From the NCBI GenBank assembly GCA_028829895.1, contig CM054182.1:14714001-14778000 (forward strand): a DNA stretch of 64,000 bases. The letters are read 5' to 3'. The notes under the pieces were generated by a model, which was not told the DNA's origin, made no database searches, and saw nothing but the letters and a program-made list of their open reading frames with translations. Every line of letters starts with the position of its first letter. Position 1 is the first letter of the stretch. Shown here one piece after another: positions 1 through 64,000 of this stretch. Both the position numbers and the translations under genes were made by a program. This DNA is from Sinotaia quadrata (taxonomy: Eukaryota > Mollusca > Gastropoda > Architaenioglossa > Viviparidae).

Positions 1-489
1 TTGTCCTGTATTGTTAACATTCTCCACTCCACATACAATCTCGCATACAAACACATCAGCATACGTAACCCTTGCAGACCCTTGCAAGCATAATAAAAGA
101 GCCAGACAAACATCCATGGTGTATGCATGAAGGATACTGTGAGGAACAATAAACAGGTCCTACGTAGTGTTGACTATCCACAAAGGGCTGAATAAAGCTG
201 TGACAGCGGAGATGTAATGTAGACGATAGCAGTACACTACAGCAATGTTATCCACTGTTCACTGTCTCCCTTCATGGGTGGTGGTGACACAGACATGGAG
301 GAATTTTTTACAAACTGTTAATAATTTTATTATAAACACGTGTACACAAAAATATGCCATAGATCTGTAAACTTTACGTATAACAATCAAACAATTTTGT
401 CACTCTGGAAACAATTTATAGTTTCATGTATTGTGAAGAATTTTTTAGGAAACTAATTTCAAAAATGCACTGGATAATTTAATGGATTG

Positions 490-950
490 GGAGACCAGAT
501 ATATCAAATAACTGTAAAGGATTTTTAGGAAATCAGTTTACAAGCCACATATAGTAGTTGTAAAGAATTTTAAGGAAATCAGTTCACATGATATATGTAA
601 TAATTGTAAAGAGTTTTAAGGCCACCAGTACACATAAAATAAATGTAAGGAATTTTAAGGACACCAATACACAAGACGTATACAGTAAATGTAAGGGATT
701 TTAAGGAAAACAGTATACAAGACATATACAGTAAGTGTATGGGATTTTAAGGTCACCAATACAAAAGACACATAAGGTAAATGTAGAGGATTTTAAGGAC
801 ACAGTACACAAGACGAAAAGTAAATGCAAGAGATTTTAAGTTTAATGGTACACATGACAAAAAGTAAATGCAAGAGATTTTAAAGACAGTATACAAAACA
901 AAAAATATACAATTAAATGTACACAAGATATAAAAAGTAAATGCAAAGAC
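490..950. repeat. ~45-bp minisatellite left of coding exon 21
   Basis: About nine degenerate units built on GTAAATGTAAGGGATTTTAA and GGACACCAGTACACAAGAC. No exon match is visible. Confidence 0.85.
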
Positions 951-1070
951 AAACCATGTCAAAGAGCCAAAAACTATTGTAATGAATCTAAACTTGAAAC
1001 CAAATCACAAAAGCCAACATGGAGGGACCTAGTCATGTGACCAATATAATACTATAAAAACAACATTTAC

Positions 1071-1174
1071 CATATATGTGAGCAATAAGAGCTTGCTGCT
1101 TTAATGCCACAATGTCTGGGTCCCACATCTGAAGTTGGTGGTGATTAGGATGCAGTGACTCCATCAGTTTCTTT
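1071..1174 (-). CDS. INVS: Inversin coding exon 21, C-terminal region
   Basis: Residues 862-895 plus one base: KKLMESLHPNHHQLQMWDPD then IVALKQQALIAHIYG. The end resembles vertebrate KHSVLKQIYG, placing it near the inversin C-terminus. Acceptor TTCATAG, donor GTAAAT. Since it ends in a donor, at least one further exon is expected. The array at 1175-1600 repeats sequence from its acceptor side. Confidence 0.82.
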
Positions 1175-4100
1175 CTATGAACAGAGAGGGTAAAATAATA
1201 GTATATGGTTCTTTCTGTGGACAAAATTGTAAATAGCAGCATTTCTTTCTTTCTGTAAACAGAGAGGTTAAAATAATGGCATGTGTTTCTTTTTTGTAAA
1301 CAGAGAGGTTAAAATAATGGCATGTGTTTCTTTTTGTAAACAGAGAGGTTAAAATAATGGTATGTATTTCTTTTTGTAAGAAGAGAGGTTAAAATAATGG
1401 CACCTTTCATTTTGTAAACAGAGAGGTTAAAATAATGGTATGTGTTTCTTTTTGTAAACAGAGAGGTTAAAATAATGGCATGTGTATCTTTTAGTAAATA
1501 GAGGTTAAAATAATGGCATGTGTTTCTTACGGTGAACTGAGAAGTTAAAATGGCATCATCAGTTTCTTTTCTGTGAACAGGAAGGTTAAAATAATGGAGG
1601 TTGATTTTTAGTCAAATAACTGGGAAAATTACTGCCTCGTTTCAGATAATAAAACATTAAGTGAAGAGCTTTGAGAAAGACTAGTTTGGTGAGAAGCCAT
1701 CAGACAAAAAAAGGGCAATCATCCTACTACCTTGTTTGAAAGCTAGCCGTCCCTGAATTTCAAACAAGACGCAAATAAAATATTAAGCCATTTTGTCCCC
1801 ATCTTGTTTTCTTCACTGAAACTGGCAGAGATGGGACAATGGTGTGAGAAATCAGAATGAATTGGTTTAGTGATACTAAACTGACTTTAAAAAATGTTTT
1901 GATGTATAACCCTAAAAAATTCCACTCATTTGCTTGCAATCTGCAAGTGGAAAAATGTAATTTGCGAGCTCAGAAAATAATATATAAGCTATCGTGAACC
2001 AATATTTTTCTCAAAAATTTTCTATTTACTTTTTAAGAAAATAATTTAATTGCTGGCAATCAATTTGACTAGTGCTTCAGGTTAGATGTGAGTTACAATT
2101 GCAGAGAGCATAGAATTAGAATAACAATAAAAATGTACTTATATGTCTGAAAGCATGCCATGCAAGGGCAGGAGGCATATTTGGCGCATAGATACCCACC
2201 CCTTTTGGCATAGTGTCAACTGAAAATCTGTACTGAAGTAACTCAGCAATTCAGATCAGTTCAGATTCTGAAGAAGGGTTAACGGACTTGTGAGTCAGAG
2301 TCATGAAGTTGGTCCTTTTTTTAGTAGTTGGAATCAGTAAAAATGTCCTGACTCTGACTCCAAATTTAATGAGATTTGAGGATGACAGATCCATGTTTGA
2401 ACATAAAGGGGTAAAAAAAAAATTTGAAATAACATCTCAGTAGTTGTTTATTATTAATTTAGTATGATTTAAGCAATGGAAGATGAGATGATAGCGGGTC
2501 ACTACATGATTCTGACTGAATGTCAGTTTGTGAAAAAAAACAATGATTTTAGTGAATGCCAGTCTGTGAAAAGAACAATGATTTTAGTGAATGCCAGTCT
2601 GTGAAAAGATGTGATTTGACTGAATGTCAATTTATGATAAGAACCATGATTTGAGAATACCAGTCTGAAATAAGAGCCATCATCTGAGTGAATAAGATTG
2701 TGTGGATTTACTGCAAAATAAATGATATCGAGACCTGTTACCTGTAGAATTTTCGCCATGCCAACTGAATGGTTAGTGCTGCAATCTGTTCTTCCCATTC
2801 TGCCTGTGTTGCTTGAATGCGCTGCAGCTGCACAACATCGTGGCTTATATCCCCACGTACGATTTGCCTTTGACTGCATTGATACAAACAAAAAATTCCT
2901 ATCATCAACAAAACTCTATTAACAAAAGAATGTAACTCCTATCTATCATCAAATCTCTACTAGTATTAGACTGTAATTCCTCTCATCAACAAATCTCTAT
3001 TAGTGTTAGAATGTAACTCCTACCTATCATCAAATCTCTACTAGTATTACAATACAATATTATCATATCAATTCCTACCATCAACAAATCACTAACAGTA
3101 TTAGAAATTAACTTCTATCATAACAGTACTATATTGATGCACATATATACAGTGTATTGCATTCACAGAACCAGAAAAAGCTATAATAAAATAATAATTC
3201 TTAAAAAAAAATACTTACTGCAATGTTTTTCTGTGCCTGTCAAACAAAAGAAAAAAATATCACAAACATTTAAAGAGTTCATCTTTCCAAAGAAAAATTA
3301 CTATCCAGTATATAATGTCAAACTGGAAAAAATAACTGACAATGATTTGTTTCTGGTGGGTCTAGGAATACATTTATTGCAGTAATCACTGAATAATGCA
3401 TAATGTGAAGTTTGAAATGACTTCTATTTAGCCCATGTATGTTAACTGTATAATATAAAACAATCAACTCTATTCAGACAGTTATATTTTATAGTAGATA
3501 AACTTAACAATATAAACATTAAGACTACAAAGCATTAAATGAGAACCAAATACAGAATATATAAATTAAAAACATGCTATTGTTTTGGCTGAACAGACTT
3601 GTTAAAGTAGCAGTTAGAATAACCAATAGTACTTTATCAGGATAATAAAAGTAACAATTAAACTGATCAACAGTACTTTATCAGGACAGCAGCAGTAACA
3701 ATTAAAATGACCAATAGTACTTTAACAATAGGGCAGCAGCAGTAACAATTAAGTACTTTATCAGGACAGCAGCAGTAACAATTAAACTGACCAATACATG
3801 TAGTACTTTATCAGGACAGCAGCAGTAACAATTAAAATGACCAATAGTACTCTACCAATAGGACAGCAGCAGTAACAATTAAGTACTTTACTAAGAGGAC
3901 AGCAGCAGTAACAATTAAACTTATCAACAGTACTTTATCAGGACAGCAGCAGTAACAAGTACTTTACCAAGAGGACAGCAGCAGTAACAATTAAGTACTT
4001 TACCAATAAGACAGCAGGAGTAACAATTAAACTTATCAACAGTACTTTATCAGGACAGCAGCAGTAATAATTAAACTTATCAACAGTACTTTATCAGGAT

Positions 4101-5457
4101 AGTAGCAGTAAAAATTAAAGTGACTAACAGTACTTTATCAGGACAGCAGCAGTAACAATTAAACAGACCAATAATACTTTGTCAGAACAATAACATTAAC
4201 AATTAAACTGACCAGCAGTATTTATCAGGACAATAACATTAACAATTAAACTGACCATGAGTACTTTATCATGACAGCAGCAGTAACAATTAAAATAACC
4301 AATAGTACTTTATCATGACATCAGCAGTAAAAATTAAACTGACCAATAGTACTTTATAAGGACAGCAGCAGTAACAATTAAAGTGACCAACAGGTCAAAA
4401 TTAAAAATTAAACTGACCAACATTGCTTTATCAGGACAATAACATTAACAATTAAAGAGACCAATAGTACTTTGTGAGGACAATAACATTAACAATTAAA
4501 CTGAGCAACAGTACTTTATATCAGGATAATACTATAGTTGAACTGACTAATACTAATAGTAATATGTAAAATAGCTCGCTATACTGATATGTTTTGCTGT
4601 ATAACACACATATACTGATTCAATTTGATGAGTAATATATACATATAGAGACTCACTCATGCTCTGTGATATGTAACATACATATATAATGATAATAATA
4701 TATACATTGATATAATGACCCAATATGATATATATTGGGTGTCATATTGATTTACTGACCCACATAGACATATCAACTCAATGTGATGTGTAACACAGAT
4801 ATACTCACTCATTGTGATAAATAACAGATATATTGACACATTGTGAATGTACCCAACACAGAAAAATTGATCCACTGAAGTTTGCAACAGATTTATTGAT
4901 TTGCTGAATTTGTAACACAGGCATGCTGACTCATAGAGAGTTTGTAACACACACACACTGATCAAGCAAGGTGTGTGACAGACATATTAATCAATCCAGT
5001 AAGGTAGGGAACGCAGATATATTGATCCAGTGCAGTGTATACCACACACAAATACTGATTCACTGAGTTTGTAACGCAGACACATTGACCTATGGTGCTA
5101 AACAAGTAAAAGCCTGCTTACCTTCGCCATGCCTTTTGTATTATTCTAGCTGCCTCCTGCTTTTTGTAGAAGTCACTCTTTCTTTGCTTCTCATCGTTCT
5201 TGACTTTCTCTTTCTGTCTTTTGCTTTGCAACACTTTCTCTGCATTAGTTATGTCATTATCTTTCTTCCTAAAAATAAAATAAACAATCAAGACACAATT
5301 TTAATGTGCTGCTGAAAAATGTTAAGAATTACATATTAGTAAAGATGTACTTTTAAAGTCAAAGAACAACTTGCAGTGTCTAAGATTATACTCTCAAAAT
5401 AACCGAGCATGTGCACTACCCACTTTTCTGCCTGGCACATTATGTCTGAGAAAGAAA

Positions 5458-5521
<64 letters not shown>

Positions 5522-8500
5522 TTGATAGTTGGATCTAACAATGAAGTAGCTGATTCAATACTCTTGCTCCAAATTATTGGCTACCACAGTAAAATGTACG
5601 AAAATTGGAATAAGATAGTACATTAGATCATCATAACCATTTGAAAGTGTTAATAAATGCATTCACAACTATCAGTAAATGTATTCAAATCAGTTTTGTA
5701 ACACATTTACAATGGAAACTTGTATGCAATCAGTTTTGTAAAACAGATACATTGAAAACTTGTAAGCAATCAGTTTTCTAACACATTTACAATGGAAACC
5801 TGTATGTAATCAGTTTTGTAACTATCAGTAAATGTATTCAAATCAGTTTTGTAACCTATTCACAACTGTCAGTAACTGTATTCACATCAGTTCTGTAACC
5901 TATTCACAATTTTCAGTCAAGTCAGTTTTGTAACACATTTACAATGGAAACTTGTAACATATGCAATCTGTTTTGTAAAACAGTTACAATGAATGTTAGT
6001 GAATGTATTCTATTCATTTTAAAACCCAATTACAAAAAGATGAATGTGAATTATGAACTGAACGCATTAATTTTATAGGTTCTTTACAATAAATGATTTT
6101 TAAAAGCAAGTTGTTTCAACTGGTTCTAAATTCCATTTGTTTATTTTATCAAGCATTATAGAACACTACCAAGACTTGATAAAAAATAATAATAATATAT
6201 TTCAAGTGAAAGATAATTTCATGAAAGAAAAAATTTTATTCTGGAAAACATACACTTACGTGTTTTTGTTGCCAAGATAAGTGGCTGACATGGTGAAAGT
6301 TCTGATTCACTGGGAAATTAAAATTCCACACACAATATTTAAAATTTCATTCCAAGAAAAGTAAAAATTTTAAACTGTAAAGTTTATAATCTCATTCCAC
6401 TTGAACAAAAAGTTCCAAAGACACAAGTTTTATAAAAACAATTCTACACCAGTAGAAAATAAAGTTCCAGTTCCACAGAAACTGTTCCACGACACACTCA
6501 ATTCCAGTTCACAGGACAATTTCAGTGCCAGGACACACAGTATACACAATTCCAGTTCACCCAAAGTGAAAGTTTCAAAACACAAGATTGGGAATTTCAG
6601 TTCACAGGACAATTTCAATGCCAGGACACAAATCTTGAAATGTCAAATATACAAGAAATTACAGTTTCCAGTTACACATTCTGTAATTGTATATAGAAAT
6701 TCCACAGGTAAATTTTCATTCCAGATAATAAAAATCTGCAATTTCAATCCATAAAGAAAAAGTTTCAACTCATATCAGACAAATACAATCAATGGGAAAT
6801 TATAGTTCATGAAACAAGTATTACAAATTATATGCTACCGATCAGATGTGATTAATATTGCTATTTAATATTAGCATAGTAAAGTAATAGTTGTAATAAA
6901 TTAATGACATATTTCACACTTTTAACCTTATTATCTTTATACATTTCTCTATCACCAACATGCTTTAAAGAGTAGTTCTATATACTCCTCAATCTCTGTT
7001 TTAGATAGTACTCTCATGTACTCCTCACAGAATGCTTTATTTCTCCATACTCCTCTTTAGAGAGATACAGACAGTGTTTGGACATATTTTAAATATAAGT
7101 CACTGCTCTAGACTATTTGTACACAATCCCCAGTCACTGCTCTAGACTATTTGTACACAATCCCCAGTCACTGCTCTAGACTATTGTACACATCCCTAGT
7201 CAACAGCCTAGACTACTTATACACAATCCCAGTCACTGCTCTAGACTATTGTACACATCCCTAGTCAACACTCTAGACTGTACACAATCCCCAGTAACTG
7301 CTCTAGACTATTTGTAAACATCCCTAGTCAACACTCTAGACTATTTGTACACATCCCTATTCAACACTCTAAACTATTTGTACACAATCCCCAGTCACTG
7401 CTCTAGACTATTTGTACACATCCCTATTCAACACTCTAGACTATTTGTACACATCCCTAGTCAACACTTTAGACTATTTGTACACATCCCTAGTCAACAC
7501 TCTAGACTATTTGTACACATCCCTAGTCAACACTCTAGACAATTTGTACACATCCCACTGTCAGTGCTCTAGTTCCATTTATTATTTATACACACTCCTA
7601 GATACTCTCTAGATTTAGTGTTTCTAAACAATCATTGTTCTAGACAATATTTTTATAAACTTTAGAGAGTGTTCTCTGGACACAAACCTGTCATTACTGT
7701 CTTAGTTTGTTCCATTCAAAACTTAAAATTCTTAACTGAGTGAATTCAAAATGTAGTGTTATTAACTGAGTAAAATTTAGAATTTTGAGTTACTGAGTAA
7801 AACTTAGAATTCTTGCTGAGCTGAAAACTTAAAATTCTTAAGTAAGTGAATTCAATACACAGAATACTTAAAGTTAAAATGAGTTTAAATTAAGAATTCT
7901 TAAATAAAATTAAAGAGAGATTCTTAAACTAAGTTAAAATGTGTTTAAAACTAAGAATTCTTAAATTAAATTAAAGAAAATATTCTTAAACTAAGCTAAA
8001 ATGAGTTTAATACTAAGAATTCTTGAATAAAGTTAAAAACAGTATTCTTAAACTAAATGAAAATAAATTTAAAATATAGAATTCTTAAATTATATTAAAG
8101 AGAAACTTCATGAATACGACAAATGCAAAGTCTAGAAGGCGAAATAATAGATCCTTATGAAACTAATCTAGAATAATGACTGTCAGTCAAGTAGTCATAT
8201 CGGAAATCTTTCTTAGCAACACGAAGCAGATTAACGGGTACCTGAAGCATGCCAGAATAACGGGTACCTAAAATTTGCCAGAACAACAGGAACCTAAAGT
8301 ATTCCAGAATAACGGGTACCTGAAGTGTACCAGAACAACGAGTACCCAAATTATGCTAACTTAACTACCTAAAGAACGCCAAAGTAGTCTCCACGGTTAC
8401 CCAGCCCGCCAGAAATCAACGAGATTAAAAAAAAAAAAAACCTGATTACCCTGACTATCTGTATTTTGTGGCCAGTGCGATAAGCTAGTACTATCTGCAT

Positions 8501-11500
8501 ATTTTTGTGTCGTTTGTTGCGGTTGTCAAACTTGAAATCTACTGACGCCCCCTCCCCCCTTTCTGACAGGAGACTTGTAAGACATTCAGTCAAGGTTGCG
8601 CTCGTGACCCGTTTTAAAGCTTACCGCACACGCGCGGGGGAAAATGCTTGCGACGGTACCTGCACTCAACAATCACACCCAATGCCGGCAATGTTCTGTG
8701 ACCAGGATCTCTTTAAGATATGCTCGTCGTAACTGTATTCTCGTCATGTTGCAACACACAGTGACAATTCCATTAGCGTCCCAAATATAGCGCCTAACTT
8801 ACCACGGACGTGTCATAAAAGTAGTGACACGGCTCTAGTAACGCTATCAAGTCACCAATATAGCGCCTAACTTACCACGGACGTGTCATAATAGTAGTGA
8901 CACGGCTCTAGTAACGCTATCAAGTCACCAATATAGGATTCAAGAGGCTATGGGCGTGTCACAGCGGTAGTGTCAGTTATAATAGCGTCACCAGGTCACA
9001 AAGATAGTACCTAACGTACTACAGAGATGTCACAACAGTAGTGGCAGCTCTATTAAGGTCAAGTCACCAATATTTGGCAATATAGCACCTAACATGCTAT
9101 GGACGGGTCGCGCTTTAGATTAACGTGCTGCAGTCACAAGTGAGAAATTCTGTGACGTGTTGCTTGTGACGTGCTCGTGACAATAATATATCCTGTATGT
9201 TTAGATGTGTTGGTAACGCGAAACCCATCCATGCGTTACTTGTGTGTTGGTAACATGAAGCAATTCGTTGCGTTACTTGTGTGTTGGTAACGTGAAGCTA
9301 CTCCATGCGTTACTTGTGTGTTTGTAACACGAAGCAATTCGTTGCGTTACTTGTGTGTTGGTAACATGAAGCAATTCGTTGCATTACTAGTATGTTTGTA
9401 ACATGAAGCAATTCGTTGCATTACTAGTGTGTTTGTAACATGAAGCAATTCGTTGCGTTACTTGTGTGTTGGTAACGTGAAGCCACTCCATGCGTTACTT
9501 GTGTTTTGGTAACGTGAAGCCACTCCATGCGTTACTTGTGTTTTGGTAACGTGAAGCCACTCCATGCGTTACTTGTGTGTTGGTAACGTGAAGCCACTCC
9601 ATGCGTTACTTGTGTGTTGGTAACGTGAAGCCACTTCATGCGTTACTTGTGTTTTGGTAACGTGAAGCCACTCCATGCGTTACTTGTGTTTTGGTAACGT
9701 GAAGCCACTCCATGCGTTACTTGTGTGTTGGTAACGTGAAGCCACTCCATGCGTTACTTGTGTTTTGTACCCTGGACAACTTCACAGACTTCTGACTGAC
9801 TGACTATTTTAAGGAGGCGTTTCCAGCGATTTTGCGCAGGGAGGATTATGTGGGGAAAGGGAGTGGGACACTATCAACATTACTCTGGCTAATTTCGTTC
9901 CTCTGCTAGCCTTTTCCTCTCAAGACATGTCTGGCTAATTTCGTTCCTCTGCTAGCCTTTTCCTCTCAGAGACATGTCTGGCTAATTTCGTTCCTCTGCT
10001 AGCCTTTTCCTCTCAGAGACATGTCTGGCTAATTTCGCTCCTCTGCTAGCCTTTTCCTCTCAGAGACATGTCTGGCTAATTTCGCTCCTCTGCTAGCCTT
10101 TTCCTCTCAGAGACATGTCTGGCTAATTTCGCTCCCTTGCCTGCCTATTCTCAGTAAAAGACTGACTTAGTAAATACATACAGTGAAAACAGAAAGAACA
10201 CCAACAACAAAAATAGTTAAATAATGTAGTGCAGTCATATATTCTGATTACTGAACTAATGACATTATAAGAAATTTTCTCTAAATTCTTGAACAATGAT
10301 ATAATGGGGTCAATAGCTAATGGAATAATGTTGTTCCCAGTATTTACAGATACTGAACTTATGGGAAAAAAACATTCTCCAATTAGTTTAAAAAGCATTT
10401 TTCTTCGATACATTTCCTAAATTTCTATGAAAGACTGTTTGATGTAATTATTCAAGATTTTATTTTTAAGGGCACTCTAGGATTTATATAATTTTAAAAA
10501 AAATATTTTATTACGAATAAGTTGGGGCTTTTGGTGTAAATTTCCTTCCAACTACATCCTTACTAACCGTACCTTACATTGACTCCGTCTATTCTAGCAA
10601 GTGCAGATTTAGTATCTATTCTAATTTCTAGCAAGTACCATTATCTGAGTGCAGTTTTTGTGGTCTATTCTTGCAATACCATCATTATCTGAGTGCAACA
10701 TTTGTGGTATATTCTAGTAAGTACCAATATCTGAGTGCAGTTTTTGTGGTCTATTCTAGCAATACCATTATCTGAGTGCAGTTTTTGTGGTCTATTCTAG
10801 CAATACTATTATCTGAGTGCAGCTTTTGTGGTCACGGATATGATTGCTGTTATCTGATCAGCAAAGAAACTATAGAAAATCTTTTCAGACTGAAGTACCT
10901 CAGCATGGAATACACTATACAATCTATTCCGACTGAAATACCTCAGCATAGAATACACTATAAAAAATCTATCCGACCTCAGCAAGGAATAATAAAAAGA
11001 AATACCTCAACAAACAAAATCTACTCAGACTAAACCTCCTCAGCATTGAACACATTATACAAAATCTACTCAGACCGAAATACCTCAGCATGGAACACAT
11101 TATACAAAATCTACTCAGACCGAAATACCTCAGCATGGAACACTCCACACGAGCTGCTCCTGCTCTCACTGGCTGACTGGCCGGCCCTCACGGCGTTAGC
11201 ACCCAACCAGTCAGGCCTAAAGCAAGCTTGGAACGTCTCCCTACAACAAGTTTCCTCACACCCAAGCACACCCCCGTTTAACACACACTGCACACACTTT
11301 TACAACACAATGACAGCTGCCTGCCTAACCGAAAAACAGAACGCACTGATATATGACAGAAACAATCACTAACATAATGAACACAGAGCAACACACTGAA
11401 GTATGACATAAACAGGCACAATTAGAATTATTATAGAAGCATACTGATTTCTTTCTTTTAGTCTCTCTTTCAAACACACATACACATACACACACACAGT

Positions 11501-13326
11501 GACATTCAGCTGACTGTCGCAGATATTATTACACAAGCGCATACACGCACAAACACAACAACAATGCGTACACTAACTTATAACTTTTACTCTTGACTTT
11601 TGAGTGATTGCTGACAAAGCGTACCAAGACATTGTAATGTGCATTACATACAAGTAACGAAGGCACACCATGAACATTTCACTACAAGTTAACCATGTCT
11701 ACTCGCGAGTACGCATCGCATTCATGATAACACCGAGAAACACAGTGAATAAATGACTAAAATCGAACTCTGTAGGTTTATTTATAGAACTCTGTAAGTT
11801 TATTTATAGAACTCTGTAAGTTTATTTAACTTTAAGAAGTAACGCATTAATTTACTGCAATAAATAACACATTCATTATATCACGTAATGTCACGCACTC
11901 ATTAGCTGTAACAAGGAACGCATTAACTACCCGCAATAAGTAACGCAGTATTCAGTAACTGTACTAAGTAACGCAATCATTAACTGTACAAAGTAACGTA
12001 TTCAGTAACTGTACTAAGTAACGTATTCATTAACTGTACTAAGTAACGCAATCATTAACTGTACTAAGTAACGCATTCATTAACTGTACTAAGTAACGCA
12101 ATCATTAACTGTACTAAGTAACGCAATCATTAATTGTACTAAGTAACGCAATCATTAACTGTACTAAGTAACGCAATCATTAACTGTACTAAGTAACGCA
12201 ATCATTAATTGTACTAAGTAACGCAATCATTAACTGTACTAAGTAACGCAATCATTAACTGTACTAAGTAACGCAATCATTAATTGTACACTTCGTGCAG
12301 TTATAATGCGCACTTTTAACTTGTCATCTCTCCCCAAATTTTCTGCAAAGCAAACTCTGCCAGCATCGACAAATTAATTTAGTCAGTAAATAATGAACAT
12401 TCACAGCTTCACGTGTTCAACACTGTCATGACAGAAAAAAACAAGTGTAAATATAAATTGTCTTCACGGTATTCAGGACTCTCATGAGTGTAAATACAAA
12501 TTGTCTTCACTCCTTTGCTCGGGATTGTTTGGCCTTGCTCTGAGAGCAAAACTCTTGGAGTTTTGGAATGATATGAAGTGTAACTGAAGAAACGAGAATG
12601 TCTTCATGTGGTTAACGTGTTAATACTCGATCAAACAATCAGGTCCATTCAAACAGAAAGATAAATAACAAGAAGTGAAAGCTTTGCCTCCATTGTTATA
12701 AATCAATGCATATCACACACACACACACACATGGATGCACGCACGCACACACGTTCACAACCACATTTGAAACTCCACGTTACAGGGGTATCGTGTATCT
12801 CTTTGCAGTCGTGCTTTTTAGATTGTATCACTAATCCCATTTAATCCAATACACGACCTCTTGATAATCCAATACACGACCTCTTGACCCTCTGTAGCTG
12901 GTCTTTAGAAATCATTTCTAAAGCCAGACGTTTGCAGTACCATGAAATTGGTAAACTTATATTAGCCCTGTTGGAACTTGCCGCACTACATGTCAATTCG
13001 CAGTGCTGTCAGTTCACTGCATTGCAAAACGAGCACCATGCCACAACGAACAGGATTTCAACCCTGTGACAAGATTACTGCTTATCCATCTGACGTCATC
13101 TCGGGACTAAGATCAAAGTACACAAACAGCAAGTCCAAGTGGTGTGCGTTTACGTTTATTTGTGAGTGTGTTTGTATGTGCATTATTAATGTGTGTCTGT
13201 GTTGTGTTTATTAGTTTTGCTACCTTGTTATATGCGCTCTTAAGTATTTGTGTATCTTTTTTAAATAAGCGTACGTATTTATGCGTGCATTTGTATCTAG
13301 GCACATGCAATCTTTCTGTGTGAGTG

Positions 13327-13366
<40 letters not shown>

Positions 13367-16300
13367 CGTGCGCGCGCGCAATGGGCCGGGCCAAAAGAAA
13401 TAGATTTCGTTTCTAGTAATTTAGAAAATATAATCTTCAGCACAGGTATAGAGCAGAAAACGCAGTCCATATATGAAGTTCTTTGTGCATTTGTTCAATG
13501 TTTGAACTTCTGCTCTCAGACGGCGTCTACTATTTTCGTTACACGTACATAATACACTGTTATCAGTGCAAAACTATCACACACGACTGTCACACATAAC
13601 AGATCAAATGAACGACAGAGCCTCGAAAGAATTACTGCCACTTCAGCTCAACGAACGCCAGATATGGTTTCACCAGGCGATATGTGCATGACCCCTAGAC
13701 ATGCATTGGCTCTAGGGTATGGTGGAATATTTATCTCAAATCTCCAAACACAATCCGTGTATAGTATACACTGTATACATGATGCTAAAGGATTACAAAT
13801 GGCCCTCCCAACAACATAATATGAGATGTGAAGAGAGTTTCCTACAGCTATACCAAGACATGTAACATAATACAGACAAGTGGAGAAAATTTCCTATTAA
13901 TACAGACGAAATGAGTATTTCCTACAGTACTGAGGTGAAGAGAATTTCCTGCAGTAATATAGACAAGTAATACAGATGGGTAACATAATACAGACTCATG
14001 AAGAATGTTTCCTACAGTAATACAAATGTCTAACATAAAACAAACATGCAACATAATACAGATGTGTGAAGAGATTTTCCTACAGTAATACAGATGTGTG
14101 AAGAGAGTTTCCTACAGTAATGTAGATGTGTGAAGAGAGTTTCCTACAGTAATGTAGATGTGTGAAGAGAGTTTCCTACAGTAATACAGATGTCTAACAT
14201 AAAACAAAAATGCAATATAATACAGATGTGTGACGAGTTTCCTACAGTAATACAGATGTGTGAAGAGAGTTTCCTACAGTATGTATCTCTTGCAATGTTG
14301 TGGTGATGATGAATTAGGTCAGTGAAGCATCAGTGGGGTAACAGAAATGTATGTAATATGGAAAGGCAAAGTGCTAAATTACAATCACCACTTATTAGGA
14401 ATAATTAAATTAATGTTAATTAATCAGTAATTACAATCACCACTTATTAGGGATAATTGAATGAATGTTAATTAATCAGTAATTACAAACTCCACTTATA
14501 ATCCTCAACCCAAAGCACAGAAACAGACTCAGAGTTGCTGAGAGAGAGAGAGATGTAGAGTGAGACATTAAGAGTGATAAAAAAAATGTGACATATGACA
14601 AGTGAGATAAATACTAAAACAGCAACATTAAGTGTGAGGTTAACAGTTTCACAAGATATTAATATTAAGATAGACATTGATAACTGAAAAGTGAGATAAA
14701 TACTAAAACAGCAACATTAAGTGTGAGGTTAACAGTTTCACAAGATATTAATATTAAGATAGACAGTGATAACTGAAAAGTGAGATAAATACTAAAACAG
14801 CAACATTAAGTGTGTGGTTAACAGTTTCACAAGATATTAATATTAAGAAAGACAGTGATAACTGAAAAGTAAGATAAATACTAAAACAGGAACATTAAGG
14901 CAGGTTAAAAGTTTCACAAGAATATTAACAGTAAGATAGTGATAAGTGAAAAGATGAAAAGAAAAAATGAAAAGTGAAAAATGAAAAAGAAATACCAAAA
15001 CAGTGTCAATGTCATTAACAGAAGAAATAAAGCAAGACATGATGACATTGAGATACAAGGTGACATAATAACATTAAGTATGAGATGAAAAGTGACATAA
15101 TTAAAAATGATTTAAAGAGTGACAAAGAGATACAATAAAAAAAGAAAAAGGTGGTGGTGGTTATAAATAATGACCAGGAAGACAATAAAAAGATTTAAAG
15201 GGTGACAAAGGGAGATAAAGTGACAACGAGAAAAACTAAGAAATGATACAAAAAATAATTACCTAGGGACATAAATTTCAAGCAAGAGTGACAAAAGAGA
15301 CATAATAGGAAAGTGATAAATAAGAATGACAAAAGTGACAAAATAAAGAAGTAAAGAAGTGATAAAAATAATTAAGGAGGGACTTACATTTCAAGCAAGA
15401 GATAAGAATGACAAAGGGAAATAATGAGTGACAAAGAAGCACAATAAGAAAGCAATAAAAAATACCTAAGGACATACAGTTCATGAAAGATAAAAATGAC
15501 TAGGAAACAGACAATAAAAGAAGTGAAGAGTAGCAAAGGACACAATAAAAATATTGACAAAGCAAAAGGACACAATAGGAAATTGACAAAGATGGATAAA
15601 GATATCAAGAATGAGAAAGGAATATGGAAGAAAGAGATAAACAGGAACCAAGAGTGATAAAAGAGTGACAATGAGAGATTAAGAGTGACAAAAGGATGCA
15701 ATAAAAAAGTCATTAAGAGTGACAAAAGGATGCAATAGGATGCAATAAAAATACAAAAAGATGCAATAAAAATAGTCATTAAGAGTGACAAAAGGATGCA
15801 ATAAAAAAGAGAAGAGTGACAAAAGGATACAATAAAAAAGTCATTAAGAGTGACAAAAGGATGCAATAAAAAAGAGAACAAGAGTGACAAAAGGATGCAA
15901 TTAAAAAAAGACATTAAGAGTGACAAAAGGATGCAATAAAAAAGAGAACATGAGAGACAAAAGAATGCAATAAAAAGTCATTAAGAGTGACAAAAGGATG
16001 CAATAAAAAAGACATTAAGAGTGACAAAAGGATGCAATAAAAAAAGACATTAAGAGTGACAAAAGGATGCAATAAAAAAAAGACATTAAGAGTGACAAAA
16101 GGATGCAATAAAAAAGAGAATAAGAGTGACAAAAGGATGCAATAAAAAAGAGAACAAGAGTGACAAAAGGATGCAATAAAAAAAGACATTAAGAGTGACA
16201 AAGGATGCAATAAAAAGAAGTGTTGAAGTTTTGAACACTTACAATCACCACACTTATGGGGCCTAGATGATGTTAATTCATTCTTGATGCAGATTGAGTA

Positions 16301-19300
16301 GAGGTATGAGGATAGAGTTGAAAAGATCAAGACCTTGATGAAGACGTGACAGAAAAAAGATAAGCAACAGAGGACTGATAAGAAAAGATTAAGAATGCAC
16401 ATGGAATTCTTTAAGAAAGACACTGTGAGTATCACATGAAAGACTGAAAGGGACACAATAAGAAAGAGATAAAGAGTGACAAAGGGCTACAATAATAAAG
16501 AGTGACAAAGGGACACAATAAGAAAGAGATAAAGAGTGACACACAATAATAAAGAGATAAAGAGTGACAAAGGACACAATAACAAGACACCATACAAATG
16601 CACACATCAAATAAATGAACTCACCATGGAAGATTCTGTAATTTCAAGTCAACAGTTTTTCTGTCTTCTGCCTCTTTATGATTTTGAACTTTTCTCATCA
16701 GTTTAGGAGATTGGTGTTCTAACAGGGCAACTGATGGTGGGTGTTCTGACAGGGCAACTGATGGTGGGTGTTCTGACAGGGCAACTGATGGTGGGTGTTC
16801 TAACATGGCAACTGATGGTGGGTGGTCTGACAGGGCAACTGATGATGTGTGCTCCAACAGGGCAACTGATGATGGGCATTCTAAAGGGGCAATTAAAGAT
16901 GGGTGTTCTAACAGGGCAAGTGATGATGAGTTTTTTAACAGGGCAACTGATGATGGGTTTTCTAATAGTGCAACTGATGATGGGTGTTCTAATAGGGCAA
17001 CTGATGTTGGGTGCTCAGGTAATAAATCTGTCACATCTTCAGGATCTCTACGATGGTGCTGATCTTCATATCGTTTTCCCTCACTGGCTCTTTTCCTGCA
17101 GTTTAAGAATAATTAATCAATATATAAGAGCATATAGGAATTTGAGTAATTTTAAACATTATTTCCTATCTCTGAGCTTTTACTGTGTTTTATGTTGTTA
17201 CCCATAGTTCATGCACACAAGCACATGTGCATGCAATCATACATTTACTCAAATGAAAAAAGCAAACTCAAAGAATGTAAAAATATTTTCCTTCATTTAA
17301 TTAAGCAAATTATAACACTTCTCAAAATGCATGCACGCACACACACACCACACACACATATATAGGCCTACACCTCATTTTGATAGTGGAAAAAATAAGA
17401 TAACAATAAAAATTAAACTCTGTACCTAATACTTATTCAAAAAGAAAATGCAGTAAGAAATGCTAAGAGATCTGAGTCTCCACTTGATATTCAAATATCT
17501 ATAAGATCTAAATGGTATAAGTCCCAAATGGCTAAGAAAAGTTCCAGTAATACACTGGCAACTTAAAACTCACTTTAAGATAACAGACTTCTTTTGTGTG
17601 TTCTGTGTAAAAAAAAAAATCAGATCTATGAGTGGAGTTACTGTTCATAGCTCATATTTCACTTTAAATCTTAATGGAAATCTACATGGTCTTAAAAAAT
17701 ATGTTAGCATTAAGTACCTCTATTTATTGACAATACTATATCAAAATTAAATAGTGCTGATTTAAAAAAAGCCTGCCATTCAGTAAGTTTGTACACTGCT
17801 ATGAACAAGATGGCCTAGCACAGAAGCAGCATTTGGAGTGGTAAGAAATCTATCGAGCCGTGGTGTCAATCACTGGTGTGATTCATGCAAATCAAACAAT
17901 GAAGTTATTTTCTATTGTAAATAAAATCTTCTCAATGCAGTGATACAAGTCAAATGCATACATATTAATCTGTATTAATCTGTTAATTCCTGTATTTTAT
18001 TGACTATAATATTAACTAGTCAAGGTCTTAAAAAGTCTTAAGTAGTATGTTAGCTCTACATTAACTAGTCAAGGTGTTGTAAGTAATATCTTAGCTGGTC
18101 AAAATATAAAATAAAATGTGACAATCTGAATAATGAACTGCCCCAATGGACCAGACAGAGGTTGATACTGCACATGCAACTAAATACTACCACATCAGAC
18201 AGGGTTTAATCACATGAACATTAATCAATACAGATCTACTCCTGTCAGGTTTTAGTCACAACAACATTAATCAGTACATAGATCTCTTCAATTATCATGA
18301 GCAGTAAGCAATACATAGATCTAATCCTGTCAGGTTTTAGTCACATGAACATTAAGCAGTACATAGATATCTTCAATTATCACGAGCAGTAAGCAATATA
18401 TATCCTGTCAGGTTTTAGTCACATGAACATTAATCAGTACATAGATCGCTTCAATTACCATGAGCAGTAATCAATACATAGATCTAATCCTGTCAGGATT
18501 TAGTCACCATGAGCATTAATCAATGTAGAGATCTACTCATGTCAGGGATTGATAAGTATTACTGGTTTGCTAGTTATATATTCTCACAATTACAATGACT
18601 AAATGGTTGATAACTGTTGATTTGCTGGTTCTGTATTTTCACAAATCCTTTAAGTTGTAAGATAAAAAGAATGAATGGCAAATATGTGTTTCTAGTTCAT
18701 TGGTTGTATATTCATTGTACAATAAAAAATAATAAATTATGATATGAGTTGTTGGTTCACTAGTTCTATTTTTGTCTTTAACAATAGTAATTAAAGGATC
18801 CTAAAGGTAACACACCAATAACTACTGGCATCAAAATTATCATAACTTTAACTTTTTTTGTTTTTTAACAACTCATTTCCTAAGTGATATTTAGATATGC
18901 AGATGTCAAAGTGAATCCTGCTGTCAAAAGTTATACTAGTTTCTTCAAAATTATGCTATTTGTTGCAGTGATCTTGCTAACTGTCAAGATAATTATAAGA
19001 AAAAATATTAGGTGTCAAGGTAAAACAGATGTCAAGGTGATATTAGTTAGCACTAATAATAAAGAAGCTAATGTAGGAGACACCTTCTTCAGCATCTCTT
19101 GTTGTCAAGGTGATATAGGTAAATATTGATTTAAAAAAAGCCTAACCTGGCAGCTTCCTTCTTTAGCATCTCATGTTTCATAAGCAGTTTCTTCCGCTCT
19201 GTGAATGTTTTCCGTACACGGAAGCCACGAAATGCTGACTGAATAAAAGATGAATTACAACTATTAATAACTACTGTACAGATAACAGTAGCAGCCCAAA

Positions 19301-22300
19301 GAAAGGTGTTAAATATTTTATACAGAAAGAAAAATCTCTAGATTGACAGAAACATTTATTCTAAAGACCTACAAATCGACAGACAGAAACACTTATTCTA
19401 CAAAGAAAAATTGACAGAAAGACATATTTCCTCATGAAAACAAAAACTAGAAGACTGAAAAACATTTCCTCATGAAGACAAAAACTACAAGATTGAAGAA
19501 AAAACACATTTACTCATGGATACAAAAACTAAAAAGACTGACAGAAAGACACATTTACTCTAGACAGTAAAGAGTCAAGATTGACAGATAGACACATTTA
19601 CTCTTGATGACAATTAAAAGATTGGCAGAAAGACACATCTATTTATGAATTTAAACTAAAAGATCGACAGAAGGGAAAATACTAATAAACATCATTAATT
19701 GTTTCACAAGCTAATTCTAACAAGACAAAGTCAGTGTACAGAAATATTACTTACTATGTAAACACCCTTAATTGTTTCAAAAACGATTTCTAACAAGACA
19801 AAGAGAGAACTGGACAAAAAATGATTAAGTATTCCATCAACAGACTTTTTCTAACCAAAGAAAGATGCTTGTAAAAACATGATTAACTGCTATACAAATA
19901 TACAAATTCTGATAAGCCAAAGCACAAAAGCAGAATTTTCCAAAACATTCATTACACACATACTATTTCAGACAAGATCAGGAGAAAATTATATATTAAA
20001 TATTTATACATTAGAACTAGAAATATACAAAAGAACTGCATGTATACATAAAAACTATACACAGTTGCACATTTAAAATAAATTCAAATACCTGAATCTT
20101 AGTGGCTGCAATATCTTGAATGCCAGTGATGGATAATGCCCCTTGTTCAATCATGTATTGTGCTACATCATGGTGCTCTCCCATAAGTGCATAGTCCAGA
20201 GGTGTGTACCTGGAATAGGTATACCCAGAAATATTTTAAGCAAAAGAACAAAAAAAAAAAGTCAAGAAGCATGTACCTATAATTAAGCATGCCATACAAA
20301 TGCTATTAGTTAAAAAAAATACAATTGAGAAGTCAAGTGTGTACCTACAAACAGGCATAGCCCACAAATGCTGAGAGTTAAAAATAAACAAAAGACTTAA
20401 AAATGTCAGAGATATTTATCTATAAACAGACATGGCCCCAAAACACTGTTAGTAGAAAAACAAAGACTTTAGAGAAGTAAAGAGCTGTTTCCTTATGAAA
20501 AGGAATGGCCCACAAACAGTGAAAAACCCAAAGATTTTAGAGAAGTCAAGAGTTGATTGCTAGGTAATATATATATTGTTTATAAAAATCTTTCTAATGA
20601 TGACTGCACAAACACCGATCCTAAACACAATATAGTTTATAAAATTTTTTCTAATGATGACTGCACACATACCTGTCCTAAACACAATATATTGTTTATA
20701 AAAATCTTTCTAATGATGACTGCACATATACCTGTCCTAAACACAATATATTTTTTATAAAAATCTTTCTAATGATGACTGCAAACATACCTGTCCTCAG
20801 TAAACTCCATATGGTTAGGGAAGGCATTGCACTCAATCAGCAGTTTGACAGCATCCAGATGGCCTTGGCTACATGCCCAGTGCAGACACGTCATACCCTT
20901 TAATCAAGCCACAAAATATCACAGACATGTCATACCCTTCAATCAAACCACAAAATATCACAGACAATATTTTAGATTACAGGGTTGATTCTGTGAGCCA
21001 ATCTTGGAACCAGAGTTTTCAAAATGGCTTCTGGTACATGTTTTGATTTCACAGTTTGAAATTTATTCAAGTTTGAAAGTTGGAACTGTGATCCTACTAA
21101 GAAATTTCTTCAAGTCTGAAATTAGAACTGATTCTACTAATATATTACTGAGAAAAATGGTTGACACATTCAAAATGACCAATAGCTAAACAATGTCAAA
21201 ATATACTTTAAGATTCATTTTGTCACATTTATCAACCATAAGTTTGCCTCATAGTCCTGGTTAAAGCATTTTGAGAGCAAAGCCTATCAAGCATACTGTG
21301 AAGTATATTGGCTATTAAAAAAAAATCAAACCTCTTTGTCTTGAGTATTTGGGTTTGCATGATGCTCCATAAGTGCTGACATACAGTTGACAAAGCCACC
21401 ATAGGCCGCACAGTGAAGAGGAGTACGTCTAAACAAAGATAAACCATTACAGTGAAGAGGAGTATGTCTAAACAAAGATAAACCATTACAGTGAAGAGGA
21501 GTACGTCTAAACAAAAATAAACCATTACAGTGAAAAGGAGTACGTCTAAACAAAAATAAACCATTACACTTACAGTGAAGAGGAGTACGTCTAAACAAAA
21601 ATAAACCCTTACAGTGAAGAGGAGTACGTCTAAACAAAAATAAACCATTACAGTGAAGAGGAGTACGTCTAAACAAAGATAAACCATTACAGTGAAGAGG
21701 AGTACGTCTATAACAAAGATAAACCATTACAGTGAAGAGGAGTACGTCTAAACAAAAATAAACCATTACAGTGAAGAGGAGCATGTTTAAATGAAGATAA
21801 ACCATTACAGTGAAGAGGGGTACATCTAAACAAAGATAAACCATTAATTAGAGGGAAAAGATACATCATTCATGGTATAGGGGTATATTTCTAGGACATG
21901 GATAATTCACAGTGGGACAAGGATAGTGTAGTGGAGTAAGTTTGCCTATCCCTATTTCTAAACTTAATAATTATGTATTGCTGCTAATGTTAATACGACC
22001 CAACCTTGGGCACTGCTTATGATGATATTTTTGTAAGTGCCAGAGTTGGAGTAAACAACTCAGGTGGTGAAAATGCTAGAACTTGCTGATGCAATCCAAA
22101 CCAGTTCCAAGTGGATGAGTAGTTTTTCTGACTAATAGCTTCACACTTGTTCATAACAACTTCATCTAATGGGGATGAACCAAAAATTATTTTGTTGAAG
22201 AAAGTTCTATATTCTAATCACTATGATTTTGACATAACTCGAATCTGTTAGCTTATGGTAAGTTAACTGACTGATAAAGAAAGAATTGACTTAGAAATAT

Positions 22301-23560
22301 TTCGTACATGTTTGTTATTGATCTATGACAGGGGTCTCCAAACTACGGCCCATGAGGCCCTCTCATGCAGCCCTTGGAGACAAAAAAGTCTATGGAAAAA
22401 AATTATGGAAATTTACGTGTATCTTGCCAAGATCAGCCACCGCTAATTTTTTCTATCTCTAATCTTTGAGAGTTGAGAGGGAACAAACAACTCTGACCCA
22501 GATTCGGAAAAAAGGAGTGTTATTGATATGGGTCACTGATTGTTATGTAAGTCGGATATATTCTTAGTATCCAGTCCACACAGACTATAGTATATGAGCA
22601 GTCAACCATGACTATTAGACAAAGCCATTGAGTTGCAAGCAAATGACCTCCTTGGGGACAAGTTCAAAGAAGGACTGGTGGGTTTTTACCAGTTTTTGCC
22701 CAGGGAAGACTGTCCTAATGTCAAAACCTTTGCATCAAGGTATCTTCAATCTTTGGAACAACATAACTGTGTGAACAAACATTTGCTATCTATTTTTATC
22801 TACAACTTCATTTAATATTTACAAGTCTTATGTTTAAAAATACATTTTTTAAATCCTGTATATGGAATTTATATGAAACACTATTTCTCAACATTTTCTA
22901 GAATCTGTCCTTGATTGAAAAATAGAATCCAAAAATGACAATTTACAATTTAAAAAGATTTTGACCTTGAATGGTCTCGAATGTTTGGGTCGACACCATA
23001 TTTAACAAGAATTTGGCAAATGTAGGCATGGCCACCAAGCGCTGCCCTGAAACAGAAACAAAATGTAGTAAACAATTAATCAAACTTAAGTGTTATGCGA
23101 TTAGTCAATCAATACTTACCACCTTTGTAAGTACTTATGCAACAAATATTTCCTACAGTGGTAAGCAATAAGTAAACAAATACTTCCTAAAGCAGCTAGG
23201 AGGAGCTAACAAAAAAGAAGTTAAAGTTTTAAACTTAGTGCATATGAGGGAATGAAATTTATGATTTATATTGTACTCTTTCTATTGAAGTGTATGAATG
23301 AAAACTGAGTGTTATTTTTTATAGTTGTATTTTAATGATGATTTTATTTCAGAGATTGGTAAAAAGCATTTAGATAAGTTAGACAAATATTAGAGAGAAA
23401 ACTTAGGGGAAATCCTTGTTAAGATCAAGGTTTCAGTGTTCAGTATTGGAGTTTGTACATCAGGAAACATGTACCACATCAATCAACTTGGCTGGAGTCA
23501 CAAGTTATTCCAATAATCTGTGTTGGGTTAGCCACCAGCTTATATAAGAGAAGGCTAATT

Positions 23561-23604
<44 letters not shown>

Positions 23605-26600
23605 ATATGTGTGTGTCTGTGTGGAACAGAGTTTACAAGCATGAGGCAACATATGTAGTGGTGAATGTGATGAATCATCATGACTAACAGTGGTTTAAGC
23701 TAAGTGAACTGACGAGAGTGAGCTAAGTGAACTGACGAGACTGAGCTAATTAAACTGACACTGGACTGAGCTAAGTGAACTGACACTGGCTTGAACTATG
23801 CGAACTGATATTGAATGAGATAAATGAACTGACACTGGACTGAGCTAAGTGACTTTACAGTGGACTGGTAAATGAACTGACACTGGACTAAGTGAAATGA
23901 GACTGAGCTAAGAGAATTGACATTGGAATGAGATAAGTGAACTGGCACTGGACAGAGATAAGTGAACTTGCACTGGATTGTGCTAAGTGACTTGACAGTG
24001 GACTGAGATAAGTGAACTGGCACTGGATTGTGCCAAAAGAACTGACATTCTAAGAATACTTAAGTGTCTCTGTTCTACCACATCAGTGCACTGAGAACGA
24101 GAGCAACTATGTTTTGGAACATTAAGGATTCAACAGTTAGGTCAAACTGATCTGTGATGAGAAATACTTGGAATCCTTCGGATCTATTTTATTCTTCTTT
24201 TGTATTAAATTTTAATTTTTAATCGTTAAACACTTTTTGCATTATTGTAAATGTTTGTAAACTGTCAATATAGTTTCTGTTTATTGCATTATAAGTGTAT
24301 TGTAAACTGTAAGTATAGAATCTGTTTTTCCATTAGTGATAGAGTAGTAACAGGCAAGGACATGTTTATGGGTTGCAAAACACAAAAGGCACACATTTAA
24401 AGGTGTTTAACATACACAGTACATATTTATGGGTATAATAACCAGCAAGGTCCACATTTAGGGGTGCATCAACAAGTACATACTGATGTGCAGTAACACA
24501 CAAGGCACCCAGGGGTGTATTAACTCAGAAGTACATATCTAGGGGTGTATAAAGTACATATATTAACTCACAAGTACATATCTAGGGATGAATAAAGTAC
24601 ATATATTAACTCACAAGTACATATTTAGGGGTGTATTAATGTACAAAGTACATATTTTGGGATGTATTAGCAAGTGCATATTAAGGATGTAGTAATACTC
24701 AAGGTACATATTTAGGGGTGTAATAACAAATACTTAAGGGTGCATTCACACTCAAGGTACACAATTAAGGGTGTATTACTCAAAAGTTCATATTTAGGGG
24801 TGTAGTAACACACAAAGTATTTATTTATGGGTACTAACATACAAGATACATATTAAGGGGTTGATGAAAAGCTGAGAGCAGAAGGTTAGGTAGTCATTGG
24901 CTAAAGATCTTTTTCATTTTCTGGCATCATCTTGGACTGTCAGGTTTATCACCACAATTCTCCCTGTTTGAGAGCGTCAGGCATACAGCCTTAGTTGTGA
25001 AATGCTTAGAGTTAGTCAGTCCAGAGTTTTATTAAAGGATACTTTTACAGATGTAGCAAAGAACACAGTAGACGAGGATCATACACAAAACAAACAAACA
25101 AGATTATGATAGCAAAGATTGATTTTGATGTCAAAGAAAACAGTTTTGTTTTGTGAGCTTTCTTGAATGATACCATACCAGTGGAGTGGGGACCGGCCAT
25201 CCTGATCCAAGACATCCACACGTGCTCCACTGTCAATCAGTGTTTGAACCACATCTGCGTGCCCCATCTCACATGCACGGAAGAGTGGAGTGAGCTTGGC
25301 CTGGTCTGTGGCATTGATAGCAGCCCCATGCTGCAGTAATAACTGCACACTCTGAGCAAAGCCAGCCAAAGAAGCTGCATGCAGAGCTAGCAGCAGAATG
25401 GAAACAGAAGATTACCCATCATGGCAGCACATTATGAATACAACAGGAGCAGGGTACACACTCAAATTCCTAGGATCAAAAGGGGCTTCACATATACCTT
25501 CGGTAAAGGGGGGGGGGGAGACAAATTGAAAGATTTCATCAAGTTATCACCCCTTATCAGACACTAGTCTCTGCCCATCAATCGTCTCTTTGTTGGGTTT
25601 ATGTTGCTTGCCAGGCCCCTGAAATTTTGTGGTATTTCTAAAGATGTCAGCTTACTTACATGTTGTTTGTGTATTGCCATTGGTTCCATTAATTTCTATC
25701 ATCCTGTCAGTGAGATATGGCAAGATATATTTTTTCCCTTTTAGCCACCTAATGTCCTTGTTGTTATTTCCTTTGTTAATTAACTAGAGTCATGGATTTC
25801 TATCTTGTTATAAATTTGTCCATGTCAATTAAATATCTTGACTCCTACACAACTTGTGTAGCATTTACTGGCTCCAAGTGTGTGTATTGCGTTGTGGTTC
25901 GGTTGCAGTATGTGTTGTGACCATGTTTTCTTGTGAGAGCAGTGAAAAGATGTGTGAGTTTTGACTGTATTTTCTTGTAAAACCTGTTAACAGATGTTTA
26001 GTTGTAAAACTGGTTAACAGTCATGCTTAGCTGTATGCTTCTAGCTGTACTGCATTGTCTGCAAATACTACAGGTTTAAAAGCCATTTGGTGTTGTATTG
26101 CCTCTTTATACACTGTCTGCACATTCCACCTGCTGAATAAAACAAATCTAATTGTTCCATCAGTATTAAAATTCCACATGAGATCTACTAAAAAAGCTAA
26201 ATCTACCTGTTTCACCCATGGTTTGTCCTCTTGCATACCATACCAACTACTGAAAATGCCAAATCTACCTGTTCCACCTGTTTTGTCTTCTTGCTGAACA
26301 TCCACACTGTGTCGCAAAAACACTTTCAGCACATTGTCTGCTCCTTTCCCTGCAGCCCACATGAAAGCTGTGCGACCCTCCAGGTCAGGTTCGTCTGCGT
26401 TTTTCCATGACAGGAAGACGTCAACAGTTTCCTGCCAAAACACAACAAAACAACACATTAAAAAAACTAACTACAGACAAGTGTATTTTCATGTCAGGAA
26501 AACACACTGAAACAACTAACAACAGGCAAGTGTATTGCCATGATAAGAAGACATAAATTATTTCCAGTAGAAACACATCAAAGCGACATAACAACAAACA

Positions 26601-29600
26601 TGGTCCACAAACAGGAAGCAATAAAATAAAATAACTAAAGGTGTCTTTCACTGAAAGGAAAACATTCACTGTTTCTTGTAAAATGTAAAACCAAATAAGA
26701 AATCACTGTGAAAAGCATTTCCAAGCCATTTAGAGGGATCTACAATGGTGGTCACTGAGATGTAAAACAATAAAGGGATCTACAATGGTGGTCACTGAGA
26801 TGTAAAACAATAAAGAATTGTATTGCAGAAGCATAAAACAAAGATGTAAATGAAAAGATAATTTGATATGATACTAACTTTTAGAAAAATAAAAAATAAA
26901 AAATTACTAAGATTTAAAATTTTATATCCAGGCTAACAACATTCAAAAGCTTGAAACCAATCTGAAGAAGATTTCAACCATTTAAATATTGTAACTAATA
27001 ATATAATTGACCGTTTTAGATCATTTACTAAAAAATGAGAGAAATCATAATCAAAATAAATGGTGAAAGTAATATTGCAACCAAATAGTAAAAAATACTC
27101 AAAATAGTATAATTATTTGCATCCAAGAACTACATTGATCTACATCAAATTAGAGATACCAGAATGGACATAACTTTCACATCAAAATGTTGTAACTCTT
27201 AAATTAAAATAATATAACTTGAATATTAAAATTGCACAGCTTCTACATAAAAGTTGAATATTTCAGATCAATGTGGTACAAAATCTACATACAAGTTGTT
27301 TAAATTTTGCATCAAAGGGGGCTAACTCACATCAAAGTTGTTTTGTGCAGCGTAGTGAAGAGGAGTGGCCCCATTAGAATCAGAACTGCTGCTGTCAGCA
27401 TTGTTGCGTAATAAAAGACTCACTATTTTTGAGTGACCTGAAAATGTAAAGAAAATTTTAAAAATCTTTTATACAAACAAATAAATTTAAATAGACAACT
27501 TTTCAATCTTATTGGCAATGTGATTTTAAGTATTTTGTTTGTGTATCAAAATGATGATTGTTTCATGATCCCTTAGGGTTATGTTTCTATTGTTTTAATC
27601 AAGAAGAATCATTTATTGCAAAACTAAAAACAATTAAAAAATTAGTATAGCAAGTGCATTATATAAAGAAGCTAGTAGACTGAAGGACCGAAAGAGAGAG
27701 GCATGTATTACTTTTACAATTTCCAAATAGCATAACTAAGGCTAAAAAATAAAGATTTCACTCAAACTTGACTATGATAAAATAATCCAATTCTGCCAGC
27801 ATTTTATAAATTATTAAATTTTGGGGCTCTGACATCTTAAAAAGAACACACTGCTGAGGCAATAAGTTTTAAATGATAATGTGGCAGAGTAAATTTGCCT
27901 ATCCCTATTTCTAAACTTAATTATTATATAAATTGTTAAATGTCAAAGTGACATGACATTCAGATGCAGACCTTGATGATGTTTTTGTAAGTACCAGAGT
28001 TAAAATAACAACTCAGGTAAAATATATGCTAGAACTTGCTGATGCAATCTAAACCACTTCCAAGCTGATGAGCAGTTTTTCTAAATAATAGTTTCACACT
28101 TGTTCATAACAACTTCATCCAATGGGGTTAGTCTGAAACTTACCTGTTCAAGAAAGTTCTATATTCTAATCACTTTTATTTTGATGTAATTCAAGTCTAG
28201 TCATAAAGGCAATCATTAGCTTATGGTAAGTTAACTGACTGATAAAGAAATAGACTTAGAAATATCTTGTATGTTTGCTATTGATGTATAATTTGAAATG
28301 GAGAATGCTTTATGTAACTGAACCATTACTTCTATGTTCACTAATTTGATTACATTATACATGTACATTATACTTGTGAATTTTGATCAATGCTATATTT
28401 CTTATGCTGCTTGTGCATGGGGCTAATGAATATTGTTGCAGGATTGAGAATGTGTGTAAGAGAGACAGGAGTTTAGAGATGAAATATGCTTGAAACTTAG
28501 CACTGCTCCTTAATTTGATTGTGCGTAAAGGAGCATACCTTTATTCTTTTGATGTTTTTATGCTTTCGAAGTTTTGTAAGCTTGTATCAGCTCCAGACTA
28601 CAGTGACTTCTGTACTTTACTGGATCACTTTGGTGTGTATCCAGCAGTGTCGTCAAAACTTATCAGTAAATGTGTTGCTGTAAGTTGATTCTTGTGAATT
28701 CTGTTTGAGAGCCAATATGATGGAAATTGAGGCTTGAGTTTGGTCTTGAGAATTCATGAAGTTTCCTGAACATTCCTCATGGTGCTTGAGTATCACACAT
28801 GAAGATTCAGGAACATTGCTCGTGGTGTGCTGATATCACATACAAAGTTCTCGACTATTCTCTACGTGTGCTTGAGAGTGCACACAAGATTCTGGAACCG
28901 TTTGTGTAATGTTGGGGCATGTTGGACCCATTATCCAACAAGGTAGAAAACGATTCTGTGACACTGTTGCAAAACTGCATGGTTGTGACAGCTGACCTCA
29001 TAAAAAGGTCCTGTACACTAACTATTACTTCTCTATAAACTCCACTCTTATTTCTGTGATGGAATTAGACCCATGATTTAGGTTATTTATTTATCTGACT
29101 GCTGATGTGTATGTTAGGATAAAGACTGAATAAGTAATGACTGAAGTTTATCTGAACATTGTTTTGAAGAAATGCAAATGTCAACATTCTTTCAATTGTA
29201 TTCATATATATATATATATATTTGATTGTTGAATTAATAAATTTATTGTTAAACTTATTAACCTTCTTGCACATATTATTAAACTATATGTTGGAGTGAC
29301 AGTTGGTCGTTGGGGCTCATTAAATATAATTAAAGATGGATTAGTTACTCCTTTAGTAAGAAGTTTCCACTGTGAAAATACTGCGTGACAGTAAAACATC
29401 TGTCTTATTGTTGTGGAAGAGAGAAGACTTTACTAAACCCTTACAATCTGACAACTGAGAGTCGAGTGGTGTCTCCTGGCAGAAATATTAATAAACAAAT
29501 TAAGATTTCTCCAACACTTGTAATTAGTATGGATTATTATTATTATTAATAATAATAATAACCAGTAACAAAGGGATGCATGTCACAATATCCTTTAGCT

Positions 29601-32600
29601 ATGAAAATGAAAGCATAACATTGTTGTGCAATAATACCTTACCTAAGACAGCAAGAGCTATGACATTAAAGCACTATCTAGTGTGTGAGAATACCTTACC
29701 TAAGACAGCAAGAGCTATGACATTAAAGCACTATCTAGTGTGTGAAAATATCTTACCTAAGACAGCAGCCCAGTGCAAGGGAGTCCGAAACATGTTGTCC
29801 AGTGCAGAGACTGTACACTTTTCCATCGATGTCTAATGGACAACATGATATTAAGTAGTTAATATCAATGCAGATGTCTAATCAGCAATGCAATATTAAG
29901 CAGTCAATATCAACATAGATGTCTAATGGACAACACAATATTAAGTAGTCAACATCAATACAGATGTCTATTGGACAACAAGATATTAAGCAGTCAATAT
30001 CAACATAGATGTCTAATGGAAAACATGATATTAAGCAGTCAATATATAAAGGCAGTTAATTTTATTGGAATAAACTGATATATATTACAAAAAAATTAAA
30101 ATAAAAAGTGTTGAAGCATAAAGAAATCATTTCCAGACATAAATGAAGGTTTATGTAGTTAATTTCACAAGAATTAAATTACAAAAAAATTAAAATAAAA
30201 AGTGTTAAAGCACTTATCAAAAACATTTCTAAACATAAATGAAAGTGCATATAGTTAATTTCACGTGGAATTATTTGAAATGAAAATATAGGACAAAGTA
30301 AATGTAGATAATACTAGAGAAATAAAAGGTAATAAATGAAGTACATTGTGTATTAAGAATAGATAATTTAAAAAGAAAGAAAAGTAGCCATGATATTCAA
30401 TCCTACTATATACAATGCAAGACCTCTGGCTGGCTGGGTCGAAAGCTGAATGTGCAGACATTGTTCATACGGGTTTACCCCATTTCTTAATTGTAACTCA
30501 AGGGGTATCATTGCTTAACCAGGTATATTCATTTCTAATGGAGACACTGACTGCATCACACATTTTTCTGTCAGTTTGACATTTCCAAATAAAATGTTTA
30601 GTGTATAGTTTGCACAATAATGTAATGGATGGTTACTAATATTTTAGTAACAGGATGTACATTCTCATAGAATGTTCTGTAAAAGAAAACTAAGTCTGGA
30701 GGAGCAAACAGTTCATGAAGCCATGGTTAAGAAATGGCATTCTGAGCAACAGCAATTGCATAGGACAAGTATCACTGAACAATAAAAGTCCTTAAACAAG
30801 AACAAGATATTCAGTATAAGATGACTAATATTGTTAATATAATAAAGATGAACAACAACAATAGAAGGAGCTAAAAGCTCAAAATGAAAGAAATCACATA
30901 AAAAATATGAATGACAAGAGTCCAGGGAAAGAACAGTCATGAAAAATGAGGTTTACAAAGAAATATTTTCCATGTATGTGAGACAGCTAATATAACTGGG
31001 TTTAATTAAATGCAACAAATCAAAAATTAAAATGAAATCACAGGAGACAATTGATCCCACTGAATGATGGGCTTTTTCCTACTGTTATATAATGCAATGA
31101 CCCGATCAAGCGCAGCATAGGTGGAAAACTAATTTGAGATAATACTATCATCTAAATTAAATTTTAATTTGTTGGAATGATCTAAGTTAATTTATGTTGC
31201 TATTTCTCAAAATCCTTTAGCAGAAAGACATATTTCCTGTTATCACACTACTCAGAGCACAGAAAAAGCCATACATTTAAAAAATTTCTGTTATCATACT
31301 ACTCACTAGTACAGAAAAAGCAATACATTTAAAAAAATTCTGTTATCATACTACTCACTAGTACAGAAAAAGCAATACATTTTAAAAACTTTCTGTTATC
31401 ACACTACTCACTAGTACAGAGAAAGCAATACATTTTAAAAACTTTCTGTTATCATACTACTCCCTAGTATAGTAAAAGCCATACATTTTTAAAAATTTCT
31501 GTTGCACTTTGAATACTAGCACAGAAAAGGCATTCATGTTCTAAATTTCGAATACTAGTACCAAAAAAAATATGCATTTTCTAAACTTGTGTTGCACAGA
31601 GAAATTCTAGCACACACAAAAAAACATCTTCTAAACTTGTATTACATACAGAAATTCTAGCACACACAAAAAATAAACATCTTCTAAACTTCATGTCTCA
31701 CACCACTCACTAGCAGATTCACAATGCTTTGATTGCCATCAGCAACAGCCAAGTGGAGAGCTGTACGGCCCTCATAATCCTGCCAATTTAAAACACTAGG
31801 TGTGGTTTCCTGTCAACAAAAAACATAACAGGTGTCAGTGAAAATATCATATTCACAGATAAGAGAACATGTTAGTTAAAGTGATATTAAGTTCCAAGAC
31901 AAAGGACATGTAGGTGAAAGTGATATAAAGTTCATAAAAATACAGAACATATTAGTTAAATTGATATCAAGTTCACAACAATAGAGCACATATTTGTGAA
32001 AGTGAAAGCCATTTATACACTTCTCTTGTGTATACTAGGGAGATCATAAGTGTATTAAACTGTGGCCTGGGGGTGGTGGTAAGAAAATATGTTAGAAAAA
32101 ACTTAATCACATCTAAACCCCAACATGGCCAACCAAACATCCATCCACACTTCTGAAATGTCAGATGTTACAAAAGTATTTGAAGATCAATGGTATTATA
32201 AATAATAATTATAAAAAAAGGCTACGACCCCCCCCAATCTCAACCTGACATAAAGGTGATGACAACAGCTAAAAGGAAAATGCAAGCACTCATAAACTTA
32301 GGGATACATGAACATTTTATAAGAAATGAAGTAATGGTGGCAGAAAAATTGTTACAAAATCAAAATAATGTGAGCACATTCTGTCAGTTCAATCACTGCA
32401 TAGTATCCACTGCATTAGACAGAGTAAAATTCTCAGATAAATTTTTAGGAAAAAAATATAAATTCTCTGAATAGATCAATTGTTGTCATGCTGATGATTG
32501 TAACAAATCTGCCGTCCATTTAGAAATGGAAAGAAATGTTGGAGCAGCATATGGTAACAACTTAAATATTTTACACACAGAAGTGAATTTACCAAAATAA

Positions 32601-35600
32601 GATATTAGTTACATAAATATGATAAAACAGAAATGAATTTACCAAAATAAGTTTGACGCATTGAACAGCTTCTGGGTCACGACTACTTGCTGCCCAGTGC
32701 AGTGGTGTCTTTCCTTCCACATCTGGGATACCAATGTTTGAATCCTGAAAATACATTTAAATACAATAACTCAAACATGGAAAAATACACTCTTTAGCAC
32801 CTCTCTGGGTATCATTCACTCATTATGATCATTATTTATTAATTAACAACACACAACTAATTACAAGTTATCAGAATCTTAATTTATAGTTATTAATAAT
32901 TCTCCCACAAAACCAACATGTCTTTCACTTGGTGGATTATAAAGGTGTCGTAAAATTCTACTCTTTACACAATAATAAGATATGTTTTACTCCTTCATAA
33001 TGTTCTGCAGATGGAAAACATCTTACCAAAGGAGAAGATAAATCCATCTTTTAATCTATATTTAGCGAGGCCCCATCCACCCACTACCTCTCTGATAATC
33101 CAACTTATAGAACACATAAACAAACCAAGTCAAACATGGCACCAACACTCACAACCCACACTTAATCCAACTTATACAATACTACATCACAAGTCAAACT
33201 GACATGTACCAGTTATAGCTTACCTGAATGATATGCAATTTGACATAAAAATTTCTAATTTCTAAGTTCTAATTCTAGCTTACCGGACTGATAAGCAATA
33301 TGATGTAATAGTTTTAGCTTATCTGATTGATAAGCATCTTGGCATCTACAACACCATACTAATTATTTTAATATGCAGTTTAACATCTAAATAGCACTTA
33401 ACTGTTTGATAAATATACTGACATCTACAATAGCATGCTTACCTGTTTGATAAGCATCTTGACATGCTCCAGATTACCATATGATGCCGCCCAGTGAAGA
33501 GCTGTTCTCTGTTGATAAATTTTCAGTCAATAATTGACCTTGCAAATTGCTTCATTTCTACATTTATAGACAAGAACTAATTATTTAAGTTACTGTACCA
33601 CATATCTAGACAAGAACTAATTATTTAAGTTCATTTCACCTACATCTCTACAATTAATTAAGTTCATTTCACCACACATTTAGTAAAATATTAAGTGATT
33701 TCATACATATTCCTAGCATATTTTTGTACAAACTATTTAATTATTGAAATTTATTTACAGCATGTACCCTCAACATTAAATTAATTAATATGGATAATTT
33801 TACAATCACATAGTCAGCCATTATATATTTATATAAGTTAATTTTATCAGTGTTAAAAAAAATAAATTTAGGACATTTAATTTCTTAATTGATTCATTCC
33901 TAAAGATATAATGTCATTTATTTGTTCTTTCCTTAAATACAATTTAAAACAATGTATTGCCAATTCTTCCCTTCCCAAATGATAAGATGGAACCCCAACT
34001 CCCCTTTGTTTTTTTAACGTTCAGAACTAAACTCTGCACACATTCAACAAGCAATTGACCTTTAGTACATTATTTTATTCATAAGGCAAATAAATAGATA
34101 AATCGATAGATTGATAGAAAAAGAGGCAAACTGACAGAAAGACAGACAGACAGATTTATATATATATAAACACACACACACACACATCATGTTTTGTGGT
34201 AATTAATGTTTATTATTCCTACTTAGTGGCTTATAAAATGGGTGCCTTTAAAGTTTTGCAAGCCAAAAAATGCCTTTAAATGGGAACATCTGTTCACCCA
34301 ACAAATTAAGTTCTCTAAAATAAACCTATTGCTTCTCAATTAAACCTATTTACCTTCAGAGGAACTTTAAAATTAATATATGTTTATTGACAGCATATAT
34401 ACACAGATGTACAGACTCTCAATGGGGGGTGGGGAGGTTTCCTAGATAACTGGAATTCCATTTATTATGTGTACAAACATTATCTACAAAGTACTGTGCT
34501 TTTGAGAAAAAAAATGCATATATGAATTTAAACATATTAATTCATTTGCAATAAGAAAGAAAACATCTAGGTTTTTCTGTTTAGCCTCATCAACCAACCT
34601 AAAGATGATTTAATCACCTCCTCCCTATTTATTTTCAATTTATCATAAAGTATTTAACTTTTACTGGTCAAATGGCATCTACAACTAGGATTAACTTAGC
34701 TCTTTGCTAGATGACCCAAAACCATGGTTGTACATAAAGGTTTCAATTTTTTCCCATTACTTACAGGAATTATATCATTTTATTTTTTTTTTATAACAGC
34801 ATACACATTTTGGTAACTGAAAGCAGGTTCATCAGTGAATTGATGAATTTTGTAATTATTGCTTTGTTCTCTAGAAATAATGATCCTTTTGAATATGAGT
34901 GTGAATGAGTTTTATCAAACTTTCAAATTATTTGTATGCAAAAAAAATAAAACAAAGATGTCTACATTATACATATCCCAAGCAAACTCAAGTCTTTGTT
35001 ACACCGTGGCAAGGAGAAGAATGCAAAAAAAAATAAAACAAAGATGTCTACATTATACATATCCCAAGCAAACTCAAGTCTTTGTTACACCCTAGCAAGC
35101 AGAAGAATGCAAAAAGAGTGCTGGATCTAAGATAGAACCTGGCAACTGATCAATAAACATAAGACTGAAATGCCAGAAATTAGCCCTCAATGAACATAAG
35201 ACTGTGAAGTGCCAGAAAGATCTGGTGAAGTCAATGTCAAGTAAAGAAAAACTGCTGAACTGATAGAAAGAATGGTCAGAGTGCAAGGGGAGGTAGGGCA
35301 CAGGAAGCAGTGGACAGAAATGATATCAAGATCCTGTATTGCTTTGTCCGACAGCTGACAGTAGCTCATGGTATAGTCTCTATTAAAGACAAAAATGGCA
35401 AGATCTTAGTCAGCAATATGCAGTGGGTTGAATACTTCAAAGAAATGCTAAATCAGCGGCGCCTAGCTGCAATCTGATTTAAGCGCTAGTCAGCCTACCC
35501 CATTGTACACTCTTTGATGAGATAGATGTAAAGCTGGACATGATCAAAACAGAATAAGCTTATAATACGATCAAAGAACTAAAGAACAACAGATCACAGC

Positions 35601-38600
35601 TAAACTACTGAGACGCAGCAAGAGGACATGTTAATAGAATTAACGAGGCTGTGATTGCTGACTAAATGAATGTATCCCTGATAACTGGAGGAAAGGAGTA
35701 ATTATCAAGCTCCCAAAGAAATATAACCTCACTGATTGTAATAACTGGAGAGGCAACACTCTTCTCTCATTTGGAAAGGTCTTCTGCATTGTTTTACTGC
35801 AGTGGTTGTGAGACACAGTGGACATGAATGGCCATATGAACAAACTGGGTTCATCACATTCATGCAGTGAACAAATCTTCAAATTGCACAATCTCAACAA
35901 ATAGTGCATTGAATTCCAACGACTTCACTGAATGGTCGTTACATCAATATTTTCAAGAGCCCTTTCCAGAACTCCAGCCGCTGCATGAATACCAACATTG
36001 GCACCACTGATTTCTTCAGAAATGACAGCAGTATAAGGTAAAATTGTATCTATCACCATTCTTTATCCCCCCAGCTATTAACTTCCCCACAAATAAGTCA
36101 ATGAGTGGTGTGAATGTAGGTATTTCTTGGGAGGTCCAGATCTGGCTCACAGATCTTGGCTTAGCAGATGTTTTTGCACTGATAGACAAGGGAATGACTG
36201 CAAACATGCTACTCAAGATGCACAAGTGGACCTAATTATACCCTGTGCAGATTGGTCAAAAGCTATGTGTTAGGCTAGTGTATGAAGAAAATTGTATTAA
36301 CAATGGTGGAGGTCTTTCCAGAAAATTATCCTATGACATTCACCTTCCACATGGAAGACGATACCTAAGAGAATATGGAAATGGTCATTGTGCTCAGAAT
36401 AAAGGACAGCCGAAAGACATATTCTGCTTCCCTTCTTAAAGGACTTTGTGGGCTTGTTCACTCTCAGTATTATGTATATCATGGGCAACATGGTTCAACA
36501 ATTCAAGTATCTAATCTAAAACAAAAACCAGGCACTCCTTTGACTCCTGGCTCAAAGATGGTAAACAAGTGAACATTTCCTTCAGGCTAATTATTATAAT
36601 TTACAAATATGACATGATCAATTGAACAGGTTCTGTTTGTTGCTGATTGATAGATTATATACAGAATTATATACACAATATCATCACATCTTTTGATTGC
36701 TTAGAATAGATGTTGATGAATGTTCACAGTGTAGCATTTGCTCACTGCATTATGTCATTCTTAAAATTAATTACATTATATAAAAACATTAGTTGTATAC
36801 CTTGTTGTTGTCTTGGTCATCAATTTCTCCAGGCAACAGTTGCCGTAGTAACATAGCCATGCATTTGGGTAGCTTATGCCGTGTACAGAGATGTAGAGCA
36901 GTTTGACCTTCATTGTCTTTCACCCGACAGTCTGCACCGCGAGACAGTAACAGTTTCATTAAGCGGTAGTTACCCTGTGGTAGCACAGAAGATAAGAGGA
37001 CAAAAACCCATAAAAAATGATTTTTTGTGCACCATGCTACACACAATGACAAAGCCAGTAGACCTGAAAGGTTGATTCACAAATAAGATTTTTGTAAGTT
37101 TTGCAGCACATTATACTTTAATAGTGTCTAATACTAAATATATACATACAGAAGTGTCAGTAATAGCAATGAGTGCATAAATAAACAAGAGTCTTGGTGA
37201 TAGAAAGTAAATTTACCAGGAGTCTGAGTGGTATTAATGAGTGTGTAAATGATCTTAGTGACTGCAATGTGTGTACAATTAAGTTTAAAACCAATCTTAT
37301 ATCTTGTGTACTGTTAGTTATATCAACCACATGTTTTTACCTTATGTGCAATTAATGAAATCAGCACATTTGTACCGTGTTTAATTAGTTATAAAACATT
37401 TATATATTAATACCTTATGAGCAGACCAGTGTAATGCTGTCCGGCCACCTTTATCCCGAAAGTTGACTTGTGCTCCAGCTTTAAGCAGAACTTCAGCACA
37501 GTCTAATCGATCAGCAAGTACACAATACATCAGAGGTGTGCGACCAAACTGATCGCCAGCATCCACTTCACCACTAGCTGTTAAGTGTACAGAATGAAAA
37601 GCCAAAAGTAATCCAAACAATGATCTTTTTAACTGACTTTAAATTTGATCAGGTACAGATGGCTTTCAGTGATAAAGTAACAGTATACTGATTTGAAAAT
37701 AAATCCAAGGATCATTTTGTAAAAGAAATAAATAAGTATGTGAATATAAATATATAGATTTTGTAGACAAAAGCACATTGAATTTTAACAAACAGGTCTT
37801 CCATTTCTCCTGCAGGTAACTATAAAACTAGCTCTCCACAAGTCATACTGTATCAAACTAAGTGTATCACACAAATATGAAGTATATTAAACATTATATG
37901 TAAGTATATTAAGCATATTAAACAGTTTCAATGTATCAAATGCACGAAGTGTATCAAATTACATGAATTGTATTAAATTACTTAAGTGCAAACATTACAA
38001 AAAGTTTATCGAAATATACAATGAGTATCAAACTGTATTATCTGTGTCTATTAAAATGAAATGTACCAAAGAATGAAGTGTTTCTATAAATGAACTGTAT
38101 CAAAATATGTTAAGTATGCTTAAGTGTAAGAAATGTGTATACAAGTGTATTATATGTAAATATATGATCAGTATACTATATATATAGTTATCTGTATAAA
38201 GTGATAAGTGTACTATATTACTTTGATCATGTTGTAAATTTAAGCATACGGTATATAGATTACTTAGTATAATATGCATACATTTTAAAATCTAGTTCAT
38301 TTATCATTTTATTCTCATAGACAGAGTATTCTGATCACTTATATGTACATATAATATACTGATCACTTATATATATATATACTCATCTACCTAAAACCAG
38401 TTCAGACTACATCAGTAAGTTTAACACATTCTCTACCTGAGTTGTTTACTTCCAACTTTGACATTTAAAAATATCAGCACAAGCATGCCCAAGGTCAGGT
38501 CACTTTGACATTTACCAATTTATATAACAATTAAGTTTAGAAATAGGGATAGACACAATGTTCAAATATATATATTCATATAATAAACTGATCACTTATA

Positions 38601-41428
38601 TATACATACATATAATATACTTATCACTTTACATATGCACATCTATATAATAATCACTTTACATGTATGCTGATAACTAATATACATATATATACACACA
38701 CATACATATAATATACTGATCACTTTACATATATATATTGATCACTTTATATATACATACATATAATATGCTGATCATATATATATATATACATAAAAAG
38801 ATACATATACTGATAACTTTATATATGTACATTTATGCATATAGTACACTGAACACTGTTTTCAGATGAATACTACCTTTTGAACTATGTTTAACTAGGT
38901 CTAACTAGGTGTAATTATGTGTAAACCTGCAATGAGCCGGACCAGCACTTGTTTCTCTCCATTTACTGCAGCTGCATGCAACTGTGTGGTGCTCTCAATA
39001 CGTGGGGTACGGGGTGCAAGCAGGTTGTTTGGACTTTCAGACTGTACAAGAACATAAATAATAAAATGAAATACAAGATTATGAAATTATGTAATAAATG
39101 ATTATGAAATCAAGCAATATAAATTATGAACTCATGCAAAGTACAGACAATATAAGTTATAATCTCATGCAATGTAAAAAAATGAAGTGTTCCTTGGACT
39201 GCATAACTATGAACTAGATAATCAGTTTCATGTGTTTACAAGTGCAGATAACTCCAATCAACTAGATCAACAGATTCATGTATTTACAAGTGTATATAAC
39301 TCCCAATATCAATCTATCTATCTATCAATTAGTCTTGTCAACCATTGGGGCATCACTGATGACCTGACAACCAGTTCCCTCCATTCCATTCCATTCCATT
39401 CCAATCTTACTGTATTGCTCAGTTTCAGTCCTGTCCACTCTGAGATGTTATTCTCCTACCTTTTTCCTCTCCTTCGCCTTCATTGCACAGTACCTTTCAT
39501 GACTGTCTTGGCAAGCCCTGTTGATCGTGCGACATGCCCATACCATTTCATTTTGTGTTTTTTTCACAATGGCCAATAGCTCTTCATAGGGCCCAATGGG
39601 TTACCTAATTCTGTTTCCCATTTCCTCACTCATCGTATTATCTCTATATGAAATGCCAAGCAACCATTGAAAGCATCTCATTTCAGTAACTTGTATTTTC
39701 CTCTTGAGATCCGCTGTGAGGGTCCATGACTCACAGGCATATAAAAAAGATACAACCAAAGAGCGCATATGTCGGATCTTTGAGCTGACTGAGATGTTTC
39801 TCTTTCCAAACTGTCTTCAGCCTTGCCATTGCTGTTATTGTCAGCACAATCTTGGACAATATTTCTGGTTTTGATCCTTCGTCTGTCATGATGGCTCATA
39901 AGTATTTGAATTTATTAACTATTTCCAGTTTCTGATCACCAATTATGATGTCATTGTCAATGACACTGGCATTGTTGGTAATCAATCTGGTCTTCTTTGC
40001 ACTGATTTCCATACCAAAAGCAGTAGCTGTCCTGTCTAGTTTTTCCACCAACTGAGCTAGCCCCTCATTTCCTGCATGGCCATCGATGTCATTGGTAAAG
40101 CATAAGTTTGTTATTGTGTTATTGTTCTGCCTCCAATACTGACAGTTCCTTCATGGTCTTCCAGAGCATCTGTTATGATTCTTTCAAGGAAGATGTTGAG
40201 AATAGTGAAAGTAAGCAGCCTTATCTGACTCCTTTGAAGCAGACTGTGCTGATGGCCTTGTTGTAAAGCTTTCTATGATTTTGATCATGTTGGCATTGAT
40301 GTTGTACAGCTTCATGGTGGACCAAAGGACTGCATGCCACAACCTGTCAAATGCCTTTTTAAAATCTACAAAGACATGATAAAGGTATTGTTGATGCTGA
40401 AGGTACTTCTCACATAGCAGTCAGATTAAAAATCTGTTCAGTTGTGCTTCGCCCTGGTCTGTGGTTGGAGCATAAGCTTGCACAATGGCAAAGGTGATAC
40501 TGAGTGGGGTTGCCCTTAAGCATAAAGTGATAAGCCTGCTGGAGACTGGCTGACAACTCATGACAGTGTTCACAATGTCTTTGTGGACAAGAAATCTGAC
40601 ACCATGTTCATGTTTATCATCTCTGCCAGAGTAGTATAGTTTATGGCCATCCTGTGTTGATGTTTTCCCAAGGTTCTTCCATTGTACTTCACACAGTCCC
40701 AGGATGGTCCAATGGTATCTTTTCATTTCTTGCGTCAGTTCCTCTACCCTTCCAGGCGTTCTTAATGTTCTGATGTTCCATGTACCGATACTGATGTTGT
40801 TTCTGGCAAGGAGGTTTGATGGTGAGGGTGCACCAGTAGCACACTTAACACCTCTGCCCTGGTGCAGGTGCAGTCCTTGTTGGGTGACAACCAATCCAGT
40901 ATGGTTTGAGGTAAAGTTATCATTGCAAGTGGTGTGTCTTAGGTAAATGAACCTAGTGGAGCCCATCCCTCTCCAGGCTGTTGACCACAGCCCAAACTCC
41001 ACATTACTAGTGGCTTGCCGTGGTCCTGAACACATGGCCATTGAGTCCTTCTTGGAACTCCTTCCGCCCTGGGCAATGACCTCAGTGAGGAAGTTCATAT
41101 GCCCAACCAGGTACTGTGTCAGCACCCTAGACTTTGGTTGTCCAAAACCTAACCTGCAAGGCAGCAGGGGGCTCATAGAGGCAGGGTCATCTATATCCCT
41201 TACAGATGTGAACATCTGTCCACTGCCATATATATATATGCCAATATAATGAACTATAGTGAAATATATATACTGCAAAGACTATATCTCTAGTCTAAAT
41301 TCTATGTGCAATATGTGTGCTTACATATATACATTCACAAACACACACACACACACACACACACATAAGCAACCAACTCTTACAGGAGGCATGGCGGATT
41401 GTTCCTCAAGGTTATCCAAAGTTGCCAT
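1071..41428 (-). CDS. INVS: Inversin (nephrocystin-2) gene, 21 coding exons recognised
   Basis: Joining 21 minus-strand exons with GT/AG sites gives one open frame of 895 codons plus one base, with every junction in phase. Residues 1-53 are a short N-terminus leading into the first ankyrin helix pair. Residues 54 to about 560 are ankyrin repeats with TPLHWAA-type helices. IQ motifs fall near residues 573-583, 805-816 and 852-861. The order and many motifs (QFGRTPLMYCVLADRLDCA, FMWAAGKG, LFRACEMGH) match vertebrate inversin, which is about 1065 residues. From family knowledge, inversin defines the proximal 'inversin compartment' of primary cilia, works with NPHP3, NEK8 and ANKS6, binds calmodulin through IQ motifs and Dishevelled, and tunes canonical versus planar-polarity Wnt signalling and left-right asymmetry. 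The 3' end is unresolved because the last recognised exon ends in a donor. Introns are unusually rich in minisatellites. Confidence 0.95.
1175..1610. repeat. ~45-bp array next to the acceptor of coding exon 21
   Basis: About nine units with GTAAACAGAGAGGTTAAAAT and AATGGCATGTGTTTCTTTTT. The far unit (1555-1600) carries ATCAGTTTCTTTTCTGTGAA, i.e. on the minus strand an intact acceptor followed by AAAAGAAACTGATG, very like the exon start. Middle units have lost the AG. Confidence 0.9.
2515..2700. repeat. ~34-bp minisatellite near coding exon 20
   Basis: Five units of TGAATGCCAGTCTGTGAAAA followed by GAACAATGATTTTAG, degrading toward the exon. They lie on the donor side of coding exon 20. Confidence 0.85.
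2742..2873 (-). CDS. INVS: Inversin coding exon 20, IQ3
   Basis: Residues 818-860: QRQIVRGDISHDVVQLQRIQ, then AEWEEQIAALTIQLAWRKFY, a well-formed third IQ-like motif. It aligns with vertebrate GDVDRWRQESTALLLQVWRKEL, where the IQ signature is eroded. Acceptor ATCAATGCAG, donor GTAACA, two bases left over. A 33-35-bp array lies just downstream (2515-2700). Confidence 0.92.
2885..3120. repeat. ~34-bp degenerate repeat between microexon and coding exon 20
   Basis: Repeats of AATTCCTATCATCAACAAAT and CTCTACTAGTATTAGAATGT occupy most of this short intron, starting directly at the acceptor side of coding exon 20. Confidence 0.8.
3219..3236 (-). CDS. INVS: Inversin coding exon 19, 18-nt microexon inside IQ2
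   Basis: GTTTGACAG precedes and GTAAGT follows an 18-base exon. Spliced between its neighbours it gives WRRHRKTLH, completing the second IQ motif in agreement with vertebrate WRSYQLRKHLSH. Both flanking phases fit. It is a multiple of three, so skipping keeps frame but shortens the motif to WRSQRQ. The short length is the only reason for caution. Confidence 0.8.
3590..4560. repeat. ~44-bp minisatellite, about 20 units
   Basis: Units of AGTACTTTATCAGGACAGCA and GCAGTAACAATTAAACTGAC with variants, about 1 kb, in the intron between coding exons 18 and 19. A degenerate TGATCCACTGA/GTAACACAGATATAT repeat continues to about 5090, reaching the donor of coding exon 18. Confidence 0.92.
5122..5268 (-). 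CDS. INVS: Inversin coding exon 18, charged helix and start of IQ2
   Basis: Residues 763-810. A lysine/glutamate-rich, probably helical stretch (KVLQSKRQKEKVKNDEKQRK) leads to FYKKQEAARIIQKAWR, the start of the second IQ motif. It corresponds to vertebrate RRKELFRKKNKAAAVIQRAWR. Acceptor ATTTTTAG, donor GTAAGC. The phase joins exon 17 directly (CCATG plus G). An extra exon inside the intervening 11.4-kb intron cannot be excluded. Confidence 0.93.
5463..5518. repeat. (TA)n microsatellite
   Basis: A pure TA run of about 28 units in the large intron, close upstream of coding exon 18 in transcript terms. Confidence 0.98.
5640..5990. repeat. ~45-bp repeat in the large intron
   Basis: Units built on TCAGTTTTGTAACACATTTA and CAATGGAAACTTGTATGCAA. 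Weaker ATTCCAGTTCACAGGACAAT repeats follow at 6300-6770; their open plus-strand frame is a by-product. Confidence 0.85.
7080..7600. repeat. 33-bp minisatellite
   Basis: About 13 units of CTCTAGACTATTTGTACACA followed by TCCCTAGTCAACA, with several CCCAGTCACTG variants. Open frames on the plus strand are repeat artefacts. Confidence 0.93.
7740..8350. repeat. ~55-bp and 26-bp arrays
   Basis: From 7740 to 8100, about six AT-rich units contain AAAATGAGTTTAAAACTAAG and AATTCTTAAATTAAATTAAA. From 8225 to 8350, five units of ACGGGTACCTGAAGTATGCC or similar, about 26 bp. Confidence 0.85.
8780..9110. repeat. ~73-bp CpG-bearing repeat
   Basis: About four units with CCAATATAGCGCCTAACTTA, CCACGGACGTGTCATAA and GTAGTGACACGGCTCTAGTA. 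The first two are nearly identical, the rest degenerate. Confidence 0.88.
9190..9770. repeat. 35-bp CpG-bearing minisatellite, about 16 units
   Basis: Units of GTGTGTTGGTAACGTGAAGC followed by CACTCCATGCGTTACTT, with an AATTCGTTGCG subfamily on the left. Each unit keeps one or two CpGs, unlike most of the window. Confidence 0.95.
9885..10135. repeat. ~51-bp minisatellite, five units
   Basis: Highly similar units of TGTCTGGCTAATTTCGTTCC and TCTGCTAGCCTTTTCCTCTC AGAGACA-type sequence, directly right of the previous CpG-bearing array. Confidence 0.93.
10560..11145. repeat. Two adjacent minisatellites (41 and 45 bp)
   Basis: 10580-10830: about six units of TCTATTCTAGCAATACCATT and ATCTGAGTGCAGTTTTTGTG. 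10880-11145: about six units of GAAATACCTCAGCATGGAAC and ACATTATACAAAATCTACTC. Confidence 0.9.
11770..12295. repeat. 25-bp minisatellite, about 17 units
   Basis: Units of AAGTAACGCAATCATTAACT followed by GTACT, very regular on the right, degenerate and mixed with ACTCTGTAAGTTTATTTATA on the left. Each unit has one CpG. Confidence 0.95.
12296..13829. other. Large-intron segment with CA/TG microsatellites
   Basis: No exon recognised. It holds (CA)n near 12714-12732, (TG)n at 13331-13362 with a CGTGCGCGCGCGC tail, and moderate CpG content. Short open frames here match nothing I know. Confidence 0.6.
13830..14290. repeat. ~32-bp minisatellite
   Basis: About 12 units of ACAGATGTGTGAAGAGAGTT followed by TCCTACAGTAAT. 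Left units are degenerate and interleaved with ACATAATACAGAC. Confidence 0.92.
14385..14940. repeat. 73-bp and 87-bp tandem duplications
   Basis: Two ~73-bp copies with TTACAATCACCACTTATTAG, then four ~87-bp copies with GATAAATACTAAAACAGCAA, CATTAAGTGTGAGGTTAACA and GTTTCACAAGATATTAATAT. Confidence 0.9.
15380..16600. repeat. 33-bp purine-rich minisatellite (pyrimidine-rich in the transcript)
   Basis: Degenerate from 15380, very regular from 15640 to 16215 (about 17 units of CATTAAGAGTGACAAAAGGA followed by TGCAATAAAAAAG), resuming at 16440-16590. The 180-codon minus-strand frames are serine/phenylalanine-rich artefacts of a unit length divisible by three. It lies just downstream of coding exon 17. 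Confidence 0.95.
16625..17095 (-). CDS. INVS: Inversin coding exon 17, linker with 9-residue repeats
   Basis: A 471-bp exon, residues 605-761. It opens with a charged segment (KRASEGKRYEDQHHRRDPED), as in the vertebrate linker after IQ1. Eleven copies of a 9-residue unit like SVALLEHPP follow (16708-17004), then PKLMRKVQNHKEAEDRK. The acceptor is AACTGCAG; the donor, CCATG then GTGAGT, is strong. The linker is disordered in vertebrates too, but I know of no such repeat there. Copy number may vary between individuals because the DNA is a 27-bp minisatellite. Confidence 0.88.
16708..17004. repeat. INVS: 27-bp coding minisatellite in coding exon 17
   Basis: Eleven units of 27 bp, all in frame, built on GGCAACTGATGGTGGGTGTT plus a short tail on the plus strand. 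They encode SVALLEHPP-like 9-mers. The transcript-proximal units (high coordinates) are more divergent; those near 16730-16830 are nearly identical, pointing to recent expansion at that end. Confidence 0.95.
17096..18010. other. Intron segment without recognised features
   Basis: AT-rich intron between coding exons 16 and 17, with a short (AC)n at 17337-17358 and nothing coding that I can see. Confidence 0.6.
18020..18550. repeat. ~60-bp degenerate minisatellite
   Basis: About six units containing CTGTCAGGTTTTAGTCACAT, GAACATTAATCAGTACATAG and TTCAATTATCATGAGCAGTA. Confidence 0.88.
19147..19238 (-). CDS. INVS: Inversin coding exon 16, IQ1 calmodulin-binding motif
   Basis: Continues the IQ motif as SAFRGFRVRKTF, so the joined motif fits IQxxxRGxxxRK. 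A basic stretch follows (RKKLLMKHEMLKKEAA), matching vertebrate RKNLLMKHEQLRKDAA. This is the classic calmodulin-binding site of inversin. Acceptor TTATTCAG, donor GTTAGG, two bases left over. Confidence 0.95.
19330..19690. repeat. ~45-bp degenerate repeat right of coding exon 16
   Basis: About eight units with GATTGACAGAAAGACACATT and TACTCATGAAGACAAAAACT. Confidence 0.85.
20092..20209 (-). CDS. INVS: Inversin coding exon 15, last ankyrin repeat and start of IQ1
   Basis: Residues 536-574: YTPLDYALMGEHHDVAQYMI closes the ankyrin block, and GALSITGIQDIAATKIQ starts the first IQ motif. Vertebrate inversin has YTPLDYALLGERHEV and IAAIQDIAAFKIQ in the same place. Acceptor TATTCCAG, donor GTATTT directly after the IQ pair. 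Loose copies of the right-hand edge recur between 20230 and 20450. Confidence 0.96.
20230..20450. repeat. Degenerate ~70-bp repeats beside coding exon 15
   Basis: Loose copies of GTGTACCT...CAGGCATAGCCCACAAATGCT, each starting with sequence like the right edge of coding exon 15 (GTGTGTACCTGGAATAG). Divergence is high, so the link to the exon edge is suggestive only. Confidence 0.5.
20560..20790. repeat. 58-bp array repeating the donor of coding exon 14
   Basis: Four units with AATCTTTCTAATGATGACTG followed by CACACATACCTGTCCT. The last runs into the exon, where ACCTGTCCTC is the real donor (AGGACAG then GTATGT on the minus strand). Each upstream unit keeps a full donor-like sequence except the first, which is mutated (ACACCGATCC). 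Confidence 0.9.
20791..20897 (-). CDS. INVS: Inversin coding exon 14, ankyrin repeat
   Basis: Residues 500-534 plus two bases: GMTCLHWACSQGHLDAVKLL then AFPNHMEFTED. It aligns with vertebrate GRTALHWSCNNGYLDAIKLL and AFPNQMENNEE. Acceptor GATTAAAG, donor GTATGT. Its donor is repeated in a 58-bp array on the left (20560-20790), and its acceptor edge is duplicated once on the right (about 20930). Confidence 0.95.
20900..20965. repeat. Single duplication of the coding exon 14 acceptor edge
   Basis: CAGACACGTCATACCCTTTA at the exon edge is repeated as CAGACATGTCATACCCTTCA about 44 bp to the right, followed in both by ATCAAGCCACAAAATATCAC or near. The copy keeps the acceptor AG and the first codons. 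Confidence 0.9.
21332..21428 (-). CDS. INVS: Inversin coding exon 13, ankyrin repeat
   Basis: 97 bp, residues 469-499. RTPLHCAAYGGFVNCMSALM corresponds to vertebrate RTPLQCAAYGGYINCMAVLM, followed by NPNTQDKE. The acceptor is TTTGTTTAG, the donor GTTTGA. The acceptor plus the first 18 exon bases form the unit of an eleven-copy 39-bp array extending to 21846, so this exon's true 5' edge is ambiguous. Confidence 0.93.
21411..21846. repeat. 39-bp minisatellite containing the acceptor of coding exon 13
   Basis: Eleven units. Nine are exactly 39 bp, one is 45 bp (21528-21572) and one is 40 bp (21690-21729). The first unit overlaps the exon. On the minus strand each unit reads intron, TTTGTTTAG, then ACGTACTCCTCTTCACTG, i.e. 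the acceptor and RTPLHC codons. Units up to the 40-bp one stay in the exon's reading frame. Confidence 0.97.
21931..22325 (+). repeat. Dispersed repeat copy A
   Basis: About 395 bp sharing long stretches with 27881-28288, such as TTTGCCTATCCCTATTTCTA, GCTAGAACTTGCTGATGCAA and TTAGCTTATGGTAAGTTAAC. There is no coding potential. Its end abuts the hAT remnant. It is probably a non-autonomous transposon or SINE-like family. Confidence 0.75.
22329..22820 (+). mobile_element. hAT-superfamily DNA transposon remnant
   Basis: It begins with CAGGGGTCTCCAAACTACGG (22329), a terminal sequence typical of Charlie-like hAT elements. From 22620 a frame reads LDKAIELQANDLLGDKFKE, then GFYQFLPREDCPNVKTFASR, similar to the region before the C-terminal dimerisation domain of hAT transposases of the GTF2IRD2/ZBED5 type. 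It is short and stops early, so internally deleted and inactive. It lies in the intron between coding exons 12 and 13. Confidence 0.65.
22966..23046 (-). CDS. INVS: Inversin coding exon 12, ankyrin repeat
   Basis: 81 bp. It completes W440 and encodes AALGGHAYICQILVKYGVD then PNIRDHS, parallel to vertebrate AALGGNADVCQILIENKINPNVQD. Acceptor TTTCAG. The donor GTCAAA is weaker than the others here. A hAT remnant and a dispersed repeat lie in the next intron. Confidence 0.93.
23563..23600. repeat. (TG)n microsatellite
   Basis: About 18 TG units in the intron between coding exons 11 and 12. Confidence 0.95.
23690..24050. repeat. ~24-bp minisatellite
   Basis: About 14 units of ACTGAGCTAAGTGAACTGAC followed by ACTGG, with dimeric variation. 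Confidence 0.92.
24370..24870. repeat. ~33-bp degenerate minisatellite
   Basis: About 14 units built on CAAGGTACATATTTAGGGGT followed by GTATTAACACA. It lies left of coding exon 11. Confidence 0.9.
25179..25386 (-). CDS. INVS: Inversin coding exon 11, ankyrin repeats
   Basis: The second longest coding exon (208 bp, residues 371-439 plus two bases). It has LHAASLAGFAQSVQLLLQHG, then TPLFRACEMGHADVVQTLI, then the start of the next repeat (DQDGRSPLHW). LFRACEMGH is a signature shared with vertebrate inversin. Acceptor CTGCTAG. The donor must be TG then GTATGG to restore the W-A-A junction with the next exon. Confidence 0.96.
26040..26280. repeat. Imperfect copies of the coding exon 10 donor region
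   Basis: The motif AAATCTACCTGTTCCACC at the exon edge recurs as AAATCTACCTGTTTCACCC near 26200 and more weakly near 26145. A complete CAG then GTAGAT donor is kept in the second copy. The minus-strand frame stays open across all copies. Confidence 0.75.
26269..26431 (-). CDS. INVS: Inversin coding exon 10, ankyrin repeats
   Basis: Residues 317-370 plus one base. It contains ADEPDLEGRTAFMWAAGKGA, the inversin-specific FMWAAGKG variant of the ankyrin helix, then VLKVFLRHSVDVQQEDKTGGT. Acceptor TTTTGGCAG, donor GTAGAT. The reading frame stays open through the donor for about 80 more codons because the downstream intron contains imperfect copies of the exon end. Joining to the next exon restores the canonical GGTALHAA. 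Confidence 0.95.
26440..27330. other. Intron between coding exons 9 and 10
   Basis: AT-rich. It contains a 43-bp duplication at 26733-26815 (GGGATCTACAATGGTGGTCA twice), and at its left-of-gene end (27170-27330) degenerate copies of the coding exon 9 donor edge (AACAACTTGTATGTAG-like on the minus strand). Confidence 0.6.
27331..27437 (-). CDS. INVS: Inversin coding exon 9, ankyrin repeat
   Basis: Residues 281-316 (HSKIVSLLLRNNADSS then NGATPLHYAAQNNFD). The ATPLHYAAQ core matches vertebrate inversin exactly. Acceptor CATTTTCAG, donor GTGAGT, ending in phase 0. Degenerate copies of the sequence around the donor (AACAACTTTGATGTGAG-like) recur over 27170-27330. Confidence 0.95.
27881..28288 (+). 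repeat. Dispersed repeat copy B
   Basis: The second full-length copy of the family at 21931, same orientation, with scattered substitutions and a small insertion (TCATAAAGGCAATCA region). It lies in the intron between coding exons 8 and 9. Confidence 0.75.
28289..29631. other. Intron segment between coding exons 8 and 9
   Basis: No exon or clear element. It has a (TA)n near 29206-29222, an ATT/AAT triplet run near 29530-29562, and a TGTTGG...CCAACA bounded stretch (28913-29517) considered and not accepted as an LTR. Confidence 0.5.
29632..29756. repeat. 57-bp duplication carrying the donor of coding exon 8
   Basis: Two near-identical units (TACCTTACCTAAGACAGCAA, then GAGCTATGACATTAAAGCAC and CTATCTAGTGTGTGAG), then a third start that becomes the exon. 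On the minus strand each has GCTGTCTTAG followed by GTAAGG, a full donor copy. Confidence 0.93.
29757..29832 (-). CDS. INVS: Inversin coding exon 8, ankyrin repeat
   Basis: Encodes residues 256-280 plus one base (TSMEKCTVSALDNMFRTPLHWAAVL in two helices), equal in length to vertebrate TSYESCNITSYDNLFRTPLHWAALL. Acceptor CCATTAG, donor GTAAGA. Both edges are duplicated: the acceptor in a 45-bp array on the right (29833-30040), the donor in 57-bp copies on the left (29632-29756). Confidence 0.95.
29833..30040. repeat. 45-bp array carrying the acceptor of coding exon 8
   Basis: Five units of GATGTCTAATGGACAACATG followed by ATATTAAGCAGTCAATATCA. On the minus strand the first unit supplies the real acceptor (TCCATTAG then ACATCG); most others keep CATTAG then ACATC. 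Confidence 0.92.
30041..31239. other. Intron segment between coding exons 7 and 8
   Basis: AT-rich. A ~95-bp duplication (ATTACAAAAAAATTAAAATA) appears around 30080 and 30178. Nothing else supportable. Confidence 0.5.
31240..31690. repeat. ~56-bp array carrying the donor context of coding exon 7, plus a second short array
   Basis: Five units over 31240-31530 with TTCTGTTATCATACTACTCA and CTAGTACAGAAAAAGC. The minus strand gives CTAGTGAGTAGT, matching the exon 7 donor CTAGTGAGTGGT. From 31540 to 31690 a different 45-50-bp repeat (CTTCTAAACTTGTATTACAT) follows. Confidence 0.8.
31711..31809 (-). CDS. INVS: Inversin coding exon 7, ankyrin repeat
   Basis: 33 codons (residues 223-255), phase 0 at both ends. 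It reads SVLNWQDYEGRTALHLAVADGN then IVNLL, matching LLNWQDYEGRTPLHFAVADGN of vertebrate inversin. Acceptor TTGACAG, donor CTA then GTGAGT. The donor context recurs in a tandem array downstream (31240-31530). Confidence 0.96.
32643..32744 (-). CDS. INVS: Inversin coding exon 6, ankyrin repeat
   Basis: 34 codons (residues 189-222), phase 0 at both ends. DSNIGIPDVEGKTPLHWAA is almost identical to vertebrate inversin. Acceptor TATTTTCAG, donor TTTTG then GTAAAT. A second copy of the donor with flanking bases occurs about 57 bp downstream (32583-32603), a minimal case of splice-site duplication. Confidence 0.96.
33230..33440. repeat. Degenerate copies of the 3' end and donor of coding exon 5
   Basis: Segments such as AGCTTACCGGACTGATAAGC and GCTTATCTGATTGATAAGCA resemble the exon edge GCTTACCTGTTTGATAAGCA at 33438. 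The copies include exon bases (LIKQ codons) as well as the donor. Confidence 0.7.
33443..33508 (-). CDS. INVS: Inversin coding exon 5, ankyrin repeat
   Basis: A 66-bp exon (22 codons, RTALHWAASYGNLEHVKMLIKQ split over two helices), phase 0 at both ends. It corresponds to TALHWSAYYNNPEHVKLLIK in vertebrates. Donor GTAAGC. The intron just downstream carries degenerate copies of this exon's 3' end together with its donor (33230-33440). Skipping it would keep frame but delete part of one ankyrin repeat. Confidence 0.95.
33509..35109. other. Intron segment between coding exons 4 and 5
   Basis: AT-rich with ATTTAAGTTCATTTCACC repeats (33570-33680), a short (CA)n at 34169-34186, and two ~80-bp copies around 34950-35100 (TGTCTACATTATACATATCC). 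No exon seen. Confidence 0.55.
35110..36570 (+). mobile_element. Decayed RTE-like LINE, reverse-transcriptase part
   Basis: Broken plus-strand frames show RT-like text, for example a KNGKILVSNMQWVEYFKEML segment at 35390-35450 and IPDNWRKGVIIKLPKKY, then CNNWRG near 35680-35750, typical of the region before RT palm motifs. Many stops and frameshifts interrupt it. It is antisense to inversin, in the intron between coding exons 4 and 5. Confidence 0.7.
36801..36974 (-). CDS. INVS: Inversin coding exon 4, ankyrin repeats
   Basis: Exactly 58 codons (residues 109-166), phase 0 at both ends. It contains GNYRLMKLLLSRGAD and TALHLCTRHKLPKCMAMLL, matching vertebrate inversin GNYRFMKLLL and LHLTTRHRSPKCLALLL. 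Acceptor CTACCACAG, donor GTATAC. A decayed plus-strand LINE ends about 230 bp downstream in the following intron. Confidence 0.96.
37414..37577 (-). CDS. INVS: Inversin coding exon 3, ankyrin repeats
   Basis: Encodes residues 54-108. The run DQFGRTPLMYCVLADRLDCA is nearly identical to vertebrate inversin and is diagnostic of the family. It continues with a second helix pair (VLLKAGAQVNFRD) and the start of the next repeat (GRTALHWSAHK). The acceptor is CTTAACAG, the donor GTATTA, ending in phase 0. Flanking introns are AT-rich without arrays touching the exon. Confidence 0.97.
37578..38926. other. Intron between coding exons 2 and 3, TA-rich repeats
   Basis: The left half has TATCAAA/GTGTATTA-like degenerate repeats. 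38330-38830 is built from GATCACTTTATATATACATA-type units about 35-45 bp long, interrupted by dispersed repeat copy C. Confidence 0.65.
38434..38553 (-). repeat. Dispersed repeat copy C, inverted and partial
   Basis: The reverse complement matches the left 120 bp of copies A and B (TTTGCCTATCC-like through CAAAGTGAC to AACAACTCAGGT). The rest of the element is missing, and TA-rich repeats surround it. Confidence 0.65.
38927..39041 (-). CDS. INVS: Inversin coding exon 2, first ankyrin helix pair
   Basis: Encodes residues 16-53, including QLHAAAVNGEKQVLVRLIA, closely matching the vertebrate inversin segment around HAAAVNGDK. The acceptor is TTGTACAG and the donor GTTTAC leaves one base (phase 1). 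Upstream residues (SESPNNLLAPRTPRIESTT) are less conserved and look unstructured. The preceding 2.3-kb intron holds a decayed LINE. Confidence 0.95.
39330..41240 (-). mobile_element. Decayed RTE-like LINE between coding exons 1 and 2
   Basis: The right part has a 285-codon open frame (40421-41278) containing an apurinic-type endonuclease start: GTWNIRTLRTPGRVEELTQE, then GLCEVQWK and SGRDDKHEHGVRFLVHK, then IVQAYAPTTDQGEAQ. Leftward the reverse transcriptase is broken by frameshifts. The catalytic FADD box near 40090 reads FTND, so the enzyme is dead. Further left, sequence like the LINE C-terminal region continues to about 39400. It lies in the same sense as inversin. Confidence 0.85.
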
Positions 41429-41440
41429 ATGCCTAGCTGT
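41384..41440 (-). CDS. INVS: Inversin coding exon 1 (start codon exon)
   Basis: The acceptor (pyrimidine-rich tract then CACAG at 41441-41445) is followed by 12 non-coding bases, then ATG at 41428 reading MATLDNLEEQSAMPP, then a GTAAGA donor. Coding runs 41384-41428 (15 codons, phase 0). Vertebrate inversin likewise has a short variable N-terminus before the first ankyrin helix. The next exon joins in phase. A LINE begins only about 140 bp downstream in the intron. Confidence 0.8.
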
Positions 41441-41819
41441 CTGTGTGAGTGAGAGATCAAGAACAAAGATATAATTAGCAATTATAGAAAGCATAATAAG
41501 TTGCTTTACATATTAATATAAATGTGTACCCCTAATAGAGACAAGAGTGTTTATCTGTTTATCTCTGTACCTCATCTCTATGTACTTTCTCTAATGCTTT
41601 ATTTCTGTACACCAATAAACCAATAAAGTTGTGGGAACCTGATAAAAACAAATCTATCAAATGCAAAATAAATTTACTCTATAAATGTGTAAATACTGAT
41701 TTGGAAGAGTTTATTGCGTTATATCTAATTACTTTCCATAAATTTCTAAATACATTATCCATTTATTTGATCTATACATTCCTAAATACATATCTGATTA
41801 CTTGATCTATGAGAGATTA

Positions 41820-42085
41820 TGTGTTTGGTATTTGTTACATGAGAGATATATATGTTTGGTATTTGTTACATGAGAGATTAGGTGTTTGGTATTTGTTACA
41901 TGAGAGATTATGTGTTTGGTATTTGTAAGTGATATGAACAATAAATGCATTTTTTATTTGTGACATGAGATATATGCATTTGTCATTTGTGACATGAGAG
42001 ATATATGTGTTTGCTATAAATGACATGGGCAATATATATGTTTGTTAAATTTGTAAATGACATGGGCAATATATATGTTTGTTAT
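41820..42085. repeat. ~28-bp minisatellite in intron 1
   Basis: About eight units of TGTTTGGTATTTGTTACATG followed by AGAGATTA. Confidence 0.92.
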
Positions 42086-42349
42086 TTATAAGTAAGATGT
42101 GAGATACATGATGTATATAGTATCTATAAGGTCTATTATGAGACGTGAGGTATGGTTATTTTAATATTTATAACAAAAACTGAATAAGGGCAAAGAACGG
42201 TGGTTATTTATAACTAAGGACCATAGAGATTATGAGGTACAGGTTACTAATAAATGTGATCAAAGAGAAACGGAAGACAACAGAAAATTAAAGAGGAGCA
42301 TGTATGAAACATTGGCAATTGATATATGAGCCAACAAAACAAAGAAGAG

Positions 42350-42860
42350 AAAGAGTGCACTGATGTTGCAAAATAGAACAAATGAATGAATTACAACTGA
42401 TATTGCAAAACAGAACAAATGAATGAATTCAACTGATAATCAAAAATAAAATGAATAATGAATTACAAATGATAATCAAAATCAAAACAAATGAATGAAT
42501 TATAACTGATAATCAAAAATAAAACAAATGAATGAATTACAAATGATAATCAAAAACAAAATGAATAATGAATTATAACTGATAATCAAAAACAAAACAA
42601 ATAAAGAATTACAACTGATAATCAAAAACAAAATGAATAATGAATTATAACTGATAATCAAAAACATACCAAATAAAGAATTACAACTGATATTGTGATA
42701 ATCAAAAACAAAATGAATAATGAATTATATAACTGATAATCAAAAACATACCAAATAAAGAATTACAACTGATAATCAAAAACAAAATGAATAATGAATT
42801 ATAACTGATAATTAAAAACAAAACAAATAAAGAATTACATATGATAATCAAAAACTAAAA
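42350..42860. repeat. ~34-bp minisatellite in intron 1
   Basis: About 14 units of GAATTACAACTGATAATCAA followed by AAACAAAATGAATAAT. Confidence 0.93.
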
Positions 42861-43079
42861 ATAAAAAATCAATGAACTGCAAATGACAAATACGGCTAAA
42901 AGAAGAAAGAAAACAATACTGAAAAATGAGCAATGACCACTGATTACTGAGAAATAGTCCTGAAAAACCGTTAAAACGTCACTGATTATCAAAAACCAGA
43001 CAAAATAGATAAATGAGACACTGATTACTAAGAAATGCTTATACAAAAAGGACAAGCAAAACACCATAAATATTATTAT

Positions 43080-43915
43080 CAAAGGTTCACAGAATATATT
43101 GACAAACATGCATACACTAAACACAATAGAAAACAACAACAGAAAATATAATACTAAATGCAACAGAAAATATGACACTAAAAACAATAGAAAATACAAC
43201 ACTACACACAACAGCAAATATAATACTAAATGTAATAGAAAATGCAACACTAAACACAGTAGAAAATACCACTCTAAATAAAGTTGGAAACATAAAACTA
43301 AGCATTATAGAAAATACAACACTAAATAAAGTGGGAAACATAACTCTAAACACACCAGAATATATGACACTAAATAAAGTGGAAAACATAACACTAACCA
43401 TTCAAAAATACAATACTAAATAAAGTCAGAAATATATTACTAAACAATAGAAAATACAACATGAAATAAAGCGGGAAACAGCATTAAACATAACAGAAAA
43501 TACAATATTGAACACAACAGTAAATGTATAATACTAAATGCAATAGAAAATACAACACTAAACATAGTAAAAAAATACAACACTAAACGCAACAGAAAAT
43601 AAACATGAAATAAAGTGGGAAACAATAGCAAACACAACAGAAAATACAACATTAAATTAAAGTGAGAAACATAACATTTAAATACACAGCAGGAAACACA
43701 ACACTAAATACTGCACAAATATAAACTTGAAAATACAATACTAAGCACAGCAGGAAACACAACACTAAATTCTGTAGGCAACACAACACATAAATAGAGT
43801 AAAAAATACAACAGTAAATATAGAACTTAGAAGTATAAATACAACACTAAATATGATAGAAAATACAAGACTAAATATAGTAGAAATTATAACGCTAAAT
43901 ACAATGGGAAACAAA
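43080..43915. repeat. ~27-bp minisatellite, nearly 30 degenerate units
   Basis: Units around GAAAATACAACACTAAACAC followed by AATA. Open frames on both strands across it are repeat-derived. Confidence 0.92.
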
Positions 43916-44099
43916 TAAAATTATGTTTATGGAACTCAAAATGCTTTAAAAACATGTGTAGTTAAGGGGTGTGTTGCTAAGTGACTTACCCTGGACCTAG
44001 TGTAGTTAAAGGGATGCATTTGTAACTGACTCACCCTTGACCTAGTCCGTGAACAGTGGTGAAGAACACAAGAACTAAAGCAACGAACACACAAGTTCT

Positions 44100-44895
44100 G
44101 TGCTACTGTCAACATGTTCATTTCATTGTAACAAACATAAACTCTGTACCACTGTCCATATATGTGTTCATTTCATTGTAACAAACATAAACTCTGTACC
44201 ACTGTCCATATGTGTTCATTTCATTGTAACAAACATAAACTCTGTACCACTGTCCATATATGTGTTCATTTCATTGTAACAAACATAAACTCTGTACCAC
44301 TGTCCATATATGTGTTCATTTCATTGTAACAATCACATGAGTTCCATGCAATTGTCAACATCATTTTAATATTAGTGAACACACAAGTTCTGTGCCACTG
44401 TCACAGTTGTTTCAAATTTAACAACATAAGCTCTTTGCCACTGTCACAGTAAATTCATTTCAATTTAAGGAACACATAAATTTTGTGCCAATGTCAACAT
44501 GCTCATTTTATTTTAATGAATCCATGAGCTTTGTGCCACTTTAATATGCTTTTTCATTTAATTTTTAACAATCACATGAGTTCTATACTATTGTCAACAT
44601 CTTCATTTGAATTATAATAAATGCACAAGTTCTGTGGCATTGATATGACCATTTTACTTTTACTAAACCCACAAGTTCTGTACCACTGGCATGTTAATTT
44701 TATTTTTACTAAACCCACAAGTTCTGTACCCCTGGCATGTTAATCTTATTTTTACTAAACCCACAAGTTCTGTACCACTGGCATGTTCATTTTATTTTTA
44801 CTAAACCCACAAGTTCTGTACCACTATTTTCCTTTTATTTTTAAAAAACACACAAGTTCTGTGTCACTGGTTTGTTCATTTTAACAAATACACAA
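44100..44895. repeat. ~49-bp minisatellite in intron 1
   Basis: Five close units (44100-44340) of CACTGTCCATATATGTGTTC and ATTTCATTGTAACAAACATA, then degenerate relatives with CACAAGTTCTGTACCACTGG to 44895. Confidence 0.92.
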
Positions 44896-45079
44896 ATTGT
44901 GCTCATGTCACTGACACAGTTTGATAATTTCTGATAACTGAGAGATAGTTTTCAAATAGAAATGAAACAATACAATTTTTTTCTGACAACTGAGATTTAG
45001 CCTTCAAATAGAAATGAAATAATATAATTTTCTATTTGCACAATTTGGTAATGCCATAAGCATTTATATAAACCAAGTC

Positions 45080-45835
45080 TCAATGAATTAATAACCTTAG
45101 TTAAAGACAGACTAGATTGTTACTTGTGTTAGTTACCAACCTTAATCTAAAGACAAACAAGTCTTGTTAATTATCAACCTTAATCTAACTAAGAGAAACT
45201 AGACTATTTAGTATCAACTTAATCTAAGGCAAACTAGTATCAAGCTTAATCTAAGAAAATCTAGACTATTTAGTGTCAAGCTTAATCTAAGACAAGCTAG
45301 ACTATTTAGTATCAACCTTAATCTAAGATTAGAAACTAGATTATTTATTATCAACCTTAATCTAAAGACCTACAAAACTGTTAATTATAACTGATAATTA
45401 TCAGTCTTAATTTAAGACAAACTAGACTATGTGTTATTAACCTTAGTGTAAAGACTTTCTATACTGTTAATTACCAACCTTAATTTAAAGACACACGTAA
45501 CTGTTAATTACCAACCTTAATCTAAAGACACACTTGACTGTTAATTAACAACTTTAATCTAAAGACCTACTAAACAGTTAATTACTAACCTTAATCTTAA
45601 TCTAAACATGCACATAACTATTAATTACTAACCTTAACCTAAAGATTTTACTAGACTATAATTACCAACCTTAACCTAAAGATTTTACTAGACTATAATT
45701 TATTTTTAATTACCAACCTTAACCTAAAGATTTAGACTATAATTACCAACCTTAACCTAAGGACATACTAGACTTGTTAATGATCGTATTCCTTGTTCTA
45801 TCTTAACCTAAGGACATACTAGACTTGTTAATTAT
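45080..45835. repeat. ~34-bp minisatellite in intron 1
   Basis: About 20 units of TTAATTACCAACCTTAATCT followed by AAAGACACACTAGA. Confidence 0.92.
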
Positions 45836-46029
45836 CATATTCTTTGTTCTAAACTTATAATTAAACTGTGGGTACTATTTAGATTACTTTCAGTGTTTGG
45901 AGTGAGTTACTTATCTGCGTGTACATGTGTTTCACTCAGTACATGTGAAGACACTCACTGAAAAGATCATCAGTCAGTTTCTTTTCATGTTTCACTTACT
46001 ACTACATACAATGTCATCTTCTGGCCACT

Positions 46030-46235
46030 ACATGTAGAAAAATGCACAAATCACACAGTTCCAACAGTATAAAGAGCACATAGTTCCAATGGTACATAAG
46101 TCACACAGTTCCAACAGTATAAAGAGCACATAGTTCCAATAGTACACAAATCACACGGTTCCAACAATATAAAAAGCACATAGTTCCAATAGTATACAAG
46201 TCACACAGTTCCAATACTTGGTACAATAGTATGCA
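46030..46235. repeat. ~50-bp minisatellite in intron 1
   Basis: Four units of AAGTCACACAGTTCCAACAG followed by TATAAAGAGCACATAGTTCC. Confidence 0.9.
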
Positions 46236-46498
46236 AGTGTGGATTCTGAGCAAATACAGTACATGAACTCAAGACAAAATACTTCAAAGATCTGCCATTC
46301 CTGAAGGCTTGAAATGGGAAGTCATAAAAAGTTAGGAAGCACCAGGCCCTAGAAGCCTTGATACCAATGCTATCTGTTATTATCGTCTGCAGCTGTGCTA
46401 CACATACTGCAACCAGATTCAGTTCCATGAGCTAAATTTAGCACATGGTTATCCCACTTGCTGGAGGCAACAGTATTCTCACCAGAAAATTGGAAATC

Positions 46499-46501
<3 letters not shown>

Positions 46502-46593
<92 letters not shown>

Positions 46594-46609
46594 GTGTGTG
46601 TGTGTGTAT
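46502..46609. repeat. Long (TG)n microsatellite
   Basis: About 50 TG units, nearly uninterrupted; likely highly polymorphic. Confidence 0.99.
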
Positions 46610-47279
46610 GACAGATTAAGTGGTTATGTGTGATTGTATGAATCATTGAATGTGTGATTTTATGTTATGACTGTGTGTGTGTTAATAGTCATACATGACA
46701 TGAAAATATGCCTCTAACAAGCATGCTCCTAATCCTATGTAAAAACAGTCAAAATATTTTTATTATCTAATATTTATTAAATGATGACATTTGTTTGAAA
46801 AGAAATATACTTTTAACTTCATGCCAATTTGATTTTCAAGAAAAAGTAAATATTAATTTTACACATAGGATCATGTATGTTAAAGGCAATGTTTTGCTCT
46901 TAGAAAAAAATCCCATATATTATGAGCAAATTAATTTTTTTAAAAAATAATTATGTGACATAATGAAATTGGTTTAAGATAAAATGTTGAAATAAAATGT
47001 GCATTTTTTCATTGAAAATATTTCCAACCCAGATAATAATAATTAAAACAAATAAAATCAACTATTTACAAAAATTACAAGTATACAATGATTTTAATTT
47101 GAAATATCAATGACTTTGGGCATGGACACTTAATAATAATAATAATTATTATTATTATTGCTGATGTTGTCTCTTCTCATGTTATTGTTGTCATTTGAGT
47201 AAACATTGGTGTTGAAAATCCAACAAACTCACAGAGTTAGCTTCTTAATGAGACAATGGGTTAATAAATGAAATAGTGA

Positions 47280-48800
47280 TTACTAATAATACTAATCAGT
47301 GAAAAACACACTGAGCTAATCACTGAAAATAAACACTAGGCTAATCACTGAAACATTCATTGGGCTAATCAGTGAAAAACACATTGGGCTAATCACTGAA
47401 ATAGTCTTCAATCTAATCACTGAAATAGACATTTGGATAATCACTGAAGGACATTGGGCTGATTATTGAATTAGGCATCAGATTAATAACTGAAAGACAT
47501 TTGGATAATCATTGAAAGACGTTAGGCTGATTATTGAATTAAGCACCAGATTAATCACTTAAAAAGACATCTGGGATATTCAATGAAAGACTTTGGGCTA
47601 ATCATTAAAATAAATAAATAAATATTGGGCTAATCACTGAAAAACACTGGATTAATCGTTGAATAGACACTTAATCACTGTTATAGTCATTTGAATCATT
47701 GATGAAATAGACATTGGACTCTTTACTGTTTAGTGAAACAGATAATGGGCTAATCACTGAAATTGACATTGAATCACTGAAACAGATATTGAATAATCTA
47801 AATAGATACTGGGAATCACTGAAATAGTTATTGAAATCACCTAAATAGATATGGGGCTAATCACTGAAATAGATATTGAAATCACCTAAATACTAAATAG
47901 ACATTGGGTTAATCACTGAAGTAGATATTGAATGACCTAAATAGATATTGGGTTAATCACTGAAAGACATTGGACTAATCACTGAAAGAGATATTGAATC
48001 ACTGAAATAGATAATGGGCTAATCACTGAAAGTTAGATTGATGCTGGGTTCATCAATGTTTAGTGAAATAGATATTGGGTTAATCACTGAAATATATTGG
48101 GCTAATCACTGAAGTAGACATTGGCCAAGTGGGCTAATCAATGTATTAGACACTGGGCTAGAAACTGATATAGTCATTAGGCTAATCACTGAAAGACATA
48201 GAGCTAATCACAGAAATATATACTGGAGTAATCACATTACAGACACTGGGCTAATCACTGGTATAGATGTGTAAAAAAAATAAAATAAATTCATCAACAA
48301 ATTAGTCAGTTTCAACACTGCTTTATTAACAAGTCAATGAGCTAAGCACCAAGCTGGTCAATTGATTTGTAACAAAAATTAATGGCTGTGACAGTCACTG
48401 TGCTAGCTACTAAACTAGGTCATGAAGCAAGTTAATGAACTTTTGAGCTTGTCAATAAGCTAATTATTGACCTAATGACTGATTTAATCACTAAACTGAT
48501 CCATGGACTAATCAATAGGTTTGCAATTGATTTAATTATTAAACTAGTAAATGAACTAATATATGAGCTAGACTTGTCACTATTCAATGAACTAGTGGTT
48601 AGATTCAATCACTGAACTAATCACTAGGCAAATCATGGAGCTAAAGGGCTCACACTATTCTTATCACTGACCTAAATGGACTAGTCATTGCTCTAATTAA
48701 TGAGCTAGTTAATGGACTAGTGACTGAATTAATCATCCAACCAATTGGTATGCTAGTTACTAAGCTAGTCACAAACTAGTTGATGGTTTTATTAAAATAT
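47280..48800. repeat. ~24-bp minisatellite, the longest array in the window
   Basis: About 40 units of GGGCTAATCACTGAAATAGA followed by CATT from 47280 to 48280, then degenerate relatives (CTAATCACTGAACTAG) to 48800. Confidence 0.93.
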
Positions 48801-51104
48801 AAAATAAAATTCTAAATAATGAAAATCTCCAATATGGACATCAACTACAGATGCCAAAATATTTTATTTATAGCCAATGTCAAATTATGTCTTATGTAGC
48901 CCACATCCACCCCTCCTCTACATGTAAACCTATCTTCTAGAAAGCATACCCTTATCCACAGGCTGGAAACATATCTGAATGTTCCAGACGCCTTATTAAA
49001 TTAACCAATCAAAATGCAGCTCAGCCAAGTGAACAAATGTACCAGAATCTCACATGTAAATTGTTAGTTGAATGCAGATGACAGTGGAGGCAATGTATAT
49101 TTTGGCTCCTGTTGTTAACAAAGTATATTCATACTAATAACTTTTTTGCCAGGTATCCACAGAAAGAAATCATCCTCTGAATATATTACTGCTGAAGGTT
49201 TGCGGTTTTGCTTGCCTAACTAATATTATATTCATGTTTATCTCTTGACATTAACTAATTTTATATTGTTATATTCATTTATGATATCTGAATGCGTGAT
49301 GACCATGTAAGTAAGAGTGTTCTGTCAAAGAACACATGAGGACAATTTCTTAGCCCATATGTATTTTATTGACAAATCAGCACTTTGTCTGAGACATTAT
49401 CTCAATGTCAAGCATTGAGCCGTGAAGCAACACCAGAATGGAATGGCCCATGGGCCAGAGGCAGTTATACGGACCTTGTTTGTGACCATATATATATATA
49501 TGACACTGGGACCCCATACATCATGTCAGGGAACCAAAGCTAAGTGACTTTAAAACCAAACGCACTGAACAGCTTCAGTCAAGTTGTAGACAAACTCTAC
49601 CAAAGTACTTGAGTTCACTCAGAAACATTCAATGTTCTCATATTAACTCATTTACAGTTTGCTCATAAGAATGAACCCAATAACTACTACAGTGCCTTAG
49701 GACTCAAAATGAACATTCTCTTATGACACCAGATGGCTGTGATTTTGCAATATAAACATTGATAAACTCTGATTGTAACTGTCAAGCTATTTGCTATATG
49801 TAACCATGTTGTCTTATATTATTTCTTGTTTATTGTTGATACACCAAACACACATGTTAGCATGACTCACTTGCATGCTATATGTTGTAGTCTGTCACCT
49901 GTATTTACTTACTACCCTGGCTGTATGTATCAGAGGGGCTCAAGCTATCTTCTAAAACTATCACTGTTCTATTCTACATTATCTATCATTCCTCTTTCTA
50001 ACACATTTGGCCAGCTAAAAGGTGATTTTAGGGATTAGCCTAAGGTTACAGGCAGCCCAGGGTGGTAGAGAATTAACATCTCGCCCATCTCCCACTCCCA
50101 GCAAAATGCTACAGCCCATGGATGCAATATTAAACTTCTTACTATATCTTAGACAGTTTGAAATAAAATGAGTCATGGTTGTATGACCATATGACTGTCA
50201 CAATTAGAGTTTTCTTATGTATTAGATTTTTACTGTCAATAGCCTATACTTTTAGTCTGTTCTTGCAAACAAGGAACAACCTTCATTTTACCTGGTCAAC
50301 AATTTCTTAGAAATTACCTTTGTTGATTTCACCTCACTGTGGTCACTTACTCATTTTATTACAGAATGTCATTTCGACTCACTGTGGCCATTCATTTTAT
50401 TTCTGAATGTCATAACAATTTCGTTTCTGGTGTATGCATGCATTATAACTTTGTTAACATTTAAGACTTCAGCCAGTTATCTATAATTACTACCTAAATT
50501 ACAATTACTTTTCTCACTTAATTTTAGTCCGAAGTCGGGCGTATAGTTAAAAGTCAGGCCTAAAAAAATAGTAATATGGGCAAAACCAAATGGCTATAAT
50601 GTTATTAGACGGTCAGTCCCGTCTGTGTGCCTACTACATTAAACTGCCCAGACAGACTGCACAATCCATGACATAGATCGGATGCACTTTGACCTCACAT
50701 ATGTTGAGTGTCGTCTCCGCCTCCGCCTCCCCAACACGCACTTCCAACCACCACAGAAACTTGCTGAATTTGAGTTTAGTACAAGTTTCAGGCTTGTGTA
50801 CGCGGTGACTGTATATCAACTGTTCCAAGCAAAATACGCCAAACAGTCCGACACAAACGGCCTGGCTACTGATACACATAAACATTACAGTGTGACACAC
50901 TTATATATCTTTAAACTCCATAAGTACACGATGTGACACACTTTTAATTACATATTATAGGCCTTGTGTACAAAGCTGATCATGTGTCCTGGCAAATCTA
51001 CCACCAAAACGGGAGATAAATATTGCGGTACTGTGGGACTGACCAATTACTGTATTTGTGCACGCACCTCTAATTTATGTCTTAAAACATGTCTTACTAC
51101 TTAC
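48801..51104. other. Intron 1 segment near the putative promoter
   Basis: No exon recognised. 50580-50900 has raised CpG content and a plus-strand frame starting MHFDLTYVECRLRLRLPNTH that I cannot assign; it could be part of an unmethylated promoter domain or an old insertion. 49380-49500 looks like a diverged mobile fragment. Confidence 0.4.
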
Positions 51105-51300
51105 CTGCTTACAGCGAACCCAAGCAGCATGTTGCTTTCCTTAGTGATGTTGAAGAGGCCGCCATATTGTTGTCATGAAACGCTGACACAAGTGACAGGC
51201 AATCTGTTTTCCCACCATTGACGTCGGGAATTACTCCGAACAACCGAGTCTACTTTTCTTTGCCGAGATAATGGTATACATGAGCATAGTGAGGAAAACT
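51105..51300 (-). promoter_or_regulatory. INVS: Probable inversin promoter and non-coding first exon
   Basis: This segment keeps CpG dinucleotides in an otherwise CpG-poor region. On the minus strand it has an ATGGCGGC core (51158-51165), like the YY1 element found at many housekeeping start sites, and a TGACGTC CRE/ATF-like site at 51219-51225. A strong donor (AAGCAG then GTAAGT) ends a putative exon at 51105. If that exon is spliced to the acceptor at 41441, an in-frame TAA precedes the ATG at 41428 with no in-frame ATG between, which supports that start. The link to inversin is inferred from orientation and position; no transcript is visible. Confidence 0.5.
51109..51165 (-). CDS. Possible 18-codon upstream ORF in the 5' leader
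   Basis: An ATG inside the YY1-like motif opens an 18-codon frame (MAASSTSLRKATCCLGSL) that closes with TAA four bases before the donor. It lies wholly within the putative leader exon. Two other upstream ATGs are present: one opens an 11-codon frame, the other reads out of frame through the junction past the main ATG. If this leader is real, all three would be expected to reduce initiation at the inversin ATG. A protein product is not implied. Confidence 0.3.
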   Translation of the reverse strand: MAASSTSLRKATCCLGSL

Positions 51301-51899
51301 CAGATATTGTGCTTTCATACCCGCCTCTAAGCACATGCATACTTACGCAATGTTTTTTTCTTCTTCTGCATGTCTAAAGAAATTTAAATGAAATTAATTG
51401 ACACTATTAATAGCATATGTGCTTGGCATATAAGCATTTTGGGTGCATATTTTACTTTGGAAACATTTTAAAATGACTTTGAATTGTTCTCACCCTCAAC
51501 TAGAAAGCATAATGCAGTTCAGTGTTTTATTGCTTTGCACCCCAAAACAAACCCCACCACCACCACCACACACACACTTTCACACACATTTCTGATTCAG
51601 AAAATTCCAAAATGCAAACGATTCAGCCATTCACATTGCCTCATTTCCATCAGAAAAAGCACAGCTTCAAAATGATTCACTCTTTGACACTGCTCTCACT
51701 TTCTGTCAGAGAATATCCCATCTTGCAGATGATTTAGTGCCATTCATATTCCCAGTTCACTCAGTAATTAAGCACATGATGTAATTTGCTGTCAGTTGTA
51801 TTCCTGACTTCCTCAGTAAAAATCAATGCCAGTGTTGAAAATAATTCACATTCCTGACTTTGTCAGCATAGGCAGAGTTCAGTGTTGTTGACATTCCCA

Positions 51900-52490
51900 T
51901 CTTTCTCAGCAATTATAGTGAAGATTATGTCATTAGCATTCCCAGCAATTATAGTGAATATAGTGTGTCATTAGCACTCCCAGCAATTAAGTGAATATAG
52001 TGTGTCGTTAGCACTCCCAGCAATTATAGTGAATATAGTGTGTCGTTAGCACTCCCAGCAATTAAGTGAATATAGTGTGTCGTTAGCACTCCCAGCAATT
52101 AAGTGAATATAGGTGAGGTCTAAGGAGAAGGCTGCACAGCTTACAGGTCTAAGGAGAAGGCTGCACAGCTTACAGGTCCTAAAGGGAACAATGCACAGCT
52201 TACAGGTCTTAAAGGGGACAATGCACAACTTAACAGGCCTTAAAGGGGACAATGCACAACTTAACAGGCCTTAAAGGGGACAATGCACAACTTAACAGGC
52301 CTTAAAGGGGACAATGCACAACTTAACAGGCCTTAAAGGGGACAATGCACATCTTACAGGTCTTAAGAGGAACAATGCACAGCTTACAGGTCTTAGGGGG
52401 AAGAAAACACAGCTTACAGGTCTTAAGGGGAATGAAACACAGCTACAGGCCTTATGGGGAAGAAAACACAGCTATGGTCTTAGGGGGGAA
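51900..52490. repeat. 37-bp and 32-bp minisatellites
   Basis: 51920-52110: six units of TAGCACTCCCAGCAATTATA followed by GTGAATATAGTGTG. 52110-52490: about 13 units of CTTACAGGTCTTAAAGGGGA followed by CAATGCACAA. Confidence 0.93.
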
Positions 52491-54099
52491 GAGAGGGTGG
52501 TTGAGGGTATGCAATGGGCCAATTTTGCTGCCTGGAACACCGTTGAGAGGGTTGAAGACATTGAAAGACAAAGTGAAGTGTTGTTGAAAGAAAAATTGTA
52601 GAGTTAGCAACATTGTCATCACCTAGCACAAAATAATGAAGAGCAATGCAGCTTGGACAACAAGCATCTGTAAAATGTTGCATCTCTTTATAAATATTAA
52701 GTTTTAACCTCCTGCTGGGACAGAATAAAGCAAGTGTATTATTAGTAGTTAGTAACATTTTAAGGGACATAATTTATCCAAACAGATTAAATATCATTTC
52801 ACTCATTGTTGCCATCTTGACCACCTTTTGAGTTTTGGTTTTGAGGAAATAATTCGGTTGGTAAAAAATAAAAAAGACAAAATTCTGTTATAAAATAAGA
52901 TAATTCTATTGGTGTAAAATTAAAATGCAAAATTTTGTTGGATATTTAGTTATAAGCATTGAAAAGCTGAACAGCCAAGTGGTTAAATGGTTAACTTGTT
53001 CTTGCATTACTGAAATGGTACAAGCAATTGACTTATCTGAATGTATACCAGATATCAGCAATGATTTCATATGCAAATTGTTTAAAATATTTAGAAAGTT
53101 TTTTTTTAGGTGAATATTTGTTGACAAGACATATAACATGATGTCAGTGATCTGCTGCTAGTTTTTGTGTAGTATTAATGCTATTACATAAAAATGAATG
53201 ATAAATTCTTAGAGTACAATTTTATTCATATTATTTTGGCTGTACAAACATGGAAAAATATGATTACACAATGAAAATATTAAATACTTTCACAATGAAC
53301 AAACATAATTTGCAGTTCTGTACATGATCGAGTGAAACTATAGAAAAGTTCATAGTCTATGATGACAGGGTATGAAATACAATGCTCTGAAATGAAACTT
53401 AATCGTACAAAGAATGAAATAAATCTTGAACTGTACAAATATTACACAGAGCATGTCATCACTCAGGCATTTCATTACAACTCACACACCAATATCAGTG
53501 TAGGAATAAGATCTATAATATAAAAATATAAATACACTAATATATGCAGCACACCATATAAGTTAGCTAGTTTAGCCACTTGGCTGGTGGAACTAACTCA
53601 TTCACTTTTATAGTTCAGACTTATGGCTATAGTATAGAGGATAGCTTGCTCACATGGTTTTTTAATCATATTTTAAGTATGGTTGCTTGTGTTTAATAGG
53701 TAAGAATTATCCAGAACATCAGACAGCATGAACAAGTTGGTAAGCAAATATTTCTGTTGTGTTATTTGATGCACAAGTTCAGCAAGATCTGTATAAACAG
53801 TAAACTCTTTATTACATTAGCAGTTCTTTTAGTATTACAACAGAAATATATATGTAGGATACATCTTCAATGGTATAGAATACAGACATACCATTTTATT
53901 CAGTAGCATTTGAATGTAAAAATATTTTTTACTAGTAGTTGAAAATAAAGAAAATTTTATATCTTCATTTGTGTGTTAATACAAATAAAACATTTTATTA
54001 CACAGACAGGTTCACTAGTACTTTAACACAAAGTATATTCTCAACATTATTATTATATTTATGTTTATAAAAACATACTTTCATATGTTCATTAATATT

Positions 54100-54890
54100 T
54101 GAATATAAACATTAAATACTATTGCTGTTTCACTAATAAGTTAATATAAACATACCATTTATTATATACTTATTAGTAGTTCCAAATAAACAAACTATTT
54201 ATTATTTATTCCCTAGCAGATCAACATAAACATACCATTATTATATATTCACTAGTAGTTCAAAATAAACATACCGTTTATTACATATTCAATATAAACA
54301 TACCATTTTATATTTTACTTATACTTGAAATTAAACATTAACATTATATCTACACTACAATATAAATATAATTTTATTATATGTTCACTATTAATGATTA
54401 AAAAAATATACTACTTTATTATATATTTATGTAGTATTTGAACATACAATTTGAAAATATGTTTTTTTAAAACTATTTAAAATAATCATTCCAAAGTATT
54501 CACAAATGTTATAAAAACATACAAACATACCAGATCACTGTATTTTACTAGCATTAGTAAATATATTTCATGCATCAGTTGAAAGTATTATGCAGTAATC
54601 TTTATGCATATGAATACTGTGTAATCCGTAAGCTTCAATTTTTATGATGCATTTTCACCAAATTTTTAAATTATTCTTTATGAATGAACATAGTTTAATC
54701 CTTAAGTTTGTATTTTCATCAAGCTTTTATGTTATTCTTTAGAATGAACATATGTTAATGTTTATGTTTGCATTTTCACCAAGCTTTTACAATATTCTTT
54801 TATGAATGAATATGGCTTGATCCTTATGTTTGCATTTTCATCAAGCTTTTATGTTATTCTTTATGAGTGAATGTATGTAATAGCCAATGC
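54100..54890. repeat. Two AT-rich degenerate arrays
   Basis: 54120-54400: units with AAACATACCATTTATTATAT and TCACTAGTAGTTCAAAATAA. 54640-54890: about four ~60-bp units with TTTGCATTTTCATCAAGCTT and TTATGTTATTCTTTATGAAT. Confidence 0.8.
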
Positions 54891-57539
54891 TTTTTCAACA
54901 TTCATTTGAAATAAATAATTCAAGCTTCTTGTAAGTTATGCTGAAATCTGCCTCATTTCAAACAAATAATCCCAGCTTGTTTTAAGTTATACTGAAAATC
55001 TGTTTCATTTTAAACATCAATCATTTAAATTTGGTACATTTAAGTTAAAGTGGTATTTACTTACTTTTAAATTTCTTGTTACTTTATGATACAGTAAAAT
55101 CTGCTTAATTTCAAATACAAATAATTCATAATTCCAGCTAATTGAGTCTAAAAGCAGTAAAAGACAACTCTGGTTTCTTGTGTTATTTATTATTACAGTA
55201 TATTATACTGTTGCAATAAGGTGATTGCCACTGTTAAACTATTATAATAGAGTTAATTAAAACATGTTCAACTTTTATAATATAGTTAACTGGAACTTGC
55301 TAAACTTTTACAATGAAGTTGATTAATATTGTTCAATCATTACAATAAGATATATTGCAACTTGTTCTTAAAGTGAACTGCAAATTTTAAAACAATTTCA
55401 ATATGGTTAACTGCAAATGCTACTTGAGCTATCTGTCTGATAAGAGGGTTCCACTCTACTGGTGTGCTTTCCAATATTTCTGGTCTCACAAATCTTGTAG
55501 CATAATAACCAATTTAATAACACATACGTATAACTTTATTGCTTAAAAGTATGGCAATGTAGTGCCTTACTTTAGTTAGTATCCTTTTTGTTATGCAGTC
55601 AATAACTTTTATAAACATTATGTTAAACAGTTTTCATGTCAAACCTGTTGTACTACAGTAGTTACAATGGAATATGATGTCAGTGATCTGAGAATTACTT
55701 TGAATTGGGAGGCTGGGAGGCAAAGGAGCCGGTCTTGTCTACACTTGGGGTACATTCCCACCTTTAAAAGTGACCCTCATCCACTCCCTAGCTCATGAAT
55801 TAATGGCAATATTGGCTAAACTTAATGGCAATAATTGCTAAATTTAATGGCAAGTCTTAGACCTCCTCTGACGAACAGTGCAAACAAATATGCATACTTA
55901 TTATTATCATTGTTATAGTCTTGTTTGGCTTTAAGCTGTTTAATGGCTTCTAAACACTATCAAATATTTCACTAATAACATTTAATGGTATCAAAATGGA
56001 ATCAAACATTTCATTAATACCTTTTAATGGTATCAAAACAGTTTCAAACATTTAATAACCACTTAAGGTGTCAAAAGACTTCCAAACGGTTAAACCAAAG
56101 GAGTACTCTTTTTTCTGCATCATTTCAGGTATCCTTGAATGCTATTTTTAAGGCTTTAATGCACATCTTAAAAGTAGTCAAATTAGTGTATATGCAAGCC
56201 ATGTGACCCTCATTAGTCAAACAAATGTTCCACGTGAGTGTGAAATGAATATGTTACAAACACTTAGTGAAGGTCAGTGTTTCTGAACCGTTACAGTCCA
56301 CTGAAAAAGTCATCGATCTTTTATACAATAAAATAGACACATATCAAGAAAAAGCTATAAAAGTTTGAGGGAATGGCCTGATCAAATATATTCCAAGTCT
56401 TAAATGGAAAATGTGACAATAAAAACATCGTTGGTGTATAAAAATGAATTCACAACCTGACAGATTGCATTGGATGTGAATGAAGAGAGTTGAGAAAAAC
56501 AGGCACAGACTGTATAGCACCACAAAGAAAAACAAAACCTTACAAAGGTGAATGAAATAAGCATAACATACTTAATATGACTTAATATACACAGGAGAGA
56601 ACATCCGTTTTAGATTACAGGCACACCAAGAAAAGAGTAGACATTTTAAATTTATCTTTAAATGCTTTACTAGTTACTTAACAGTTTGCCTGTTCATTCT
56701 TTTCACCAGCACATTGCAGACAGCTGATGTTCTACTTGCATTTTAATGAATGAAATTTGGGGGGCATGTCAGAAGGATAACAATATGTGGGGATGATTAC
56801 ATAATTTATTAGATATTTTCTTCCTCATATAAATTTAATGATAAGGGCAGTTTAATTATTATAAATATTTATGTATATTAAGACACTATTTTGTACACTG
56901 CACTTGTTTCTTGTCAGTTTCATATAACTGTCATGAATACAATTGAACAAACGTTGTCATATATCACTATACTTTGTAATTGGCTTTTAAAACAAAATTC
57001 TTATAAATAAAGTAAGAAATTAAATAAATCTATTCAGAGGAACACTTAATGAGCAAAAACTTAAATGGCACTTTTGTAATCATACACTTATATAAAATAA
57101 AGCAAGGACTATATGCACATTAGAAATGGTTTGGCTGTAGAATGCTCTAGTGTAATGAATATTTAATGAGCATCATTTTTAACAACATTTTTTTTTAATT
57201 ACAAGACACATGTACATTAGAAATAGTTCTGCTCTACAGTAGCTCTAGTGTAAAGAATATTTAATGAACATCATTTTTAATATGTTTTGTAATTACAAGG
57301 GACACATATATTAGAACCTGTTTGGCTGTACATTAGTTCTAATGCACAGTAATGAAAACTCACAAAGTATATATCTCTCTTTGTACATAGAAAGTACGTA
57401 CACCTAGTAATGTTTTGTGTTTACTCTTCTGTTATGCATAATGAGTACTCCTCTTTAATGTTTAACTATAAAGATATAATTTCTCTTTGTATGCGGATCC
57501 CACCTGGCGATGGTCTGCTTTTACTGAATGGGTCATAAT

Positions 57540-58110
57540 TTCTCTATACATAGTGATTACTCCCAGTAACATTTTTTAATGTTTATTATTCAAGATATCC
57601 TCTCTCTATGCATAGTGATTATTGCCAGTAACATTTTAAATTTTATTTTCAGGTTATCCTCTCTCCATGCGCAATGATTACTCCCAGTAATGTTTTGTCT
57701 TTACTTTTGAAGATTTACTCTCTCCAATGTCTAGCATACAATCTCACTTTCTGGATAGTAATTGCTCCCAATGTTTAGCATACAATCTAATTTCTGGATA
57801 GTAATAGCTCCCAATGTTTTGTATTTACTTTTGAAGATATATTCTCTCCAATGTCTAGCATACAATCTCACTTTCTGGATAGTAATTGCTCCCAATGTTT
57901 AGCATACAATCTACTTTCTGGATAGTAATAGCTCCCAATGTTTTGTATTAACTTTTGAGGATATATTCTCTCCAATATCTAGCATAGAATCTCTATTTCT
58001 GGATAGTAATTGCTCCCAAGGTTTTGTCTTTACTTTTGAAGATATATTCTCTCCAATGTCTAGCATACAATCTTTATTTCTGGATAGTAATTGCTCCCAA
58101 CAAAGTTTTA
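57540..58110. repeat. Long-unit tandem repeat
   Basis: About five units with TACTCTCTCCAATGTCTAGC, ATACAATCTCACTTTCTGGA and TAGTAATTGCTCCCAATGTT, with a partial internal duplication. Confidence 0.9.
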
Positions 58111-58189
58111 TGATTTTACTTTGCAAAATTCAGAATCCTAACCAAACTGATGTAACACTATAGATTTTATGCAAAATGAATGAAACAAG

Positions 58190-58915
58190 GGGTTTTATTT
58201 CATGCTTGAATCCCCCCTACTTAATAAGATCTTTCTGAAATATTATTCATTTCATGCTTGAATCTCCCATACTTAATGAGATCTTTCTGAAAATATTATT
58301 CATTTCAAGCTTGAATCTCCCATACCTAATAAACTCTTCTCGAAATGTTCATTCCATACTTGAATCTCCCATACTCAGTGAGATCTTCCTGAAATATTAT
58401 TCATTCCATACTTGAATTTCTCATATTTAGTGAGATCTTCCTGAAATATTATTCATTCCATGCTTGAATCTCTCATACTTAGTGAGATCTTCCTGAAATA
58501 TTATTCATTCCATACTTGAATCTCCCATACTTAGTGAGATCTTCCTGAAATATTATTCATTCCATACTTGAATCTCCCATACTTAGTGAGATCTTCCTGA
58601 AATATTATTCATTCCATACTTGAATCTCCCATACTTAGTGAGATCTTCCTGAAATATTCATTCCATACTTGAATCTCCCATAGGGAGCTCTTCCTGAAAT
58701 AGTATTCTTTCCATACTTGAATCTCCCATACTTAGTGAGATCTTCCTGAAATATTATTCATTCAATACTTAAATCTCCCATACTTAGTGAGATCTTCCTG
58801 AAATATTCATTCCATACTTGAATCTCCCATAGTGAGATCTTCCTGAAATAGTATTAATTCAATACTTGAATCTCCCATACTTAATGAGGTCTTCCTGAAA
58901 TAGTGAATGTTTCAC
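58190..58915. repeat. ~52-bp minisatellite, about 14 units
   Basis: Units of ATTCATTCCATACTTGAATC, TCCCATACTTAGTGAGATCT and TCCTGAAATATT. The middle units are nearly identical, the ends diverge. Confidence 0.95.
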
Positions 58916-61229
58916 AATGTGACATACTAAGACATTATTAATTTCATACTTCAATCTTTTATTATATAAAGAGGTTTATTGAAAGAAATCATTTTGTAGA
59001 TTGTTGTATATTTCTTAGCAGTGCTACATTCTCTTTTTTTAAATTTTCATTTCATTGCAATATACTTTGATTAAAGTGTGCTCACTGTCAAAGTGACACA
59101 AGCAAAAAAATGTATAATCAATATGCTAGAGAAAGTGATTTACTGGGAGTCATTGATTCTGTATTCCTACTGCTATTAGTTATACTGATATTGAATACAT
59201 TGTACAGTGTGTATGGTCAGAAAATGATTATTGTGTGTTTTTATTATAAAGATTAAAATAAAAATTCTTAAAAAAATATTAAAGGTTATTTTACAAGAAT
59301 TATAAATTATGTCATTTCTACATAGTTGTTTATTTTCTTCATAAAATAATTAATTTCATAAACATTGTAATTTTTAATTTTCCTTAATCTTATTAAGGAA
59401 AGAAAAATTAATAAAATATTTAGATATAAGAATCTCATCATGGAATAAAACAATTTATTTCAAAATAAAATATAGTATTCCATCTGAAGGTAATTCATTA
59501 TTCTCTTTTCTAGAAATGAATATTTCTTCTGTCTTGTTAATGAAAAATGTATTTGTGTGGTTGTGGGAAACTGTTCTTATTCAGCATAAAGTATACTGTG
59601 ACAGAATTTACATGTTTCATGTATCAGACTATTAACTGTCTTTTCAAGAAATGGAACTGTTGTTATTCAGTATACAGTATATTGTGACAGAATTTACAAG
59701 TTTCATTTTTCAGTCTGATAAATAAATAATCTACTGACTGTCCTGTTGTAAAATGTTTTAACTCCATTTTACAGAAATTAAGCAAAATAACAGTATTACT
59801 AAGTTTTTGGAGTTATCTTCCCATGAACCATCTCTCGATCATATTGCAACATTATTTGAGTAGGCAAGGAGTTTAAATCTGCGCTAAGGATCTGTTATTA
59901 ATGAAAAATCTGCAGTAAGGACTTGTTAAACATATTAATAAAACCTTTACTGTATAGTGACTGGTCCTTTAGTCTTTGGCCAGCCCAGCACAGTGTGGTG
60001 TTGTATAGCAATTCTCTCTAAATGAACAACAAAATTAATGCATTTTTCTTAAGAAACCAAGATAATATAAACTATAAAATTGGAGCTTTATGAAAATCAT
60101 GAGTTTGTAGTTATGACATTTTTAATTTTGAAGAGTTTTAGAACATGTTTGAGATTACAGTAAGTGGATGAGCATGTTAAAATCACACTCGAAAATGAGA
60201 AAATAAATGGAAATGAAATGCATCTATGGCAAGGGGGGTGGGGGGAGTATAAATTTGAAGCTGAAATTTTGACATAATTGCAATGATAGTTGTAACTTAC
60301 AAATGCAGCAGATCATTATTTAGAAAGACTCATTTACACATTGCATGATTATTGTAGTATCTTGTTTTTTTTTAAACACCATTTATAAATGACATAACTG
60401 TAGTATCTATTTTTAACACCATTTATACATGACATAATTATTCAGTGTCACTGTAATGCACATTATTTAGGCACTGATGAAAGAAACCATGCAATGATAT
60501 GGCACAATTATATATTGCACATCTAATGCTAAGTGTTTGTTTTGACCACAGAGAGCAGTTATAGATCTTAAAACCTATCAGGTATGCTATCTAAACTTAA
60601 CATTTCTACTAACACCTACATGCTTTTGGCAAATGAAAAGTTAGAACACTGTAAGCCATGCAGTCTTGGCATTTTGTATCAATGAAAATGGACAAATCCC
60701 TACACCCCATTCTTAGACACAAACAATCTTACCATTTCTGGGAGTGAATGAAGGCAAGGCACTTTGAGCAGCCATGCACATAATTGTCTCCCTTTCTTCT
60801 CACACAAACCCCCCACTAAAACTCACTCACTCTTATCAGTGATTCCAGCATGTGAACAAAATTATTACTCTTTCTATCCTGAAGAATCCTTTCTCTAACT
60901 GTTATTTTCTTTCACTCTTCATATATGTTCTTTTATAGGTAGATTTACCATCTCATGCCAGTAAATTCTGTTCTAATGTGTAGACTGACTACCCATACTA
61001 TCAAACCAGTTCTAATGCATAGATTTATCACCTAAAACAATTTTATCTGGTAAAAATATGTGATATTTACTGTCTCAAACCATCATATATATTCTCTTAG
61101 TGTAAATTAACTGCCTCAAACCATCTTTTGCATGTAGACTTGAAGTGCAGAATAAGAGCATAATTCTGAGATCTGATTGATGCTGGCAAAGTAAAATTCT
61201 GATATCTCAATCTACTTAACATAAACAGT

Positions 61230-61455
61230 CAGAAATTGTGTTTAGCACTATTAACTCATTCAATCAGATAACCAAACAAACCATTCAAGTTTAGCAGTGG
61301 TTAACTCCTTCATTCAGATAACCAAACAGCTATTTAAGTTTAAAACTGTAACTTTCTCACTTAGATAGCCAAAACAGCTATTCAAGTTTAAAACTGTAAC
61401 TTTCTCACTTAGATAGCCAAAACAGCTATTCAAGTTTAAAACTGTAACTTCACTT
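61230..61455. repeat. ~56-bp tandem repeat
   Basis: Four units with TCACTTAGATAGCCAAAACA and GCTATTCAAGTTTAAAACTG. If it lies in the headpiece gene's 3' UTR it would be transcribed in antisense to this reading. Confidence 0.88.
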
Positions 61456-62238
61456 AACCAAACAGTCAAGATCAATCAAATCTGGCAATACGCAGCTCCC
61501 TCGTTCAGTCAGCATACAGTTCATTACTCTCACATTATGTACATTCCTCAGTGGTCAATCCATTGAAGTGTTTCAGGTCTAACAACCAAACTGTTTACAA
61601 GCAAGTCTTTTTTTTTTTTAAAAAATAAAGAATATCTGAGTGATTGAGATCATAAACAGCTTGCATCATTTTCCTTGAAAGAAACACAAACTGGCCCGGC
61701 TTCAGGCATTGTTGGTATCAAACCATTAACAATAAACACAATGTTTACAATGTAAGTTAGTCTAAGGGCACACACTGGTATCACTAGTTTGGTGTGCTGC
61801 CTTGGCAACCATGGTAAAGAAAGCTGAAAGACTGATATAATTAAAAATCATTTTATGGAAGCATTCCATAATGACTATCAGATTGTAAAAAAGTGCAGTT
61901 TTCTATGCCAGTCAATTTAATAACAACAAATCCTGTTTTTCCGTTAGTCACACATCAGAACAAGTCCTGCTTTTGCTGTGAGTCAAAAAGAAAGGTCCTG
62001 GATTTCTCGGTTTCAGTGATTACTCTCAAATATTCTTCCTGTGTACTTATTTCACTAGACCTGGTACATATTTGACCATTACAGTTTCTTACAGAAACAA
62101 TACAAGATGATCAATGGCAGTTAACAGCCTAATTGTTGGCACATCTGGCCATCAGCACACCAGAGTCAATGGAATTTATGGCACAGAAGCTTGAGAGGAA
62201 ACGTTAAGTTAATCAAAACTGTTTTAGACTAAATTAAA

Positions 62239-62325
62239 TCAGAAAAGCCCCAGTGACTGTTTGACTTGAGATTGTTTCCATGCTGGCAGATTGTAGAATT
62301 CCTCTTTTTTCATGTCCATAACCTC
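62239..62325 (-). CDS. Last coding exon of a villin-headpiece protein (partial gene)
   Basis: The acceptor TTGTGCAG precedes 28 codons and a TGA stop: EVMDMKKEEFYNLPAWKQ then SQVKQSLGLF. This is the C-terminal half of a villin headpiece, whose usual ending is F-LP-WKQ-LKK-GLF. The domain is a compact F-actin-binding fold that ends villin, advillin, supervillin, dematin and abLIM proteins. The hydrophobic cap (LPAWKQ) and terminal GLF are kept; the usual basic LKK pair reads VKQ, so actin affinity may be lower. Earlier exons lie beyond 64000. Which family member it is cannot be told from this exon. Confidence 0.85.
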   Translation of the reverse strand, partial: EVMDMKKEEFYNLPAWKQSQVKQSLGLF

Positions 62326-64000
62326 CTGCACAATAAAGAATGTCATCTTGTTAAAAAAAAGATTGTCCTTATTATAAAACAAAAGGAAATGTCATACAAC
62401 ACCATTTTGTGAAGTATCGCAAAATAAAGTTGTTACAAACTATAAATCCTGTCTTCATATCTTTTAATAAAGTTTCCTTTTTACAAAATACCAAAATCCA
62501 GTCGTCTTGCTCTAAAACAACACAAAATATTAATTAATAAGGTTATCTTGTCAACAACAAAAACATGAAATTTAGTCATCTTTCCTATAAATAAAGTCTT
62601 GTTAAAAAAACTGATAAATCCAGTAATTTTTCTCCAAAATATTCAGAAGTATTTAAAAATAAAACTGTCTTGTTATCAAAAGTCAAATATCTCATAAAGT
62701 AATGGAATATTTAAAAAAAATAAAGTTGTCTTGTTAGCAAATGTTAAATTTAGTCATCTATTTCATAAAGTAATGGAATATTAAAAAAATAAAGCTGTCT
62801 TATTACTAAAAATAAAATGTAGTCATCTATCTCATATTTAATAATGGAATATTAAAAAAACAAGTTGTTTTGTTACCAAATGTTAAATTTATATAAAGTC
62901 ATGTATCTCAATAAAGTTGTCTTGCTCTACATTGTTAAGTTGTATTTTTGTAGCATAAAATCTTCAGTAAACAATATAAATAAGTGTTATAAATTTACAT
63001 AATAGAAATGGTTAATTTATGATATTTTAAGACAAAATTAAGGATAAGGTTATACGATTCACATATGAATAAGTGGGTATATGACTTCATGTTGCACATT
63101 AATTTATAATAAGTTATGTGTCAGAATCAGAAATATTTGATAAAAGATCTTATTTGAGATAGAGTAAACATCAGCAATTTCTTTAAACAGTACTTAAATG
63201 GGACATCAATCCTGAATCATATACCAAAATTTATTGAGCTTTTTCTCACATTCTGAAATAAGCTGTCATGTGTGCTGAACAAATAATTATATGAAAGTAC
63301 TGATAACCAATGGAAATGCAGATGATCTATATAATGATTACTACTAACACGTGTCCGTATGAATACAGGACACAATAAGTAGTACAGACAACCAATGGCA
63401 AATATAGATGTGCTGTACAATGATTACTACTACCAATGTGTCCGTATGAACACAGGATGCAATGGGCATACAAACATATATCATTTGTAGAAGTTAAGAG
63501 TTTTCACTATATTTATCAAAGTCATGTGACAGACCAGACCACAGTTTTAAGTATCTAAAAATATAGCAACCTAGTTTTGAGGGGTTGGGTGAAGTTTCTA
63601 CAAAGTTAAATTTAAATCCCTGACAAATCTGTATATAATTGTTCTTTATTTCAAGAGAAATGACACACTTGTGAGATGAAATGACCATTTATTGGTATAA
63701 ACATTACTGGCATGACTGTTTATTGACATAAACATTACTGGCATGACTGTTTATTGACATAAACATTACTGGCATGACTGTTTATTGACATAAACATTAC
63801 TGACATGACTGTTTATTGACATAAACATTACTGGCATGACTGTTTATTGGCATAAGCATTACGTTATGAAACTTATGAGATAAATGAAGTCAGAAAAAGG
63901 ACTGACTTCTTAAAAAGCCTATATACCATCTGATTTATAGGGCGTATCAGAATGACATGAGAGTGGCATGACAACAATGACACGACAGTGACATGGCAAC
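62326..64000. other. Intron of the villin-headpiece gene with arrays
   Basis: Holds ~65-bp degenerate repeats (62340-62930, TAAAGTTGTCTTGTTA), a ~115-bp duplication near 63290-63480, and six 31-bp units at 63690-63860 (TGACTGTTTATTGACATAAA). No upstream headpiece exon is visible before the window ends. Confidence 0.6.

Follow-up and report, generated by a model that had tools for sequence, protein, structure and literature searches.

Tandem duplications across an exon-intron boundary have been named mirage minisatellites in amphioxus, where passages of PMC3087553 describe them in Adh3 and in the globin genes BflGb6 and BflGb9, and report that the globin and Adh mirages do not disturb regular splicing. 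A section of a further paper adds PGBD5 to this list, and mentions troponin C as a gene with similar repeats (PMC3902484). In human IFI6 (6-16, G1P3), according to the passage on this gene in PMC4526556 (citing Turri 1995), a minisatellite supplies splice donors, and its downstream units are said to be used in the mRNA. Here we describe an array of eleven units at the acceptor of exon L of the inversin (INVS) gene of the snail Sinotaia quadrata. By its structure the array is a mirage minisatellite, known here from genomic sequence alone. As in amphioxus, the unit spans the boundary (each of the 11 units combines the last 20 nt of the intron with the first 19 nt of the exon), many units keep their splice signals (AG in 10 of 11), and several genes are involved at donors as well as acceptors, namely five donors and three acceptors in snail INVS, together with a myosin donor and a myosin acceptor. 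The host differs, being a cephalochordate there and a gastropod snail here, and the passages on amphioxus give unit lengths of 150-160 bp for BflGb6 and of 10-72 bp for Adh3, compared to 39 bp for the exon L array of the snail. The IFI6 minisatellite shares with the snail array the layout of repeated splice sites at an exon edge, whereas its sites are donors, with downstream units used in the mRNA according to that passage, and those of the snail are acceptors read from the genome. In NAGNAG tandem acceptors, alternative AGs lie 3 nt apart and no exon sequence is duplicated. With these and other tandem acceptors the array has in common that one exon has several candidate acceptors and length steps that stay in frame; unlike the NAGNAG type, its units are at least 39 nt long and carry copied exon codons, and its junction AGs do not lie 3 nt apart. 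In the open-licence literature, including gastropod and snail queries, we found no report of mirages in molluscs, and the passages on minisatellite and splice site in a conotoxin-gene paper (PMC3862624) do not describe them.

The window, by which we mean the whole 64,000-nt stretch of DNA analysed (C6:14714001-14778000, within a 98.9-Mb contig), carries INVS on its minus strand, with 18 exons placed, A to R (Table 1). Joined together, exons B to O give a 550-residue frame without a stop, and the introns are of the GT-AG type. For comparison the best 120 of 7835 homologue matches were used; among those listed, the nearest named protein is the inversin of Batillaria attramentaria (91% identical), followed by those of Pomacea canaliculata (87%) and Branchiostoma lanceolatum (70%). 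The protein thus points to a caenogastropod-like snail, and amphioxus was rejected as the host. The intron between exons K and L is in phase 2, exon K ending in AG and exon L starting with A, which results in a joint AGA codon (22966-22967 + 21428). This codon specifies Arg, and all 14 homologues displayed at this position have Gly.

Table 1. Placed exons of inversin in the window, and the repeats found at their splice junctions (positions are those of the window).
Feature	Position	Strand	Basis
Exons A-R of inversin, 18 placed	2742..39041	-	span covers placed exons
Exon L of inversin (A-CGT-ACT... = RTPLHCAAYGGFVNCMSALMEHHANPNTQDKE), 97 nt	21332..21428	-	authentic acceptor adjoins upstream
Acceptor mirage of exon L, array of 11 units	21410..21846	-	unit alignment, TRF
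Donor mirage of exon M, 59 bp x 3.9 (GGACAG/GTATGT repeated)	20571..20797	-	TRF, junction test
Exon M, mirages on both sides	20791..20897	-	junction test
Acceptor mirage of exon M, 39 bp x 2.2; upstream of acceptor, 2 open codons and then an in-frame TGA	20883..20966	-	TRF, junction test
Single decoy copy of exon I donor; its GT 62 nt into intron; approximate limits	26187..26227	-	junction test
Donor mirage of exon G, 57 bp x 2.4 (GTCTTAG/GTAAG repeated)	29633..29767	-	TRF, junction test
Exon G, mirages on both sides	29757..29832	-	junction test
Acceptor mirage of exon G, 45 bp x 4.8; TAG of acceptor is a stop in exon frame	29828..30045	-	TRF, junction test
TRF array reaching exon F donor, 50 bp x 3.2; weak junction score 27, outside the eight junctions with copies	31551..31715	-	TRF, junction test
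Single decoy copy of exon E donor; its GT 50 nt into intron; approximate limits	32577..32602	-	junction test
Donor mirage of exon D, 41 bp x 3.7	33317..33465	-	TRF, junction test

The unit of the exon L array reads AATGGTTTATCTTTGTTTAG/ACGTACTCCTCTTCACTGT, the slash marking the junction. An earlier note on this DNA had described eleven tandem units of an acceptor plus codons, and both our unit alignment and TRF (period 39, 11.0 copies, 91% matches, score 706) confirm that number. Unit 11 is the authentic junction at the start of this inversin ankyrin exon; its AG at 21430-21429 precedes the first exon base at 21428, so that the acceptor had been placed correctly at 21429. The unit length of 39 bp given there holds for most of them, the exceptions being unit 4 (40 bp, with one extra base just before its AG) and unit 8 (45 bp, six extra). 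Similarly, the acceptor motif followed by RTPLHC had been ascribed to each unit, whereas TTTGTTTAG is exact in 9 of the 11, unit 4 having TTTGTTATAG, and the RTPLHC codons are exact in 7 of the 11, with deviations in units 1, 2, 8 and 10. Unit 2 has lost its AG and reads TTCATTTAA, which leaves nine intact acceptors upstream of the real one. Chance falls far short of explaining the array itself, but suffices for its position over a splice site.

How do these upstream acceptors compare to the real one? On a crude acceptor score, built leave-one-out from the INVS gene's own acceptors, the nine intact copies reach 3.9-6.5 and the real exon L acceptor 4.8, and two additional AGs inside the array units score 7.9 and 5.3. 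However, array-free INVS exons also have up to eight upstream AGs that come within 1.5 of the real site or better (six for exon N, seven for P and eight for R), and near-equal scores therefore tell us little of real competition. The junction AGs of neighbouring units are spaced 39, 40 or 45 nt, or 78 nt across unit 2, and for seven of them, in units 10 to 4, the distance to the real acceptor is divisible by three. Their use would add blocks of 13 residues in frame, as had been proposed, except that the 45-bp unit would give 15 residues. At the acceptors of units 3 and 1, which are 319 and 397 nt from the real one, splicing would cause a frameshift. The frame had further been said to stay open through seven units to the 40-bp unit. 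It does, and in the exon L frame RTPLHC stays in register over units 11 to 5 and the exon-like part of unit 4; the openness extends further, however, as the frame upstream of unit 4 is out of register yet stop-free, for a total of 140 codons up to a TAA at 21850. The open frame carries little weight, because 13 codons without a stop are found in 44% of random 39-bp stretches of the INVS gene region, and because one open unit makes its copies open as well; we rejected it as a mark of coding use.

In the ten intronic units, 6 of 190 sites of the exon-derived part differ from unit 11, as do 9 of 180 sites of the intron-derived part (unit 4, with its extra base, excluded from the latter count), five of the nine being one shared C/T difference. 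The two parts thus diverge at similar rates. Five of the changes in the exon-like parts are nonsynonymous and one is synonymous; the synonymous share expected is 26% for random changes and 33% for transitions. Selection at the protein level has left no visible trace in the exon-like codons of the intronic units, with six changes being too few to exclude weak constraint. An insertion at the array position was looked for by motif count in 107 of the 120 listed homologues, which are mostly vertebrates, and none was found; the other 13 did not match the motif and were hence unscored.

Copies of junction sequence are not confined to exon L. The finding in the earlier note is silent on the other INVS junctions, and further genes lay beyond its window. 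Comparing 40 nt around each junction of exons A to R with 400 nt of the neighbouring intron, and counting copies at a score of at least 40, we found that 8 of the 36 INVS junctions bear copies, namely the donors of D, E, G, I and M, and the acceptors of G, L and M, such that exons G and M carry mirages on both flanks. The donor units of M and D (59 and 41 bp) are not multiples of three, and that of G (57 bp) contains a TAG in the exon frame. At the acceptor mirages of exons G and M, an in-frame stop is met after 0 and 2 codons upstream, respectively, so that the upstream acceptor copies of these exons could not be used harmlessly. A rule by which acceptor mirage units would be divisible by three (39, 39 and 45 bp in INVS) was dropped, because the myosin acceptor array described below has 35-bp units. 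A duplication at the exon O donor, apparent by eye, failed the junction test (score 15); what the intron does contain, ~45 nt from its start (~19080-19102, minus strand), is an incomplete copy of the end of exon O that lacks the donor. The donor mirage units at 20571-20797 and 29633-29767 have a T-rich stretch and an AG right before the GT, e.g. CTTGCTGTCTTAG/GTAAGG. This layout of the M and G donor units resembles that of recursive-splicing (zero-length exon) sites, a resemblance only.

Elsewhere in the genome, 80 myosin-head matches and 100 dynein AAA_6 matches served as exon markers, of which 33 and 14 were examined; the junctions of these genes were placed by a score derived from 18 INVS sites, and some may be misplaced. 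Two of 66 myosin junctions score at least 36, compared to 7.6% of 3000 random positions near myosin exons. In dynein, 1 of 28 junctions reaches this score, a weak case, and when read directly the dynein copies have lost the GT. Both myosin cases are clear-cut. One gene (L032) has a 27-bp unit in 12.9 copies over a donor; ...TTCAAGCAGAG/GTATGT... recurs from the end of the exon onward into the intron, and ten copies, among them the real donor, are exact over GCAGAGGTATGT. The other (L025) has a 35-bp unit in 6 copies over an acceptor, ...TATTTTCAG/CATTTG..., up to the real acceptor.

Could splice junctions then be preferred birth sites of minisatellites, e.g. through transcription- or R-loop-linked duplication? 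The higher share of junctions with copies in INVS (8/36) than in myosin and dynein together (3/94; Fisher P 0.0015) would speak for this, yet we consider it quite improbable. Enrichment of tandem duplications at splice junctions was tested in INVS, myosin and dynein, and was not found: random intron positions of INVS reach junction-test scores of at least 40 in about 16-18% of draws, nearly as often as the 22% of junctions, without an excess for acceptors (Mann-Whitney P 0.75) or donors (P 0.61), and the 3 of 94 myosin and dynein junctions show no excess over the 7.6% of random positions near myosin exons. Moreover, the window is dense in repeats, as tandem repeats with a period of at least 10 bp cover 29.5% of it, whereas 16 arbitrary 10-kb stretches from this genome average 16.0% (median 12.6%, range 0.5-43%), and it may be this repeat density that accounts for the excess of INVS over myosin and dynein. 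Because junctions are no commoner targets than random intron positions, it looks as if active tandem duplication had merely happened to overlap a junction where the arrays lie. We find it hardly credible that the exon L array is an artefact of the assembly, or that its repeat was collapsed or expanded there. Tandem arrays are prone to sizing errors and this one is known from one assembly, but its units are distinguished by diagnostic changes, the window lies inside a large contig, and the array query has a single match, at 100%, in the 984,265,383 bases (26 contigs) of that assembly.

The earlier note had left two readings of the exon L array, acceptor wobble or an array of decoys, and it is the latter that fits better, given the lack of visible codon constraint, the lack of an insertion in the scored homologues, and the stops encountered by the sister acceptor arrays of exons G and M. 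Under wobble, several units would be used, producing inversin isoforms with 13-residue blocks (RTPLHCNGLSLFR-like) in the loop preceding an ankyrin repeat, in a number varying by allele. Nine intact upstream acceptors of similar score, seven of them in frame, and an exon L frame that is open throughout the array are what such use would need, and the passage on IFI6 in PMC4526556 says that minisatellite donors are used there. Against it stand the same three observations on codons, homologues and sister arrays, and we regard wobble as unlikely. That the array consists of mostly ignored decoys, with the exon-proximal copy being used, is in our judgement probable. We infer both the actual splice choice at exon L and its cause. 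On this reading, a segment comprising the 3' end of the intron and the first 19 nt of exon L would have been tandemly duplicated toward the intron side, in a minisatellite-rich genome, and then expanded. The unit adjoining the exon body would serve as the working splice site and the other ten units would be intron, nine of which, with an AG of similar local score, would act as decoys that the spliceosome mostly bypasses. Such a boundary duplication would be tolerated because one intact junction always stays beside the exon. Exon definition, together with enhancers in the exon body, is the mechanism we prefer for favouring the exon-proximal copy. It should be noted, however, that the similar site scores give that copy no local advantage, and that in classical competition tests the acceptor closer to the donor can be preferred, which counts against an exon-proximal choice. 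With seven upstream acceptors in frame, low-level longer inversin products are possible. A full ladder of inversin isoforms, rising in 13-residue steps in the ankyrin loop up to a limit set by a copy-number-variable array of equal acceptors, is a prospect we hold to be doubtful; if it were true, a minisatellite allele would alter a cilium protein through splice choice alone.

These observations extend the mirage phenomenon, known from amphioxus, to the inversin and myosin genes of a snail genome. Snail mirages present near-identical splice sites that differ mainly in position, and as such provide a natural setting in which to test which of several equal sites the spliceosome takes; rows of as many as ten near-identical acceptors before one exon amount to natural experiments on position-dependent splice-site choice. 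Furthermore, mirage arrays are raw material for the proposed gain of introns via duplicated splice signals, and the resemblance of the sampled arrays to an unselected overlap of tandem duplication with junctions makes for a useful null model.

Two further observations concern the inversin gene and its surroundings. Within the coding sequence of exon P (16625-17095), in the C-terminal region of inversin, lies a 27-bp, 11-copy repeat (16709-17013), which encodes 9-residue LLEHPSSVA-like units; no such repeat is present in one homologue compared (P0001). Upstream of exon A, at ~39600-40600 on the minus strand, open frames resemble, by eye, a putative retroelement reverse transcriptase.
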